DNA of 64,000 nt from Nocardia sp. CNY236 (GTDB lineage: Bacteria > Actinomycetota > Actinomycetes > Mycobacteriales > Mycobacteriaceae): contig NZ_KI519394.1 of assembly GCF_000482385.1 (NCBI RefSeq), forward strand, positions 105,972 to 169,971, read 5' to 3'. Of this stretch, positions 1 to 64,000 are shown in pieces (position 1 is the first letter of the stretch; every line of letters begins with the position of its first letter). The notes below the pieces were generated by a model. That model was not told the DNA's origin, ran no database searches, and saw only the letters and a program-made list of their open reading frames with translations. The position numbers and the translations under genes were made by a program.

Positions 1-2
1 CA

Positions 3-71
3 CGGACCTTCGACCTGCAGCGCACCGACGACGGATGGAAAGTCTGCGACCCACCCTCCGGGACACAATAG
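3..71 (+). CDS. C-terminal end of an unidentified protein (truncated by window edge)
   Basis: Frame 3 is open from the window edge to a TAG at 69-71 and reads ...TDDGWKVCDPPSGTQ. Only about 22 residues are visible. The DGWK...C pattern resembles the ends of small secreted or lipoprotein-like actinobacterial proteins, but this is too little to name a family. It lies 56 bp upstream of the next gene on the same strand. Confidence 0.45.
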   Translation, partial: RTFDLQRTDDGWKVCDPPSGTQ

Positions 72-127
72 CCGCTAAATGTAGCGCAGCTCACACATAG
101 TGGTCAATGGTCTAACTCGCCAGTAAC

Positions 128-1204
128 ATGGCCCGGACCATGAGCACGGAACAGACAATGGCACGACCGGAGACCGATTCGAGTCCGGCGTCGCTGGCCG
201 GACACCGTTTCCGGGTACGCGATCACTACGAGGTCGGCCGCGAGAAGATCCGCGAGTTCGCACGTGCGGTGCAGAACCACCACCCCGCACATCACCGAGA
301 CGATGCCGCCGGCGCACTCGGCCACTCCAGGATCATCGCGCCGCCGACGTTTGCGTCGGTGATCGGGGCGAGCGCGATCACCACCTTGTTCGACACCGTG
401 CTCACCGACTACGACCTGTCGCAGGTGCTACAAACCGACCAGGTCTTCGAGATCTATCGCCCCATTGCGGCCGGCGACCAGATCCGTAGCGAGATCGCCA
501 TCGAGTCGATCCGTCGATTCGGTGACAACGACTTTCTCGTGGTCCGCTTCGCGCTGAGCAACCAGCACGGCGATATCGCGATGGTCGGGTCGACCACGAT
601 CGCGCGGCGCAACGCAGCCGCCGACGTCGATCTGACCACCGTGATCGACAACATCATGATGCAGGGGCTGCCGGCTGCCGTGGCCTCGGAGACGGGCGAG
701 CACGCCCACAACCGCACGCTGGCTCCGCTCGGCGTCGGTCCGTTGGCCGAGCCGAACGAAGCGGACATCGCGACGGTACACACACTGCCCACCTTCGACG
801 AGCTGACACTCGGCGACCAGTTGCCCGGCGGGCGGTTCCGGCTGGCTCGGGGCGACCTGGCCAACTACGCCGGCGTCTCGGGTGACGCCAACCCGATCCA
901 CTTCAGCGACTACGCCGCACAGCTGGTCGGGCTGCCGACAGTGGTCGCACACGGCATGCTGACCATGGGGCTGGCAGGCGGCTACCTCAGCTCGTGGCTG
1001 GGTGATCCCACCGCCGTCCGGAAATTCAGCGCACGCTTCGCCGGACTCGTTCCGGTGGCCGCCGACGTCGCGAGCACCGTGGAATTCACCGGTCGCATCA
1101 AGTCACTGGATCCCGCTACGCGCACCGCGACGATCGTGCTCGGCGGTACCTCGGCGGGACGCAAGGTGTTCGGTCGCGCGTTGGCCGAAGTCCGGCTGCG
1201 CTAG
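128..1204 (+). CDS. fused HadA/HadB-type (3R)-hydroxyacyl-ACP dehydratase (double hot-dog, MaoC family)
   Basis: This 358-aa protein has two hot-dog halves. The N-terminal half carries a HadA-like stretch with the motif NHHPAHH. The C-terminal half has the MaoC hydratase signature GDANPIHFSD followed by VAHGM, giving the Asp and His expected for catalysis. Such fused proteins dehydrate (3R)-hydroxyacyl-ACP in fatty or mycolic acid elongation; in mycobacteria HadA and HadB are separate subunits. Three ATG codons (128, 143, 158) lie near the start, so the exact N-terminus is uncertain. The gene is convergent with the DUF4185 gene. A role in FAS-II is inferred from family only; an acyl-CoA hydratase role cannot be excluded. 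Confidence 0.85.
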   Translation: MARTMSTEQTMARPETDSSPASLAGHRFRVRDHYEVGREKIREFARAVQNHHPAHHRDDAAGALGHSRIIAPPTFASVIGASAITTLFDTVLTDYDLSQVLQTDQVFEIYRPIAAGDQIRSEIAIESIRRFGDNDFLVVRFALSNQHGDIAMVGSTTIARRNAAADVDLTTVIDNIMMQGLPAAVASETGEHAHNRTLAPLGVGPLAEPNEADIATVHTLPTFDELTLGDQLPGGRFRLARGDLANYAGVSGDANPIHFSDYAAQLVGLPTVVAHGMLTMGLAGGYLSSWLGDPTAVRKFSARFAGLVPVAADVASTVEFTGRIKSLDPATRTATIVLGGTSAGRKVFGRALAEVRLR

Positions 1205-1215
1205 TACGGGCCGGA

Positions 1216-2676
1216 TCATTCGGCACGCGTCGAGCGCATCAGGTAGACGTTGTAGTCGCTCCAGGTCGAGATGGTGAAGTAGAAGTCTCGCCCGGATGAC
1301 CACGGGTGGATGAACCCCCCGTACAACTCGGGGTAGTCCAGCACGGTCACCGTGGGTGTGCTCTCGGACCACTCACCCTGGGGTGAGCGCGCCTCGCGGA
1401 CCACGATCGCGGCCTTGCTGGTCTCGAGGTAGCTCATCTGCCAGGTTTTTCGGGCGGCGTCGTAGCGCACCGACAACTCGCCGACAGGAGCGTTCACGAT
1501 CGGTGTGGCCGACGCGGAGCCCCCCACGGGTGTCCACATCCCATCCTGCCAGTACTGGTAGGCGGTGGTGTTGAGTATCTGGTCCTGCGGAACGCGGGCC
1601 AAGCCCACCGCGCCGAGGCGGGTACTGGGCGTACCGAACATATAGACGTGACCCTCGTGTGGAACCATCGCACTCACTTGGAAATTCGCGAGCCCGAAAA
1701 TGTTGTCCCAGCGGGCGTGCGGGTCCTTGGTCCAGGTCTCGCCGTGGTCATCGGAGTAGGCGATCCCGCCGTAGTTGGTGAAAAACGTTCCGGGAACACT
1801 GTTCCAGGTCCGAATGGACATGTAACTCATGTACTGCCGCCCATCCAATGCGAATCCCGAGGTGGGAATGGTGGTGACCTCCACATTGTCGAGCTTGCGG
1901 CTGGAGAGCACTTCGGCGGCGTGACACCGAGAATCGGTCACCATCCGATCGAAGGTCATCCCATCGGCAAGGTCGCGATCGGAACTGAACGCCAGTACGT
2001 TGCTGCGCCAGTCCAGCCCCATCGCGCCCGGGGGGTGGAACTCGCGACCGACGGTGTCGCCGAACGCGGCGGCGACTTCCCCCGGTGCACTCTCCCACAT
2101 GATGCCCAGATCCGTGCCATACACTTGCCACCGCTTGTCGGTGCGGTTCACCGAGTTCGCGCCGGTCAGCTTCGCCACTTCCCGAGCCGGACTCAGGCGC
2201 GGCGCGGGCGGCCGAGGCGACTTTCCAGCGATCTCGACGGGCGGCTGCACCGGCTCGGGCGGTGGTGTCGGGGCCGGTTGCGGGCCGGGTCCGGGAATCG
2301 CAAAGTAGAACGGCTGAGGACTCAACAGGACCTGCGGAATACGCAGCAGCGCTGCGGGATTCGAGGAGCCATCCGGAAGGTCGGTCAGATCCGGACAGGG
2401 GTCCGCACACGGGTCCGATGGCAACTGCATCCGAATCCGCTGGGGTGCAGGCTCCGGCGGCGGCGGTGGCAGCACAGTGACCACCGGATACGGTACGGGC
2501 ACCTCGAGGGTCTCGGGTACGAGGGGTTCGTGCGTCGGCATGGGGTCGCTGGCGCACGGGCCGACCCCGATCGGGTGGTGAAGCGGTTCCGCAGTCGCGA
2601 CGTGTCGATCGCCGCAGACGAGCATTCCCGCGCCGACAACCGCGGCGCTCGCCGCGGCCGATATTCGCATGCCCAT
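1216..2676 (-). CDS. secreted DUF4185 domain protein
   Basis: The protein of about 486 aa begins with a signal-peptide-like segment (MGMRISAAASAAVVGAGM...) ending near an Ala-x-Ala site. A long Pro-rich linker (about residues 40-165) follows, then a C-terminal domain of about 330 aa with repeated GxxYMSYMS, YSDDHGETWT and LYGGFIHPW blocks. This is typical of DUF4185, a beta-propeller-like, glycosidase-like fold of unknown activity. An upstream in-frame ATG at 2721 would add 15 charged residues before the signal peptide; I prefer 2676 because the hydrophobic segment then lies at the N-terminus. It probably acts outside the membrane, on the cell wall or extracellular glycans (inference). Confidence 0.75.
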   Translation of the reverse strand: MGMRISAAASAAVVGAGMLVCGDRHVATAEPLHHPIGVGPCASDPMPTHEPLVPETLEVPVPYPVVTVLPPPPPEPAPQRIRMQLPSDPCADPCPDLTDLPDGSSNPAALLRIPQVLLSPQPFYFAIPGPGPQPAPTPPPEPVQPPVEIAGKSPRPPAPRLSPAREVAKLTGANSVNRTDKRWQVYGTDLGIMWESAPGEVAAAFGDTVGREFHPPGAMGLDWRSNVLAFSSDRDLADGMTFDRMVTDSRCHAAEVLSSRKLDNVEVTTIPTSGFALDGRQYMSYMSIRTWNSVPGTFFTNYGGIAYSDDHGETWTKDPHARWDNIFGLANFQVSAMVPHEGHVYMFGTPSTRLGAVGLARVPQDQILNTTAYQYWQDGMWTPVGGSASATPIVNAPVGELSVRYDAARKTWQMSYLETSKAAIVVREARSPQGEWSESTPTVTVLDYPELYGGFIHPWSSGRDFYFTISTWSDYNVYLMRSTRAE

Positions 2677-2981
2677 CGCCACCCTCTCGAAATCCTTTGC
2701 GGACACGAACCTTGCGGACACGAATCAGCGACCGACCCTACCCCGTCCGACTCGCGCGATCGGCTGGATTCGCGCAACTGGTCGAGCAGCAAACTTACGC
2801 GACCGCGACTGCGGCGCCGAGTGATCTGTTGTGCCACACCGGCTCTGCGCAGTCCTTCCCACCGGCAGCGCCACAGTTGCACCCGCCGTCGGACCACCGT
2901 GGTGCAGCGACGGATGTGCGGCGCTGCACCACAACGGTCGTCCCCAGCACAGCCGGGGTTGCTCAGATGAGCTCGGTCGGT

Positions 2982-4016
2982 TCAGGCGCTCACCGAGCGG
3001 CCGGCAGACTTCAGATCGTTGCAGGCTTCCACGACTCGCGCGGCCATCGACAACTCGGCCCTCTTCAAGTAGCTGCGCGGATCGTAGGTCTTCTTGTTGC
3101 CCACCTCACCGTCGATCTTCAGCACCCCGTCGTAGTTGGTGAACATATGGCCGGCGACCGGCCGAGTGAACGCATATTGGGTGTCGGTGTCGACGTTCAT
3201 CTTCACCACCCCGTAGCGCAACGAGTCCTCGATCTCGGACTTCAGCGAACCGGAACCGCCGTGGAAGACGAAGTCGAACGGTTGCGCGTCCGCGGACAGA
3301 CCCAGCGTGGCCGCGGCGACGCGCTGGCCCTCGGCCAGGATCTCCGGCCGCAGCACCACATTGCCCGGCTTGTACACCCCGTGTACGTTGCCGAATGTCG
3401 CCGCGAGCAGGTACTTGCCGTTCTCGCCCGCGCCGAGCGCGCCGATGGTCCGCTCGAAATCCTCCGCCGAGGTGTAGAGCTTTTCGTTGATTTCGGCTTC
3501 GACGCCGTCCTCCTCGCCGCCCACCACGCCGATCTCGACCTCGAGAATGATGTCGGCTGCCCGAGCGGCCTTCAACAACTCTTTCGCGATCTCGAGGTTC
3601 TCGCCGATCGGAATCGCCGAGCCGTCCCACATATGTGACTGGAACAGCGGGTTGCGGCCGGCGTCGACCCGCTCCTGAGAAATCGCGATCAACGGGCGAA
3701 CAAAGCTGTCCAGCTTGTCCTTCGGGCAATGGTCGGTGTGCAGCGCAATGGTCACGTCGTACCGGGCAGCGATCACGTGCGCGAACTCCGCCAGCGCGAC
3801 CGCGCCGGCGACCATGTCCTTCACGCCCTGGCCGGAGCCGAATTCGGCTCCACCGGTGGAGAACTGGATGATTCCGTCGCTACCCGCGTCGGCGAAGCCT
3901 TTGATGGCCGCATTGATCGTCTCCGACGATGTGCAGTTGATAGCCGGGAAGGCGAAAGAATTGGCTTTGGCCCGACCGAGCATCTCGGCATAGACCTCCG
4001 GAGTCGCGATGGGCAC
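2982..4016 (-). CDS. fba: class II fructose-bisphosphate aldolase
   Basis: This 344-aa protein cleaves fructose 1,6-bisphosphate to DHAP and glyceraldehyde 3-phosphate in glycolysis and gluconeogenesis. The class II zinc-enzyme motifs are visible: HTDHCPKDKL (catalytic Asp and first Zn His), EVEIGVVGGEEDG, ATFGNVHGVYKPG (Zn His), FHGGSGS (Zn His) and the substrate loop NVDTDTQYAFTRP. The length matches the actinobacterial family. It sits beside a DedA gene and a GH76 gene, the same order I recall in mycobacteria (Rv0363c-Rv0365c). The start ATG has an upstream GGAGG-like sequence (aggtcctac on the complementary strand). Confidence 0.97.
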   Translation of the reverse strand: MPIATPEVYAEMLGRAKANSFAFPAINCTSSETINAAIKGFADAGSDGIIQFSTGGAEFGSGQGVKDMVAGAVALAEFAHVIAARYDVTIALHTDHCPKDKLDSFVRPLIAISQERVDAGRNPLFQSHMWDGSAIPIGENLEIAKELLKAARAADIILEVEIGVVGGEEDGVEAEINEKLYTSAEDFERTIGALGAGENGKYLLAATFGNVHGVYKPGNVVLRPEILAEGQRVAAATLGLSADAQPFDFVFHGGSGSLKSEIEDSLRYGVVKMNVDTDTQYAFTRPVAGHMFTNYDGVLKIDGEVGNKKTYDPRSYLKRAELSMAARVVEACNDLKSAGRSVSA

Positions 4017-4261
4017 AGTAGGACCTCCGTGTCGTTGCAGCAGTATGGTGGCGCTGGTACCTAGTCTGTCAGCCTTACCCTAAGGCAGCGATGTTTCGCC
4101 TGGTATGCAGGGACGGAATACGTGGTTGACCGGAGAGTAGCTTTCTTCACGATGCCGGCATTCTCCAGACGAGCCGCTACGATGGGGCCGGTAATTTTGC
4201 TGGCGACTTCCCTATGCGGTGGCGAGCGACCCGAGCCAGCCATCTCGGACCAGGAGAACAC

Positions 4262-4966
4262 GTGATTCTGCAGGCAGCCACAGAATCGGTGACGAGCAAC
4301 CTCGCACTAACCGAGCTTCTCGATCCCATGCACCTGCTCACCGAAACTTGGCTCAAGGACGCAGTGCTGCCGAGCATCCTGGTGATCGTCTTCATCGAGA
4401 CCGGTTTGCTGTTCCCCATCCTGCCGGGGGACTCACTGCTGTTCACCGGCGGTCTGCTGGCAGCCCTCGAGAATCCCCCGGTGTCCATTTGGGTGCTGGT
4501 ACCCGCCACCATCGTGGTCGCTTTCGCCGGCGACCAGTGCGCGTATTGGATCGGCCGAACGATCGGGCCTGCCCTCTTCCAGAAGGAAGACAGTCGATTC
4601 TTCAAGAAACGCTACGTTACGCAAACCCACGCATTCTTCGAGAAGCACGGGCCGAAGACGGTCGTTCTCGCCCGTTTCGTTCCGATCGTGCGCACCTTCA
4701 TGCCCGTGCTGGCCGGTGCGTCGGTGATGAACTATCGCCGGTTCGTCACCTTCGACATCGTCGGCGCGCTGCTCTGGGGCGGCGGCGTCACGGTGCTCGG
4801 GTACTTCCTGGGCAATATCGCGTTCATCAGGGACCACATCGAGGCGATCTTCCTGCTCATCGTGTTCGTGTCGATCCTGCCCGGTATCACCGCGGTGGCG
4901 AAGAAGCTGCTCAACAATCGCGCGCCCGACGAGGCGCTGACCGCATCGAGCGAGACCACCCGCTGA
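4262..4966 (+). CDS. DedA family membrane protein
   Basis: This 234-aa polytopic membrane protein carries DedA (SNARE-associated / VTT domain) motifs: ETGLLFPILPGDSLLFTGG near the N-terminus and ARFVPIVRTFMPVLAGAS in the middle, followed by G-rich helices. DedA proteins act in undecaprenyl-phosphate or phospholipid translocation and envelope homeostasis. I chose the GTG at 4262 because AGGAG lies five bases upstream; an in-frame ATG at 4214 would add 16 residues. It is divergent from fba and followed after 4 bp by a second DedA gene, so the two are likely co-transcribed. Confidence 0.9.
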   Translation: MILQAATESVTSNLALTELLDPMHLLTETWLKDAVLPSILVIVFIETGLLFPILPGDSLLFTGGLLAALENPPVSIWVLVPATIVVAFAGDQCAYWIGRTIGPALFQKEDSRFFKKRYVTQTHAFFEKHGPKTVVLARFVPIVRTFMPVLAGASVMNYRRFVTFDIVGALLWGGGVTVLGYFLGNIAFIRDHIEAIFLLIVFVSILPGITAVAKKLLNNRAPDEALTASSETTR

Positions 4967-4970
4967 GCCG

Positions 4971-5669
4971 GTGCCGGGACCGTCGATGCCCCTCGCCATG
5001 GGCAGTTTCGATCCGCTGATGTCCGCTGGCCCGACACTCGTATGGGCAGTGGTGGTGACCTTCGTCTTCCTGGAATGTGCGGTGATTTTCGGGCTTTTTC
5101 TGCCCGGCGACTCCATGCTCGTCACCGCGGGGATCGTGTTGGCTTCCCACTCCGCGGGTGAGCAACACGTGTGGGCGCTGTCTCTGGGCGCGATGGTTGC
5201 AGCCATCGCAGGCAACCAGGTCGGATATGCGATCGGACAGCGCGCCGGACAGCACCTGGTCGCTCGAAAGGGCGGCAGATACGTCAACGTACGCAATGTG
5301 CAAAGAGTGTCGGAATTTCTGTTGCGATACGGGTTCGTGGCCGTGTTGGTCGCGCGGTGGATTCCGTGGGTACGCACGTTGTGCCCGTCCGTCGCAGGGG
5401 CGGCACGGATGGACCACCGCACCTTCACCGTGGCCAGCACCATCGGTGCGATCGTCTGGGCGCCGGTGCTGTTGCTCATCGGCTACTACGCCGGTGGCTT
5501 CGTTGCGCAGGTGCCGTGGCTGATGCCGATCGTCATCGGCATCCTGGTGGCCGCTCTGATCGTCGCGACGATAGTCGGAATACGGCGCTACCAGCGGGAG
5601 ATGTCACAGCCTGCCGAGGATTTCAGCCTGGCGCCCCCGCCCACACTGGCCGCGGAGACCGAGAGCTGA
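4971..5669 (+). CDS. second DedA family membrane protein
   Basis: This 232-aa membrane protein starts with GTG 4 bp after the stop of the upstream DedA gene. Family motifs are present: ECAVIFGLFLPGDSMLVTAG and ARWIPWVRTLCPSVAGAARM. It is a diverged paralogue of its neighbour rather than a recent copy, because identity is confined to the motif cores. The Arg-containing RW-P-VRT loop expected for DedA proton coupling is intact. It probably works in envelope lipid-carrier recycling. It ends tail-to-tail with the GH76 gene with only 8 bp between the stops. Confidence 0.88.
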   Translation: MPGPSMPLAMGSFDPLMSAGPTLVWAVVVTFVFLECAVIFGLFLPGDSMLVTAGIVLASHSAGEQHVWALSLGAMVAAIAGNQVGYAIGQRAGQHLVARKGGRYVNVRNVQRVSEFLLRYGFVAVLVARWIPWVRTLCPSVAGAARMDHRTFTVASTIGAIVWAPVLLLIGYYAGGFVAQVPWLMPIVIGILVAALIVATIVGIRRYQREMSQPAEDFSLAPPPTLAAETES

Positions 5670-5677
5670 GCCCACGG

Positions 5678-6892
5678 TCACAGGCCCGCCGCACTGACTT
5701 GGTGCGCCGCCTCCATGAGCAACCATCCGGACAGCTGTACCGAGAGATCGCGTTCGGGCACCCTGGACGAGGTCACCGCGCGACCAGGGGCGATGTGTCC
5801 GACCCTGGCGACGAAGCTGGGCAACTGCGCGGGCTTGTTCCAGTCGTGCCCGAACAGCGGCTCGCCCTCGACCTCCAGTCGGTTGGCCCACGCCGACGCG
5901 GCCGACGCGCGCACGATCGCCGCCGCCATCCGGCGGTCGGCGGCCTGTTGCCGGTCCCGGCCCGGCAGCATCATCGCCACCAGCGCCAGGTAGCGAATCA
6001 AGATGCCATTGAACAACCCGCTGTCGCCGACGCCACCGCCGTGCACCACGCCACTGACGGTCAGATGTTCTTCGACCGCGCCCAGCAGGCGGTGTACTCG
6101 GTCGACGTGCCTGATCTCGCCGGTCTGCACGGCCAGCTCGGTCTCCAGCCCGAGCACGACCCCCTGACAGTAGGTGAAAATCGGACGCTCGATCGCGCCG
6201 GAGGGCAGGTGGATGCCGTCCAGCATCAAGCCGGTCTCGGGGTCGCGCAGCGTCGCGTCCAACCAGTCGGCCATCTGCTGTGCACGCTGAATCCGACCGA
6301 GCCGCAACAGCGCGATCGCGGCGGGACCATTGGTCGGCGTGTTGTAGTAGTCCGATCCCACGCGCCACGGTAAGCCACCGTCCGATCGAGACACCCACCC
6401 ACTGTGCAGTGCTTTCTCCAACAGGACCAAGGCGTTGCGCACGTTGGTGCCCTGGGTGCGCTCGGCGCGTTCCAGCGCGATCGTCAGCCAGGCGATGTCA
6501 TCGAAGTACCGGTTGGTCCATCCAGTCAGATTGCGAATGCGATGTGAGCGCGCCAGCGCGGCGATCCGCTTGCGCCGAGTCGCTGTCGGCATCCGGTTGG
6601 CGGCATCGGTCGCGCAATCGATCAGGTGCGCCTGCCACCAGTAGTGCCACGAACCGAAGAAACGCTCGCGCCGGGTGGCGGGCCAGCCGACTACACCCAG
6701 TTCGGTACCGGGTAGTGCCCACAACGCACGCAGATGACGGGAGATCATCGCCGATTCGGCCATGTCGGCCCGTTCGGACCAGACAGTCGACGACTCCACA
6801 GCGTGCGGGCCCCCGGACGACGAAGCCGATCGATACGGCGTCGCCTCATGCTCCACGCGCGAAGCCTCGATATCATCGCTTCGCCAGGTCAT
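5678..6892 (-). CDS. glycoside hydrolase family 76 protein (alpha-1,6-mannanase-like)
   Basis: This 404-aa protein shows the GH76 layout: an alpha-helical toroid with the paired catalytic aspartates in YFDDIAW, plus GLPWRVG, YYNTPTNGPAA and TYCQGVVLG blocks. The family hydrolyses or transglycosylates alpha-1,6-mannan; in mycolic-acid actinomycetes a role in lipomannan/LAM turnover is plausible but inferred. No signal peptide is evident. The first 45 residues are poorly conserved in character and a start at the MAESAMISRHL methionine is possible. The order fba-dedA-GH76 matches mycobacteria. Confidence 0.85.
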   Translation of the reverse strand: MTWRSDDIEASRVEHEATPYRSASSSGGPHAVESSTVWSERADMAESAMISRHLRALWALPGTELGVVGWPATRRERFFGSWHYWWQAHLIDCATDAANRMPTATRRKRIAALARSHRIRNLTGWTNRYFDDIAWLTIALERAERTQGTNVRNALVLLEKALHSGWVSRSDGGLPWRVGSDYYNTPTNGPAAIALLRLGRIQRAQQMADWLDATLRDPETGLMLDGIHLPSGAIERPIFTYCQGVVLGLETELAVQTGEIRHVDRVHRLLGAVEEHLTVSGVVHGGGVGDSGLFNGILIRYLALVAMMLPGRDRQQAADRRMAAAIVRASAASAWANRLEVEGEPLFGHDWNKPAQLPSFVARVGHIAPGRAVTSSRVPERDLSVQLSGWLLMEAAHQVSAAGL

Positions 6893-6994
6893 GAATCAAT
6901 AGTGCCAGGATGGAACGGAATTCCGCGCCCAATTTGCTGTGCGGGCGCGGAATGCCGTGATGAACTGGGCGTCTGCAATGTGGCGGCACGTCGC

Positions 6995-7681
6995 TCACCA
7001 TGCAGCACCGAGATCGGCGTGTCGACGGACCCACGCATGCATTGCGATCCCCGCGGCGACCCCGGCATTGATGCTACGTGTGGAGCCGAACTGGGCGATC
7101 GACACCGTCATCGTGGCGGCTCGTCTGGCCGTTTCGGTGACTCCGGGTCCTTCCTGACCGAACAGCAGCAAGCATTCGCGCGGCAGTGCGGCCGACTCCA
7201 ATGGCACGGAACCGGGCACATTGTCGACTGCTACCACAGTGAGGTCCGCACGTTGGCTGAACGCCGTCAGCGCGTCGATGTCGGCATGATGTTCGATACG
7301 CTGGTAGCGATCGGTAACCATCGCGCCACGACGATTCCAGCGCCGCCGCCCCACGATATGAACGGCCGCAGCGGCGAAGGCGTTCGCGGTACGGACCACC
7401 GTTCCGATATTGGCATCGTTCCCGAAATTCTCGATGGCGACATGGAACGGGTGCCGACGCCGGTCGATGTCGGCCACGATCGCCTCGCGAGTCCAGTACC
7501 GATAGGCGTCGACCACATTGCGGCGGTCGCCGAGAGCCAGCAACTCCGGATCCAAGCGCGGATCGGGCGGCGGCGGCCCGGTGTGCTCGGCGGCCCACGG
7601 CCCCACGCCGTTCGGATGTTCCCCCCACTCGGTAGGTCCGGGCAGGTCGTGCTCCGGCGTATTCGCCGCTGGGTGACTCAC
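6995..7681 (-). CDS. TrmH/SpoU family RNA 2'-O-methyltransferase
   Basis: This 228-aa SPOUT methyltransferase shows all three SpoU motifs: motif 1 IENFGNDANIGTVVRTANAF (Asn/Arg catalytic region), motif 2 LLFGQEGPGVT and motif 3 FGSTRSINAGVAAGIAMHAW, which together form the trefoil-knot SAM site. It should methylate a ribose 2'-OH in tRNA or rRNA; the target cannot be read from the sequence. It corresponds in position to mycobacterial Rv0380c (from memory). Confidence 0.9.
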   Translation of the reverse strand: MSHPAANTPEHDLPGPTEWGEHPNGVGPWAAEHTGPPPPDPRLDPELLALGDRRNVVDAYRYWTREAIVADIDRRRHPFHVAIENFGNDANIGTVVRTANAFAAAAVHIVGRRRWNRRGAMVTDRYQRIEHHADIDALTAFSQRADLTVVAVDNVPGSVPLESAALPRECLLLFGQEGPGVTETARRAATMTVSIAQFGSTRSINAGVAAGIAMHAWVRRHADLGAAW

Positions 7682-7735
7682 GTCGACGATGCTAATCCGA
7701 CATCTGTGTGGTCGACGGCTGGACTGCCTCGGTGC

Positions 7736-8008
7736 TCAGTTGGACACGCCCCCGCCTGCAATGACAAAGATCAAGCCGATATTGGCGTTGGTGCGGCCGT
7801 CGACAGTGCCGCCGGAGGAGTCGATCTGGGCGAGCACTCGCTTACCCATCACCCATGCGACGGGCCCCAGCAATCCGCACAGAACCAAGCTCAGTATGCC
7901 CAGGATCAGAACGGGGTTGGCCTGAGGATGGTTCGGCGGATGCCCACACGGGACATATGGGCCATTGGCCGGGTACTCGGGTGGGGGAGGTTGCGGTGGA
8001 TAGTTCAC
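7736..8008 (-). CDS. small DUF4190-like membrane protein
   Basis: This 90-aa protein has a Pro/Tyr-rich cytoplasmic head (MNYPPQPPPPEYP), then a hydrophobic segment ILGILSLVLCGLLGPVAWVMG, a hydrophilic turn and a second short hydrophobic end. This is the layout of DUF4190 proteins, which are usually two-helix membrane proteins of unknown role. The C-terminal helix stops early (GLIFVIAGGGVSN), so the protein is shorter than usual and may be truncated. Confidence 0.6.
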   Translation of the reverse strand: MNYPPQPPPPEYPANGPYVPCGHPPNHPQANPVLILGILSLVLCGLLGPVAWVMGKRVLAQIDSSGGTVDGRTNANIGLIFVIAGGGVSN

Positions 8009-8094
8009 GGACTGGAGCGTAATAGATATCGTTGACTACAGCATTTACTACAGCCCGACAGCGTCTTTCGAAACATCCGGCGGTGGAGGCTGAG

Positions 8095-8541
8095 ATGAAT
8101 CACGGGCGGATATTGCGCACGGTGCTCGGAGTGACAGCCGGGTACCTGACGCTGCTCGCTCTCTGGTTGGGTTGGGTGGCGCCGCACACGCCGCCGGATA
8201 CGGTGCCATATCAGATCATGGCGATGGTGGGATTGTTCGGTTCCTGTGTCGGGATCGGGATGATGTGGGCGGCGCGACCTTCGAAAGCGGACCGCCGGTT
8301 GTGGCGTGATGGGCTGGAAGGCTGGGCCACTGTCGAGGGCGTCCATCCGCTCGAACCCACCGATCACCACACCGAGCTCACCGAGCTGGATCTGGAACTG
8401 ACAGTGCCCGGATCGGAAAGCTACCGGGGGACGGTCGTGTTCGATGTCGCACCTGCAGATCGATCCCGGTTGGCCGTCGGTGAGATCCTGTCCATCCGCG
8501 TCGACCCCACCGACCGCGACCGCATCATCCTGGTGCTGTGA
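8095..8541 (+). CDS. membrane protein with DUF3592-like C-terminal domain
   Basis: This protein of about 148 aa has two N-terminal transmembrane segments (TVLGVTAGYLTLLALWLGW and IMAMVGLFGSCVGIGMMWA) followed by a soluble beta-rich domain. The pattern WATVEGVHPLEPT...GTVVFDVAP...VGEILSIRVDPTD resembles DUF3592. I chose the ATG at 8095 because GGAGG lies 7 bp upstream; a TTG at 8032 is in frame. Function is unknown. It is divergent from the DUF4190-like gene and convergent with the YhhN gene. Confidence 0.65.
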   Translation: MNHGRILRTVLGVTAGYLTLLALWLGWVAPHTPPDTVPYQIMAMVGLFGSCVGIGMMWAARPSKADRRLWRDGLEGWATVEGVHPLEPTDHHTELTELDLELTVPGSESYRGTVVFDVAPADRSRLAVGEILSIRVDPTDRDRIILVL

Positions 8542-8555
8542 CCAGCGCACCGCCG

Positions 8556-9248
8556 TCATCGGTCGCGAGCCCGCAGGTGAGTTGTCGGGTCGGCGAGCAG
8601 ACACTGTGCGGCGGCGTAGGTCGTGACGATGATGCCTTCGGTCAGTCGGCGCGCCCGCTCACCACGAGCGAACGACCTCCGCAGCACGATGAGTCCGTCG
8701 GAGAGGGTGAACAGCAACGCCCCGAGTTCGAGCCGCCTGCAGCCGGCCCCCTCGACCGTGGCCGCATCACGCGAACCGGGACGACCCAGCGCGGGATCCG
8801 AAGCCAGTACCGCAGCGGCGCCCAGCGTAAGTCCGTAGGCCGTCAGTGGCCGCGCCACCGAGGGCGCCCGCACCCGCAGCATCCCGGCCGCAGCCGACCA
8901 CGCGACTGCCCGAGGCACTGTGGTCCGAGCCGTGGGCCGGCCGCCCATCCGCCACCACAGCGCCGCATATCCAGCCTGCATCACTGCGAACGATGACGCA
9001 CCCGCAACCAGTCGGCGATCGTCGTCGGGGTCGATGAGCACGATGTCGCCGACTGTGGCCGCACCGAGCGACCCGATCAGGGTGGCGCGGTGAGCCCGTG
9101 GCAGCGCGCGGCCTTCGGACGCCACGTCCGCCGCGAGCAGCGGCATCAACAGCGGCTTCGCGGCCCACTGTGCCCGTGCCCGCCCGGTGAAAGCGCCGTA
9201 CCCGGCTACTGCCGCGGCAGCAAGGTACGCGGCACGGAACGGGCGCAT
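8556..9248 (-). CDS. YhhN family membrane protein (lysoplasmalogenase-like)
   Basis: This 230-aa protein has about eight hydrophobic helices and the YhhN pattern: KPLLMPLLAADVA early, SLGAATVGDIVL in the middle, and LGALLFTLSDGLIVLRRS near the end. Characterised members hydrolyse the vinyl-ether bond of lysoplasmalogens. Whether this actinobacterial member does so is unknown. It lies 3 bp from the stop of the KAS III gene on the same strand, so it is probably the distal gene of that transcript. Confidence 0.75.
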   Translation of the reverse strand: MRPFRAAYLAAAAVAGYGAFTGRARAQWAAKPLLMPLLAADVASEGRALPRAHRATLIGSLGAATVGDIVLIDPDDDRRLVAGASSFAVMQAGYAALWWRMGGRPTARTTVPRAVAWSAAAGMLRVRAPSVARPLTAYGLTLGAAAVLASDPALGRPGSRDAATVEGAGCRRLELGALLFTLSDGLIVLRRSFARGERARRLTEGIIVTTYAAAQCLLADPTTHLRARDR

Positions 9249-9251
9249 CGG

Positions 9252-10310
9252 CTAGAAGCTCGCTTCCGGTGGGGCGGGCGGCAAGGTGACGACCTGCCCG
9301 GCGTAACTCAGCCCCGCACCGAAACCGAGCAGCAACGCGGTCTGACCGCCCTTGGCCTTTCCGGTGACCAGCATTTCCTCCATGGCCAGCGGAATGGAGG
9401 CCGCCGAGGTGTTGCCGGTGTTCTCGATGTCGTTGGCCATGGGAACCTCGTCGGCCAAACCGAGATTCTTCCTCATCAGCTCGCTGATCCGCGCGTTGGC
9501 CTGATGTGGGATGAAGACGTCGATGTCCTCCTTGGCCACATTGGATACCTCGAGCGCGGTGGACAGCGCCCGCGGCAGGGTGACCGCGGCCCAACGGAAC
9601 ACCTGCTGGCCCTCCATCCGCAGCGACATGCGCCCGACCGGCTTGGTCTGCGGGTCGAGACCTTGCATGGCCTCCGCCCGGTTCATGTATTCGACGAAGT
9701 CGATGTCCTGCGTGATCGCAGAGGCGTGCTCGCCGTCGCTGCCCCAGACCGTCGGGGAGATTCCGTTCTCCGCGCTCGGGCCGACCACCACCGCGCCCGC
9801 GCCGTCGCCGAAGATCATCGCCGTGCCGCGATCGGTGGGATCGAGCCCGACCGTCATCGTCTCGGCACCGATGAGCAGCACGTACTCGGCCGAGCCTGCG
9901 CGGATCATGTCCGCCGCGACGCCGAGGCCGTATCCGAAACCGCCACAACCGGAGGTCAGGTCGAACGCGGGGACGCCGTTCATCCCCATGTCATGGGCCA
10001 CCGCGGGCGCACCGTGGGGTGTGAGGGTCAGCCAGCTGGATGTGGCCAGGATCACCACGTTGATCTTCGAGCGATCGATGCCGCTGTTGGTGATCGCCCG
10101 TTCGCCAGCCGCCGCGGCTATCGACCGCAGGGTCTCTTCGCCGCTGATCCAGCGACGGTTGCGAATGCCGGTCCGCTCGTAGATCCATTCGTCGGTGGAA
10201 TCCAGTACCTTACAGACCTCGGCGTTGCTGACCACACGTCTCGGTCGGTAGGCGCCGATCCCGAGCATCGCAACATTTTCCCGATTTCCATTTACTGCAA
10301 TGCTCACCAC
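9252..10310 (-). CDS. beta-ketoacyl-ACP synthase III family protein
   Basis: This 352-aa thiolase-fold condensing enzyme has the KAS III triad: Cys in TSGCGGFGYG, His in IPHQANARI and Asn in NTGNTSAASIP. STDEWIYERTGI and GDGAGAVVVG are also typical. KAS III condenses acyl-CoA with malonyl-ACP to start fatty acid synthesis; FabH-like paralogues also make other ketides. No FAS-II partners are adjacent. The GTG start at 10310 gives a few extra residues before MLGIGAYRP and is uncertain. Confidence 0.9.
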   Translation of the reverse strand: MVSIAVNGNRENVAMLGIGAYRPRRVVSNAEVCKVLDSTDEWIYERTGIRNRRWISGEETLRSIAAAAGERAITNSGIDRSKINVVILATSSWLTLTPHGAPAVAHDMGMNGVPAFDLTSGCGGFGYGLGVAADMIRAGSAEYVLLIGAETMTVGLDPTDRGTAMIFGDGAGAVVVGPSAENGISPTVWGSDGEHASAITQDIDFVEYMNRAEAMQGLDPQTKPVGRMSLRMEGQQVFRWAAVTLPRALSTALEVSNVAKEDIDVFIPHQANARISELMRKNLGLADEVPMANDIENTGNTSAASIPLAMEEMLVTGKAKGGQTALLLGFGAGLSYAGQVVTLPPAPPEASF

Positions 10311-10361
10311 GGGTGACTCACACGACCCTTCACAATCTAAAGTCTCAGATCGGCGCCCAGG

Positions 10362-10913
10362 TCATCCCAGGGCGAGATCCTTCAATCCGAGGATCGACCG
10401 GTACTCCAGTCCCTCCGCCGCGATCACCTGATCGGCGCCGGTTTCCCGGTCGACGACAGTGGCGACACCTACCACCGTAGCGCCCGCGCCACGCAACGCG
10501 CGCACCGCGGTCAGTGGTGAATTTCCGGTGGTGGTGGTGTCCTCGACAACCAGCACCCGCTGACCTGCCACGTCGGGGCCTTCGATCAGACGCTGCATGC
10601 CGTGCGACTTGGCCGCTTTCCGCACCACGAACGCATCGATCGGGCGACCCGGCGCATGCATCACGGCCAACGCCACCGGGTCGGCGCCCATGGTCAGACC
10701 ACCGACAGCGGCGAAATCCCAGTCCGCGACCAGCTCGCGTAGCAGCGTGCCGATCAGCGGTCCCGCACGGTGGTGCAACGTCGCACGGCGCAGATCGACG
10801 TAGTAGTCCGCCTCCTTACCGGAGGAGAGCGTGACTCGGCCGTGCACGACGGCAAGCTCACGTACCAGCGCGGCCAACCTGTCCCTGTCGTTGGCGATCA
10901 CCTGATCGATCAC
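10362..10913 (-). CDS. pyrE: orotate phosphoribosyltransferase
   Basis: This 183-aa enzyme transfers phosphoribose from PRPP to orotate, giving OMP in pyrimidine synthesis. The PRPP-binding loop VLVVEDTTTTGNS is clear, as are SSGKEADYYVDLR near the N-terminus and the VRKAAKSHG flexible loop. A longer in-frame ORF runs to 11015, but the GTG at 10913 follows GGAAGGAAG and lies just after the SDR stop, so I use it. It is probably co-transcribed with the SDR gene. Confidence 0.93.
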   Translation of the reverse strand: MIDQVIANDRDRLAALVRELAVVHGRVTLSSGKEADYYVDLRRATLHHRAGPLIGTLLRELVADWDFAAVGGLTMGADPVALAVMHAPGRPIDAFVVRKAAKSHGMQRLIEGPDVAGQRVLVVEDTTTTGNSPLTAVRALRGAGATVVGVATVVDRETGADQVIAAEGLEYRSILGLKDLALG

Positions 10914-10915
10914 TT

Positions 10916-11722
10916 CTACTTCCTTCCGCGTGCTGGGAACAACCCGCGATTCATTCGGGCCGCCAGGGTTCGCGGGATCATTCCGGCAACAGTGGTGAGT
11001 GCCTTGAACTGCCATCCGGGCACACTGAGCACTCGACCCTTCTCCAAGTCACGCAGTGAACCGTCGACCACCTGGTCGACGCTCAGCCACATCCAGTCCG
11101 GCAAGGCCATCTCGATGCCGGCTCGCTGATGGAACTCCGTGCGCACGAATCCTGGACACAGGGCCTGAACCTGCACTCCGGTTCCGACCAATCCGCCTGC
11201 CAACCCTTCGGTGAAGGATACGACGTAGGCCTTGGATGCCGAATACGTCGCGGTCCGGCCAGGGATCAGGCCGGCCACACTGGCCACGTTGACCACGCGT
11301 CCGTTCGCCGCGGCGATCATCGACGGCAGAGCGGCCCTGGTGAGTTGCACCACCGACACCACGTTGACATCCAAGACGGCCTGCAGTTGCTCGGGCGTCT
11401 GGGCGCAGAAATCTTCCGAGTAGCTGAAACCAGCGTTGTTGACCAAGAATTCGACACCCTCGCTCAACCGCGCCGCAACCCGCTCGAGGTCGGGCGCGCA
11501 CCCCAGGTCTGCAACCAATACCTGCGTACGCGTGCCGAAACGATGCTCGAGGTCTGTCGCCAGACCCGCCAAGCGCTGCTCGTCGCGAGCGACCAGCACC
11601 ACGTCGTATCCGAGTGCGGCCACCCGGGTCGCATAGCGACGGCCGATACCCGAGGTCGGTCCGGTCACCATCGCTACCGGGCGGACGGCGCCGGGTAACC
11701 GGAGGTGCGGGCGCTGCCTCAT
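10916..11722 (-). CDS. short-chain dehydrogenase/reductase
   Basis: This 268-aa classical SDR has the NAD(P)-binding motif TGPTSGIG, the NNAG motif (LVNNAGFSYS), the catalytic Ser region NVASVAG and YSASK with catalytic Tyr and Lys. Substrate is unknown. The ATG at 11722 is preferred. Its stop overlaps the ribosome-binding region of pyrE, so the two are translationally linked. Confidence 0.9.
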   Translation of the reverse strand: MRQRPHLRLPGAVRPVAMVTGPTSGIGRRYATRVAALGYDVVLVARDEQRLAGLATDLEHRFGTRTQVLVADLGCAPDLERVAARLSEGVEFLVNNAGFSYSEDFCAQTPEQLQAVLDVNVVSVVQLTRAALPSMIAAANGRVVNVASVAGLIPGRTATYSASKAYVVSFTEGLAGGLVGTGVQVQALCPGFVRTEFHQRAGIEMALPDWMWLSVDQVVDGSLRDLEKGRVLSVPGWQFKALTTVAGMIPRTLAARMNRGLFPARGRK

Positions 11723-11777
11723 GACGGCGCGACGAATCGCACGGGCACGGACTCCACTGCAGTGCGCATGTACCCGG

Positions 11778-12794
11778 TCACCTCGGCGTCGGTCCCTGGT
11801 AGGGACGGAACCCGGGGTGAAACGGTCCGCCGGGAGGATCGGCGGGTGATCGATGCGGCGCTACACCCGGCTCCACAGCCTCACCAGCCGGCGGGGCCTG
11901 ATCCGATCGCCGCTCCTCCTGCGCCGGGCGACCCTCCTCGTCGGTGACGTCGTCGTCTCGTCCCCGTGGCCGAGCATTGGGCACCACCGCGAGCGATGGA
12001 CGACGAGACGGTGGCGCTTCGGTCTCGGTGTCACCCGGCGGGGACGCCGGGGGGAGGTCGTCCTCACCGGAGCCGGATGCCGCCGAACGCTCGTCGATAT
12101 CGGTCTGCTCCGGGTCGGTAGCCAGTGGCCGCTCACGAACGCGCGGACGACCGAGATCGGGCCCGTCGTCATCGAATCGTGGCTCACTGACCGGTGGAAG
12201 CACGTGCAGCAGCCCGGACAGACGTAGCACTGCGTCGATCGCGGTCTCCCAATCCTTCGAGGAGGTGCCAACCGGCAGCATGCCCAAAGTCCAGTTGCCT
12301 TCGCTCCAGAGCATCTGCACGGTGTCGGTCAATGCCTCGATGAAGGCCACCATGCGTTGGTCGACGGCATGCCGGGCTATTTCGGGATTGGTCGCGAAAA
12401 CAACTCGATCACCGATGGCGCCCAATAGTTCCAGGTCGTGGTCCTTGGGTGGCGTTGCCGTCTTCAACCGCATGTCCACATCGATGTCCGAGCCGATCTG
12501 GCGGCGCACCGCGACCAGAGTCGCCGCATCCTCCAGGTCGAACAGCACGAACTTCTCGCCCTTTCGAATCCCGGTGACCACATCGACCGCGGACAGATAG
12601 CCGAGTTTGGCCATCGCCCCACGCCGCCACGTGGATGCCAGCGCAGGCTCCACCGACACGTAGGTATATCCCTGAGACTTCGCCCAGTCCTGTCTCGCAT
12701 GACCGGTGCGCCGCCGCTGCAGCCGATCGAAATACAGCAACACGATCGCACCCGCCAGCGCGATCGCCGCCAATCCGAACCACATTGCCGTCAT
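11778..12794 (-). CDS. membrane-anchored protein of unknown function (Rv0383c-like)
   Basis: The 338-aa protein has one N-terminal transmembrane helix (MWFGLAAIALAGAIVLLYF) and a soluble domain of about 200 aa (YTYVSVEPALASTW..., VLFDLEDAATLVAVRR, ...GNWTLGMLPVGTSSKDWE). A disordered, acidic and Pro/Arg-rich tail of about 130 residues follows. Position next to clpB and pyrE matches mycobacterial Rv0383c, from memory. No catalytic motif is apparent. The tail contains DEEGRPAQEERR-type low-complexity sequence and may be variable among relatives. Confidence 0.75.
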   Translation of the reverse strand: MTAMWFGLAAIALAGAIVLLYFDRLQRRRTGHARQDWAKSQGYTYVSVEPALASTWRRGAMAKLGYLSAVDVVTGIRKGEKFVLFDLEDAATLVAVRRQIGSDIDVDMRLKTATPPKDHDLELLGAIGDRVVFATNPEIARHAVDQRMVAFIEALTDTVQMLWSEGNWTLGMLPVGTSSKDWETAIDAVLRLSGLLHVLPPVSEPRFDDDGPDLGRPRVRERPLATDPEQTDIDERSAASGSGEDDLPPASPPGDTETEAPPSRRPSLAVVPNARPRGRDDDVTDEEGRPAQEERRSDQAPPAGEAVEPGVAPHRSPADPPGGPFHPGFRPYQGPTPR

Positions 12795-12885
12795 CGCCGC
12801 CTAGCCTAATAGGCGGGGCTGGCGATAGTCCGGCATTGGCTGCACACCGGACCCGCCGGGTGGCGCCGACCGTCGCAGACGGCGC

Positions 12886-13701
12886 TCATCGTCCACCGGG
12901 TAACGACGTGGAGATGATGACCGTGGCCAGCAACGATCCGTCCTCGGTTTCGTTGCCTTGAACCAACACCAGTTCACCGGTCGGCAGATCGGCGACGGTG
13001 GTGGCGGACAGCGAGATCACCTCGGTGTCCGCGTCGGTGCGCACCGTCACGGTGTCGCCCAGCACAGTGCTCACGGTCAAGGTTTCGCCGTTGTTGGCCG
13101 TGATGGTGCCCATGGCCGCGGTCAGCCCGCCGAACTCGCCGAAGTCGGGCACAGTCGGCAGTCCGCCGCCTGGCGGTGGCTCCACGGTTCGGTCGTCGGG
13201 TAGGGAACTGGTCGGGGCCGACGCAGACGGGCCGGCAGCGGTGTCGGTGGACCCGGAATTGCCGCCGGCCAACATCACTCCCGCGGCGAGGCCGAGCACT
13301 CCGACCAACACCAGAACCGACACTCCCAGCGCGATCCACAGGCCGGTATTGCGTCGCGGGGGCTTCTGTCCGAGCGGTGTCTGTTCCGGTGGCGGCTGCA
13401 CCGGTGGCATGCCGCCGCCCGGAAGTACCGCCGTGTCCGTCGGTCGATCACCAGCGCTGCCGTGGTAGGCGGCCCACGAGGGGTCGTAGGGCGGAAACTC
13501 CCGCGTAGCGTTCGGCCCCGGCGGCGCCCACGAACCCATCTGCTCGGTAGGGGGATACTCCGCAGGCGCCGCGGCATCGTACGGCGCGGCATAGTCGGTA
13601 GGCCGCGCCGGATCCCCGTAGCCGGACTTCCCCGTCGGACCGAGGTGCTCGGTCGGTGCGTCCTCCGGCCGCTGGCTCCACGGATCGTTCGGGGTGGTCA
13701 T
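12886..13701 (-). CDS. single-pass membrane protein with Pro-rich head and DUF5666-like tail
   Basis: This 271-aa protein starts with MTTPNDPW (ATG at 13701; an in-frame ATG at 13761 is possible). It has a Pro/Gly/Tyr-rich cytoplasmic region of about 120 residues, a transmembrane helix (LWIALGVSVLVLVGVLGLAAGVML), a Ser/Thr/Pro linker and an extracytoplasmic beta domain. The domain reads GTITANNGETLTVSTVLGDTVTVRTDADTEV..., typical of DUF5666. Function is unknown. It lies between clpB and the Rv0383c-like gene on the same strand. Confidence 0.75.
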   Translation of the reverse strand: MTTPNDPWSQRPEDAPTEHLGPTGKSGYGDPARPTDYAAPYDAAAPAEYPPTEQMGSWAPPGPNATREFPPYDPSWAAYHGSAGDRPTDTAVLPGGGMPPVQPPPEQTPLGQKPPRRNTGLWIALGVSVLVLVGVLGLAAGVMLAGGNSGSTDTAAGPSASAPTSSLPDDRTVEPPPGGGLPTVPDFGEFGGLTAAMGTITANNGETLTVSTVLGDTVTVRTDADTEVISLSATTVADLPTGELVLVQGNETEDGSLLATVIISTSLPGGR

Positions 13702-13794
13702 GTCATCCAGGGTAGGCCGTAACCTGTCCGGCACTCGCTTCGCCGCGCCTCTGGTGGGCATCCCGGCGCCCGGTCGGGCTCGGGCGCCGGTCGG

Positions 13795-16350
<2,556 letters not shown>

Positions 16351-16461
16351 GGGTCACCTTCCTACTAGTCGGTCGTACGGCACGACCCGCAATCGGCGCG
16401 CGCCTCGTCTCGCGTGCCCGATCCCGGCTCATGCCGCTATCTCACTGTCAACGTTCGAAAG

Positions 16462-16482
16462 GTTGAGTCTGTTCCACTCAAG
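16462..16482. promoter_or_regulatory. HAIR operator (HspR-binding inverted repeat) upstream of clpB
   Basis: The sequence is GTTGAGT-N7-ACTCAAG, matching the HspR-associated inverted repeat consensus CTTGAGT-N7-ACTCAAG in 13 of 14 positions. It lies in the 433-bp region between clpB (minus) and the quinone oxidoreductase gene (plus), 112 bp from the clpB ATG. HspR repression of clpB and dnaK through HAIR is established in Streptomyces and mycobacteria. Confidence 0.9.
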
Positions 16483-16720
16483 TTTGGACACCGTCGCCGG
16501 GCAGGTGACGATACTTTTCGGCCGGACAGCTCGTACGCTACGCCGCAATACCGCTGGCAGCGACGCCCCCGACACTCGATGGCCCCGACACTGCTGAATA
16601 CGACGATTGCGGGCGTAGCGGCACACGGATGCCTACGATGGCCAAGGTCGTCCGTCATCGGCACGCGCTCTTGGGACGGCAGCCCACCAAAGGTGCATCT
16701 CGACTCGAACTCGTCAGTCC

Positions 16721-16764
16721 GAATCCCCCGACTCGTCGGCCCGAATCCCCCGACTCGTCGGCCC
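16721..16764. repeat. 22-bp tandem repeat, two perfect copies
   Basis: The unit GAATCCCCCGACTCGTCGGC plus CC occurs twice in perfect tandem at 16721-16742 and 16743-16764, followed by a partial GAATC. A degenerate copy may precede it at 16701-16720. It sits 19 bp before the ATG of the quinone oxidoreductase gene, within its 5' leader. Confidence 0.8.
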
Positions 16765-16782
16765 GAATCAAGGAGCGAACGG

Positions 16783-17718
16783 ATGCGCGCGATCGTCGTA
16801 CGGAAGTTCGGAGCGACGCCGGAGCTAGCCGAGATGCCGGTGCCCGAGCCCGGACCCGGCGCCGTGCGGGTGCAACTCGAGGCGGCGGGAGTGAACCCCT
16901 TCGATCAGCGGATGGCCTCCGGCGTCTTGGAGGGCAGATTGCCGCACGACTTCCCGATGATCCTCGGAATGGATGGCGCGGGCACCGTCGCTACGCTCGG
17001 CCCCGGCGTCGACAAGTTCGCCATCGGCGAGCGGGTGGTGGGCAGATTCCTCACCCCGCCGGTCGGGCACGGCAGCTTCGCCGAATACGCGGTGCTGCCC
17101 GAGCGCGGCACGCTGGTGTCGGTCCCGGCGGGCGTGCCGACCGTCGCGGCCGCGGCGCTGCCGACTGCGGGGATCACCGCGCAGGACCTGGTGGAAGCCA
17201 CTCGGATCCAACCAGGCCAAACCGTGCTGATCGTCGGCGCGACCGGCGGTGTCGGATCGTTCCTGGTACAACTGGCGAACATCGCGGGCGCGCACGTCAT
17301 CGCGACTGCCCGCAGTAGCTCGGCCGACCGCATGACTCGCCTCGGTGCGGCGGAGACGGTCGACTACACCGTGGCGCCGGTCGGCGACCAGATCGTCGCG
17401 ACCCACCCCCATGGCGTCGATGTGCTGTTCGATCTGGTGAGCTCGCCGAAGGCGCTGGCCGACCTGACGGCGGTGGTCCGTGACGGCGGGACGGTGTACT
17501 CGACCGTCTTCGCCGCGGACGAGGACGCCCTGCGTGCGCGGGCCATCCGCGGCGGGAACATCGATTCCAAAGGCAGCGCACTGGAATTGGCCAGGCTCAT
17601 CGAACGTGTCGCTGCCGGCGACGTGGTGGTGCCGATCGCCGCCACCGTCCCGCTCTCGGCGGGTCCCGGGGTCATCGGCGCGACAGGCGCACAGGGCAAG
17701 ACCGTCCTCGAAATTTGA
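16783..17718 (+). CDS. zinc-less quinone oxidoreductase family (MDR) protein
   Basis: This 311-aa medium-chain dehydrogenase/reductase has a GroES-like N-terminal domain (MRAIVVRKFG...NPFDQRMASG) and a Rossmann domain with the NADPH motif VGATGGVGSFLVQLA. Zinc-binding cysteines are absent, fitting the zeta-crystallin/quinone oxidoreductase branch. I chose the ATG at 16783, preceded by AGGAGCGA; the long upstream in-frame extension has no coding character. It is divergent from clpB across the HAIR-containing region. Confidence 0.88.
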   Translation: MRAIVVRKFGATPELAEMPVPEPGPGAVRVQLEAAGVNPFDQRMASGVLEGRLPHDFPMILGMDGAGTVATLGPGVDKFAIGERVVGRFLTPPVGHGSFAEYAVLPERGTLVSVPAGVPTVAAAALPTAGITAQDLVEATRIQPGQTVLIVGATGGVGSFLVQLANIAGAHVIATARSSSADRMTRLGAAETVDYTVAPVGDQIVATHPHGVDVLFDLVSSPKALADLTAVVRDGGTVYSTVFAADEDALRARAIRGGNIDSKGSALELARLIERVAAGDVVVPIAATVPLSAGPGVIGATGAQGKTVLEI

Positions 17719-18119
17719 ATCGCACCGCTCCGAGTCGACCGGTCCGCCCATCGAGCCGGGTCACCGGCGCAGCGCTACCCGGCGACGACCGTGTCCACAA
17801 CGACCGACCAACGCGCCCGCCGCGGAGGGAAGGGAACTCGTGACGCGGGCCGGTCGTTGGACTCCGTAGGTCGTATCCTCGGCGCTACGGCGACGAGACC
17901 TCACCCGGCGGAAAACCAGGCCAGGTCGCCTGAAACGGAGAACGCGACCGGCGTGTCAGAGGCGATGCGTCAGGCGGTCTCGGTTCTCTCGCGACGGCCG
18001 GCACGTTCGTTTACCAGCCGCGACGACACGACCGAGACATCCTCGGGGATACTTGTGGGTGGGAGACCGCCGGCAACGGCGCGTCCCCGACAGAACTGAG
18101 GGAAAGGAAGCTCCACGTC
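17719..18119. other. 401-bp intergenic region, no gene recognised
   Basis: The stretch lies between the quinone oxidoreductase and globin-reductase genes, both on the plus strand. A 102-codon open frame exists (17791-18099) but its Arg/Thr-rich translation has no domain character and no ribosome-binding site. GGAAAGGAAG at 18100-18109 is the likely ribosome-binding site of the next gene. Confidence 0.5.
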
Positions 18120-19277
18120 GTGGATGCGCGTTCGGCTGCGCTGGTCCGCGCCGACTTCCGTTCGGTGGTCGAGTCACCGCATGGACCCGAGCGATTGATC
18201 AGCGCGTTCTACGGACATCTGTTCGCCGAGAACCCCGGGTTGCATGAATTGTTCCCGCCCGCCATGGAAATGCAACCCAGACGCATGGCCACCGCGATCC
18301 AGTACGTGCTCGATCATCTGGAGGACTGGGAGCGAGCACAGGGATTTCTGGAGCAGCTCGCGCGCGACCATCGCAAGTATGGCGTCGAGGCCACGCACTA
18401 CGACTCGGCCGGCCGTGCGCTGCTCGCCGCGTTCCGCGCCTACCATGGCGCGAACTGGAATCAGGAGCTGGAGGACGGTTGGCGCGACATCACCATCCTG
18501 ATCTCCGCGTCCATGGCCATCGGCGCCAACTCCGACACCTCCCGACCGTATTGGGACGCGACCGTGGTCGGTCACCGCCTGGTCTTGGACGACTTGGCGG
18601 TCGTGCGCCTACAGTCCGACGAACCGGTGCCCTATCAGGCGGGCCAGTATGTTCCGGTCAGCGTGCCCCAACGCCCGAAGATGTGGCGCTACCTGTCACC
18701 GGCGATCCCGTCCAACCCCTACGGCGAGATCGAGTTCCATGTGCGCAAGATTCGTGGCGGCTGGGTGAGCCCCGCGATCATCGGCGAGACCACGGTGGGC
18801 GACCGGTGGAAGATCGGGGGCCCTCTCGGTGGCCTGCGGGTCGACCGGGACAGCGGCCGCGATGTGTTGCTGATCGGCGCGGGCACCGGTATCGCCCCCC
18901 TGCGAGCTCAACTGATCGAAATGGGCCAACGCGGCATCAACCCGCGCGTCCACTTCTTCATCGGCGGGCGCTACCCCTGCGACTTGTACGATGTGGAGAA
19001 CATGTGGCAGCTCTCGCAGAGCAACCCCTGGCTGACCGTCGTTCCGGTGTGCGAACAGAAGACCAACCCGTGGTGGTATCCGCATCCGGTGCAGGACGAG
19101 CCGTACGGCATGCACCGGCGTCTGATCGGTAATCTGGGCGCGGTGGTCGCGAGCTTCGGCGCGTGGGCGGATCGTCAGATTCAGATCGCGGGATCGGCGC
19201 ACATGATCGCCGATACCAGGCGCGCACTGATCGCGGTCGGTACGCCGGAGCACAGCATCAGCTGCGACCCTGTGTGA
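18120..19277 (+). CDS. globin fused to a ferredoxin-NADP reductase-type FAD/NAD domain
   Basis: This 385-aa protein has an N-terminal globin domain (about 1-140; FYGHLFAENPGLHELFP and a proximal-His candidate in LARDHRKYGV). A FAD-binding barrel (RLVLDDLAVVRLQ...QAGQYVPVSVP) and an NAD-binding domain (DVLLIGAGTGIAPLRAQL, FFIGGRYPCDLYD) follow. The layout is flavohaemoglobin-like, as in mycobacterial Rv0385, so NO dioxygenation or another electron-transfer role is possible. The GTG start at 18120 follows GGAAAGGAAG. Instead of the usual RxYS FAD motif it has WRYLSPA, so it belongs to an atypical branch. Confidence 0.85.
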   Translation: MDARSAALVRADFRSVVESPHGPERLISAFYGHLFAENPGLHELFPPAMEMQPRRMATAIQYVLDHLEDWERAQGFLEQLARDHRKYGVEATHYDSAGRALLAAFRAYHGANWNQELEDGWRDITILISASMAIGANSDTSRPYWDATVVGHRLVLDDLAVVRLQSDEPVPYQAGQYVPVSVPQRPKMWRYLSPAIPSNPYGEIEFHVRKIRGGWVSPAIIGETTVGDRWKIGGPLGGLRVDRDSGRDVLLIGAGTGIAPLRAQLIEMGQRGINPRVHFFIGGRYPCDLYDVENMWQLSQSNPWLTVVPVCEQKTNPWWYPHPVQDEPYGMHRRLIGNLGAVVASFGAWADRQIQIAGSAHMIADTRRALIAVGTPEHSISCDPV

Positions 19278-19292
19278 CGAAGGAGGCACCTG

Positions 19293-20072
19293 TTGGGGGA
19301 CCCGAGCATGCTCGGCAACGGCGCGCAGCATCCACCGGAGTGGACCTCGACCGTTGTCGGCCATCATCGACTCCGTCACGATCTCGCGGTGATTCGATTG
19401 ATCGGCGAGTTCGTACCGTTCGCCGCTGGACAGTCGGTCGAGGTGGGAATGCCACAGCATCCCCATGTGCGACGCCGGCTCTCGCCGGCGCTACCGCCCT
19501 CGTTGGACGGCAAGCTGGAGTTCCACGTGCGCGCCATACCGGGCGGCTGGTGCAGCGGCACGATGGTGGCCGACACCCGCCCGGGTGACGAATGGCGGAT
19601 CGGCACTCCCCGCGGCGGATTCCATGTGGACCCGGACGGCGAGGAGGTGGTGATGGTCGCCGGCGGAACAGGTTTGGCCCCCATGCGCGCCCAAATTCTG
19701 GAACTGGCGCGCACCCCGACCCCGCCGCAGACCTACCTGTTCGTCGGCGGGCGCTCACCGCGCGACCTGTATGCCGCGGACATGCTGCATCTACTGTCCG
19801 GCGAATTACCGTGGCTCACAGTGATTCCCGTGGTCGAAGATTTGACCGACCCGAATCGAGTGGACGAGTGGTACGAGCGGTCCCGCGTCGACATCGGATT
19901 TTCCGCCGATGACTTGCTACACGGGACACTCGCCGAGGTCGTCGGATCGCATGGCGCGTTCACGAAACACCAAGTGCTGGTGTGTGGCTCGCCCGCAATG
20001 GTCGCATCCACCCTGGACGAACTGATCGAAACCGGCACGCCCGCAGAGCGTATTCAGTTCGAGGGGCTGTGA
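19293..20072 (+). CDS. FAD/NAD reductase-domain protein, globin-less paralogue of its neighbour
   Basis: This 259-aa protein resembles the C-terminal two-thirds of the upstream globin-reductase: RLRHDLAVIRLIGE, FAAGQSVEVGMP, RRRLSPALP, FHVRAIPGGW, VVMVAGGTGLAPMRAQI and FVGGRSPRDLY. No globin domain is present. The TTG start at 19293 is supported by AAGGAGG about eight bases upstream. It begins 15 bp after its neighbour, so the pair is one transcript and probably arose by duplication with globin loss (or gain). Its electron acceptor is unknown. Confidence 0.8.
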   Translation: MGDPSMLGNGAQHPPEWTSTVVGHHRLRHDLAVIRLIGEFVPFAAGQSVEVGMPQHPHVRRRLSPALPPSLDGKLEFHVRAIPGGWCSGTMVADTRPGDEWRIGTPRGGFHVDPDGEEVVMVAGGTGLAPMRAQILELARTPTPPQTYLFVGGRSPRDLYAADMLHLLSGELPWLTVIPVVEDLTDPNRVDEWYERSRVDIGFSADDLLHGTLAEVVGSHGAFTKHQVLVCGSPAMVASTLDELIETGTPAERIQFEGL

Positions 20073-20177
20073 GTTGGGAGCAGCCGACCTCGCCGAGTTC
20101 CTCCACACGTAGCGAGACCGGAAATGGTCGATTTGCGGAGGGTGATTCCACGCGTTACCGATTGGGTCGAGAAGCTG

Positions 20178-20216
20178 AGAGGCGATCCACCGGCACAACT
20201 ACGGTGGATCGCCTCT
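20178..20216. terminator. strong hairpin terminator between convergent genes
   Basis: A perfect 15-bp stem AGAGGCGATCCACCG / CGGTGGATCGCCTCT encloses a 9-base loop. It lies between the plus-strand reductase gene (stop at 20072) and the minus-strand DUF397 gene (stop at 20233). It can serve as a bidirectional intrinsic-type terminator, although no long U-tract follows, as is common in high-GC actinobacteria. Confidence 0.85.
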
Positions 20217-20232
20217 GCCTGTGACAGGCTAA

Positions 20233-20436
20233 CTATCGACGGTCGAACTCTCCGCCCACGACGCCAGCAGTGAACGCATCCCACTCCCCAGGGGTGAACT
20301 TCAATGCCGGACCGGTCGTGTTCTTGGAGTCACGGACACCCACCACGCCGCCGTGGAATGCGACCTCCACACAATCCTTCGACCCGCTACTGCGGCTGCT
20401 CTTGAACCACTGTGCTCCGACTAGGGAAACGCTCAC
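20233..20436 (-). CDS. DUF397 domain protein
   Basis: The 67-aa protein has the DUF397 core: WFKSSRSSGSKDCVEVAF, VGVRDSKN and the closing WDAFTAGVVGGEF. It lies immediately downstream of an Scr1-type XRE regulator, with the regulator stop overlapping its start. Such pairs are abundant in Streptomyces and Nocardia and behave as regulator/partner or toxin-antitoxin-like modules controlling morphology or antibiotic production. The function of this copy is unknown. Confidence 0.92.
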   Translation of the reverse strand: MSVSLVGAQWFKSSRSSGSKDCVEVAFHGGVVGVRDSKNTTGPALKFTPGEWDAFTAGVVGGEFDRR

Positions 20437-21317
20437 TACTTGTACTCCTTCGCAACATCGACGATGAGGGCTCGACTATCCGCCTCATCCAGCGCCAACC
20501 GATCCAGTTCGACGCAAGCATGACGGTACTGCCCAACTTCGTGCGCCTTTTCAAGGTACAGGTCGCCCAAGAAGCCCTGCACATACACCACAGGCGGCAT
20601 CGTCAATTCTGCCGTCGGATGCGGCGGGAACTCCAACAACACAAAAGTACCGATGAGAAGTGGACGGTATGCTCCAGTCGCTGTAGGCACTATACGAACC
20701 GAAACTTTCGGGAGCTGAGCAACTTCAACCATATGGTTGAGTTGAGCTGCCATGATCCGGCAATTGCCGACCGTACGCCGGAGCGCAGACTCGTCGATCA
20801 GGGCGTTCATGCACAGTGGGTTCGCTTCACTCGTCAACCGCAGTCGCCGGTTCAGGCCAACCTGCAACATGCGCTCGACATCGGCGGTGCGCTTGTTCGG
20901 AAACTCGGTCCAGATGAGTGCTCTTTTGTATTCCTCGGTGTGCAGGAGGCCCGGTAAGAAGGTCGTCTGGTAGGAAGTGATTCGACTCGCCGCGTCTTCG
21001 AGTCTGACGAACAATCCGAAATCCTTGGGGATCGCGTCATCAGTGAACGACTGCCACCAACCCCTCGCTCCTTTCGTCTCCTTGACCAGCTCCAGTACCA
21101 CCTGGGTCTCTTTTTCGCTGGCACCATACAGCTGGCAAAGTCTCTCGATGAGAACCGGGTTGAAGCGGACCGGCTGGCCGGTCTCCATCTTCCAGACCGT
21201 GGAGCGCCCCACGGCTATAGCCTTTGCAGCGTTGTCCCTGGTGAGGTCGGATCGCTCGCGCAGACTCTCCAGCTGCAGGCCCAGCAGTCGTCGGGCGATC
21301 GTGGAATCAGTTGCCAT
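20436..21317 (-). CDS. XRE-family regulator with DUF5753 (Scr1-like) domain
   Basis: The protein of 293 aa has an N-terminal helix-turn-helix (LTRDNAAKAIAVGRSTVWKM, about residues 25-50). A long C-terminal DUF5753 domain follows, with YQTTFLPGLLHTEEYKRAL and the VRIVPTATGAYRPLLIGTF segment. It is coupled to the downstream DUF397 gene by a one-base overlap. I use the ATG at 21317 (MATDSTIARRL); an upstream start at 21344 is possible. It is divergent from small orphan genes across a short AT-richer promoter region. Confidence 0.92.
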   Translation of the reverse strand: MATDSTIARRLLGLQLESLRERSDLTRDNAAKAIAVGRSTVWKMETGQPVRFNPVLIERLCQLYGASEKETQVVLELVKETKGARGWWQSFTDDAIPKDFGLFVRLEDAASRITSYQTTFLPGLLHTEEYKRALIWTEFPNKRTADVERMLQVGLNRRLRLTSEANPLCMNALIDESALRRTVGNCRIMAAQLNHMVEVAQLPKVSVRIVPTATGAYRPLLIGTFVLLEFPPHPTAELTMPPVVYVQGFLGDLYLEKAHEVGQYRHACVELDRLALDEADSRALIVDVAKEYK

Positions 21318-21431
21318 ATCACACTTCCGATGGCGTTGTTTCAACTAGGACAGTGATCAGAACCAAACTAAAACAAGGCCCGATTTTCAGAGACGTTTTC
21401 ACTGAAACAGTGGCAAGTAGGGCGGTGCGCA

Positions 21432-21686
21432 GTGTCTTCTTGGTATGCGCCCGGATGGAAGCACGACACCCTCACCGTGTTGCTCGTTATTCGCGTTGCC
21501 GCGCAAGGGGAATACCGGAAGCCGGACGCGCCATTCATCCCTCGGATTGGAGATGAGGACCTCATGCACTACAACAACCATGTCATTGCCGGATGCCCCG
21601 CGAGTGGCCGATTGCTCATGGTGGCGATCGGCGTGCCTATTGCGGACACCCCCTCACAATGCAGTCTGGTGGTGGCCGATGGATGA
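21432..21686 (+). CDS. small hypothetical protein
   Basis: An 84-aa frame starting with GTG reads MSSWYAPGWKHDTLTVLLVI...PRIGDEDLMHYNNHVIAG. It overlaps the next gene by 8 bp. No family is recognised. The three overlapping plus-strand genes here (21432-22636) look like one transcript divergent from the Scr1-type regulator. The start is uncertain. Confidence 0.45.
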   Translation: MSSWYAPGWKHDTLTVLLVIRVAAQGEYRKPDAPFIPRIGDEDLMHYNNHVIAGCPASGRLLMVAIGVPIADTPSQCSLVVADG

Positions 21687-22035
21687 GCGCGATTCACAAC
21701 CGAGTGTGTGGCTGCTGGCCCGGCTTGCGCACGCGCTGCGGGTAATGCCCTATACGCAGGTAGATTTCGAACAACAGCCATTGCCCGAACAGGCCGTCGG
21801 ATGGTTGCAGCGAGACGACGGTGCATGGAGCCCGGTCTACGCGGATGGGCTGGTGGGTCCAGAGCTTTCGTGGGCGCAAATGTTAGCTGCCACAGGCGAA
21901 GACATCGGTGATGTCATCGAATCGCTTATCGAAGCCGGCCTCATCGATACGAACCCCCACCAGGACAGTACGCCCTACCCGATCATAGGCGGCATGGCCG
22001 AAAGACCAACCGATCACGACACCTCGAGGGGTTGA
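21679..22035 (+). CDS. hypothetical protein, helical
   Basis: The 118-aa protein begins MDERDSQPSVWLLARLAHAL with an ATG overlapping the upstream stop. It contains LPEQAVGWLQRDDGAW and LAATGEDIGDVIESLIEAGLI, an acidic helical region that could be a small protein-interaction module. No family is recognised. It ends one base before the next gene starts. Confidence 0.5.
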   Translation: MDERDSQPSVWLLARLAHALRVMPYTQVDFEQQPLPEQAVGWLQRDDGAWSPVYADGLVGPELSWAQMLAATGEDIGDVIESLIEAGLIDTNPHQDSTPYPIIGGMAERPTDHDTSRG

Positions 22036-22036
22036 C

Positions 22037-22636
22037 ATGCCACTGACCCCGCCCCAAGCAGAAACACTCGCCGCGCTCGCGGCAGCGCACCCCGGGGCGT
22101 CACTGACCGTCGCGCAGCTACGCGCGCGCACCAGACGTGCGGAATCGACCCTGCGGGCAGCATTACGCGCCCTCACCGCCACCGGATTCACCAGGGCCAC
22201 ACCCAGCGGATGGCAGATCACCCCGCGCGGACGGGCATTGCTACGCACCCGCGCCTACCGCCGATACCGCCCGCACCCTGGACACAACCGACCCACGAGA
22301 CCCACAACCATGACCACGAAACCAATCGCTATCGGCTACCTCCGCCGCGACATATCCGGCATCTCGCAGAACTGGCACGAAATCCAGATCCGCAGCCTCG
22401 CACAACGACTCGGCTACACACTGTCCAAGACGATCGTGTTCGGGACACGCACTGACGATCCCGTCACGCAATTGATCACCGCCGCGCGCAACGCCGCCGC
22501 CCGAGCAGTCATCACGCCATGCCTTCGGCATTTCTCCTCACACCTACCCACCGAACTGATCGCAGAATTCGATCTGATCACCATTACCCCCCACCACACC
22601 TACACCCGCCCGCCGCCATTTCCATTCGGCTCGTGA
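22037..22636 (+). CDS. winged-helix domain joined to a serine-recombinase-like segment
   Basis: This 199-aa protein has an N-terminal winged-helix-like region (about 1-75: LAALAAAHPGASLTVAQLRA...ALTATGFTRATPSGW). An Arg/Pro-rich linker and a C-terminal region starting MTTKPIAIGYLRRDISG follow. The second part resembles the N-terminus of serine recombinases (IGYxRxS pattern, then EIQIRSLAQRLGYTL), but the rest of a catalytic or DNA-binding domain is missing. It could be two genes, with the second starting at the internal Met. A nucleotide-level regulator or decayed recombinase are both possible. Confidence 0.5.
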   Translation: MPLTPPQAETLAALAAAHPGASLTVAQLRARTRRAESTLRAALRALTATGFTRATPSGWQITPRGRALLRTRAYRRYRPHPGHNRPTRPTTMTTKPIAIGYLRRDISGISQNWHEIQIRSLAQRLGYTLSKTIVFGTRTDDPVTQLITAARNAAARAVITPCLRHFSSHLPTELIAEFDLITITPHHTYTRPPPFPFGS

Positions 22637-22806
22637 TTACCGTCGCACGACCCCAATCGGCCCCTACGAGGATGAACAGTTTCTACCGCGTGGGCTTGGG
22701 CGACCGAACGGGAACCTCCACACCGAAACACTCGACGCTGAGCACAACGATCACGGTGCACTGGGAGGTCACTGGTCGACCTCCCGTGTTGTGGCTGTGG
22801 TAGCGG

Positions 22807-22979
22807 TCTGCTGCCGCAGTCACGGAGTCGCCGGAGCCAGCGATTGCAGCGACACAGATATACGACACCGGGACCAGCAGTTCGGGCAGTGGGGGTCTCA
22901 CCCTCTGGAGTGTGCTGGAGCTTCTGCTCGATATCATCAGCCGTTGCTTTCCGGGCATGGTCTGTTGAGTGCTACCTAG
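22807..22979 (+). repeat. 173-bp dispersed repeat, copy 1 (truncated small secreted-peptide gene)
   Basis: This stretch matches 53862-54034 in the same orientation with about nine mismatches and no gaps. It encodes the C-terminal part of the same small peptide (...TQIYDTGTSSSGSGG...FPGMVC) but has a TAG just upstream and no start or signal peptide, so it is a gene remnant. Its end CTAG coincides with the left end of the IS701-family element. The rest of 22637-22976 shows no gene. Confidence 0.85.
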
Positions 22980-24188
22980 CACGACAGTTGTATTTCGTTG
23001 TGTTACAAGGAATGTCTTCGATATCGGAGTTGTCGGGCGGAGTTCTGGTGGCGGCGGCATCGGCAGGTGGCCAGGGCGTGGGTGAGGGTGCGGGCGGGGT
23101 GGAGGACTATCGCCAGGAGACGGCGGATGTCGGCGACTGTGATTCGACCCAGCCCGCGTGGGCTTTTGGATCGGTAGCGGCGGTGACGGCGAGGAAGGCG
23201 TGGGCGAGCATGGCCAGGGTGATGTGCCGGTACCACGGTTCCCATGTGCGGACCTGGTAGTGGTCCAGGCCGCATTGGTCCTTGGCGGCCTGGAAACATT
23301 CCTCGACCGCCCTCCTGGCGCCCGCGACGGCGACGATCTGTTCGCGGGTGACGGTAGCGGGGTGAAAGCACAGGTAGTAGGCGATATCGGTGGGGTCGTC
23401 GAGGCTGCGGCGGGCCAGCAGGGTGCGGGCGAATCCGGCGGGGATGTCGCCGAAGGACGGCAGCGTGGCCCAAGCCCAGTCGTAGACGCGTTCGCCTCGC
23501 TCACCGAGCCCGGCCGACACGCGATGCCAGGCATCAGCGGGCGCGCGACCGACAAGGGTGTCCACCCGGCGACGACCATCCAGATCGTTCACGGTCTGGA
23601 TGGACCGGCACTTCCAGCACGTAGGACAGCCGGCGAGCCTCGCAGAACGACCGGAACTTGCAGGTACAGCTCTCGGTCGATCAATGCGCGCCCTGCACCG
23701 GCAGCGTAGGCGAGGAACACTCCGAGCTGGGGAGTTCTCCGCACGGCCGGCGGTGCCGGAGTATTGCCGCTGCACACCGGCGGACTTGACGCCCTTCTTC
23801 AGGAACCCGGTCTCGTCGACCACCAGCACACCATCCGGGCAAGCCAGCGCGGTCGCCACATAGGAGCGCAGCCTGTCTCGCAGTTCATCGGACTTCCACC
23901 GCGACCGGTTCAGGAAATGCTGCAGCCCGTCCGGCCCCACCACACCCGCGGCATCGGAGAGCTGCCAGGAGTTCTTGCGCTCCACCGGCGCCAGCAACCC
24001 CGTCGGATACGACGAGCCCACCGCCGCGACTCCGCCCGCCCGAACATCCCCGCGATCCCCGCGAACACCTCATCGAACGCCGCCCGCTACACCGAAACAT
24101 CCTCGGCAACAACATTATCCAACACAGACACGCAAACTACCGCACCACAGGCCCTGTTGCAGCACAACGAAATACAACTGTCGTGCTA
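22977..24188 (-). mobile_element. decayed IS701-family insertion sequence (about 1.2 kb) with intact inverted repeats
   Basis: The ends are near-perfect inverted repeats: TAGCACGACAGTTGTATTTC... on the left and its complement ending ...ACAACTGTCGTGCTA on the right (about 26 bp exact, then two mismatches). CTAG/CTAA flanks fit the YTAR-type target of IS701. Inside, on the minus strand, transposase fragments are readable: LVVDETGFLKKGVKSAGVQRQYSGTAG (DDE_5 region; only part quoted), QLGVFLAYAAGAGRALIDREL, DIAYYLCFHPA and AVEECFQAAKDQCGLD. They occupy different frames with breaks near 24030, 23740 and 23580. The transposase is therefore a pseudogene, though the ends could still be moved in trans. 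Confidence 0.9.
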
Positions 24189-25556
24189 AGACGCCCGCGT
24201 CCCCAGAGCGGTGCGGGCGCGGACCCGTAGTCGCAGGCCGGTGGGGCTGAGGGCGAGCGCGGGCTTCAGCACCAGGGGCGCGTCCGGGACCAGCTCGACC
24301 TGCCAGCGTGCGAAGATCCCGGCGAACGCCAGCATTGCCTCGGTCTGCCCGAAGACGTCGCCGATGCATTTACGCGCTCCCGCGCCGAACATGATCAGGT
24401 TCCGGCGGTCCGACTTCGCGCCGTCGATCCAGCGGTCCGGGTCGAAGCGGTCGGCATCGTCGTAGGTGTCGCTGCGGCGATGGATCAGGTGCGGGCAGTA
24501 CGCCACCGACGTACCGGCGGGCAGGTGGTGGCCGCCCAGTTCGGTGTCGACGGTGACTACGCGGGCAAAAATCCAGGCCGGCGAGTGCAATCGCAGGGTT
24601 TCGGTGATGATTCCGCTGGTCAGCTTCAGTTCCCGCAGGCGCTCGTGACCGGGATGGCTGTCCGCGGGCACGGAGTCGACCTCGTCGTGCAATCGGTCCT
24701 GCAAGTCCGGCCGCCCGGCCACGACATAGAGGGCCCAGGACAGTGACCCGGCGACGGTCTCGGTGCCCGCGATGAAGATCGTCACCAGCTGGTCGACGAC
24801 TTCCGCGTTCGTCAGGCCACGATTCTCGCAGCCAGCCGACTCTCCCTCGGCGGCTTCGGCGGTCAGAAGCGCCGAAAGGAAGTCACCGTAATCGTTTCCG
24901 CTGACTCGGCGTTCGACCACGATCTCCTCCAGCAGCGTGCGCAGCTGTCGGTTGATCTCATCGAATCGCCGATTCGCCGGAGTCGGCAGCCGAAGCAACG
25001 CGGGCGGCGTGATCGTGCGGCGAGTGGCTGCGGCCATCACGAACTCGATCAGTTCGATGATCCGAGCCCGCCGGTCGGACGAGATCGCGTTGGAGAACAT
25101 CGCATTTGTCAGCACCCGGGACGTGATCACCTCCATCTCGTGCTGCACATCCAGGATCTGCCCGTCCGCCCACGTTTCCGTGACCGCGGCGATCTGCTCG
25201 TTCATCACGTCTATGTACCCGGCGAACCGCTCGGAGCGGAAGACCGGCTGAATGGCACGCCGCTGTCGCCGGTGATCCTTGTGGGCGCAGGTCGCGAGAC
25301 CGTTGCCGAGGAACTCCCGGATCCGGTCGATGATCGGCCCGCCCTTGTCGAACGTCCGATCGTCCAGCAGCACCTCGCGGGTCAGATCCGGACTGCACAC
25401 CAGCACAATGGGTTTCGTGGCGATACGGATCTGGACCAGGCCGTCGTGCTCGGCCAGCGACTTCACGAACGTGTACGGATCGCGCATCAGATGCGGTAGG
25501 TGACCCACGAGCGGAAGGCTGCCCGACGCAACCGGAATCGACTCTAGTGCCTTCAT
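24186..25556 (-). CDS. cytochrome P450 (first of two)
   Basis: This 456-aa P450 has all hallmarks: I-helix IFIAGTETVAGS (acid-alcohol pair), ExxR in ETLRLHSP, and haem loop FGAGARKCIGDVFG. It resembles bacterial P450s that hydroxylate terpenoids or fatty acyl chains (AGTET, LPAGTSVAYCPHLIHRR), but the substrate is not readable. ATG at 25556 is preceded by GGAGGGAAC. Its TAG stop lies exactly in the end/target sequence of the IS701-family element, so its last residues may have been altered by that insertion. It is the last gene of the ubiA-started transcript. Confidence 0.93.
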   Translation of the reverse strand: MKALESIPVASGSLPLVGHLPHLMRDPYTFVKSLAEHDGLVQIRIATKPIVLVCSPDLTREVLLDDRTFDKGGPIIDRIREFLGNGLATCAHKDHRRQRRAIQPVFRSERFAGYIDVMNEQIAAVTETWADGQILDVQHEMEVITSRVLTNAMFSNAISSDRRARIIELIEFVMAAATRRTITPPALLRLPTPANRRFDEINRQLRTLLEEIVVERRVSGNDYGDFLSALLTAEAAEGESAGCENRGLTNAEVVDQLVTIFIAGTETVAGSLSWALYVVAGRPDLQDRLHDEVDSVPADSHPGHERLRELKLTSGIITETLRLHSPAWIFARVVTVDTELGGHHLPAGTSVAYCPHLIHRRSDTYDDADRFDPDRWIDGAKSDRRNLIMFGAGARKCIGDVFGQTEAMLAFAGIFARWQVELVPDAPLVLKPALALSPTGLRLRVRARTALGTRAS

Positions 25557-25582
25557 GTTCCCTCCGATTCGGTGGTGATTTC

Positions 25583-26443
25583 TTACTGGAACCGCTTCTC
25601 GATCGCCTGCGCGATCGTGTCGGATGCATACTCCTGGATGAACTGCCGCGCAGTGGGCAACTCGACCACCTCAAGATCGGTGAAGGTGTCGCGTATGCGC
25701 GGAATGCAGTCCTTCGGCCGGTACACCAGGTCCTTCATGCCCCACACCAGCAACGTCGGTTTGTCGGCGAGCAGGGCGGGCACGTCGCGGGAGAGCTGGT
25801 CCAGCAGCGGCCGGGCGTCACGAATCTGCTTGGCGATCACGCCGAGTCCCCGGCGGGCTTCGGCGCTGGGCTGCACCGCGCGATAGTGCTCGGTCTCGGC
25901 CGGACCGATCGTGCGCCCCAGTTCGCTGAGCAGCACCCGCTCCACGAGGAAGTTCCGCTCCAGGATCTGCCGCTGCATCAGGCCGGTTCGGATGACCCGG
26001 CTGAACACCTGATTCGCCAGCACCTCGGGCGGCCAGAACAGGGTGTTGCCGAGCACGATGCCGCGCACCCGGTCCACGCGGGTGGTGGCCGCGCCCAAAC
26101 CGATGGGCCCACCCCAGTCGTGCCCCATCACCACGAAGTCGTCGAGCCCCAGGTGGTCGATGAGTTCGCCGAGCACGGCGGTGTGCCCGGCGACTGTGAA
26201 GCCGAACTCCGCTGGGCGTTCGGACAATCCGAAACCGAGATAGTCGACGGCGATGCAGCGGTAGCGGCCGCGCAGTTCCTTCACGATGTCGCGGTAGATG
26301 AAGCTCCAAGTCGGAACGCCGTGGCAGAACAGGATCGTCGGACCGGAGCCCTCGTCGATGTAGTGGATCCGGCCGGCAGACGAGTCGAACCACCGGGATT
26401 CGAAGGGGTACAGATTCTTGTCGGGAACGAAGTCGATCAGCAT
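25583..26443 (-). CDS. alpha/beta hydrolase, haloalkane-dehalogenase-like, with catalytic His apparently replaced
   Basis: This 286-aa protein has the oxyanion motif HGVPTWSF, the nucleophile elbow GHDWGGPIG (Asp109 followed by Trp, the dehalogenase pattern) and VWGMKDLVYRP for the acid region. Where relatives have the catalytic base in xGHFxQED, this protein reads ARQFIQEY (Gln267; codon CAG). If the alignment is right the enzyme lacks the general base and would form but not release an alkyl-enzyme ester, or do different chemistry. ATG at 26443 follows GAGGTTCCC. A long open frame upstream belongs to the MFS remnant, not to this protein. Confidence 0.85.
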   Translation of the reverse strand: MLIDFVPDKNLYPFESRWFDSSAGRIHYIDEGSGPTILFCHGVPTWSFIYRDIVKELRGRYRCIAVDYLGFGLSERPAEFGFTVAGHTAVLGELIDHLGLDDFVVMGHDWGGPIGLGAATTRVDRVRGIVLGNTLFWPPEVLANQVFSRVIRTGLMQRQILERNFLVERVLLSELGRTIGPAETEHYRAVQPSAEARRGLGVIAKQIRDARPLLDQLSRDVPALLADKPTLLVWGMKDLVYRPKDCIPRIRDTFTDLEVVELPTARQFIQEYASDTIAQAIEKRFQ

Positions 26444-26471
26444 GGGAACCTCTCTACGGTTGGGGGACGGA

Positions 26472-27582
26472 TCACATGCGCGCCGCGGCGGCAGAGTCGT
26501 CGGACCTGGGCGCCGGGTCCAGGTTCCGGACGCGGACCATGATCGCGACCACGATTGCCGCAAGCCCGAACCATGCTGTACCCCAGTAGAATACGGAGCC
26601 ATAGCCATGGATCGCGGCGCGGTCGGGCAGACTCGGGTCGGACGGATGATTGCGCACGTACCGGGTGGAAGCCTGGACCGCGATGGTGGTGAGCAGCGCG
26701 GTTCCGATCGAGGCGCCGATCGCTGCACCGCGTTCAACAGACCGCTGGCCACGCCGGCGTCCTCCTCGCCGATCCCGTACAGCGCGGTGGCCTGCATGGC
26801 CACGAAGATCTGCGCCATGCCGAGCGCGATGACAACCAGCGCGGGAAGCACCGCGAACCAATAGGATTGGCCCACCCGCAACTGCGCCAGGTAGATCAGG
26901 CCACCCGCCCCGAACAGCGAGCCGACCAGCAACAGCACCCGTGGACCGGCCTTGGGCAGCAGGGCGCTAGTCACACCCGCGGACAGCACGATACCGAACG
27001 GGAACGGCAGGAGGGCGACTCCGGCCTTCAACGGCGAATACCCCAGCGTCTGCTGGAAATAGCAGCTCAGGAACAGGAACACCGCGTACATGGCGACCGG
27101 CGCCAGCAGCGCGAGCAAGAACGCGCCAGCTTGGTTGAGCGTCCCCGCAATATGCAGGGGCAGAAGTAGATTAACGACAAGGGCCTCGATCGAGAGGAAA
27201 GCCGCCAGCAGGCAGACGCCGACCGCCAGCAGCGCGACGGTGCTGGCCGCGGCCCAACCGACCTGCGCGGCGCGATTGAAGCCGTTGACGATGCTGACCA
27301 GTCCCGCGGTCACGAACACGACGCCCGGCAGGTCGTAGCCGGCTGCCTGCCGCAGCGGCACGTCCCGCACGACGACCAGCAGCGCCGCCGCGGTGGCCAG
27401 CGCGACCGGAATGTTCACCAACAGGCACCAGCGCCAGGACACGTACTGCGTCAACGCTCCGCCCGCGATGAGCCCGAGCGCGAACCCGGCCCCGGACACG
27501 CCTCCGAAGACGGCGAAAGCTTTCGCCCGCTCCTGTGCCGCGGTGAAGGTCGGTCGGACGACGCCGCATGTTGTTCGGACAT
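26472..27582 (-). pseudogene. MFS (DHA2/EmrB-type) exporter, broken by internal deletion and frameshift
   Basis: Readable pieces are the start MSEQHAASSDRP (ATG at 27582), then, in another frame, QERAKAFAVFGGVSGAGFAL...SWRWCLLVNIP and later transmembrane segments to GIGEEDAGVASGLLNAV. A further frame change near 26733 leads to AAIGASIGTALLTTIAV...AAARM and the stop. About 120 residues (the first four helices) that should lie between the first two pieces are missing, with the junction near 27545. DHA2 exporters normally have 14 helices. The gene is almost certainly non-functional unless the assembly is wrong. It would have been the cluster's efflux or self-resistance pump. Confidence 0.85.
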
Positions 27583-27600
27583 GAACCTCACCCTTATCTC

Positions 27601-28419
27601 TCAGCTTCCTGCCACTACGCGATGGTTGGAGCCGCGCCCGGGCAGCCGGCTCGCCAAGAAATCCACGGCAGACCCCAGTGCGCCGATCACCAGGATGATG
27701 GCGACAACCTGGTTGTAGGCCAGCTGATCTCGGGCATTCAGGATCTGATACCCCAGACCTGATCTGACCCCGAGCATCTCCGCAGGCACCAGCACGATCC
27801 AGGCGGTACCCAGCCCCAGACGGAGTCCGGTCCGCACGTGATCGCGGACGGCCGGAATGATCACGACCCGCAGTAGTTCTATGCGGGTCGCATGAAACGA
27901 TCGGGCCACGTCCAGGAAACCCCGATCGATGGCATGCACCCCTGAGACGGTATTGAGCAGAATCGGCCAGACGGCAGCGGCCGCGACCAGGAAGTAGACC
28001 GGTTGATTGCCGATGCCGAACACGGCGATGGCGATCGGCGTCCAGGACAACGGCGAGATCATGCGCAGGAACTGAACGACGGGCGCGGCGGCCCGCTCGA
28101 CCCGCGTGCTCAGACCGATGAGCAGCCCCGCCGGCACCGCGATCACCGTCGCGACGGCCAGGCCGATCACCAAGCGCCACAGGCTGATCGCCGCATCCGA
28201 GACCAGCACCCCGCGGTGATACAGATCAGCGACGGCCGGCAGCACCCGCTGCGGGGCGGTTTGGCGCAGCAGCGAATGCTCTGGCGACAACACCGAAGTC
28301 GCCAGCCACCAGAGCAGCACGGTGAGGGCGACGGCCGCCCCCGGCGGCCAGAGCTTGGCGAGCGCCGATCGGGCCGTGTCACCGGGACTGCGGCGGGATC
28401 GAACGATGGTAGAAGTCAC
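27601..28419 (-). CDS. ABC transporter permease, SsuC/TauC/NrtB family
   Basis: The 272-aa permease has about six transmembrane helices (WPPGAAVALTVLLWWLATSV... to AIILVIGALGSAVDF) and the inner-membrane coupling motif region RVVIIPAVRDHVRTGLRLGLGTAW (EAA-loop position; only part is typical). The GTG start overlaps the stop of the binding-protein gene by four bases (GTGA), showing translational coupling. It forms an importer with the two upstream genes. Substrates of this family are nitrate, sulfonates, taurine or pyrimidine precursors; this one is unknown. Confidence 0.9.
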   Translation of the reverse strand: MTSTIVRSRRSPGDTARSALAKLWPPGAAVALTVLLWWLATSVLSPEHSLLRQTAPQRVLPAVADLYHRGVLVSDAAISLWRLVIGLAVATVIAVPAGLLIGLSTRVERAAAPVVQFLRMISPLSWTPIAIAVFGIGNQPVYFLVAAAAVWPILLNTVSGVHAIDRGFLDVARSFHATRIELLRVVIIPAVRDHVRTGLRLGLGTAWIVLVPAEMLGVRSGLGYQILNARDQLAYNQVVAIILVIGALGSAVDFLASRLPGRGSNHRVVAGS

Positions 28420-29579
28420 AGCGGTTGCACCTGTTCGGCTCTGGAGAGGTCTGCAGGCAGCCCAAAGGCTCGGTTTCCTCCTCGCGCGGCAATTGAATTC
28501 AGCACAAAGCTGTCGTCGACCAGCCCCCGGTGCGCCGTGGCCGGATCCAGGTCGTCGAGAAAGCGGCGGTCCCCGTCGACCACGGTGTCGTGCATGGACT
28601 CGACCAGCTTTCGGGTGAACCCGGGATAGGGATAGGGCTGGAATCCCACCAGCTGCGGCAACCACTCCGGGTGGCGCAACGGGCAGGGCGGCTTCGGGTA
28701 GGTCAGCGCCGTGCGCACCGCTGGAAGTTGCTGGGGCAGATACCTTCCCGCAGTCAACGCGGTCGCGGCCCGATCACGATCGGCGGTGATCCGCAGCTGC
28801 GCGGCGACCACCGCGTCCATCACCGACTGCACCGCGCTCGGCCGCTGGGCGATCACGTCGTCCCGGGTCACCAGGACACAGCAGGCGTGTTCGCGCCAGA
28901 CGTCGCCCAGGAAGGTGTGGATCCGTCCGATGTTCTTGATCTGGGCGATGGCATTGAACGGATCGGCCACCACGTAGCCCGCGATCGACCGATTCGCCAG
29001 GGCGGGGACCATATCCGACGGGCTCATGACGATGAGTTCGACGGTGCGCCGGGACCGCGACGCGCTGCGCCGGACCACCGGCGTGATGTCGTGTGCCCGC
29101 AGCATCTGCTGCACGATGATGTTGTGGATCGACCACCAAAAGGGGATGGCGACCTGGGATCCGGCCAGCTGGTCGAGATCGGTGATGTCCGGGGCGACCG
29201 TGAGCGCGGAGCCATTGGTGTGATTCCAGCCCAGCATCCGCACCCCGGCGCCGAGCACACGCTGCAGTTGCAGGGCCATCGGCATCAGCAAATGCGCGAC
29301 GTCGATCTGACGGGAGACGAACGCCTCCGCCAGCGCGGCCCAACTCCGGAACAGAACGGGTTTGCCGGCGCTCACCTCGGCGGAGTAGAGGCCCGCGGCG
29401 TGCGCGATCAGCAAGGGTGCGGCGTCGGTGATCGGCAGATACCCCACGCGCAGGGCACTCTCGTGCCGCCGCCCGGCGGTCGCCGCGCTGCGCGCCAGGT
29501 CCGCCGAGCCGAAAAGCCCTGCGGCGACGGTGAGTCCGGTCGCGCCGGCCAGCAGGTGCCGCCTCGAGATCTCGGTCAA
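28416..29579 (-). CDS. Tat-exported ABC substrate-binding protein, SsuA/NMT1-like
   Basis: This 387-aa protein starts with a twin-arginine signal (SRRHLLAGATGLTVAAGLFG). It continues as a type II periplasmic-binding protein: LRVGYLPITDAAPLLIAHAAGLY, AEAFVSRQIDVAHLLMPMAL, SQVAIPFWWSIHNIIVQQML and IAGYVVADPFNAIAQI, the pattern of sulfonate/nitrate-type binding proteins. The TTG start overlaps the ATPase stop (TTGA). The double Arg-Arg suggests folding before export or a bound cofactor. The ligand is unknown. Confidence 0.88.
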   Translation of the reverse strand: MTEISRRHLLAGATGLTVAAGLFGSADLARSAATAGRRHESALRVGYLPITDAAPLLIAHAAGLYSAEVSAGKPVLFRSWAALAEAFVSRQIDVAHLLMPMALQLQRVLGAGVRMLGWNHTNGSALTVAPDITDLDQLAGSQVAIPFWWSIHNIIVQQMLRAHDITPVVRRSASRSRRTVELIVMSPSDMVPALANRSIAGYVVADPFNAIAQIKNIGRIHTFLGDVWREHACCVLVTRDDVIAQRPSAVQSVMDAVVAAQLRITADRDRAATALTAGRYLPQQLPAVRTALTYPKPPCPLRHPEWLPQLVGFQPYPYPGFTRKLVESMHDTVVDGDRRFLDDLDPATAHRGLVDDSFVLNSIAARGGNRAFGLPADLSRAEQVQPL

Positions 29580-30346
29580 GGAACTGCCATCTCGTCCGGG
29601 TGGTACTGCTGGAGGATGTCGTCCCGAAGCGCCAGCGCGTCGCCGGAGCGCACGTCCCGCCATCCCCGGCGGATCCGGCCTCGGTCGAGCAGCACGATTC
29701 GGTCCGCGAGAGCGACCGCCTCGTCGACGTCGTGGGTGATGAGCACGACCGTCGCCCCGAGCTCGGCGACGAGCTCGGACAGCCACTGCCGCGAGTCGAT
29801 TCGGGTCGCCGGGTCCAGCGCGCTGAAGGGTTCGTCGAGCAGCAGCAGCCGCGGCCGGGTCGCTGCCGCGCGCAGCACGGCCACGCGCTGCGCCTGACCA
29901 CCCGACAGCTCGTTCGGGTATCGGCCCGCGAGGCCGTCCAATCCGAACCGGCGCAGCAGGGTCAGTGGATACTCGCGGTCGAAAACGTCGCGGTGAGCAG
30001 CGAATCGTCCTGCGAGCGACACGTTCTCGAGCACGGTGAGCCATGGCAGCAGCAGCGATTGCTGGAACACCACCCCGGTGCGCGGCCGTTCACCGTCCGC
30101 ACTACAGCGCACCGTTCCCGCGGTCAACTCTGCCAATCCCGCCAGTACCCGCAGCAGGGTGGACTTGCCGCTGCCACTGGGGCCCAGCACGGCGAGGAAC
30201 TCACCACGATCGATCGAGAGGCACACGCTGTCCAGCACGACGGTGTCGCCGAACTGCTTCGTGCCGCCGTCAACTGTCAATTCGGTTCGCAAACGAGGAC
30301 ACCTTCGTGAGGGGAATCGGGTGGGCAGAACGAGTACCGACCACAT
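29576..30346 (-). CDS. ABC transporter ATP-binding protein, SsuB/TauB family
   Basis: This ATPase of up to 256 aa has Walker A GPSGSGKST, Q-loop VFQQSLLLPWLTV, signature LSGGQAQRVA, Walker B LLLLDEPFSALD and switch His in LITHDVDEAV. The domain begins near TVDGGTKQF, so the start may be a TTG at 30292 instead of the GTG at 30346. It is the first gene of the importer set ATPase-binding protein-permease, with overlapping ends. Confidence 0.92.
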   Translation of the reverse strand: MWSVLVLPTRFPSRRCPRLRTELTVDGGTKQFGDTVVLDSVCLSIDRGEFLAVLGPSGSGKSTLLRVLAGLAELTAGTVRCSADGERPRTGVVFQQSLLLPWLTVLENVSLAGRFAAHRDVFDREYPLTLLRRFGLDGLAGRYPNELSGGQAQRVAVLRAAATRPRLLLLDEPFSALDPATRIDSRQWLSELVAELGATVVLITHDVDEAVALADRIVLLDRGRIRRGWRDVRSGDALALRDDILQQYHPDEMAVP

Positions 30347-30373
30347 CCGCCCGCTTCTGAGAGTCTGCGACGA

Positions 30374-31000
30374 CTAGGCTTTGACGCCGGTCAGTCGCGT
30401 GTACATGCCGCCGTGCACGCTGTCGACGACTACGTTGCTCAACCGCTCACGGAACACTCGCTCGAACGGCTCCAGCTTCTTGTAGTGCGACCCCACGATG
30501 AAGGACTTCAGGAAGTTGTAGCCGTTGATCGCCCGGAATCCGAAGCCCCTGGTGCGTGGCAGCGCGTCGATGATGCGCACCACGGTGCCCGGCTTCAGGT
30601 TCCCGAGCAGCTCGTCCAGCTTCTCCGACGGATCCGGAACACAGCTCATCGCAATGCAACTGAACACCACGTCGATGTCCGGCAGCAGCGGCGTGGTTGC
30701 GATGTCATCGACCACGAGCTTCACGTTGTTCCACCCGTGCTCGGTCACCCGCTTCTCCGCCTTGGCGAGAATGGCCGCGTTGTTGTCCAAGCCGATCACC
30801 CGGCCCGAGGGTCCGATTGCCTCAATCAGAGCCGGGAAGGCCAGGCCGGTACCGCATCCGAGATCGGCCACCGTTTTGCCCGACAGCTCGAGTCCGGCCA
30901 CCAGCGCGGGGTGCAGCTTGTCGATGCCACCCAGCGACAGGACCCACGCGGTCCGGTCGTAGATGGGCGCTGCAATGTCATACCGCTCTGCCAATTTCAT
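30374..31000 (-). CDS. SAM-dependent class I methyltransferase
   Basis: This 208-aa protein has motif I VADLGCGTGLAF, an acidic motif II at VIGLDNNAAIL and the post-motif DVVFSCIAMSCVPDP. It resembles small UbiE-like O- or C-methyltransferases. There is no zinc site or extra domain. It lies between the P450 at 31037 and the importer genes in the long minus-strand transcript. A tailoring role in the pathway is inferred. Confidence 0.88.
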   Translation of the reverse strand: MKLAERYDIAAPIYDRTAWVLSLGGIDKLHPALVAGLELSGKTVADLGCGTGLAFPALIEAIGPSGRVIGLDNNAAILAKAEKRVTEHGWNNVKLVVDDIATTPLLPDIDVVFSCIAMSCVPDPSEKLDELLGNLKPGTVVRIIDALPRTRGFGFRAINGYNFLKSFIVGSHYKKLEPFERVFRERLSNVVVDSVHGGMYTRLTGVKA

Positions 31001-31036
31001 TCCCCTTGTACTCGGATTCGGTTCAGCCGAAGCTTT

Positions 31037-32464
31037 TCAACGCCGCGTCAGTCGAACGCGGAAGCCACCCTTGATCGTCGGGGCCAGACCGGTCTCCTCA
31101 CGGAAGGTCCAGTTCGGCGGGATCTCCACCCGGTACCGGCTCAGGATCAACCCAACCAGGTAGGGCGCGATCAGGTATCCCAGCTGGGCGCCGGTGCATC
31201 GGTGCGGGCCGGCGCCCCAGGCCAGGAAGTGCAGCAGGCGCGGCTGATCCACCCGCTTGCTGTTGTCGTAGAACCGGTTCGGATCGAAGGTGTCGGGATC
31301 GGTCCACCACCGCAGATCCCGGTGGATCGCCGAGATGGGAGCGCCCAGCATCGTGTTCGGTGCGATGTCGAGTCCCTGGAGGTTCCCTCCGACCGCGGTG
31401 AAGCGCAGTAGCAGCGGGAACCCCTGCATCCGAATCGATTCCTCGAAACACGCGCGCACCCACCGCAGGCTGCGCACCGAATCGACCGAGGGCTGCGACA
31501 GATCGATGGTGCCGCATTCCTCCACCACGCGATCGGTCGCCTCGGCGTCGAGCAGCGTGCGCACTACGGTCTGGGTGATGGCGCCGGCGGTGGTGCCGTA
31601 CGACGCGCTGGTCATCGTCGCCACGTCGAAGCAGAGGTCCCAGAACGTCATCGGGGTCTTGAGCTTCTTGTACCCGAGCACCATGCCGTCCAGCACATCG
31701 CCGTAGGTGCCCAGGGCCGGCGAATTCTGGCGCTCGACAACCCGATCCTTGACGATCTTCGCGGCGGACAACACCGTCCACGGCCGGATCTTGTACGGGC
31801 CCCAGGGGCGAACCAGATTCGGCGGATCGGCGATCTTCAGCGTCGAGCCGAGGAGCTTGGTGAACGTCGCCATGCCCTCGTGCAGCTCACGCATTTCCTT
31901 GGCCGTGAACGACTCGGTGTAGGTCTGTTTGAGCACGCCGCGCAGCAGCGTCTGGAAGATCGCTTCTTGCAGATCGGTGACGCCGTCGGCATCGGTCGCC
32001 TCACCGATGTTCGCGTCGAGGGTATCCAGGTAGGCGTCGACATTCGCCTGGAACGTGCTCTTCAGGCCGTCACGGGTGACCAGGGGGCTGACGATGCGGC
32101 GTCGCTCACGGAAGATCTCGCCCTCGATGAACGACAGACCGTTCTGCCGCTTCGCCATTGCGGGATGGTAGTTGCCGAACTTGCTGTAGTCGCCGGACGT
32201 ATCGTCCATCACCCGGTGCACGTCTTCCGGGTTACCCAGGACGATCAGGTCCCGCAGCGGCAGCTGGATCCGGCAGACGTCGCCGTACCGCCGGATCGCC
32301 TCCCGCAGGAACTTATTGCGGTCCTTGGCGAACTCGGGGTACGAGCCCATGATGCGGTGCCCCGGAGGGCCCGGCAGATGTTTGTTCGAGAGGCGACGGC
32401 TGGTGATGCTGGTGGCGGAGTGTATCTTCGTGGCCGCCCCGGCATGCGGGCATTGATTGTCCAT
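31037..32464 (-). CDS. atypical cytochrome P450 (second of two)
   Basis: This 475-aa protein has the ExxR motif (FEESIRMQG), the RF/PNRFYD region and the Cys haem loop FLAWGAGPHRCTGAQLG, so it is a P450. The I-helix region reads TMTSASYGTTAG: the usual acidic residue before Thr is Gly, and the A/G-G-x-D/E-T-T pattern is not kept. Loss of that acidic residue often marks P450s with unusual chemistry (isomerisation, coupling or peroxide use). It is separated by 11 bp from the UbiE-like gene upstream. The substrate is unknown. Confidence 0.88.
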   Translation of the reverse strand: MDNQCPHAGAATKIHSATSITSRRLSNKHLPGPPGHRIMGSYPEFAKDRNKFLREAIRRYGDVCRIQLPLRDLIVLGNPEDVHRVMDDTSGDYSKFGNYHPAMAKRQNGLSFIEGEIFRERRRIVSPLVTRDGLKSTFQANVDAYLDTLDANIGEATDADGVTDLQEAIFQTLLRGVLKQTYTESFTAKEMRELHEGMATFTKLLGSTLKIADPPNLVRPWGPYKIRPWTVLSAAKIVKDRVVERQNSPALGTYGDVLDGMVLGYKKLKTPMTFWDLCFDVATMTSASYGTTAGAITQTVVRTLLDAEATDRVVEECGTIDLSQPSVDSVRSLRWVRACFEESIRMQGFPLLLRFTAVGGNLQGLDIAPNTMLGAPISAIHRDLRWWTDPDTFDPNRFYDNSKRVDQPRLLHFLAWGAGPHRCTGAQLGYLIAPYLVGLILSRYRVEIPPNWTFREETGLAPTIKGGFRVRLTRR

Positions 32465-32475
32465 CGAAAATCCTT

Positions 32476-33180
32476 CTACTTGCGGAAGACGTGCGCGCGG
32501 ACCATGCCGCCGTGGTATCGCGCTTGGGACTCCAAGGTCAGACCGACGCTCTCACAACGAGACAGCGTGAATTCCACGCCGCGATCCGACTCCACTTCTT
32601 TGGTCATGTGTGCGACGGGATCCAGGCCGAACAGCCCGGCGATCCGGCGAATCAGGAGCAGACGGAGCTTCAGCACAGTCAGCAGCAGCTCGTTGTCGGG
32701 CAGTGCGAGTTCGATCAGCAGGAAGCGCCCGCCGTCGCGCAGCACCCGGGTGACCTCTAACAGCGCCGCCGCGGAGTCGTCCATGTCGTCGAGCGCGAAG
32801 CACATGACGACCGCGTCGAAACTCTCCGAGTCGAATTCGAGCGCCTCCGCGCTGCCGCGCATCAGGCTCCATTCGGTTCCCGGCCGTTCCCGGCGCAGCC
32901 GCGCCAGCTTGGGCTCGGCGACCTCGAGCATCTCCTCGTTGAGGTCGACCGCGTGGTAGGAGATCGGAACGCGATACTCGGCGGCCAGCGCGGACGCGAT
33001 AGCGGCGGTGCCCGCCGCGACATCCAGTACTCGGGCACCGGATTCGAGCCGCAGCAGCCGTACCGCCGCGCGGCGCAGCCTGGCGTCGCCGCCGAATGTC
33101 ATGACCGTGTTGACCAGGTCATAGCGCGGAGCGATCTTGGTGAACATTGCCTGAGGTGTGGCAGGACGTGTCCCGACCAT
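32476..33180 (-). CDS. UbiE/COQ5-type C-methyltransferase
   Basis: The 234-aa protein has the UbiE N-terminal signature MFTKIAPRYDLVNTVMTFG, motif I VLDVAAGTAAIA, a motif II at YHAVDLNEEML and FDAVVMCFALDDMDD. Authentic UbiE/MenG methylates the quinone ring of demethylmenaquinone. Here the gene is inside the cluster, next to the ThDP enzyme and the UbiA-type prenyltransferase, so C-methylation of a prenylated aromatic or related ring is a reasonable inference. A housekeeping MenG would be expected elsewhere. Confidence 0.88.
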   Translation of the reverse strand: MVGTRPATPQAMFTKIAPRYDLVNTVMTFGGDARLRRAAVRLLRLESGARVLDVAAGTAAIASALAAEYRVPISYHAVDLNEEMLEVAEPKLARLRRERPGTEWSLMRGSAEALEFDSESFDAVVMCFALDDMDDSAAALLEVTRVLRDGGRFLLIELALPDNELLLTVLKLRLLLIRRIAGLFGLDPVAHMTKEVESDRGVEFTLSRCESVGLTLESQARYHGGMVRAHVFRK

Positions 33181-33212
33181 TCAAGAACCTCTTCTCTCTG
33201 AGACCGGACACT

Positions 33213-36200
33213 TCATTCGTGTCGCCCTATCCGGCGCAGCACCTGACCCGCCGCGTCCTCGCCGACCGCCTTCACCATCGACCAGGCGCCGGCCCGCGCG
33301 GACCGACCGTCCCGCAGCCAGCCCGATACCAGCCCCACGACCTGGCGCAGGTGGATCTGCCCAGCCAGCGCGGGAGCCTCCACCGCGGGAATGCGCGCGT
33401 CGATCAGCGTCGGGCCGTCGGTACGGAGCGCCGCCCGGAACGCGTCGCCGAATTCCCCGGCCGTGCGGGCCGTCACCGCGGACAGCCCGCAGTGCCGCGC
33501 GAAGCTCGCGAAATCAAAGGCCGCGAATTCCGAGGAGGTGTCGGGCCACCCCATGATCCAGCTCTCGAACTTGATGGCCGCCAGCGCGCCGTTGTTGAAG
33601 ACCACGATCACTGCGGTCGAGTCGAGCTGCGCGGCATTCCGCAACTCGGCCAGGGTGATTCCGATACCGCCGTCGCCGACGATCGCCACCGAGATGTCCG
33701 CCGGATTGCGCACCGCGACGTCCACCGCCGCCGGCACCGCGAACCCCATCGTGGCGAACGAGGCGGTCCACAGGTAGCGGGTGGCTGACCGCACATGGCG
33801 GTAGGCCCACAGCGTGTTGATGCCGACATCCACGCTCAGGGTCGAGGAGCGCTCGGCGCACGCGAGCTCGTGGTCGATAATCTGCGCGGCCGTGACCGCC
33901 CGCAGTTCGCGCGTCCCTTCCCGCGGCGCCTTGCGCGCGGCCGCACGGGAAGCGGGCAGGCGGCTAACGGCGCCGCGCTCGGCCGAACAGGCGAGCAGCG
34001 CCTCCAGCAGCTCCCGGGCCTCACCGAGCAATCCGATCGAATCCTGGGGCAGGCGAAGAAAAGTCAGCGTATCGGTATTGAGCGAGATCACCGGGCCGGT
34101 ACCGACCAGCTCGAACGCTGAACCGCGCCACGAGACACCGACCAGCACGACGACCTGACTCTGACGGATGGTCTGCATCGCCACGTCGTGCCCGGAGGTG
34201 CCCACCAGGCCGTCGCAGCGATCCCCCAGCACATCCGCGGCCAGCGCGCCCATCGTGCAGTACAGCGGAGCGCCGATGCACGCGGCCAATTCGATCAGTT
34301 CCCGGCGGGCGCCCGCGGCGCCACGACCGACGACGATCGAGACGCTCGGCGCCGCCGAGAGCAGCTCCGCGGCCCGGGCGATCTCCTCGTGCCCGGCCAT
34401 CATGCTGCCGGGCATGCCGATCAGAGATTCCGGAATATCGAATGCGCCGGCGGCTTCGACCAATGCGGCACCGGTGACCGACGCCAGCGCGGCGCCGGTC
34501 ACATGGATGTGCGTCACTCCCCTACCGCCGCCCGCGACAGTCAGCAGAGCGTCGCGCAGGCGGATCGTGTCCCCGGCTGTGCCGTCCAGCACGACAGAGA
34601 TCGCCGAGATCTCGCCCAGCACGTCGACCGGGTCCAGGAACCAGCGGTCGATCTCGAACGAGATCAGCAGTACCGTCGCGCTGTCGAATGCGGCGTCGTA
34701 GAGGCCGTTCAACTGCCCGAGCAGCTCGGCCGACGAGGTAACCACCGCAGCGGCGGGCTTGCCCGTCGCCTTGAACACCGCGGTCGCCCGCATCGCGGCC
34801 GCCTGTGTGTCGGCGACCACGTGCACGTTCAGATCGGCCCGGTCGCTTCGCATATCGAGGCGGCGACGGCTGGTCGGCGACAGATACACCGAGTCGATTC
34901 CCCGGACCGACAGCGCCGCGAGCAGATCGCTCGCGAAACCGGCGACTTGCGCGTCGGGAGCTGCGGGCGAGGACTCCAGCTCCACCGCGCCGGTGAGGAT
35001 CACGACCGGTCCGGTCTCGCGGCCCGCCTGCTCGATGGCCGAATCCAGTTCCGCCGGCGTGGCCGCCCACAGCACCGGGATGCCGAACGCCCGCGCCAAG
35101 TCCCGGATCGTCGCACCCGAAGCTGCGGCGCACACCACGGTCACCGGAACTGAATACCTTGCGGACGTGGATAACTCGGAGATGTACTGGTCCAGCGACG
35201 CGAGTTCGGTCAGCGCGTAGCAGCGCCTGCCCGCCGCGAGGGCGAGGCCCATCGCCATCGGGAGCGCCGAACCCTCGGCCTCCAGGTTCCAGGCGCTGTG
35301 GACATCGGCGTGCCCGCTCAAGAATCTGCGCGAAAGTCGTTGTACGGTACCGGGATCCACGGCCAGGGTCGCGCCCGCTAACCGCCGCGCGAGCACCTCC
35401 CACCCGGCGGGCGGTTGCTGGTCTCGCGATTTTCCGGCCGGGCGCTCCGCGGTGTCGGCCGACGCCCCGGTGCGGCTCGCGACGGCGGAGACCAGGGATT
35501 CGAGGATGCCCGCGATATCGCCCGCGACACCAATCCGGCGGCTGCCCGCGTCGAACCCGGAGGTCGCCAGATCGGTGATTTCGATGAGGGTGTCCGCGGC
35601 GGGAAAGTACTTCCGCACACCGGTGGTGGGACGGCCGATCAGCAGCACACTGTCCGCAGTGGCCGGCGCGGCGCTGCCATCGTTGACCGGGGTGACCAGC
35701 GTCTCGGGTATTCCCGATTCCGGCAGAGCCCACAGCCGGACATCCAACGCGTCCGCGAGCGTCCGTGCGCGATCGGCCGCTTCCCGGCTGCCCACGCCGA
35801 GAACGATCGGCGCCGGATGCGAGCACAGGTAGTCGGCGAGATCGTCGATTCGCTTCTTGTCGACCTTCGTGGCGCTGCGGCAATCCAGCCGGTATGGACT
35901 CGGCTGTTCGGTCTCCTGCACCGGCGTGTGCAGCAGGTCGGACGGAATGGCGACGTGCGCCGAGGTCCGTTCGAGGCGGATGCCCAGCATGATCTGGTCG
36001 AAGACGCCTATCTGGTCGGCCGACATGATGTCCGACGACCGCCACGCGCCGTCGCGGAAAAGCCGCGAGGAATCGATCTCCTGGAACGAACTGGTGCCGA
36101 TTCCGGCGAGGGCGACCTGACCCGAGATCGCCAGCACCGGCACGCGATCGTACTGCCCGTCGTAGACCCCGGGCAGCAGATGCGTCGCTCCGGGTCCGGC

Positions 36201-36449
36201 CGTGCCGAAGCACACGCCGACCGTGCCCGAACCCCGGGCATAGCCGACCGCCATCCACGAAGCCGCGCTCTCGTGGCGGACCGCGATCAGTCCGATCTCG
36301 TCACGCCGCCCGACCGCGTCGACGAGACAGTTCACCGACTCGGCGGGCATTCCGAAGATGTAGCGCACATCATTTCGGACCAGTCGATCCACGATCGCGT
36401 CCGCGAACCGCGGATGCCCCAACAGATCGGCACCCAAGTGGGGATTCAT
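33213..36449 (-). CDS. double ThDP-dependent enzyme (fused acetolactate-synthase-like pseudo-dimer)
   Basis: This 1078-aa protein has two acetolactate-synthase-like modules in tandem, twice the usual length. Module 1 (about 1-495) has an intact pyrimidine (PYR) domain with the catalytic Glu in AVRHESAASW (Glu60). Its pyrophosphate (PP) domain has lost the GDG...NN metal motif (TEL at 414-416, then AAA). Module 2 (about 496-1078) has the reverse: the catalytic Glu position is Thr548 (VVADTQAAAM), whereas the PP motif is intact (GDGGIGITLAEL at 925, NNG at 952). ThDP sites form between a PYR of one chain and a PP of the other, so the fusion should keep exactly one composite site. ATG at 36449 overlaps the aminotransferase stop (ATGA). 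The substrate is probably a 2-oxo acid. Confidence 0.9.
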   Translation of the reverse strand: MNPHLGADLLGHPRFADAIVDRLVRNDVRYIFGMPAESVNCLVDAVGRRDEIGLIAVRHESAASWMAVGYARGSGTVGVCFGTAGPGATHLLPGVYDGQYDRVPVLAISGQVALAGIGTSSFQEIDSSRLFRDGAWRSSDIMSADQIGVFDQIMLGIRLERTSAHVAIPSDLLHTPVQETEQPSPYRLDCRSATKVDKKRIDDLADYLCSHPAPIVLGVGSREAADRARTLADALDVRLWALPESGIPETLVTPVNDGSAAPATADSVLLIGRPTTGVRKYFPAADTLIEITDLATSGFDAGSRRIGVAGDIAGILESLVSAVASRTGASADTAERPAGKSRDQQPPAGWEVLARRLAGATLAVDPGTVQRLSRRFLSGHADVHSAWNLEAEGSALPMAMGLALAAGRRCYALTELASLDQYISELSTSARYSVPVTVVCAAASGATIRDLARAFGIPVLWAATPAELDSAIEQAGRETGPVVILTGAVELESSPAAPDAQVAGFASDLLAALSVRGIDSVYLSPTSRRRLDMRSDRADLNVHVVADTQAAAMRATAVFKATGKPAAAVVTSSAELLGQLNGLYDAAFDSATVLLISFEIDRWFLDPVDVLGEISAISVVLDGTAGDTIRLRDALLTVAGGGRGVTHIHVTGAALASVTGAALVEAAGAFDIPESLIGMPGSMMAGHEEIARAAELLSAAPSVSIVVGRGAAGARRELIELAACIGAPLYCTMGALAADVLGDRCDGLVGTSGHDVAMQTIRQSQVVVLVGVSWRGSAFELVGTGPVISLNTDTLTFLRLPQDSIGLLGEARELLEALLACSAERGAVSRLPASRAAARKAPREGTRELRAVTAAQIIDHELACAERSSTLSVDVGINTLWAYRHVRSATRYLWTASFATMGFAVPAAVDVAVRNPADISVAIVGDGGIGITLAELRNAAQLDSTAVIVVFNNGALAAIKFESWIMGWPDTSSEFAAFDFASFARHCGLSAVTARTAGEFGDAFRAALRTDGPTLIDARIPAVEAPALAGQIHLRQVVGLVSGWLRDGRSARAGAWSMVKAVGEDAAGQVLRRIGRHE

Positions 36450-37543
36450 CTGTGGCACGCGCTTGCCTCCATTCGGCTGTAACCCTCCGCGAGTACGCCG
36501 ACCACGTCGGCTGTGTGTTCCGGCGCGGGAACGGTGATCCGGACGCCGAGGGCCGGATACTCACGCACCGCAATCGCCGAGCGGGTGAAGAAATCTACGA
36601 GAGATGCCGGATGCCGCGTCGGCACCCAGACGAAGTTGCCGCACGATTCGGGGACCACCAGGCCGTTCTCGCGAATCGAGGTAAGGAACGCCGTGCGGCT
36701 GCGCACTACCTCGTCGACCTGGGCGGCGAGTTCGTCGCTCACATCCAGCGAGGCGACGGCCGCGGCCACCGCCAGCCGATTCACGCCGAAGGGCATGGCG
36801 GCCGTGCGGCAGGCGCCGATCAGCTCGCCGTCGCCGACCGCGAATCCCACCCGGAGACCCGCCAGACCGTAAGCCTTGGAGAAGGTCCGCATCACGACCA
36901 GGTTTCGGTGCGCGCGTGTGAGCCGGAGCACGGCCGAGGCATCGGCGGTGCGGTCGAAGTCGATGTACGCCTCGTCCACCACGACGACCGTGTGCCGCGG
37001 CACCGCGGATAGCACCCGGTCGATCTCGTCAGGGCGCACGGGCTCCCCGGTCGGGTTGTGCGGCGAGCAGATCAGCAGGGCGGCCGCGTCGTCCCCGGCC
37101 GCAGCCACCATCCGATCCAGCGTCTGCCAGCGAATCATACTGCCCCGCAACGGAACCGGCGTTCCACCGGCGTCCACCACGACCCGCTCGTAGGCGTCGA
37201 ACGCCGGAACCGCGTAGACAACCCGACGGCCTGCGCCGGCGACCCGCCGCAGAATGTAGCCGAGCACGCCCACGCTGCCCGGCCCAACGATGACCTGGTC
37301 GGGGCCGCAGCCCACGAACTCGGCGATGGCGCCGCGCAGCGCACCGTAGGAGGCGGCGGGGTACTCCGCCGCGCGATCCACTTCGGCCTCGATCGCCTTG
37401 CGGACAGACGGCAGCGGAGTGAACGGCAGAGCATTGTTCGAAAGGTCCAGCCGGACAGTCGAATGATCACGGTCCTCGCCCGCGCGATACTCGTCCCACA
37501 CGACACCCACGGGCGCCCGCAGGACCGTCTCCAGCGCATCCAT
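36446..37543 (-). CDS. PLP-dependent class I/II aminotransferase, HisC-like
   Basis: This 365-aa fold-type I aminotransferase has the HisC-like pattern: LSNNALPFTPLPSV, SYGALRGAIAEFVG, ICSPHNPTGEPV, VVVDEAYIDF and the PLP lysine in MRTFSKAYGLAGLRVG. No his operon is nearby, so it is not expected to act in histidine synthesis. HisC relatives in pathways often transaminate aromatic amino acids or amino-alcohol phosphates. It overlaps ubiA upstream by one base (a GTG at 37546 is also possible) and the ThDP gene downstream by four bases, linking production of a 2-oxo acid to the ThDP enzyme. Confidence 0.9.
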   Translation of the reverse strand: MDALETVLRAPVGVVWDEYRAGEDRDHSTVRLDLSNNALPFTPLPSVRKAIEAEVDRAAEYPAASYGALRGAIAEFVGCGPDQVIVGPGSVGVLGYILRRVAGAGRRVVYAVPAFDAYERVVVDAGGTPVPLRGSMIRWQTLDRMVAAAGDDAAALLICSPHNPTGEPVRPDEIDRVLSAVPRHTVVVVDEAYIDFDRTADASAVLRLTRAHRNLVVMRTFSKAYGLAGLRVGFAVGDGELIGACRTAAMPFGVNRLAVAAAVASLDVSDELAAQVDEVVRSRTAFLTSIRENGLVVPESCGNFVWVPTRHPASLVDFFTRSAIAVREYPALGVRITVPAPEHTADVVGVLAEGYSRMEASACHR

Positions 37544-38610
37544 CACACAACATCCTTATTTCGGCGGGTATCGAGTTTCAGCGCGTCCATGAGGAAGATG
37601 ACGACCAGCGACCCGGCCACGATGCCGACCGACGAAAGAGAGGGATCCACCAGCAGGATCCAGGTCGACAGGTAACCCGTCGACACCACCATGTCGAAGC
37701 GAAGCATGTTGTTCGCCGAGTGGTTGTCGTCGCGAAGGATCATCCGGGCGGCCTGCACGCAGACAATCGGGAACCACACCAGAGTCAGCAGGAATTTGAC
37801 GGCGAATTGCCCACTGGCCACCAGAAATACCGGACCCAGATAGACCAGGATCGTTCCGGTCGCGGCCACGATGGCCGCCTGCCTGCGAGTACTGCTGAGC
37901 GTCGCCGAGGTGACCAGCCCGGCGCTCTTGTCGCCGTGATAGTCGGGCAGGTTCTTCACCAGCCCCTTGGCTACGAACCAGATGAAGAGATAGGCGGCCA
38001 TCAGCATGAACGCCCAATTGCCGAGCACCGACGGTCCATGCTTCGCCACCGCAGCTGCCATCACGAACGGAAACGCGACGTCCAGCGCGAAGAGCCCGAG
38101 GGAGGGCAAAGGCCGTGCCTTCACCCGAAAGGGCGGCAGCGAGTACTGATGGGCGATGACGATGCAGATCAGCGTCATCCCGACGAACACCGGACCGACC
38201 GGAACCGACAGGGCCAGCATGAGCAGGCACACCACATAGGCGCTCTTCAGCAGCTTGCGGCGGCCGTACAGGCCGAGCAGGTACAGCCGGGCCGGGAGGT
38301 TCTCGTTGTCCTCCTCGACATCCGAGTAGCCGTTGAACAGATTGGCGACCGCGCTGTACAGGAAGGTAATCGCGAAGCCTAAGAATACGTTCGGGCCGAT
38401 TTCCAGACCTTGCATCTTGCAGGAAAGGCAGAAGGCCAGCATCCCGGGCAGGCAGGTGCGCGGGCGGGCGAAGGAAAGGAAGAGTTCGATTCGCTCCCGA
38501 ATTCCCTTCGCGAATCCCTCGGACGAGTTCACCCAGTCAATTCGCTTGTCTGCCGATTTGCTCAGAAACTCGTCAAGTGTAGGTATAGAAATTGTTCCAA
38601 CCACGATCAC
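37543..38610 (-). CDS. UbiA-superfamily membrane prenyltransferase
   Basis: This 355-aa polytopic membrane protein has the first Asp-rich motif NGYSDVEED (NxxxDxxxD, residues 93-101), the second DYHGD (223-227) and YSLPPFRVKARP, which is diagnostic of UbiA prenyltransferases. The family attaches polyprenyl groups to aromatic rings or, in some branches, cyclises terpenes. The N-terminus of about 45 residues is soluble. The GTG start at 38610 has only a weak ribosome-binding site. It heads the long minus-strand transcript, and an inverted repeat probably bound by the cluster regulator lies 109-136 bp upstream. Confidence 0.9.
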   Translation of the reverse strand: MIVVGTISIPTLDEFLSKSADKRIDWVNSSEGFAKGIRERIELFLSFARPRTCLPGMLAFCLSCKMQGLEIGPNVFLGFAITFLYSAVANLFNGYSDVEEDNENLPARLYLLGLYGRRKLLKSAYVVCLLMLALSVPVGPVFVGMTLICIVIAHQYSLPPFRVKARPLPSLGLFALDVAFPFVMAAAVAKHGPSVLGNWAFMLMAAYLFIWFVAKGLVKNLPDYHGDKSAGLVTSATLSSTRRQAAIVAATGTILVYLGPVFLVASGQFAVKFLLTLVWFPIVCVQAARMILRDDNHSANNMLRFDMVVSTGYLSTWILLVDPSLSSVGIVAGSLVVIFLMDALKLDTRRNKDVV

Positions 38611-38718
38611 AGCTCACTTGTCATATGCATTGCAAATTGACCCGCTCCAGGATTTGACGTTCATCACCTCGAAGCTATGACACGAACTTACCCCGAAAAC
38701 TGTTGCAGCCAAGTGAAT

Positions 38719-38746
38719 GTCCAACTGCAACCTTCATCAGTTGAAC
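38719..38746. promoter_or_regulatory. candidate operator of the cluster regulator, upstream of ubiA
   Basis: GTCCAACTG-N10-CAGTTGAAC forms an inverted repeat in the 169-bp gap between hypF and ubiA. It shares its left half, TGTCCAACTG, with the site at 43865-43893. The architecture resembles the StrR-type operator (GTTCGACTG-N11-CAGTCGAAC, from memory), and the cluster encodes a ParB/StrR-like regulator. The spacer here is one base shorter. Confidence 0.6.
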
Positions 38747-38779
38747 ACGGCAGCGATTTCGCATACGAAAGGGCCCGAG

Positions 38780-41089
38780 CTAAGCGTTCGCGTTCGCGAC
38801 CAGCAGCTGGCCGAGGGCGATGCCGCCGTCGTTGGGGGGTACCTGGCGGTGGGTGTGGACCTCGAATCCGTCGCGGCGGAGCGTCAGCAGGCAGTTGATC
38901 AACAGGAACTCGTTGAGGAATACGCCACCGGAGAGCACCACCTGACGGATGCCGGTGTCGCGGGAGACCTCGCGGCACCGGTGTCGCACCATCGCGACCA
39001 CGCCGGAATGGAAGCGGCGGGCGATGGTCGCGATCGGCGCCCCCGCGGTGAGATCGTCGGCCATCGCACGGATCGCCGGCCGGAAGTCGACCTCGGTCGC
39101 GGTGTCGTCGAACGGGTATCCGTCGGCCATCGCGAGGTCGCGATCGAGCAGGCCCTCCAGCTCGATCGGTCCCTGGGCTTCGTATTCGGCGTATGAGCAG
39201 ACGCTCAGCAGGGCGGCCACCCCGTCGAACAGGCGCCCCATGCTCGAGACCTCGGGCGAATTGATGCCGCGCGCCCGCATCGTCGAATACACGTGGCGGC
39301 GGTCGGGTTCGAGCGCGGCGATGGCTGGAAAGGTCCTGGCTGCCAGGTCGATATCGCCGAACGCGTCCAACGCGATCGACACCCCGGTCCGGATCGGTTC
39401 GTGGACCGCGCGATCGCCGCCGATCAGCGCCAGGCTCCGCAGATGCGCTACCCGCTCGACGCGGTCGAAGCCGCCGACCAGGAACTCCCCGCCCCAGGTG
39501 GTGCCGTCGGTGCCGTATCCTGCCCCGTCGAAGACCACCCCGATGGCCTGTCCGGTGAGCTGATTCTCGGCCATGCACGCGGCCATGTGCGCGTGATGGT
39601 GCTGGACGAACACCGGATCGCCGGGTTCTCCGATGCCCTCCCGCATACTGCTGCTGCGGAATTGGGGATGCAGGTCGTAGACGCCGGCCTTTGGGCGCAG
39701 GTCGTAGAGCGCCGCCAGGTGCGCCGCCGTCTTGCGGTGCGAGGCGAAGGTTTCGTCGTTCTTCAGATCGCCGATGTGCTGGCTGAGGTACACCCGGGAA
39801 CCGGCGGACAGGGCCACCGTCGTCTTGAGTTCGGCGCCGTAGGCCACCAGGGGAGCAAGCGGGCGGCCCACCTCGACCGGGTATGGCGCGTACCCGCGCG
39901 CCCGGCGCAGGAAAGTCGTTACGCGACTGTCCAATTCGGGATGGAAGGACATCCGCACCACGGAATCGTCGACCCTGATCTCGATGTCGCGGTCGTGGTA
40001 GAGGATCACGTCGGCGATATCAAGCAGCTGCGTGAGGGCGTCCTCGTTGCGGTGCACGATGGGGTAGCCGGAGATGTTGCCGCTTGTCATGACGACCATG
40101 TCCAGGCCGGACTCGTCGAGGAGCAGGTGATGGTGCGGCGCCGAGGGCAGCATCAGGCCCAGATTCGGATTCCGCGGGGCGACGCTCTCCGGTACCGCTC
40201 CGGAACGCTTGCGGGCCAGCAGGATCGGCCGTGCGGGGGACCGCAGCATCGCTGCTTCCGCCTCGGACAATTCGGCGATCCGATGGGCGGTGGCCAGATC
40301 CCGGACCATGACGGCGAAGGGTTTCGAATCCCGGCGTTTGCGTGCACGTAGCAGCGCCACCGACGCGCCGCTGCTCGCGTCGACGGCGAGATGGAAACCT
40401 CCGACGCTCTTGACGGCCGCGACCTGGCCCGCGACCAATTCCGTTGCGCACCTGTGTAATGCGTCCTCGCCCTGGAGGACCCTGCCGTCGCGGTCGGCCA
40501 GGAACAGACTCGGCCCGCAGTCCGCGCAGGCATTCGGCTGCGCGTGGAAGCGCCGGCTCAGCGGATCCCGATACTCTCGATCGCAGTGCTCGCACATCGC
40601 GAAGGAGTGCATGGTGGTCTGCGACCGGTCGTAGGGCAGCGCCCGGACGATCGAATACCGCGGACCGCAGTTCGTACAGTTGATGAACGGGTAGCGGTAC
40701 CGGCGGTCGGCCGGGTCGCGCAACTCGGCCAGGCAGTCGGCGCACACGTGCGTATCCGCTGGCACAACAGTAAGTTTCGCTCCGGCATCCGCACTGCGCA
40801 CGATCTCGAAATCGGTGGCGCCCGACGGTCCCGCCGACTTGTCGAGGGCCATCACACCGTCGACTCGGGCCAGCTCCGGGGCCTTGCCGTGCAGCTCCGC
40901 GCTGAACAGCCGCAGCGTGGACTCGTCGCCGCTCGCCTTGATGAGCACGCCCTCGGGATCGTTGCGCACCCAGCCGGTCAGCCCGTGCGCACGGGCGAGC
41001 TTGTAGACGAACGGCCGGAAGCCCACTCCCTGAACGACACCGGTGACCCGGATCGTCCAGGTCGCTCGGTCGGTCGGCCGAGTCAGCAC
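38780..41089 (-). CDS. hypF: HypF-type carbamoyltransferase, full length
   Basis: This 769-aa protein transfers a carbamoyl group from carbamoyl phosphate to the C-terminal Cys of HypE, via carbamoyl-AMP. All HypF parts are present in order: an acylphosphatase domain (VVQGVGFRPF, Arg25) and two zinc fingers (CADC...CTNC and CEHC...CADC). A YrdC domain (RKRRDSKPFAVM, TSGNISGYP) and a Kae1-like domain (QHHHAHMAACMAE, DGAGYGTDGTTWGGEF, LSGGVFLNE, PPNDGGIALGQ) follow. The GTG start at 41089 overlaps the end of hypE by seven bases; a longer open frame upstream is antisense-like and not coding. No hypA, B, C or D and no hydrogenase genes are in the window. Confidence 0.93.
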   Translation of the reverse strand: MLTRPTDRATWTIRVTGVVQGVGFRPFVYKLARAHGLTGWVRNDPEGVLIKASGDESTLRLFSAELHGKAPELARVDGVMALDKSAGPSGATDFEIVRSADAGAKLTVVPADTHVCADCLAELRDPADRRYRYPFINCTNCGPRYSIVRALPYDRSQTTMHSFAMCEHCDREYRDPLSRRFHAQPNACADCGPSLFLADRDGRVLQGEDALHRCATELVAGQVAAVKSVGGFHLAVDASSGASVALLRARKRRDSKPFAVMVRDLATAHRIAELSEAEAAMLRSPARPILLARKRSGAVPESVAPRNPNLGLMLPSAPHHHLLLDESGLDMVVMTSGNISGYPIVHRNEDALTQLLDIADVILYHDRDIEIRVDDSVVRMSFHPELDSRVTTFLRRARGYAPYPVEVGRPLAPLVAYGAELKTTVALSAGSRVYLSQHIGDLKNDETFASHRKTAAHLAALYDLRPKAGVYDLHPQFRSSSMREGIGEPGDPVFVQHHHAHMAACMAENQLTGQAIGVVFDGAGYGTDGTTWGGEFLVGGFDRVERVAHLRSLALIGGDRAVHEPIRTGVSIALDAFGDIDLAARTFPAIAALEPDRRHVYSTMRARGINSPEVSSMGRLFDGVAALLSVCSYAEYEAQGPIELEGLLDRDLAMADGYPFDDTATEVDFRPAIRAMADDLTAGAPIATIARRFHSGVVAMVRHRCREVSRDTGIRQVVLSGGVFLNEFLLINCLLTLRRDGFEVHTHRQVPPNDGGIALGQLLVANANA

Positions 41090-42099
41090 AGCCGGGGCAG
41101 CTCTGCGCCGCGCAGGGGTTGCAGCGAGGATTCGCGGCCGGCGGCATCCCGCAGGAACACCTCGCCGCCATCGAGGGCGGTGACCGTGCCGATGACGGTG
41201 GCTTGCTGTCCGTACTCGTGCCCGCGCAGTGCGGTGAGTACGTCCTCGGCCACCGCGGGGTCGAGGAAGATCGCCAGGCACCCCTCGTTGGCGCAGTGCA
41301 GGGGATTGATCCCCAGCATGTCCGCCGCCATCGCGGTCTCGTGCTGGATGGGCAGGGCCGGGGCGTCGATCACGATGTTCTTGTCCAACTTGGTTGCGTA
41401 CTCGTGCAATACGGCCGCGAGCCCGCCGCGCGTGACATCGCGCATCGAGCGGATCGCCCCGGCCGGAGCTGCGGCGAAGAGGTGATCGATCATCGTGTTG
41501 AGCGGTGCGCAGTCGCTGAGCACCCGGCTCTCGAAGCCGAGCCCGTCCCGGATCGACAGCAGGTGCACGGTGTGGTTGCCCAGCGGGCCGGACAGGATGA
41601 CCGTGTCGCCGGGGCGCACGGCGCCCATCCGCAACGGCTCGCGTCCAAAGAATCCGACGCCACTCGTGTTGAGGTACAGCTGATCCGCTTCCCCAGCGCG
41701 GACCACCTTGGTATCGCCGCACACGATCTGCACTCCGGCCTCGCGTGCGGTCTCCCGGATCGAGGTAAGCACCTGGGCCAGCCGGTCCAGGGGCAGTCCC
41801 GTCTCGAGGATCAGCCCGAGCGTGAGATAGCGGGGGGTCGCTCCGGAGACCGCGAGATCGTTGACGGTCCCGCACACCGCGATCTTCCCGATATCGCCGT
41901 TGCCGAAGTACGGCGGATCGACGACGAAGCTGTCGGTGGTCATCGCGAGCTGGTTGCCCTCCGCGGGCAGGATCGCGCTGTCCTCCATTTCGCCCACGTA
42001 GACCTCGCCCAGGGTCTCGGCGATGAATGCCACCAGCTCGCCCGACAGCAGGGCGCCGGTGCCGTGGTCGAGCTGGATCTGCTGGGCCGCGAGCGTCAC
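41083..42099 (-). CDS. hypE: HypE-type protein (thiocyanate-forming), with C-terminal Cys
   Basis: This 338-aa AIR-synthase-fold ATPase matches HypE in length and sequence: MTTDSFVVDPPYFGNGDIG, GTVNDLAVSGATPRYL, CGDTKVV and MRDVTRGGLAAVLHE. It ends LPRLC, equivalent to the PRIC tail whose Cys is carbamoylated by HypF and then dehydrated with ATP to a thiocyanate. The GTG start at 42099 overlaps the stop of the isochorismatase-like gene (GTGA); an in-frame ATG at 42198 lies inside that gene. Both overlaps show tight coupling with its neighbours. All residues for cyanide formation seem to be present. Confidence 0.93.
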   Translation of the reverse strand: MTLAAQQIQLDHGTGALLSGELVAFIAETLGEVYVGEMEDSAILPAEGNQLAMTTDSFVVDPPYFGNGDIGKIAVCGTVNDLAVSGATPRYLTLGLILETGLPLDRLAQVLTSIRETAREAGVQIVCGDTKVVRAGEADQLYLNTSGVGFFGREPLRMGAVRPGDTVILSGPLGNHTVHLLSIRDGLGFESRVLSDCAPLNTMIDHLFAAAPAGAIRSMRDVTRGGLAAVLHEYATKLDKNIVIDAPALPIQHETAMAADMLGINPLHCANEGCLAIFLDPAVAEDVLTALRGHEYGQQATVIGTVTALDGGEVFLRDAAGRESSLQPLRGAELPRLC

Positions 42100-42680
42100 G
42101 GTGTCTTCGTCTCTTTCCGGGGGATGCCGCCGGTCTCGTCCAGCGTCCGAATAATCTCTTCGGAGTCCGCGACTGTGGCGCAATAACTTTCGAGCCATTC
42201 GAGGGCGCGCTCCCGGTCGGCTTCGAGGGCCGAGAACACGCAGTCGCTCGGCACCGCGACGATGTAGCCGCGGAAGAACGCGTCGGCGGCCGTGGTCTGG
42301 ACACAGATCTGGGTTTGCAGGCCGATGAGGATCAGCGTCTCGATCCCGATCTGCTGGAGCCGGTCGTGCAGATCGGTCTCGTAGAAACCGCTGTCCTTGC
42401 TGCGCTCCTGGATGATGTCGTCCGAGGCCAGGAACTCGCGAACGACCTCGGCTCCCGAGGTGCCGCGCACCGCGGGGACCCGGCCGTCGTACCGTTCGGC
42501 GAGCGGATCGTCCGGCTCGTTCAGCAGCTGTAAATGGAAAATGGGATAGTCGCGCTTGCGCATGGCGGACAGGAATTCCGTGACATGCGGTGTCGCAGCG
42601 GCGATCGCAGCCTGCCGTTCCGGGTTCTTCCCGACGATATCGTATTGCAAACCGCTTGTTATCACTGCAATTTTGGACAT
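42096..42680 (-). CDS. isochorismatase-like cysteine hydrolase with altered triad
   Basis: This 194-aa protein has the isochorismatase-fold layout. The catalytic Cys lies in GLQTQICVQTTAADAFFRGY and the Lys in ERSKDSGFYETDL. The first Asp of the usual IDMQxD motif is Gly here (ITSGLQYD), so the Asp-Lys-Cys triad is incomplete if aligned correctly. The family includes nicotinamidases, isochorismatases and other amide or ester hydrolases. It is 6 bp downstream of the regulator gene and overlaps hypE, so it is probably a partner in the cyano chemistry or a hydrolase for the product. Confidence 0.85.
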   Translation of the reverse strand: MSKIAVITSGLQYDIVGKNPERQAAIAAATPHVTEFLSAMRKRDYPIFHLQLLNEPDDPLAERYDGRVPAVRGTSGAEVVREFLASDDIIQERSKDSGFYETDLHDRLQQIGIETLILIGLQTQICVQTTAADAFFRGYIVAVPSDCVFSALEADRERALEWLESYCATVADSEEIIRTLDETGGIPRKETKTP

Positions 42681-42686
42681 GACGAA

Positions 42687-43730
42687 CTACTCCAGTATCT
42701 CGGTTAGAACCTGTTTGTGAATCTCAGGCCCACTTGCAGTCCGAGGGCTGTCTTGCTCGGTGATCGCGTGGCATTGTAGTTCCTGGGCGATGCTCGACCA
42801 ATTCGCCGCGCATTGCTGCGCGAATTCGAGGATGTGATCCACCGTATGGGGAAGAATGGCTTTGGATATCTTCTCGATATCGCTGCCCTTCACGGCCCGA
42901 TGATGCATCCAGCGCAGGAGATCGCGTCCACTGGTGCTCATCCGGAGTGCGGGATCTCGGGACAGCAACGCCAGCAGGGTGTCGAGATCTGTGGGCTTGC
43001 GGGAGTCCGGGGGAGTGAGTCGATCGGTGATGTACCCGGGGTTGTTCTCCCGTACCGATACAGGCTGGTCGGTTTTGTTCTGGTCGGGGCGGAGGAACGG
43101 GTACTCCCCGCGTTTGAGCTTGGTGCGGACATCGCGAATGGTCGACGGGGACAAGCCCACTTCCTGGGCGATGCTCCGCAGCGACGCGTGCGGGCGGGCC
43201 ATGATCAACTCGGCGGCGGTGCGCCGGGCCGAGTTGGTGTCGACGGGCCGCAGGCGGCCGTCACTGCCCAGTCGATGGCTCGACGGCTGATCACCGTCGA
43301 GCCGGCTCCGGATCGACGCGACGGTCTTCGCTGACAGGCCTGCGGTGGCTGCGATCGAGCGATCCGACCAGTGCGGGTGGGTCTGCACGATCCGTTCGGC
43401 GGCCGCGCGCCGATCGGTCAGGGGCAACGGCAGGCCGTGTGTGGTGTTCTCCCGGACTCCGACGATGAACGCGAGTTTCTCGGAACCGTCCATCAGATAC
43501 GCGTCGATATGCGTGAATCCCTTGAGCCGCGCGGCAAATGTGCGGTGGAATCCGTCGATAACGCGCATTGTCGGCCGATGGACGAGAATGGGCGGCAAGG
43601 GCCACTGCGCCTCGACCAGGCGTTCAATGTGTGAATAGTCTTCCCCCTTGGATCGGGGGGACCCCACCGTTACCAGCGATGCAATTTCCACGGAGGTCTT
43701 GACGCGTTTCAAATTCGAATACTGATTCAA
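42687..43730 (-). CDS. ParB/StrR-like pathway regulator with helix-turn-helix
   Basis: This 347-aa protein starts with a ParB-like nuclease-fold domain (about 1-100; PPILVHRPTMRVIDGFHRTFAA, HIDAYLMDG). Two similar helix-turn-helix segments follow: HPHWSDRSIAATAGLSAKTV and RPHASLRSIAQEVGLSPSTI. This combination is that of StrR/NovG-family activators of antibiotic clusters. It heads the hypEF transcript, and an inverted repeat lies 135-163 bp upstream, consistent with autoregulation. Confidence 0.88.
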   Translation of the reverse strand: MNQYSNLKRVKTSVEIASLVTVGSPRSKGEDYSHIERLVEAQWPLPPILVHRPTMRVIDGFHRTFAARLKGFTHIDAYLMDGSEKLAFIVGVRENTTHGLPLPLTDRRAAAERIVQTHPHWSDRSIAATAGLSAKTVASIRSRLDGDQPSSHRLGSDGRLRPVDTNSARRTAAELIMARPHASLRSIAQEVGLSPSTIRDVRTKLKRGEYPFLRPDQNKTDQPVSVRENNPGYITDRLTPPDSRKPTDLDTLLALLSRDPALRMSTSGRDLLRWMHHRAVKGSDIEKISKAILPHTVDHILEFAQQCAANWSSIAQELQCHAITEQDSPRTASGPEIHKQVLTEILE

Positions 43731-43864
43731 GTCTATCGTGCCTCCCCCTCTGGAGCCTCAAGATCAGATTCTGACTTTAGCGCCGTGTGTGGCCATCCGG
43801 CAAGCGCCCTGGATGGCGGTGGTGAGGCGATGTCGATCCGTCGCTGGTGGCGGCCGGTCCGGGT

Positions 43865-43893
43865 GTCCAACTGAGCGAAAGTCGCAGTTGCAC
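43865..43893. promoter_or_regulatory. candidate operator upstream of the ParB/StrR-like regulator
   Basis: GTCCAACTG-N11-CAGTTGCAC is an inverted repeat with the 9-11-9 spacing of StrR-type sites. It lies in the 455-bp region between the regulator start (43730) and the IS relic (44186), where no gene is recognised. A nearly identical site precedes ubiA. Autoactivation or joint control of both transcripts is inferred. Confidence 0.6.
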
Positions 43894-44185
43894 ACCATGA
43901 TACTGGGTATCACGAGTGGGACGTCGTTCCGGATCGGGCGCTTGTCGAAGGGATTCGGCGTGTGTGGTAATACCCCGGCCCAGCGTATTACCAGTCGAAG
44001 CCATCGTTCGAAATGTCGACATTGAGGTGATTTCAGCAAGGTAGGCGCCAGGTTTCGGGCACTGTGACAGAAATCCCTGGGCGACACGATCATCGAGTCC
44101 CGGATAGGGACGTGAAGTCCAGGTAACGAGGGTCCTGCTACGAAACGCTCCATTACAAGGACTCCACGTGATCGCCTATCCTGCC

Positions 44186-44997
44186 ATGCTCGACGTCCCC
44201 GTAAACTGGTGGATTACGTGTTGCGATTGCTGGCTGCCGAACGACGAGACCGGGGCACCCGCCGCGGCAGCCGGACGCTGAGCTGCTGGAAACAGGTATT
44301 GTTCCTGGTGGCGTGGTTCCGCAAGCAGGAGGACATCGCCGTGCTCGGGGGCGGGATTCGGTATCAGCCGCGCCACCTCCTACCGCTACCACGGCGAAGG
44401 CATCACCGTACTCGCCGCCCAGGCCCCCGACCTGCAGGAAGCCTTGCTACGCGCCCACGCCGAAGGTCTCACGCACCCGATCCTGGATGGGAAGGTGTTC
44501 GACGCGGACCGCAGCAGCGAGAAGATCACGAGCGTGAAAGGCGAGCAGATCGACCTCTGGTATTCCGGAAAAGCCCACACCTTCGGCGGCAACATCCAAG
44601 CTCTCTCGGCCCCCACGGGATTGCCGTTGTGGGTCTCCGACGTCGAGTCCGGCTCGGTGCACAACCTGGTCGCCGCACGCGAGCACGTTCTCGGCCAATT
44701 ATATTGGGCAGCATCGTATCTGGCTCTACCGACGCTGGCCGAGGGTGGCTACGAGAGCGCCGGCATCGGCGTGCACACCCCGATCAAGCAACCGCCGACG
44801 GCCGGGCTCTCGACGTGAACACCCGCACCCGCAACGCGCTACTGCGCGGGCTGCGCTGCCTGAGCGAACGCGGATTCGCGATCCTCACCGGCCGCTGGCA
44901 TGCCCTGCGGCACTTCACCGCCAGCCCCGAGAATATCGGCGACATCGTCAAGGCCGCACTCGTCCTCACCCATTTCGAATACAAACGGATCGCATGA
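44186..44997 (+). pseudogene. IS5-like (DDE_4/HARBI1 type) transposase, three frameshifts
   Basis: Fragments in three frame segments read KLVDYVLRLLAAERRDRGTR...FLVAWFRKQEDIAVLGGG, then SYRYHGEGITVLAAQ...HPILDGKVFDADR...LWYSGKAHTFGGNIQALS (only parts quoted). The last piece is NALLRGLRCLSERGFAILTGRWHALRHFT...FEYKRIA. Breaks are near 44200, 44350 and 44815. This is a decayed DDE transposase of the IS5 group (IS1647-like). It separates the regulator of the cluster from fni. Confidence 0.85.
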
Positions 44998-45064
44998 AAC
45001 TTACTGAGATCACTTCATTCACTCACCGCCGGCAATCGCGGTGTCAGAGGAAAAGGAACATCGG

Positions 45065-46168
45065 GTGAACTATGCCAGCCGCAAGGACGATCACGTCCGT
45101 CTGGCCGTCGCGCAGCATCAGCGGTCAGCTACCGCGCACGACCTGTCACCGTTCGACGAAATCGCCTTCGTCCACCACGCCCTCCGGGGTACCGCGGAAC
45201 ACGCGGTCTCTCTCGCGACGGAGGTGAGCGGCGCGAGTTGGCCTGTGCCGCTGTACATCAACGCCATGACCGGCGGCAGCGCCCGCACCGGCGAGGTGAA
45301 CCGCGAGCTGGCGATCGCGGCGCGCGAGACCGGACTGGCGATCGCGTCGGGCTCGATGAGCGCCTACCTGGCCGACAGCGCGGTGGCTCACACGTATCGC
45401 GTGCTGCGCGAAGAGAATCCGGACGGTTACGTCATCGCGAACGTCAATGCCAACGCCACGCCCGACATGGCGGCACAGGTGGTCGAGTTGCTGGGGGCCG
45501 ATGCACTGCAGGTGCACGTCAACGCGGTCCAAGAGATCGTGATGCCGGAGGGGGATCGGGACTTCTCGGCCTGGCCGCGCAATATCGCCCGCCTCGCGGA
45601 GTCGCTCGGCATCCCGGTGATCGTCAAGGAGGTCGGGTTCGGGATCAGTGCCGACACCGTCACGCAGCTGGCCGACCTGGGTGTATCGATTGTCGACGTA
45701 TCGGGCAGCGGTGGAACGAATTTTGCGTTGATCGAGAATGCCAGGAGGCGACAGGACGACTTCGGCTTGCTCGCCGGCTGGGGCCTGTCCACCCCGGCCT
45801 GCCTGCTCGACGGCGCCGAGGTGGCCGTCGCGCGCGGGGTGACGCTGCTGGCCTCCGGTGGGGTGCGCACTCCGCTCGACGCTGTACGCGGCCTCGCCCT
45901 CGGCGCCCGGGCCGTGGGGATATCCGGGCATTTCCTGTCGATCCTTCAGGGTGAGGGCCTCGACGCGCTGATCGCGGCCATCGACACCTGGATCACTCAG
46001 ATCCGTCAGCTCATGGTGCTGCTCGGCGCGGACAACGTGCGCGCGCTGACCTGCACGGATCTGCTGCTGGCGGGTGGGCTCGCCGAGACGTGCAGGCTGC
46101 GTGGCATCGACCCTGGGCACTACGCCCGGCGGTCCCGGAAACCGGTTGCGGTGCACCCTGTCCGATGA
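45065..46168 (+). CDS. fni: type 2 isopentenyl-diphosphate isomerase (FMN-dependent)
   Basis: The 367-aa protein interconverts IPP and DMAPP using FMN and NADPH. Motifs are ASRKDDHVRLA at the N-terminus, INAMTGGSARTGEVN, IANVNANATPD, VHVNAVQEIVMPEGDRDF, VIVKEVGFGIS, DVSGSGGTNFA and LLASGGVRTPLDAV. GTG at 45065 follows AAGGAAC; an in-frame GTG at 45041 is possible. Adjacent prenyltransferase and P450 genes suggest it supplies DMAPP to the cluster, although it lies on the other strand beyond an IS relic. Confidence 0.93.
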   Translation: MNYASRKDDHVRLAVAQHQRSATAHDLSPFDEIAFVHHALRGTAEHAVSLATEVSGASWPVPLYINAMTGGSARTGEVNRELAIAARETGLAIASGSMSAYLADSAVAHTYRVLREENPDGYVIANVNANATPDMAAQVVELLGADALQVHVNAVQEIVMPEGDRDFSAWPRNIARLAESLGIPVIVKEVGFGISADTVTQLADLGVSIVDVSGSGGTNFALIENARRRQDDFGLLAGWGLSTPACLLDGAEVAVARGVTLLASGGVRTPLDAVRGLALGARAVGISGHFLSILQGEGLDALIAAIDTWITQIRQLMVLLGADNVRALTCTDLLLAGGLAETCRLRGIDPGHYARRSRKPVAVHPVR

Positions 46169-46284
46169 TCGCGGGAGGGTCGCGAATTCCCGGGCGATTG
46201 GTTACCGGTGAGAAACTTGGCTCGGGTTATGATGCGGCGAGCGACGAAAAACATTGTGTTCCTTAGTAAGTGAAAGGTCACCGC

Positions 46285-49098
46285 ATGAGCCCCCTGCAAA
46301 TAACGCTGGGCGCCATCTCGATCCTGATCGGTGTCCCCGCGTGGGCCGGGTTTGTGCTGGCCGTGCGCCGGATGGTGCGCACCATCCGGCTGGGGCAGCC
46401 CGCACCGGACCGGTGGCGGCCCTTCGGCCCCCGCTTGGCCACCGTGATCAAGGAATTCGCCGCGCACACCCGGATGGTGAAGTTCCGGACCGTCGGCTGG
46501 GCGCATTGGCTGGTGATGGTCGGGTTCCTGATCGGGTTCGTCACCGTATTCCAGGCCCAGGGGCAGATCTTCGACCCCATGTTCACCTGGCCGTGGATCG
46601 GTCACACCCGCTTCTATCACCTGCTCGACGAATTGTTGGGCCTGGGGACGATTGTCGGCGGCCTGGTGCTGATCACCATCCGGCAGTTGAACCATCCGCG
46701 GCGCCCGGCGCGGCTGTCGCGGTTCTCGGGCTCCAATTTCCTGGCGGCGTACTTCGTCGAAGCCGTCGTGGTGGTCGAGGGCATCTCCATGGTCGGCGTG
46801 AAGGCGTTGGTCGTGGCCTACACCGGCGAACATGACGCGATCAGCGACTTCGTGAGCATGCAGATCGCCAAGGTGGTGCCCGCCAGCGCCTCGGCGGTGT
46901 CGGTCTTTGCCTTCTTCAAGCTGATGGCGGCGCTGGTGTGGGTGGTCGTGGTCAGCCGCAATATCGACTGGGGTGTGGCGTGGCACCGCTTCGCCGCGTT
47001 CTTCAACATCTACTTCAAGCGTGAGAAGGACGGCGGCGTCGCTCTCGGCGCTGCCAAGCCGATGATGTCCAACGGCAAGGCACTCGACATGGAGAACGTC
47101 GACGTCGACACCGACATCCTGGGTGTGGGTAAGTTCGAGGACTTCTCCTGGAAGGACATCCTCGACGTCACCACCTGCACCGAATGTGGCCGCTGCCAGT
47201 CCCAGTGCCCCGCTTGGAACACCGGTAAGCCGCTGTCGCCGAAGCTGCTGATCATGTCGCTGCGTGACCACGGCTACGCCAAAGCCCCCTACCTGCTCGC
47301 CGGTGGCCGCACCGACACCGGCGGTGACGAGGTCGGCCTGGTCGACGCCGACGGCAAACCCGACGAGCCCGCCCTGGCCAAGATCTCGGCCGACGCCCGC
47401 GCCGAGGCCGAGCGTCCGCTGGTCAGTGGCGAGGACATGAACGGGATCATCGATCCCGAGGTGCTGTGGTCCTGCACGACCTGTGGTGCGTGTGTGGAGC
47501 AGTGCCCAGTCGATATCGAGCACGTCGACCACATCATCGACATGCGCCGCTACCAGGTGCTGATCGAGTCGGAGTTCCCCTCCGAGCTGGCCGGGTTGTT
47601 CAAGAACCTGGAGAACAAGGGCAACCCCTGGGGCCAGAACGCCAAGGACCGCATCAACTGGATCTCCGAGCTCGACTTCGACATCCCGGTGTTCCAGCAG
47701 GACGCTGACTCGTTCGACGGTTACGAGTACCTGTTCTGGGTCGGTTGCGCCGGCGCCTACGAGGACCGCGCGAAGAAGACCACCAAGGCGGTCGCGGAGC
47801 TGCTGGCGACCGCGGGTGTGAAGTTCATGGTCCTGGGCCAGGGCGAGACCTGTACCGGTGACTCGGCGCGGCGTGCGGGTAACGAGTTCCTGTTCCAGCA
47901 GCTCGCGCAGCAGAACATCGAGATGCTGAACGAGGTGTTCGACGGTGTGCCGCAGGCGCGCAAGAAGATCGTCGTCACCTGCGCGCACTGCTTCAACACA
48001 CTCAACAACGAGTACCCGCAGGTCGGTGGCACCTACGAGGTGGTGCACCACACCCAGCTGCTGAACCGTTTGGTGCGGGCCAAGAAGCTGGTGCCGGTGT
48101 CGCCGGTGACCGAGAAGGTCACCTACCACGATCCCTGTTATCTCGGTCGTCACAACAAGGTCTACAACGCCCCGCGTGAGCTGATGGAAGGCGCGGGGGC
48201 GGTGTTGACCGAGATGCCGCGGCACGGGGAACGGTCGATGTGTTGTGGTGCCGGTGGCGCGCGGATGTGGATGGAGGAGAACCTCGGTAAGCGCATCAAC
48301 ATTGACCGGGTCGACGAAGCGTTGTCCACGCTGGATGGTGGGAATTCGGCGGCGATGATCGCGACGGGTTGCCCGTTCTGCCGGGTGATGCTGACCGATG
48401 GTGTGACCGCGCGTAAGGATTCCGGTGAGATCGGCCAGGCGGTCGAGGTCGTGGATGTGGCGCAGTTGATGCTGCAGTCGATCGAGAAACTCGCCCCGGA
48501 GACCCTGTCGGCGAACCTGACGGTGATCCAGACCCCGAAGGCCGCACCCGAGCCCGAAGTGATCGCCGAAGCCGCTCCGGCTGCACCGGCGGCGAAGCCG
48601 ACCGGTGGCGGCCTGGGTATGAAGGGTGCCGCGAAGGCACCCGGTGGCGGACTCGGCATGAAGGGCGGAGCGAAGGCCCCGGGCGCCAAGCCCGCCGCAG
48701 CTCCGGCCGCGCCTGCCGAATCGGCCGCTCCTGCGGCTGAATCGGCTGCTCCGGCAACGGAATCTGCTGCCCCGTCTGTCGAATCCGCTGCGACGGAGAC
48801 CAAGCCGACGCTCCCCGCCAAGGGCCTGGCCATGAAGTCGGGCTTCAAGCGCCCCGGCGTGAAGGCCCCCGGCGCTGCGGCACCGGCAGCCCCGGCAGCG
48901 GAACCCGCCGCTGCCCCTGCAGTCGAATCTTCCTCGTCCGCCACAACCTCAGCTGCCGAAGCACCTTCTCCGGCTGCGAAGGTCCCGGCAGCCGAAGCCT
49001 CCGCCGAGGGCAACGGCACCGCGGCCGCGCCACCGGCCGCCAAGCCGGGCGGCCTGGGCTTCAAATCGGGGACGAAGGCTCCCGGCCGGAAGAGCTAG
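46285..49098 (+). CDS. membrane-bound (Fe-S)-binding reductase, Rv0338c-like
   Basis: This 937-aa protein has an N-terminal membrane part of five to six helices (about 1-250, NarI-like). A ferredoxin region with two [4Fe-4S] Cys clusters (CTECGRCQSQCP and CTTCGACVEQCP) and two CCG domains (HDPCYLGRHN, CCGAGGARMW; also CAHCFN) follow. An Ala/Pro-rich tail of about 200 residues has four Lys-Gly blocks such as GGLGMKGAAKAPG. This is HdrD/GlpC-like; the mycobacterial counterpart is reported essential but of unclear function. ATG at 46285 (MSPLQITLG) is chosen. A TATGAT-like -10 is at 46227-46232. Confidence 0.9.
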   Translation: MSPLQITLGAISILIGVPAWAGFVLAVRRMVRTIRLGQPAPDRWRPFGPRLATVIKEFAAHTRMVKFRTVGWAHWLVMVGFLIGFVTVFQAQGQIFDPMFTWPWIGHTRFYHLLDELLGLGTIVGGLVLITIRQLNHPRRPARLSRFSGSNFLAAYFVEAVVVVEGISMVGVKALVVAYTGEHDAISDFVSMQIAKVVPASASAVSVFAFFKLMAALVWVVVVSRNIDWGVAWHRFAAFFNIYFKREKDGGVALGAAKPMMSNGKALDMENVDVDTDILGVGKFEDFSWKDILDVTTCTECGRCQSQCPAWNTGKPLSPKLLIMSLRDHGYAKAPYLLAGGRTDTGGDEVGLVDADGKPDEPALAKISADARAEAERPLVSGEDMNGIIDPEVLWSCTTCGACVEQCPVDIEHVDHIIDMRRYQVLIESEFPSELAGLFKNLENKGNPWGQNAKDRINWISELDFDIPVFQQDADSFDGYEYLFWVGCAGAYEDRAKKTTKAVAELLATAGVKFMVLGQGETCTGDSARRAGNEFLFQQLAQQNIEMLNEVFDGVPQARKKIVVTCAHCFNTLNNEYPQVGGTYEVVHHTQLLNRLVRAKKLVPVSPVTEKVTYHDPCYLGRHNKVYNAPRELMEGAGAVLTEMPRHGERSMCCGAGGARMWMEENLGKRINIDRVDEALSTLDGGNSAAMIATGCPFCRVMLTDGVTARKDSGEIGQAVEVVDVAQLMLQSIEKLAPETLSANLTVIQTPKAAPEPEVIAEAAPAAPAAKPTGGGLGMKGAAKAPGGGLGMKGGAKAPGAKPAAAPAAPAESAAPAAESAAPATESAAPSVESAATETKPTLPAKGLAMKSGFKRPGVKAPGAAAPAAPAAEPAAAPAVESSSSATTSAAEAPSPAAKVPAAEASAEGNGTAAAPPAAKPGGLGFKSGTKAPGRKS

Positions 49099-49140
49099 GT
49101 GTTGCGGGTCGTGACGTTGGTGTCGCTGGCCGTGGGGTGA

Positions 49141-49164
49141 GCTGAAAGGGGCGGTTCTTTCAGC
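49141..49164. terminator. hairpin downstream of the Fe-S reductase gene
   Basis: GCTGAAAG and CTTTCAGC form an 8-bp stem around an 8-base loop, 43 bp after the stop of the Fe-S reductase gene. It could be its terminator or part of the end of the adjacent IS481 relic; a U-tract is lacking. Confidence 0.4.
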
Positions 49165-49217
49165 GGCAGGATGTGAAGCGCCAACTCACACATCAGCCAC
49201 GAACCGAAAGAACCGCC

Positions 49218-49683
49218 GTGTCCCACCGTAATGCCCCGCTCACCGTCGAGGGCCGCCACCGCCTCGTCCAACGATGCCAGTCCCGCCCGATCGCCCACAT
49301 CGCCGCGGAGATGGGCATCTCACGCCAATGCGCCTCGAAGTGGGTCGACCGATTCCGCTGCCACGGTGAACTGGGCCTACTCGACCGCTCCAGCGCTCCT
49401 CACCGATCGCCGAACGCGATTCCGCTTCCGGTGGTGGCCCGGATCGAAGTGCTGCGGCGGACCCGAAAATGGTCGGCCCGCCGCATCGCGCTCGAACAGG
49501 CCAGCGAGGGCACCGTGGTCTCGGTCCGGACGGTGGGTCGGCATCTGGTCTCGCTCGGGCCGAATCGCCGCCGGTTCCTGGACCCGGCCGGCGACGCGAA
49601 CCGGGCCCCGCACCGGATCGTTGCCCGCCGCCCCGGGCACATGGTCCATGTCGATATCAAGAAAGTCGGAACGAAGGGTCGAT
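49218..49683 (+). pseudogene. IS481-family transposase, N-terminal half only
   Basis: From GTG 49218 the frame encodes a typical IS481 start: NAPLTVEGRHRLVQRC, then a helix-turn-helix IAHIAAEMGISRQCASKWVDRF, LLDRSSAPHRSPN and the first catalytic Asp in MVHVDIKKVGTKG. At about 49683 it is abruptly joined to unrelated IS1634 sequence, so the DDE domain is missing. Confidence 0.88.
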
Positions 49684-50407
49684 CCACAGATAGTCGTGGG
49701 ACTGCTCGTCGATCGCAACGGATTCCCGCTGGACATCGGATGTTTCGAAGGCAACACCGCCGAAACCACCACCATCATTCCGATCATCACCGCCTTCCGG
49801 GACCGCCACGACCTGACCAACACCGAACTCGTGGTCGCCGCAGACGCCGGAATGCTGTCGGTGGCCAACCTGACCGCACTCGACGAGGCCGGCTGCGGGT
49901 TCATCGTCGGATCACGCCAAGTCAAAGCGCCCGGTGTCCTGGCATCCCATTTCCATTGGCACGGCGATTATTTCATCGACGGGCAGCTCATCGACACCGT
50001 CACGCCCCGACGCGCCGGAACCCCCGTCAACACCACGAACACCCGCGCCGAACCCGTCTGGACACGCGACAACGAAAAAGCGTGGCGGGCGGTCTGGCAC
50101 TACAGCATCGCACGCGCCCGCCGCGACACGATCACCCTCAACGCCCAAGAAACACGCGCCAGAGCCGCAGTCGACGGCAGCAAACCCGCGAAATCGACCC
50201 GATTCGTGAAAATCGCCGGCACAGACCGATCCGTAGACGAAGTGTCCCTGGCCCAGGCACGGTCGCTGGTCGGGTTGAAAGGCTACGTCACCAACATTCC
50301 CGCCGACGTGATGACCGCAGGCGAGGTGATCGGCAAGTATCACGACCAGTGGCAGGTCGAGCGGTCATTCCGCATGTCGAAAACCGATCTCCGCACCCAT
50401 GACAACC
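49684..50407 (+). pseudogene. IS1634-family transposase fragment fused to the IS481 remnant
   Basis: The reading frame entered at the junction reads IVVGLLVDRNGFPLDIGCFE, AETTTIIPIITAFRDRHDL, VVAADAGMLSVANLTAL, GFIVGSRQVKAPGVLA and ends HDQWQVERSFRMSKTDLRTH. This is the central and part of the C-terminal DDE domain of IS1634-type transposases. N- and C-terminal parts are lost. It leads into the intergenic end of the serine hydrolase gene. Confidence 0.85.
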
Positions 50408-50565
50408 CGACGTGGGTCACTAAACCTGTGCAACTCAGGTCGGGCTGCGCCGAGCGCTGGCCGGCGTCCTGGCCGCGCCCGCCCCTCCTGGCTGCTGGGG
50501 CGCAATGGACCCGACGCGAGAGGCGGCGTGCTGCCGGGGTTGTCCGCCCGAGGCGGGGCAGACTG

Positions 50566-51657
50566 TCAGACGGGTTCGCCGAAGACTGTCTCGACCAGGG
50601 TGTCCAATGCCGGTGGGAGGGCTTCGGCCGGGTTGATCGCGGCGTCCCCGGTGGTCAGCCCGGCGGTCATGGTCCGGCGGCCGTCGGGGGTGCTGTACAT
50701 CAGCGCACCGTAGCCGCCGGGCGCGCCACCGTTGTGGTGGTAGATGATGCCCGCCGGACCCAGGTCCTGCACGAATACACCGAGGCCGTAGTCGATCGGG
50801 CCGACCGGCTTGCGCATCTCGGCCAGCAGCTGGGCGGGCAGCAGCGCGCCGGCGTTGAGGGCGGCGAAAAAGACGTTCAGATCCCGCGTGGTCGAGATGG
50901 CGCCGCCGGCGCCGAGCAGCATGGATAGGTTCTGCCGGGAGACGTCGGCCACCGTCCAAGCATCGGCATCCTGGTAGCGGTAGTAGCCGTGGGCGTGCGG
51001 CTCGGGCAGGTCGGTGATGTTGCCGGCCAGCACGGTGTCGTGCAGGCCGAGCGGGTCGAGGATCCGCTGTTGCAACCATTGGCCGAACGACCGGCCGGTG
51101 ACCTCTTCGACGAGCAGGGCGGCCACGGTGTAGTTGGTGTTGGAGTAGCTCCAGTCGGCGCCGGGTTCGAAGCGAGCTGGCTTGGACAGTGCCAGTCGTA
51201 CCAGATCCCGGGGCTGGTAGGCGGTCAGCCGGGTGTCCACCCACTCCTTGCCGGCAGCCGGGATGCCCGGCACGACGGTGCCATCGGGCAGGTACTCGCC
51301 GGTGTAGTTGAACAGGCCGCTGGTGTGTTGCAGCAGCATGCGCGGGGTGATCCGGGAGGCCAGCCCGAGATCGGTGAGGTGGTCGGCCGCGGGGGCGTCC
51401 AGCCCGACCTTTCCCTCGGCGACCAGTTGTAGGACGGCGGTGGCGGTGAAGGTCTTGGCCACGCTGCCGGCCCAGAACCGGCCGTTCGTGGGTGGGCGGG
51501 TGGCTTCGCCGAGTTTGCGGACGCCGGCGCTGCCCACCCATTCGCCGTGATCGTCGTGCACGCGCATCTGCAGTCCGGCAAAGCCTGCGTCGACGAACGC
51601 CTCGATGGCCTTCTGCAGGTCCGGCCGGCACGGCCCGGTGATGGTCGAATTGGCCAT
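50566..51657 (-). CDS. serine hydrolase, class C beta-lactamase / DD-peptidase fold
   Basis: The 363-aa protein has the SxxK motif in WAGSVAKTFTA, YSN in WSYSNTNYT and a C-terminal HNGGAPGG in place of KTG. It resembles esterases and D-aminopeptidase-like serine hydrolases (EstB group) rather than a true AmpC. No signal peptide is seen, so it probably acts in the cytoplasm. It lies 12 bp from the DUF4097 gene on the same strand and is likely controlled by the divergent GbsR-type regulator. Confidence 0.9.
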   Translation of the reverse strand: MANSTITGPCRPDLQKAIEAFVDAGFAGLQMRVHDDHGEWVGSAGVRKLGEATRPPTNGRFWAGSVAKTFTATAVLQLVAEGKVGLDAPAADHLTDLGLASRITPRMLLQHTSGLFNYTGEYLPDGTVVPGIPAAGKEWVDTRLTAYQPRDLVRLALSKPARFEPGADWSYSNTNYTVAALLVEEVTGRSFGQWLQQRILDPLGLHDTVLAGNITDLPEPHAHGYYRYQDADAWTVADVSRQNLSMLLGAGGAISTTRDLNVFFAALNAGALLPAQLLAEMRKPVGPIDYGLGVFVQDLGPAGIIYHHNGGAPGGYGALMYSTPDGRRTMTAGLTTGDAAINPAEALPPALDTLVETVFGEPV

Positions 51658-51669
51658 GGTGGACGCTCC

Positions 51670-52353
51670 TCAGAGGCTGGTGGCGGTGATGTCGCCGTGG
51701 ACGGTGGTGGCGTGGATCTCGAGGCTGGCGACAGCCCCGTCGGTGTTGCGAAGCGCGTTGTGGACCCGGCCCGAGCTGGTGCCGGCGTCCAGGGTCGCAG
51801 ACGAGTCGCGGGCGGCCGCAACGGTGATGTCGCCCTGGACGGTTCGCAGCGTGACGGCGCCGTCGGTGGCCTCGGCGATCCGCAGGTCACCCTTGTGGGT
51901 GCTGATCTGTCCCGAACCGCTCAGCCGGCCGACCGTGATGTCACCGCTGGCGAGGATCAGCCGGGCACTCGCGGTCTCGTCGACCTTGATCGAGCCGGCC
52001 GCGCCCTCGAGGGTGACGTCGCCGAGCCGCCCGACGCCGCGGAACTCGGCGCTGGCCGCCGTGCCCACGACGTTCGACCCGGCCGGCAGCTGGACGGTCA
52101 CCTCCACGGAGCCAAACGGACCGAAGACCGGGTTGAAGACCGGATTGCTGGGCTTCCTGGCCTCGATGTGCAGCACGCCGTCGGCGTAGCTGACCTCGAC
52201 CCGTTCGGCCGCTTTCACGTCACGAGGCTTGGCGGCGTCCGTGGGCAGGACCTCGACCGTGGTGTCGGCCCGGTCGGCGGCGATGATCTGAATGCGTCCG
52301 GCGGGGATGTCGAACATCGCGGAAACGGGCGTGGGGGTGTCGAACTTCGGCAT
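51670..52353 (-). CDS. DUF4097 family beta-repeat protein
   Basis: This 227-aa protein starts MPKFDTPTPVSAMFDIPAGR (ATG at 52353; 52368 is possible). It consists of repeated beta-helix turns such as GDVTLEGAAGSIKV, GDITVGRLSGSG, GDLRIAEATDG and GDITVAAARDSS, typical of DUF4097/adhesin-like domains. Function is unknown. In actinobacteria such genes often sit beside a regulator and a transporter or hydrolase, as here. Confidence 0.85.
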   Translation of the reverse strand: MPKFDTPTPVSAMFDIPAGRIQIIAADRADTTVEVLPTDAAKPRDVKAAERVEVSYADGVLHIEARKPSNPVFNPVFGPFGSVEVTVQLPAGSNVVGTAASAEFRGVGRLGDVTLEGAAGSIKVDETASARLILASGDITVGRLSGSGQISTHKGDLRIAEATDGAVTLRTVQGDITVAAARDSSATLDAGTSSGRVHNALRNTDGAVASLEIHATTVHGDITATSL

Positions 52354-52538
52354 GATCAGCTCCTTCACTTGCTGTTTCTGATACCGGAAACGCTACGTTG
52401 CCTTCACGAATACAGCAACAATAGTGTTGCAATTATTCTCGATAAACGCAGTTCATAGCCTATAAATCGTTGCAATGAGTCTGTGGTCAACGCAACACTC
52501 GAGGGAGTTTTCGTTGCAATGAATGAGGAGTGAACGCT

Positions 52539-53306
52539 ATGGTGGCGGCATCGACGACAAAGGAGGCCGCGATGCCGGGTGGCAGGCTCACGCAGCAGGA
52601 ACGCCAGCAGATCGCCGCCGGCCTGGCCGACGGCCTCGCCTACGCGGAGATCGCCCGGCGCCTCGACCGGCCGACCTCGACCATCACCCGGGAGGTCATG
52701 CGCAACGGCGGCGCGATGGCCTATCGTGGCGACCTCGCACACCATGCCACCGAGCGTCGTGCGCGCCGGCGCCGGACGGCCTCGCCGATTCGCCCGGGAA
52801 AGCCGCCGACAGCGCGCGGGCGCGACGCGGGCGCGGTACTGGAATACGAGGAGACCTTCGCCGGAGTGTTCATCGCGTCCGGGCTGCCGAGGATGACCGC
52901 GCGGACGCTGGCCTGCCTCTACACCACCGATGCCGGCAGCCTCACCGCCTCACAGATCGCCGGGCATCTGCAGGTCAGTCCGGCTTCGGTCTCCAAGGCG
53001 ATTGCGTATCTGGAGAACCAGGGGCTCGTCCGGCGTGAGCGCGACGAGCGGCGCCGGGAACGCTACGTGGTCGATGACGACGTGATGTACCAGTCCACGA
53101 TGGCCAGCGCGAAGGCTACCGCTCACCTGGGCGAGATCGCCCGGCAGGGAGTGAGCGTTCTGGGCCCGGGCAGCCCGGCCGCCGCCCGGCTGGAAAACAT
53201 CGCCCGCTTCGTCGACTTCGTCTCTGAGAGCATCTCCCGCGCCGCCGAGCAGGCGCGCGAGATACTGCATACCAGGATCGAGGCCGCTCCGGAGGACACG
53301 CGCTGA
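52539..53306 (+). CDS. GbsR/MarR-type regulator with an IS30-like N-terminal helix-turn-helix
   Basis: The protein of 255 aa has an N-terminal HTH_38-like segment (TQQERQQIAAGLADGLAY, EIARRLDRPTSTITREVMRN) of the kind found in IS30 transposases. After a basic linker comes a GbsR/MarR winged helix (ASQIAGHLQVSPASVSKAIA, LENQGLVRRERDERRRERY) and a helical C-terminus. It is divergent from the DUF4097-serine hydrolase pair and probably controls it. The start at 52539 is uncertain (52530 or 52572 are possible). Confidence 0.8.
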   Translation: MVAASTTKEAAMPGGRLTQQERQQIAAGLADGLAYAEIARRLDRPTSTITREVMRNGGAMAYRGDLAHHATERRARRRRTASPIRPGKPPTARGRDAGAVLEYEETFAGVFIASGLPRMTARTLACLYTTDAGSLTASQIAGHLQVSPASVSKAIAYLENQGLVRRERDERRRERYVVDDDVMYQSTMASAKATAHLGEIARQGVSVLGPGSPAAARLENIARFVDFVSESISRAAEQAREILHTRIEAAPEDTR

Positions 53307-53309
53307 GTC

Positions 53310-53690
53310 ACCGACCTGTTTGGCGACCAGGTGGCAGAACTCCACCTTCTGCGGCGCCGGTGACGTCGCCGGCCTGCTCCGCTTCGTCGGCACGAACCCG
53401 GCCGGAAACTTGCGGGCGCCGGTGGCGTCGGGCCGGGACGTCGTCGCGCCGCTCGCGACGTCGGTCCAGACCCGCGAACAGCCCGCGACGCCGCGTGCGT
53501 CGCTCTGCAGATCGAGAGTCTGCTCCCCGTGTATCGACGCTGGACACCGACGGTCCATACACCCTGCTTCAGGTCACCGGTCTCATCCACCACAAGGGGC
53601 GCGTCGGTGTCACCGAGATGGGAGACCACGTAATCACGCAGGTCATCCCGTAGCCCGTCTTCATCGATCACGAAGTCCGGATGGAGTACT
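53310..53690 (-). pseudogene. IS701-family transposase remnant, internally deleted
   Basis: On the minus strand, DDLRDYVVSHLGDTDAPLVV, DETGDLKQGVWTVGVQRRYT and, in another frame, RKFPAGFVPTKRSRPATSP and KVEFCHLVAKQV correspond to the DDE_5 region and a later block of IS701 transposases. No inverted repeats were found. It lies between the GbsR-type gene and the small secreted peptide gene, and overlaps neither. Confidence 0.7.
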
Positions 53691-53813
53691 AGAGCTTCCC
53701 ATCATTGGGAACCAGCTATTGCCAAACGAATCTGCTTCTGTTTGCATTTCAACGTACAACTGAAACAATCAATTTGAGATGTAGGTGATCACATAAATAC
53801 TCTCCGTCCAGTC

Positions 53814-54023
53814 ATGGCCGGCGTCACCGCACTTGTCATGACTATCGCTCTCGCCGGTGGATCTGCTGCCGCAGTCACGGAGTCGCCGGAGCCAGCGATT
53901 GCAGCGACACAGATATACGACACCGGGACCAGCAGTTCGGGCAGTGCGGGTCTCAGCCTCTGGGATGTGCTGGAGCTTCTGCTCGATATCGTCAGCGGTT
54001 GCTGGCCGGGCATGGTCTGTTGA
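53814..54023 (+). CDS. small secreted peptide of unknown function
   Basis: A 69-aa protein: MAGVTALVMTIALAGGSAAA is a clear signal peptide with a cleavage site after an Ala-x-Ala. The mature part of about 48 residues has VTESPEPAIAATQIYDTGTS, SSGSAGLSLWDVLELLLDIV and ends SGCWPGMVC with two cysteines. The DNA upstream (53690-53810) is notably AT-rich. A strong hairpin follows 34 bp after the stop. A truncated copy of the gene lies at 22807-22979. No family is recognised. Confidence 0.6.
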   Translation: MAGVTALVMTIALAGGSAAAVTESPEPAIAATQIYDTGTSSSGSAGLSLWDVLELLLDIVSGCWPGMVC

Positions 54024-54034
54024 GTGCTATCTAG
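53862..54034 (+). repeat. 173-bp dispersed repeat, copy 2 (within the intact peptide gene)
   Basis: This is the intact counterpart of 22807-22979, about 95% identical over its whole length without gaps, both in plus orientation and both ending at CTAG. The similarity starts inside the signal-peptide codons and runs past the stop codon. The two copies bracket about 31 kb including the biosynthetic cluster, fni and the Fe-S reductase. Confidence 0.88.
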
Positions 54035-54056
54035 GCACTGTTTCAACGGTGGTGTG

Positions 54057-54086
54057 GTTGGGGGCGCCGCCAGCGGCGCCCCCAAC
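54057..54086. terminator. GC-rich hairpin terminator after the small peptide gene
   Basis: GTTGGGGGCGCCG / CGGCGCCCCCAAC is a perfect 13-bp stem with a 4-base loop CCAG, 34 bp after the peptide gene stop. This is a strong stem, typical of actinobacterial I-shaped terminators without a U-tract. Confidence 0.8.
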
Positions 54087-54197
54087 TGTTGCCTGTGACC
54101 GAAAACGCTTGCCTGCGAGGGCATGTCGACAGCCGGACGCGGAGAGGTCTCCAGTGGATCGGTTGGCGACAAGCGAACCTGACATACCGGAGACCTC

Positions 54198-54510
54198 GTG
54201 CCCAGCGTAGGGGTGACGACGCGGGCAGACCTGACCGACGCCGAATGAGTGCGGCTGGTCCCGTCGCTGCCTCGGGCAAAAGCGGGCCGACCGCCGAAAT
54301 GGTCGAAACGGCAGCTCATCTGATCTGTGACAACTACGGCACTCACAAGGCGCCGATCGTCATGAAATGGCCTGCGGCACACCGTCGAACGCTGGTTCGG
54401 GCTGCTCACCGACAAGAAACTCCGCCGCTGTGGCCGCAGAAGCGTTGGCGCGCTCTAGTAATCGCGATCCGCGACTGGATCGCTGCCTGGAATAAGACCA
54501 ACGGTGTGAC
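54198..54510 (+). pseudogene. mosaic IS remnant: IS5-type start joined to IS630-type end
   Basis: From GTG 54198 one frame reads PSVGVTTRADLTDAE, a TGA where Trp is expected, then VRLVPSLPRAKAGRPPKWSK and RQLI: the N-terminus of an IS5-family transposase. At about 54318 it switches to CDNYGTHKAPIVMKWPAAHR, then in other frames to VERWFGLLTDKKLRR-like and IRDWIAAWNKTNGV, which belong to the DDE domain of an IS630-family transposase. Both parts are decayed. Confidence 0.8.
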
Positions 54511-55506
54511 TCACAAATCGTCCGGACCGATTGAGCGTGGTGACACCGGAGTGCCGGTGGCGCTGTGGAGTCTGCTCGCGAGCTTGTCGAATGCGAGCGA
54601 CAATTCGTCTCCTTCGAGGATTTCGAGGTCGGTGTCGAGCTGTACCAACCAGAGTGCGAGTCGCGCCGGATCTCCCGAGTCGATCTCGATGATGCACGTG
54701 GAGTTGCCAACGCTCTCGACGGTGATTGGAATGGGAATCTTCGCGGCGACGGTGGCGGCAGGAGCATGAACGAGTACTCGGGCGTGGTAGATGTGGCCTG
54801 CTGTGGCGATGTGTCTGGTGACGTATCCGATGACGTCGCGGTCAGGGTCTGCGCGGGGCCGGAATGTTACGCCGGTTGGTGGGCGTGCGGTCATGCGGTC
54901 CAGACGGAAGATTCGCCAGTCGTCGCGGTCCAGGTCCCACGCCAGCAAGTACCAGAGGTCTCCCCAATTGATGAGACGTTGCGGTTCCGTATGGCGTGCT
55001 TGTTCGCTGCGTTCGTGTTTGGTGTATCCGAACCGGAGCCGCTGGTGGCCGCGAATCGCGGAAGCGACGACGCTGAGTGCTGCGAGGTCCAGGGGCGGTG
55101 CAGTTCCGGGGACTGTGTTCGTCGCCTCCCGGACTGCGCCGACGCGTTGGCGTAAACGTCCCGGGAGCACCTGCTCCAACTTCGCGAGCGCGGTGAGCGA
55201 TTCCTCTTCAGCTCCAGCTGTTCCTGTTGCGAGTGCGCTGAGTCCGACCGCCACAGCAACGGCTTCGTCGTCGTTGAGCAGGAGGGGAGGCATCACAGCT
55301 CCCGGTGCGAGACGGTACCCACCCGCGACGCCAGGGCGTGCTTCTACGAGATAGCCGAGTGAACGCAGCTTGCCGATATCTGCGCGCACAGTCCTGGTGC
55401 TCACCTCCAAGCGGTCGGCGATCTCGGAGCTCGTCCAGTCGCGTCTGAGCTGGAGAAGCGAGAGCAACTCGAGCAAGCGGGCCGAGGTTTTCAACATGCC
55501 ATCCAT
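54511..55506 (-). CDS. WYL-domain transcriptional regulator (YafY-like)
   Basis: The 331-aa protein has an N-terminal HTH (TSSEIADRLEVSTRTVRADI, residues about 20-45), the linker GVAGGYRLAPGAVMPPLLL, and a WYL domain (LINWGDLWYLLAWDLDRDDW, RIFRLDRM). A C-terminal WCX region follows. WYL proteins sense nucleic acids or other ligands. ATG at 55506 (MDGMLKTS) is used; the long upstream in-frame extension is antisense to the next gene. It is divergent from the epoxide hydrolase gene 54 bp away and probably controls it. Confidence 0.92.
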   Translation of the reverse strand: MDGMLKTSARLLELLSLLQLRRDWTSSEIADRLEVSTRTVRADIGKLRSLGYLVEARPGVAGGYRLAPGAVMPPLLLNDDEAVAVAVGLSALATGTAGAEEESLTALAKLEQVLPGRLRQRVGAVREATNTVPGTAPPLDLAALSVVASAIRGHQRLRFGYTKHERSEQARHTEPQRLINWGDLWYLLAWDLDRDDWRIFRLDRMTARPPTGVTFRPRADPDRDVIGYVTRHIATAGHIYHARVLVHAPAATVAAKIPIPITVESVGNSTCIIEIDSGDPARLALWLVQLDTDLEILEGDELSLAFDKLASRLHSATGTPVSPRSIGPDDL

Positions 55507-55560
55507 TATTCTCCTAAATGCGGAAGCTATCCTGCCGCAATCTCTGCAATGTTGGGTGTC

Positions 55561-56700
55561 GTGACCGAGAACAAGACACTCACACCGTTCCGCATCAACG
55601 TCCCCCAAGCCGATATCGACGACCTGCGAGACCGGCTGGCGCGAGCCCGCTGGCCGCACCCGGTGCCCGGCCGAGACGATCGCGCTGATTTCAGCCGCGG
55701 TATCCCGATGGCATACCTGAGAGAGCTCACCGAGTACTGGCGCGATGACTTCGACTGGCGCGCGCAGGAAGCTCGCCTCAACGAGATCGAACAAGTCACG
55801 ACGATGATCGACGGTCAGGCCTTCCATATCGTCCATGCGCGGTCGTCGAACCCGCACGCAACCCCGCTGCTGTTGCACCACGGCTGGCCGGGCTCATTCG
55901 TCGAGTACCAGCGACTCCTCCCGCTACTGACCGACGAATTCCATGTCGTCATCCCGTCGCTGCCGGGCTTCGGCTTCTCCACCCCTCTTGCAGGTACGGG
56001 CTGGGAGCTGGCGCGGACGGCCGAAGCCTTTGCGGAGATCATGACCCGACTCGGGTATCAGCGGTTCGCGGCGCATGGCACCGATACCGGCACCGGGGTC
56101 ATGGCGCGCCTGGCAACTATCTACCCGGAGCGCGTGATCGGCACGCACTACGGCAGTGAGCGCCGACTGCTCGGCTTGATCGGAGCGCTTTTCCCTGCGC
56201 CCGCTGACCTTTCCGGCGAGGAGAGTAGCGAACTCGCTGTGATGCAGACTGAGGCTGCCTCCGAGCGCGGGTACCTCGAGATGCAGAACCACAAGCCGGA
56301 CACGATCGGGGTGGCTCTCACCGATTCGCCGGTCGCCTTGCTCGCGTGGATCGCTGAGAAGTTCAAGGCTAGGGACAACAGCTATCGCACCCCGGACGAG
56401 TCGGTCGACCGCGACCAACTCCTGGCGAACGTCACCTTGTACTGGTTCACGCGCAGCGGCGAGTCGAGCGCCCAGTTCTACTACGAGGCGCAGCATTCCA
56501 CGGTCGAACGCGCTATGTTCGCGCCCGTCCCCACCGGGTGGGCGGTCTTCGACACCCACCCGCTCATGCGCCGCGTCATGAACCCCACTGGAGCAATCGC
56601 CCACTGGAGCGAGTACGCCGAAGGTGGCCACTTCCCCGCCATGGAACAACCGACCTTGCTCGCAGACGACATCCGCACCTTCTTCCGCAGCATCCCCTGA
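55561..56700 (+). CDS. epoxide hydrolase (EHN domain, alpha/beta fold)
   Basis: The 379-aa protein has an N-terminal EHN domain (PFRINVPQADIDDLRDRLAR, ARWP) and an alpha/beta hydrolase core with HGWPGSFVEYQRL, LPGFGFS and nucleophile elbow AAHGTDTGTGV (Asp). The C-terminal His lies in EGGHFPAMEQP, and Tyr candidates for epoxide activation are present. A start at ATG 55549 adds four residues. It is divergent from the WYL regulator, a common catabolic or detoxification arrangement. Confidence 0.92.
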   Translation: MTENKTLTPFRINVPQADIDDLRDRLARARWPHPVPGRDDRADFSRGIPMAYLRELTEYWRDDFDWRAQEARLNEIEQVTTMIDGQAFHIVHARSSNPHATPLLLHHGWPGSFVEYQRLLPLLTDEFHVVIPSLPGFGFSTPLAGTGWELARTAEAFAEIMTRLGYQRFAAHGTDTGTGVMARLATIYPERVIGTHYGSERRLLGLIGALFPAPADLSGEESSELAVMQTEAASERGYLEMQNHKPDTIGVALTDSPVALLAWIAEKFKARDNSYRTPDESVDRDQLLANVTLYWFTRSGESSAQFYYEAQHSTVERAMFAPVPTGWAVFDTHPLMRRVMNPTGAIAHWSEYAEGGHFPAMEQPTLLADDIRTFFRSIP

Positions 56701-56813
56701 CCAGAACTGCAAGCAGCGACGTGGCCGACGCTTCTCTCGTTCGGAAACGGCGGCCACGCCAAGAGCCTCGCTGTGGACCAACAGTAGTCGCGCGGAAAAC
56801 AACGTGTCGATGC

Positions 56814-56999
56814 CTTGCGGCGTTGAAGGAGTACGGGGCGATGCGGCGCGCCATCTACGCCGCGAAATATCTGTCGAACCCGGTATATCGGCGCAAGATC
56901 GCCTGCGAACTCAACAAGGGCGAGTCGATCCACGCCCTCAAACGCGACCTCATCTACGCCCACGAGGACGCATTCCGCGCCCGGAACCTGGAAGCGTAG
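56814..56999 (+). pseudogene. Tn3-family transposase C-terminal fragment
   Basis: The frame reads AALKEYGAMRRAIYAAKYLS, NPVYRRKIACELNKGESIHA, LKRDLIYAHEDAFRARN and stops at 56999. LNKGESIHALKRDL is diagnostic of the end of Tn3-type transposases. The rest of the transposase is absent; the fragment abuts the hspR gene. Confidence 0.88.
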
Positions 57000-57025
57000 A
57001 CCGAGCAAGCCAATGGGCCTCCGAA

Positions 57026-57445
57026 CTACCGTCGACGGTGGCCGTGGTCTCGACGATTGCGCGGCTGCCAGACCACCAACGCGGTACTGCGTTGCGTCGG
57101 TGCGAGTTCGGCGCGGTAGGCGGCCCGCATCCGTTCCGCTTCGGCCGACAACTCGGCAACCTGCTGACGCAGCTCCTCCACCTGATTGGTCAACTCGATG
57201 ACCCGCTTGATACCCGCCAGGTTGACGCCCTCGTCCTGAGACAGCCGCTGCACTTCACGCAGCAGTTCGACGTCCCGAGCCGAATAGCGACGCCCGCCAC
57301 CCGAGGTACGTTGCGGAGTGACCAACCCCAAACGGTCGTACGTGCGCAATGTCTGCGCATGCATGCCCGCCAGTTCGGCGGCGACCGAGATCATGAAGAA
57401 CTCGGCACGCGCCCCCGCGGAGGGGTTCTTCGGCTCTGCGGACAT
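57026..57445 (-). CDS. hspR: heat-shock repressor HspR (MerR family)
   Basis: This 139-aa MerR-type repressor has an HTH (FMISVAAELAGMHAQTLRTY, DRLGLVTPQRTSGGGRRYS) and a coiled coil (LTNQVEELRQQVAELSAEAE). HspR binds HAIR operators, using DnaK as co-repressor, to repress dnaK and clpB. ATG at 57445 overlaps the dnaJ stop (TGATG). Two HAIR sites are found in this window at 16462-16482 (clpB) and 61349-61369 (dnaK). Confidence 0.95.
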   Translation of the reverse strand: MSAEPKNPSAGARAEFFMISVAAELAGMHAQTLRTYDRLGLVTPQRTSGGGRRYSARDVELLREVQRLSQDEGVNLAGIKRVIELTNQVEELRQQVAELSAEAERMRAAYRAELAPTQRSTALVVWQPRNRRDHGHRRR

Positions 57446-58602
57446 CACGCACCTGCCCATCCCGCACGTGGATCGAAACCACTGGATCGCTCTGCCTGCT
57501 GATAACGCTCGAGCGCCTCGACGGCATCGCCATCCAACTTCTGCGGTATCGCGACCTTGACTGTCACCAGCAGGTCACCCGCCCCGCCATCGCGTTTGGG
57601 CACACCTCGACCGCGCACCCGGAGAATACGACCGTCGGCAGTGCCCGGCGGCACTTTCACGCCGACTCGGCCGTCCAGTGTCGGCACCGAAACCGTCGTA
57701 CCCAACACCAGCTCACTGTAACTGACCGGCAGCACGACGGTCAGGTCGTCGCCATTGCGGCCGAAGACCTTGTCCTGGCTGACATGAACGGTCACATACA
57801 GATCGCCCGACGGTGCACCGCGCAGCCCGGCCTCGCCCTGTCCGGCCAACCGAATTCGCTGCCCGTCACCGACTCCCGGAGGAATCCGCACGGTGATGGT
57901 GCGGGTGCGATTCTGGATGCCGCTGCCCCGGCAGTCGGCACACGGGTCGTCGATGATCGATCCGCTGCCACGGCACTCGTCACACGGCTCGCTGAAGCCG
58001 AATGCGCCCTGATTGCGACTGACGACACCGGTTCCATTGCAAATGGGGCAGACTCGCGGACTCGTCCCCGGCTTGGCGCCGCTGCCATGGCATGTCGTGC
58101 ACGGCGAGGGGCTGGTCATCCGCAGCGGAACCGTGACCCCTTGCGCCGCCTCCCGGAAGCCGAGCGTCGTCTCGGTTTCCACGTCGGCGCCGCGCCGCGG
58201 ACGGCTGGCGGTCCGAGTGCCGCCACGGTTGAACAGACCACCGAGCAGATCGCCGAGGCCGCTGTCGCCGGCATTGGCGCCACCGAAGATGTCACCGACG
58301 TTGAACTCCTGCGAGAAGCCGCCACCGGCGCCGGGAGCGAACCCGCCGCGACCGTACCCGCCGCCGGCGAAGAGCTTGCGGGTCTCGTCGTACTCTTTGC
58401 GCTTGGCGGTATCCGACAGCACCGCATGCGCCTCGCTGACCGCCTTGAATCGCTCTTCGGCCTTGGTGTCACCAGGATTGGCATCCGGGTGCAGGTCGCG
58501 GGCGAGCTTACGGTAGGCCTTCTTGACCTCGTCCTGCGAGGCGCTGGAGGAAATACCCAGCTCCTTGTAGAAGTCTTTTTCGACCCACTCCCGTTGGCTC
58601 AC
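57445..58602 (-). CDS. dnaJ: chaperone DnaJ
   Basis: This 385-aa Hsp40 has a J domain with HPD ([13 protein letters not shown]), a Gly/Phe-rich stretch ([16 protein letters not shown]) and four zinc-binding CxxCxGxG repeats ([32 protein letters not shown]). A C-terminal substrate domain follows. It stimulates DnaK ATPase and delivers unfolded proteins. It lies 24 bp after grpE and is coupled to hspR. Confidence 0.97.
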
Positions 58603-58626
58603 CGAGCATCTCCTCCTCTCGCGTCC

Positions 58627-59325
58627 CTATCGTTCCTGCGCGCCGGCATCAACGTCCGATGCCTCTTCCGCTGCCCGATCGGCGTCATCGGCCAGATCGG
58701 ATACGCCATCGGTGACCCCGACGAGCGCGTGCCGCAGCACCCGATCGCCGAAGCGATAGCCCTTACGCATGACGATACCGATCACCGGATCATGGCCGGA
58801 GCCCTCGTGCTGCACCGCCTCGTGCACCGTCGGATCGAAAGGCTCGCCCTCCGAACCGAACTCGGTGAGACCCTGCTTGACCAGCGCGGCCGACAACTTG
58901 TCGGCCACCGACTTCAAGGGGCCGGATTCCAGATCGCCATGCGACCGTGCGCGGTCGAGATCGTCGAGCACACCGAGCAATTCGGTGACGATCGCCGCCT
59001 TGGCGGAGTCGATCGTGGCCTGACGATCGCGCTCGACCCGGCGCCGATAGTTGGCGTACTCCGCGGTCAACCGTTGCAGATCGGCAGTACGTTCGGCGAG
59101 CTCGCTACTGATGGTGTCGGCGAGTTGCCGAGCATCGCTCCCGACGCCCGCGTCGCTCTCGATATCCGCATCGACCCCGGTATCCACACCGACCTCGGCA
59201 TTCGAGGCCGGTGCGGCCGCGACGCCATTGTCCGCGGACGGTTGGCGCAACTCGTTGCTATCCGGATCGATCTTGCGGTTGTCGACGATGGTGATCGGTT
59301 CCTTGTCGGCGTTGTCCTCGGTCAC
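58627..59325 (-). CDS. grpE: nucleotide exchange factor GrpE
   Basis: The 232-aa protein has a disordered acidic N-terminus, a long coiled coil ([28 protein letters not shown]) and the GrpE beta domain ([19 protein letters not shown]). It releases ADP from DnaK. The GTG start overlaps the dnaK stop by four bases (GTGA). Confidence 0.95.
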
Positions 59326-61169
59326 TTCTTCTCCGTGTCGACCGGCTCGTCCACAACCTCGGCGTCCACGACCTGATCATCCGAGGCCGCGCCGGCAGCG
59401 CCATTGCCCGACGCAGCGGCGTCGGCGGCGGAAGCCTCGTAGATGGCCTGGCCGAGCGCCTGCGATTCGGTCGCCAGCTTCTCGACGGCCGCCTTGACCG
59501 CGGCGATGTCGGTGCCCTCGAGCGCCTTGTTCGCCTCGGCGATGGCCGCCTCGACCTTGGACTTGACCTCTGCGGAGACCTTGTCCTCGTTGTCCTTGAT
59601 GAACTTCTCGGTCTGGTGGACCAGCGACTCCGCCTGGTTGCGGGTCTCGGCCTCCTCACGGCGGGCCTTGTCCTCGGCGGCGTGCGCCTCGGCGTCCTTG
59701 ACCATCCGGTCGATCTCTTCCTTGGACAGGCCGGAGCCTTCCTGGATCTTGATCGTGTTCTCCTTGCCGGTGCCCTTGTCCTTCGCGGTCACGTGCACGA
59801 TGCCATTGGCATCGATGTCGAAGGTGACCTCGATCTGCGGCACACCGCGCGGAGCCGGCGGGATGCCGGTCAGCTCGAAGGAGCCGAGCAGCTTGTTGTG
59901 CGAGGCGATCTCGCGCTCACCCTGGAACACCTGGATCTGTACGGACGGCTGATTGTCGTCGGCGGTGGTGAAGGTCTCCGAGCGCTTGGTCGGAATGGTG
60001 GTGTTGCGTTCGATGAGCCTGGTCATCACCCCGCCCTTGGTCTCGATACCCAGCGACAGCGGGGTCACATCGAGCAGCAGGACATCTTTGACCTCGCCCT
60101 TGAGCACACCGGCCTGTAGGGCGGCGCCGATCGCGACGACCTCGTCGGGGTTCACGCCCTTGTTGGGCTCCTTGCCACCGGTCAGCTCACGCACGAGGTC
60201 GGTGACCGCGGGCATGCGGGTGGAGCCGCCGACGAGCACGACGTGGTCGATGTCGGCCACCTTGATGCCGGCGTCCTTGATCACGGACTGGAACGGCGCA
60301 CGGGTGCGGTCGAGTAGATCCGAGGTGATCTTCTGGAATTCCGCGCGGGTCAACTGCTCGTCGAGGAACAGGGGGTTCTTGTCCGCGTCGACCGTGATGT
60401 AGGGCAGGTTGATCGAGGTGCTCTGCGAGGAGCTCAGCTCGATCTTGGCCTTCTCGGCAGCCTCACGCAGGCGCTGCATGGCCATCTTGTCCTTGGTCAG
60501 GTCGATGCCCGAGCTGGCCTTGAACTTGTCGACCAGCCACTGCACGACCCGCTCGTCCCAGTCGTCGCCGCCGAGATGGTTGTCACCCGAGGTGGCGCGG
60601 ACCTCGACGACGCCCTCGCCGATTTCGAGCAGCGAGACGTCGAAGGTGCCGCCACCGAGGTCGAACACCAGGATGGTCTGTTCCTTGTCACCCTTGTCCA
60701 AGCCGTAGGCGAGGGCGGCGGCCGTGGGCTCGTTGACGATGCGCAGCACGTTCATGCCTGCGATCTGACCGGCCTCTTTGGTGGCCTGGCGCTGGGCGTC
60801 TTCGAAGTACGCGGGCACGGTGATCACCGCGTCGGTGATCTCCTCGCCGAGGTAGGCCTCGGCGTCGCGCTTCAGCTTCATCAGCACCCGCGCGCTGATC
60901 TCCTGCGGGGTGTACTTCTTGTCGTCGATGTCCACCGACCAATCGGTGCCGATGTGCCGCTTGACCGATCGGATGGTGCGATCGACATTGGTGACCGCCT
61001 GGTTCTTGGCCGGCTGGCCGACCAGTACTTCACCGTTCTTCGCGAACGCGACGATCGAGGGAGTCGTACGCGCCCCCTCCGAGTTGGCAACGACGACCGG
61101 CTCGCCACCTTCGAGAACGGCGACAACCGAGTTCGTGGTCCCGAGGTCGATTCCGACCGCACGAGCCAT
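59322..61169 (-). CDS. dnaK: chaperone DnaK (Hsp70)
   Basis: This 615-aa Hsp70 starts [20 protein letters not shown] (ATG at 61169, after GGAGGAATT). It has the nucleotide-binding motifs [16 protein letters not shown] and [13 protein letters not shown], the substrate-binding domain [17 protein letters not shown], and the C-terminal tail [12 protein letters not shown]. The open frame extends to 61265 but lacks coding character upstream. It is the first gene of dnaK-grpE-dnaJ-hspR and carries a HAIR operator 180-200 bp upstream. Confidence 0.98.
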
Positions 61170-61348
61170 GGTAATTCCTCCTGATTCAACGTACCGATAT
61201 GTGTCGGTGCCGGGCGGACGACCGCCCTGTGGCGCCCCGACGAGCGCCGCGAGGTCTCGCCCCACTCACCTCACGGAGCACGACCCCAGCAACACTGAGT
61301 GTGGTCGGCTCAATCCTGCATCAGCACGACAGTCGACGTCAAGCCAAA

Positions 61349-61369
61349 CTTGAGCTGACTGCACTCAAC
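61349..61369. promoter_or_regulatory. HAIR operator upstream of dnaK
   Basis: CTTGAGC-N7-ACTCAAC, two mismatches from the HAIR consensus CTTGAGT-N7-ACTCAAG, lies in the 261-bp gap between dnaK (start 61169) and the HhH-GPD-like gene. It is the autoregulatory HspR site of the operon. Confidence 0.88.
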
Positions 61370-61430
61370 ATTGTTCGATTGTCTCAACGCGGACCCGCAG
61401 CGATTGATTCCCGACGATCATCCGGCGCGT

Positions 61431-62078
61431 TCACGGAACCGCGTCGAGGATCTCCTCGGCGATCTTCTCGTCGAGCGTCACCCGCACCAGCGCCGCCGCC
61501 AGATCGGCAATGTGGCGCTCCGGTGCGAGATCGGCCAGCCGGTCCGGGTCCTGCGGCAGTCGAACGCGCCCGGCGCCGCGTAGGGCGCGTTCGTCGAAAT
61601 GCGGCCGAACCCACGTCCAGATGTCCTGGACCTCGCGCAGGAAAATATCGCTTCCGGTGGGCCCGATGCCCTGAAATTCCTGCAACAACGTCGCGGCACG
61701 CTTGGGATCACGCCCTGCCGTCACGGCCAGTTCGCGCAGGTCACCGTGGTACCGGTCGAGCACGCGCGAGGCATTGGCGCCCAGCCGGGTCGCGGCGCTC
61801 TCGTCGTATCGGCGATAGTTCGCCTGGTCGAGCGCCTCGACCAACTCGTGCCAATTCGCATCCGCGACCCGATGCGGGGTGCGGTAGCCGCGTCCGATCA
61901 ACTCTCGGGTGGCCGCCACCGCGGTCCGGGCCGCGATCCGGGTACTGAGCAACTGAGTGAGTACCAACAATTGGAACAGCGAAGCAGGCTGATCCTCGAG
62001 CGTAATGCCCGCTTCCTCGGCATAACCCGTGCCTGCACGGACGAGCAGTTCGTGGACGACATCCTCGTGGCTCATCAT
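61431..62078 (-). CDS. HhH-GPD-like protein (endonuclease III-like fold)
   Basis: The 215-aa helical protein has VLTQLLSTRIAARTAVAATR, RVADANWHELVEALDQANYR and a helix-hairpin-helix region LQEFQGIGPTGSDIFLREVQ. This resembles the HhH-GPD glycosylase fold. The Lys/Asp catalytic residues and Fe-S cysteines of EndoIII are not seen, so it may be inactive or act differently. ATG 62078 (or 62075) is used. Confidence 0.65.
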   Translation of the reverse strand: MMSHEDVVHELLVRAGTGYAEEAGITLEDQPASLFQLLVLTQLLSTRIAARTAVAATRELIGRGYRTPHRVADANWHELVEALDQANYRRYDESAATRLGANASRVLDRYHGDLRELAVTAGRDPKRAATLLQEFQGIGPTGSDIFLREVQDIWTWVRPHFDERALRGAGRVRLPQDPDRLADLAPERHIADLAAALVRVTLDEKIAEEILDAVP

Positions 62079-62664
62079 CGCCTCCTATCGGTACCGACCG
62101 CCTACCCGATGCCTCGTTGCATACCCCGGACCGAAACCGTCCCGACGTACCGATACAAACCCCAACCGTGCGGCGGGGGAATGCATTTTCTGCCGGATTC
62201 CATTACCTTACGCCGAAACGATGTCGTCCCCATCCGCCCCGCGGCAATCGTCCATCCAGCCGATCCGGCACACACCGAAGGAGACATTCGGTGGAGAATC
62301 CGGCGAAATTCCAAGAATTTCCCTAATCTTCCCTGGAGCAGTAAACACATCGCATCCCACAGCCGAACCAGACGTTGTGGCGAAGCGCCGTAAGGCGCCA
62401 CGCGCCGACACCTGATGACCCACCGGACCAGAGAACATGCGTGGACGGGGCCTCGAATGACACAGCGCCTGGCGCTCGACAACACTATCGCCGCATCGAA
62501 TTCCGCCGCACCGACAACCGTCGACAGCCGCGACGACAGCAATGCATACGCCACCGGTTTCTCCCGAGACCTCCGAACCGAAGTCGAAACAACAATCATC
62601 GGTGCCGCACACATGCAGAACAAAAACGGAGCCGGCGACCGCCGGTTGTGTCGGGAGTGTTGAC
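62079..62664. other. 586-bp intergenic region, no gene recognised
   Basis: It lies between the divergent HhH-GPD-like gene and the regulator. It contains AT-richer stretches (62180-62220 and 62310-62340) compatible with promoters. A long minus-strand frame through it continues antisense to the regulator and is not coding. No RNA gene or repeat was seen. Confidence 0.5.
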
Positions 62665-64000
62665 CGTGACCGATATCGCTTTCGACACACTCCCATACGC
62701 GCGAGATATCTTCCGCGACCTGGACTCTGCGAACAAACGACCAGCCGTATATCTGATTCGAGGACGATCGCAGACCGGGAAGTCGACCCTGCTGGCAGAG
62801 ATCCGCACCCGTCTGCGCGCTCACGGCGTCCCGGTGCACGACGACACGACCCTGCGCCACGACATGCGCAACGGCGCGGTCACCGCGACCGATCTGCCGA
62901 GGGCGACTGGCAACCGCCCGGCAGATCGCCCCGCCGATACCCTCGTCCCGGTCCTGGTGGTCGACAACGGGCACCTGCTCAGCGCGGGTGAACTCGAATA
63001 CCTGCGCGCCGCTGTCGCGTCGGGGCATCGCAGCGTGATCGTCGCCGCCCAGCCCCGTCCCCACGACAAGTCGCTGCGGATGCTCGCCGACACGATCGCC
63101 CGACACGGTCGAATCGTGCGCCTGCGCCCCTTGGGCATCGCCGACATCCCCCCGTTCGCCAGAGAACTGGGCCTGATGGTGCCGCGTCCGGTCATCCAAC
63201 ACATCCACACGCAGACCGCAGGTATTCGCGGCGGCGTGGTCGCCGCCCTGGCCGCCGCCTGCTCGGCCCGTCTGCGGGCGGGCACAGCCGCCGTCGACGC
63301 CGCCGTCGCCACGTGGGTGCGCGGACTCTTGGACGATCTGGAACTCGACCTGATGGATACCCTCGTCGTCGCCACCACCGGCACAGGCCTGGACACCAGC
63401 GAACTCGCCGTTGTGCTCGGCGTGGAACACGCCACCGCCCAAGACCTCATCGACCGCGCACGGGCCAGTGCATTGGTCACCGACGCCGACCTCCTGCTCG
63501 AGCCTGCGGTCGCGCCACTGCGCACACTGTTGGGTGAACGCAGATTCGTCGCGGTCGCGCGCAGGTTGCTCGGCGCTCGTCTCGAAGCGGGCCTGCTGCG
63601 CAACCGCACCGCAGTGCAGCTGGCCGAGTCCGGCGTGCGCGATCCACGCCTTGCCGAGTTCCTCATCACGGCTGCGGAAGAGTCCGAGCGGGATGCGGTC
63701 GGCTATTACAACGCCGCCGCGGCGGCCGGGGCCGATCGCGATCCGATCACGCTGCGCTGGGCCGAGGCCGCGGCGCGCACAGGCGACAGTGAGACCGCGA
63801 TGCGACTGGCCGAGCCGATGTTGGCGCGGTCGGGCATCGCCGGCGCAGACCTCGCGACTGCGGTACGCATCTGCGCGGTGGTGCTGACTCGCCGCGGTCT
63901 GACCGGTCGTGCCGCACAGCTGTACACCTGGCTCGGCCCAGACCGGGTCGGCCCGGACTGGGCCGTCGCCGCCACTGTGCTGCGCGTGGCCGGCGACGCT
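62665..64000 (+). CDS. ATP-binding transcriptional regulator, IniR/Rv0339c-like, N-terminal part (runs off the window)
   Basis: An uninterrupted frame of 445 codons runs from GTG 62665 (GGGAG about eight bases upstream; TTG at 62659 is possible) to the window end. It has Walker A IRGRSQTGKSTLL near residue 30, a Walker B-like VPVLVVDNGHLL, and long helical repeats (YYNAAAAAGADRDPITLRWA, EAAARTGDSETAMRLAE) as in STAND/LuxR-family regulators. Mycobacterial Rv0339c (IniR), next to Rv0338c, has the same layout as I recall. The DNA-binding C-terminus is outside the window. Confidence 0.75.

Follow-up and report, generated by a model that had tools for sequence, protein, structure and literature searches.

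Recurrence of a cysteine hydrolase-HypE-HypF trio in unrelated gene clusters suggests an undescribed route for cyano groups onto natural products

HypF and HypE are maturation proteins of [NiFe]-hydrogenase. From carbamoyl phosphate, which it hydrolyses, HypF forms carbamoyl-AMP, and it then carbamoylates the C-terminal Cys of HypE. HypE then dehydrates the S-carbamoyl group in an ATP-dependent reaction to a protein-bound thiocyanate. Both steps are established for these families; for the reductive delivery of CN to iron, the proposed driver is HypD, an iron-sulfur protein.

Related chemistry is found in natural product pathways. Like HypF, the O-carbamoyltransferases TobZ and GdmN use carbamoyl-AMP chemistry from carbamoyl phosphate, and their acceptor is a hydroxyl group. 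According to the available part of one report, the Kae1-like part precedes the YrdC-like part in TobZ-type enzymes, which is the reverse of the HypF studied here, and the acylphosphatase and zinc fingers are extra parts of the HypF system (PMC6022934). AetD and other nitrile synthases form C-N triple bonds during natural product biosynthesis, as is proposed here; AetD is described as performing an oxidative rearrangement of an amino acid substrate, whereas the CN proposed here would derive from carbamoyl phosphate. The closest described locus is a Streptomyces cluster in which hypE and hypF occur with an ATP-grasp ligase and without the other hyp genes, and for which a novel function was suggested (PLoS Biol 2020, decRiPPter, PMC7794033). 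It resembles our locus in having hypE and hypF without the remaining hyp genes. That account treats the cluster as a candidate RiPP, and its available text does not mention a cysteine hydrolase, a separate clade, further cluster types or a mechanism (PMC7794033). The statement of an earlier note on this DNA that no natural-product pathway using HypEF had been described thus needs the caveat that such a cluster was already known. Except for this report, no role of HypE or HypF beyond hydrogenase maturation was found in the open-licence PMC papers searched, a set from which subscription or preprint reports could be missing.

The window, i.e. the whole stretch of DNA analysed here, comprises 64,000 nucleotides from Nocardia sp. 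CNY236 and contains the following genes.

42687..43730, minus strand: protein named ParB in the earlier note, probable cluster regulator (TTG start, weak helix-turn-helix matches in Pfam)
42096..42680, minus strand: isochorismatase-like cysteine hydrolase, conserved third partner of HypE and HypF (Pfam, alignment of n=48, AF2 model and structural matches)
41083..42099, minus strand: HypE, carbamoyl dehydratase (GTG start, 338 aa, TIGR02124, PDB HypE matches, columns common to canonical HypE)
38780..41089, minus strand: HypF, carbamoyl transferase (GTG start, 769 aa, Pfam, TIGR00143, 3vth, conserved columns)
37543..38610, minus strand: UbiA-type prenyltransferase (Pfam; NCBIfam scores below cut-offs)
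36446..37546, minus strand: HisC/CobD-like PLP aminotransferase (Pfam; NCBIfam scores below cut-offs)
33213..36458, minus strand: ThDP enzyme of double length, 1081 aa (Pfam and NCBIfam searches; co-occurs with the hydrolase-HypE-HypF trio in the genus)
32476..33180, minus strand: UbiE-like methyltransferase (Pfam)
31037..32464, minus strand: cytochrome P450 (Pfam)
30374..31000, minus strand: methyltransferase (Pfam)
29576..30346, minus strand: ABC transporter ATPase, start uncertain (conserved in L119, L120 and L122)
28416..29579, minus strand: NMT1-like substrate-binding protein
27601..28419, minus strand: ABC transporter permease
25583..28180, minus strand: MFS transporter and alpha/beta hydrolase in one open reading frame, perhaps as a fusion or as two genes (called gene: 25583-27499)
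24186..25556, minus strand: second cytochrome P450, possibly a cluster member

Both HypE and HypF of the window are complete. HypF contains, in family order, an acylphosphatase domain, two HypF zinc fingers, YrdC and both Kae1-like parts (Pfam), an arrangement that does not fit the TobZ-type order. It scored 721.9 bits against the hypF equivalog TIGR00143 (cut-off 466.1), and PDB structure 3vth aligned with its residues 12-766. HypE consists of AIRS and AIRS_C domains (Pfam), scored 401.5 bits against the hypE equivalog TIGR02124 (cut-off 251.6) and ends in ELPRLC, whose terminal Cys is present in all 56 distinct HypEs of the same type. The pair therefore shares with the hydrogenase maturation proteins the HypF domains, the HypE fold, the motifs, the terminal Cys and scores above the equivalog cut-offs. 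The HypE gene overlaps the HypF gene by 7 bases and the isochorismatase-like gene (42096-42680, minus strand) by 4 bases. These results bear out the earlier note, which had claimed a complete HypF-HypE pair, both overlaps, and the UbiA, ThDP, methyltransferase (two) and P450 neighbours; the HisC/CobD-like aminotransferase is an addition to its list. The putative regulator at 42687..43730 had no match in the NCBIfam search, and its gene is kept upstream of the trio in Nocardia.

The earlier note had found no hydrogenase, HypA, HypC or HypD in the window, and this absence extends to the whole host genome (5.3 Mb, 100% complete). Zero matches were obtained for HypD and HypC (each positive in 4 of 14 control genomes), for HypA (positive in 7 of 14, 4 above the cut-off) and for the NiFe large subunit (positive in 5 of 14, 4 above the cut-off). 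The HypF zinc finger was detected in a single gene, that of the window HypF, so the genome has one HypF. A hydrogenase locus elsewhere without its own hypEF, which the earlier note had counted against its reading, was thus looked for, and neither large subunit nor HypD, HypC or HypA was there. This is one of the differences from the hydrogenase maturation system.

The real conserved unit is a trio of isochorismatase-like cysteine hydrolase, HypE and HypF. The trio was found at 53 of 80 loci, which is not a natural frequency because the 80 loci are the best HypF relatives among the matches listed, taken with flanks of up to 10 kb. No match to HypA-D was present at these 53 loci (E <= 1e-8, within the same flanks). 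Of the 55 trio-type loci among the best 80, 53 had the cysteine hydrolase as a partner, which sets them apart from hydrogenase-type HypE-HypF; the other two, L037 and L054, had trio-type HypE and HypF and no hydrolase match within the stretch available. A hydrolase lay within 6 kb of HypE in 63/67 trio rows versus 0/23 canonical rows, a comparison in which copies were retained and 11 canonical loci were merely about 4 kb long. Among 397 genomes of the order, evenly drawn from a larger group, relatives of the hydrolase at E <= 1e-50 numbered four, including that of the window.

HypF copies were then counted in genomes carrying the trio. The survey started from 50 of the 55 trio-type loci (L037, L050, L054, L057 and L073 were left out) and, as the genome of L017 was not included, covered 49 genomes. 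All 20 HypD-positive genomes contained a second HypF. A single HypF was found in 28 of the 29 HypD-negative genomes, assembly completeness being unstated for all 49 and one of the 29 (G039) having a weak partial HypD match below the cut-off that was scored negative; the exception, G004, had two HypFs without HypD. In none of the 49 was HypD accompanied by a trio-type HypF only. The trio is also carried on plasmids. In Paraburkholderia a hydrogenase operon lies near the trio, and G036 has the trio and HypD on the same contig.

HypE of the trio differs from that of hydrogenase systems. It formed a separate clade with support of 100/100 in a tree of 57 trio rows, two of which were copies of the window HypE with different starts; the program flagged that long branches meet, and the midpoint root served for drawing only. 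The tail was PRLC in all 56 distinct trio HypEs of the column alignment and PRIC in all 23 canonical ones, the two types having been separated at 50% identity to the window HypE without use of the tail. The hydrogenase-type tail is given as PR(I/V)C in the available text of a published account (PMC4506123), and the window HypE has PRLC in its place. Trio and canonical HypE have 64 columns in common that reach 95% conservation or more in either group, among them the terminal Cys and the DTK and NEG motifs. Six columns were fixed differently. The canonical set behind this comparison was narrow, with 23 rows (11 from the genus, 10 Geobacter-like, one from Burkholderiales and one from E. coli). 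Trio HypF kept 144 of 179 canonical-conserved columns and had none fixed differently, the canonical set being again narrow (19 rows, nearly all Geobacter-like).

Isochorismatase-like cysteine hydrolases have a catalytic triad that includes Asp and Lys besides the nucleophilic Cys. In the alignment of 48 trio hydrolases, Cys126 was invariant. At the triad positions, which were placed from alignments, the window hydrolase and six Nocardia relatives (7/48) have Gly10 and Arg93 instead of the family Asp and Lys, which are present in the other 41. The AF2 model of the hydrolase (pLDDT 91.8) had N-carbamoylsarcosine amidase, biuret and triuret hydrolase and RutB as structural neighbours (Z 21-24). 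The model thus places the protein in the isochorismatase-like fold with a predicted nucleophilic Cys. Fold and invariant Cys are common to N-carbamoylsarcosine amidase, biuret/triuret hydrolase, RutB and nicotinamidase, whereas the Asp to Gly and Lys to Arg exchanges and the coupling to HypE and HypF distinguish the window hydrolase. Since Asp and Lys are missing in the window clade, a single mechanism may not fit all trios.

Within the genus, the window-type trio and the ThDP enzyme coincided in 8 of 150 genomes, including that of the window. The ThDP enzyme was found in nine genomes altogether, eight of which had the trio. Absence of the genes from homologous clusters of relatives, which the earlier note had counted against recruitment, was therefore seen only in the divergent ninth genome (G185), whose ThDP enzyme is 46% identical. 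This genome encodes relatives of the ThDP, UbiA, aminotransferase and P450 proteins (41-46% identity) but has no trio, so that the core chemistry can proceed in its absence. In two of the eight (G093 and G196) the trio and the ThDP cluster are on different contigs. Since the trio accompanies the ThDP enzyme in the genus, though sometimes on another contig, we rejected the idea that the pair stands next to the cluster by chance. The acceptor suggested in the earlier note, an intermediate from the ThDP enzyme, does not hold generally, since no more than 4 of the 80 loci retrieved had a ThDP match.

The trio was surrounded by six recurring cluster types, which accounted for 43 of 52 loci (9 fell outside); the typing used a simple gene caller that missed some genes, and type B was defined by either of two gene families. 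Type D contains NRPS genes, type F phosphatase or sugar-phosphate-like genes, and one type has a carbamoyl phosphate synthase-like gene at 2 of 3 loci. The C5 ATP-grasp family was present at 13 of 52 loci. Three enterobacterial records carry a minimal run of five genes, hydrolase-HypE-HypF-HAD-MFS. Taken together, recruitment of the HypEF pair away from hydrogenase maturation, as claimed in the earlier note, is well supported, whereas the cyanylation of HypE and the acceptor are carried forward here as predictions.

HypF, HypE and the dedicated cysteine hydrolase probably function as a module that delivers a cyano group to a small molecule. Judging from their intact sequences, the window HypF would split carbamoyl phosphate, form carbamoyl-AMP and load the C-terminal Cys of HypE, and HypE with ATP would convert the carbamoyl group to the protein-bound thiocyanate HypE-S-CN. 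Because HypD is absent, HypE-S-CN would act as an electrophile and donate its CN to an organic nucleophile. An amine acceptor would yield a cyanamide, or an isourea or guanidine by closure or addition; the alternative product would be a carbon-bound nitrile. The hydrolase may take CN from HypE onto its invariant Cys, or may process the cyanylated product. The acceptor type would most likely be an amine, since cluster types A to E each include an amine-forming or amino-substrate enzyme; this argument is weak because PLP enzymes are frequent in such clusters. Trehazolin and allosamidin were considered as candidate products of the amino-sugar cluster type, and no literature linking either to it was found among open-licence PMC papers.

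Other functions of the trio have to be weighed. HypE could be a carbamoyl carrier from which the hydrolase hands on carbamoyl rather than CN. The relatives of the hydrolase do act on ureido or carbamoyl amides, as the neighbouring N-carbamoylsarcosine amidase, biuret and triuret hydrolases and RutB show, and antibiotics are often carbamoylated according to the available text of a published account (PMC9633730). We consider this unlikely, because HypE retains the canonical dehydratase motifs and terminal Cys, and would be superfluous: O-carbamoyltransferases are described as carbamoylating antibiotic hydroxyls through carbamoyl-AMP without HypE (PMC6022934, PMC9633730, available portions). In defence or signalling, the hydrolase might act to release cyanide or thiocyanate in free form, a role that would suit the five-gene enterobacterial run (3 records), where no acceptor-making enzyme is obvious. 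But the presence in this run of a HAD phosphatase and an exporter points to an organic intermediate that is phosphorylated, and other trios are embedded in long and differing biosynthetic clusters, which makes such release quite improbable.

The chances are similarly low that CN goes to a metal, or to a protein or peptide such as a RiPP-like precursor, rather than to a free small molecule. A hypEF cluster described, as far as the available text goes, as a candidate RiPP (PMC7794033) and the C5 ATP-grasp genes speak for it; the NRPS genes of type D, the phosphatase or sugar-phosphate-like genes of type F, and the lack of HypD and HypC in the genome of the window speak against it. That the pair is a displaced hydrogenase maturation set, or a relic without function, is hardly credible, even though both proteins score above the hydrogenase equivalog cut-offs and the Paraburkholderia trio adjoins a hydrogenase operon. 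The displaced set was rejected on the strength of the missing HypD, HypC, HypA and large subunit, the one HypF and the copy-number pattern across 49 genomes; the separate HypE clade with its own fixed columns and the full-length frames conserved across phyla argue against it too.

Cyano-group delivery to a small molecule can also be put more broadly, in a form to which we give an even chance: the trio would be a mobile and widespread module that makes electrophilic CN from carbamoyl phosphate for cyanamides, nitriles, isoureas and guanidines, without arginine or substrate oxidation, the same module serving prenylated, peptide, amino-sugar and diaminobutyrate pathways and, in a five-gene version, some E. 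coli. If true, biology would have a general means of installing CN, and clusters so far unexplored would become targets in the search for compounds. If HypE-S-CN serves an organic acceptor without HypD, this would also support HypD being required for the reductive step. Since the five-gene version occurs in some E. coli, a laboratory host should allow the chemistry to be tested; among 5,426 complete E. coli genomes, 14 had the trio.

HypE and HypF were found in the window at exactly the positions and with the overlaps described in an earlier note, and their neighbours follow on the same strand.

42096-42680, minus strand: isochorismatase-like cysteine hydrolase
42099 to 41083, minus strand: HypE, ending PRLC
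41089 to 38780, minus strand: HypF, with all canonical parts
Downstream of HypF, same strand: UbiA, then a HisC/CobD-like aminotransferase, then a double-length ThDP enzyme
Downstream of the ThDP enzyme, same strand: methyltransferase, P450, second methyltransferase
Downstream of the second methyltransferase, same strand: ABC importer with an NMT1-like binding protein

HypE and HypF overlap by 7 bases, and the upstream isochorismatase-like gene overlaps HypE by 4 bases. Both proteins scored well above the NCBIfam cut-offs (HypF, 721.9 versus 466.1 bits; HypE, 401.5 versus 251.6), and HypF residues 12-766 aligned with the solved HypF structure 3vth. The observation of a complete HypEF pair was confirmed. 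The ThDP enzyme (33213-36458) owes its double length to two ThDP-like halves; in one related locus (3299-6548 of L119, genome G093) it is in two pieces broken at about residue 614, reflecting two separate genes or a frameshift. In the related loci L004, L005, L007, L024 and L122, HypF and UbiA are separated by an SBF-type transporter and an alpha/beta hydrolase. The window has a HypF-UbiA gap of only 170 bases (38610-38780) and an alpha/beta hydrolase beyond the MFS part (25583-28180), so its cluster has undergone rearrangement. Transposase-like pieces (DDE_Tnp_4; IS481-type N-terminal parts) lie upstream of the cluster at 44209-44997 and 49173-50402.

The note had also proposed that the pair was recruited away from hydrogenase and suggested a genome search. 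In the whole genome (5.3 Mb, judged 100% complete), HypA, HypC, HypD and the NiFe large subunit each gave 0 matches, the E. coli and other controls were detected, and the window's HypF was the single copy. Genome content, copy number, phylogeny and recurrence together strongly support the recruitment.

A HypF scan of genome contigs was employed to collect relatives, and the best 80 of a longer list were analysed. Relatives of the window's hydrolase, HypE and HypF were all present in 53 of these 80 loci, and E. coli HypA, B, C and D had no match at E up to 1e-8 in any of the 53. The hydrolase lies about 12 kb off in L035; L037 and L054 have trio-type HypE (at least 50% identity to the window's HypE) and HypF with no hydrolase match within the stretch analysed. 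Where one of the best 80 loci carries a classical hyp operon, as mainly Geobacter-like ones do, no hydrolase match was observed. The conserved unit is the trio with the cysteine hydrolase, not the HypEF pair. By tree labels, trio-type HypE occurs in Actinomycetota, Pseudomonadota and Myxococcota, with single loci in Bacillota and Chlamydiota, both lacking a hydrolase match. L045, L051 and L059, whose labels are Rhizobiales or Rhizobium, have HypF, no HypE or hydrolase match within the locus, and a common run of eight conserved gene families after HypF.

HypD was then counted genome-wide for 50 of the 55 trio-type loci (49 genomes of unstated completeness), and HypF was counted in the same genomes through its zinc fingers, two per protein. 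HypD was above the cut-off in 20 of the 49, and all 20 had at least four zinc fingers, i.e. at least two HypFs. Exactly two fingers, or one HypF, were found in 28 of the 29 HypD-negative genomes; G004 has four. By this copy-number pattern, the trio HypF is an addition to the hydrogenase set rather than a replacement. On the Paraburkholderia phymatum plasmid pBPHY02, where ectB and a GNAT gene precede the trio and a hydrogenase operon lies about 4 kb away, the trio could share a role with hydrogenase maturation. Such sharing is not needed, because the record has two HypE-like places and thus a second HypE-like set.

The trio-type HypE also forms its own clade. Strong HypE matches in 150 Nocardia genomes fell into two groups, at 74-100% identity (trio type, 9 genomes) and about 37-44% (canonical); among the matches listed, three genomes have both. 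In an unrooted tree of 80 rows, for which the program gave a long-branch warning, 57 trio and 23 canonical rows were split with 100/100 support. After removal of copies, the tail was PRLC in 56/56 trio and PRIC in 23/23 canonical HypEs; according to passages of PMC4506123, hydrogenase-maturation HypE conserves PR(I/V)C, from which the trio tail differs. Six HypE columns were fixed differently between the groups, and 64 were common to both at ≥95%, including DTK (129-131), NEG (271-273) and the terminal Cys. For HypF (50 trio versus 19 canonical rows) zero columns were fixed differently; of 179 columns conserved in the canonical set, the trio proteins keep 144. These alignments fit a HypF whose task is unchanged and a HypE that passes its group on to a new partner. 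On a plasmid of Streptomyces sp. NBC_01276 (L129, 9959-10978), a HypE-like protein of about 46% identity ends PRLA, misses the DTK motif, has no annotated HypF within the 21 kb covered and neighbours acyl-CoA carboxylase and crotonyl-CoA carboxylase/reductase genes; it may be a relative of HypE that serves a different purpose.

The AlphaFold2 model of the hydrolase (pLDDT 91.8) matched isochorismatase-like cysteine hydrolases (Z 21-24 over 50 entries listed), and its predicted fold resembles N-carbamoylsarcosine amidase, biuret and triuret hydrolases, RutB and nicotinamidase. Cys126 was invariant in 48/48 aligned hydrolases. The family Asp and Lys were each kept in 41/48, so most trio hydrolases look capable of amide chemistry. 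In the same seven proteins, from the window and six Nocardia, Asp is Gly (7/48) and Lys is Arg (7/48). With its usual acid-base residues lost and its thiol retained, the hydrolase of this clade could plausibly relay the CN group on that thiol.

Gene calling and our own grouping of 52 loci gave six recurring types holding 43 of them; the family functions were named from one representative each, with NCBIfam matches below cut-off except for the diaminobutyrate aminotransferase family.

Recurring cluster types around the trio
Type A, 5 loci: UbiA/aminotransferase/ThDP
Type B, 13 loci: GNAT and/or diaminobutyrate aminotransferase, often with ATP-grasp, M20 peptidase and MFS
Type C, 8 loci: ATP-grasp, diaminobutyrate decarboxylase-like, desaturase-like and methylaspartate mutase S-like
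Type D, 11 loci: threonine transaldolase-like enzyme, in most also C26 hydrolase and NRPS genes
Type E, 3 loci: sugar-like genes and DegT aminotransferase
Type F, 3 loci: HAD phosphatase; L055 also encodes a GlmS-like protein

A carbamoyl phosphate synthase-like large chain was found in two type E loci (L031, 965 aa; L019, shortened to 540 aa), and none in the type E locus L041; L057 has a partial match at the locus edge on the other strand. A dedicated synthase would fit the proposed substrate. A trio variant on a Streptomyces clavuligerus plasmid (L126, 8089-15326) is accompanied by arginase-family, ATP-grasp and DUF3865 proteins.

With a threshold of E up to 1e-150, the ThDP enzyme was detected in 9 of 150 Nocardia genomes. 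Eight of them, including the window's, are exactly the eight with the window-type trio (chance 1.9e-13 assuming independent genomes, which Nocardia genomes are not), although trio and ThDP cluster are on separate contigs in two (G093 and G196). In G057, the remaining trio genome of the nine, the cluster is of type B. The expectation that relatives' homologous clusters carry the trio thus held for eight of nine ThDP genomes and failed for G185, where the ThDP enzyme, UbiA, aminotransferase and P450 all have relatives (41-46% identity) but trio-type HypE is missing. The core can therefore exist alone, and the trio contributes an extra step.

Family chemistry is established from passages of PMC12134894 and PMC4506123: HypF forms carbamoyl-AMP and loads the carbamoyl group onto sulfur of HypE, dehydration of that group by HypE gives a thiocyanate (by IR, or an isothiocyanate), and HypD is the proposed driver of reductive transfer to iron. 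With HypD absent, the HypE thiocyanate would stay electrophilic and could be attacked by a nucleophile on a pathway intermediate. This CN-transfer chemistry is our best guess rather than a result. An amine is preferred as acceptor, as a lead only, because types A-E have amine-making or amine-handling enzymes and L055 a GlmS-like one. The statement that no HypEF natural-product pathway had been described stands within searches of the open-licence PMC literature, which listed no characterised pathway employing HypEF for a small molecule. It needs amending for one cluster: among candidate RiPP clusters of Streptomyces, passages of PMC7794033 describe one where hypE and hypF accompany an ATP-grasp ligase and other hyp genes are absent, and suggest a novel function. 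The oddity of one such cluster is therefore already in print; in passages of the open-licence PMC literature we found no account of the trio, its clade, spread or mechanism.

Plasmids from Paraburkholderia, Citrobacter, Salmonella, Streptomyces and Rhizobium also carry trio-type HypEs. Seven annotated records, of which six are plasmids and the other an E. coli chromosome, all have a HypE with the PRLC tail and a hydrolase with TNDLQ, the motif that includes the Asp. The Rhizobium record has a transporter gene between HypE and HypF, and the S. clavuligerus record has the hydrolase on the opposite strand. Three enterobacterial records share a compact order of LysR regulator, hydrolase, HypE, HypF, HAD phosphatase and MFS transporter. 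A chromosomal trio was present in 14 of 5,426 complete E. coli genomes. In the one examined, E. coli Z0117EC0005 (L131, 9001-14904), the five-gene run with the trio adjoins integrase remnants and tRNA-Asn, and looks like a genomic island.
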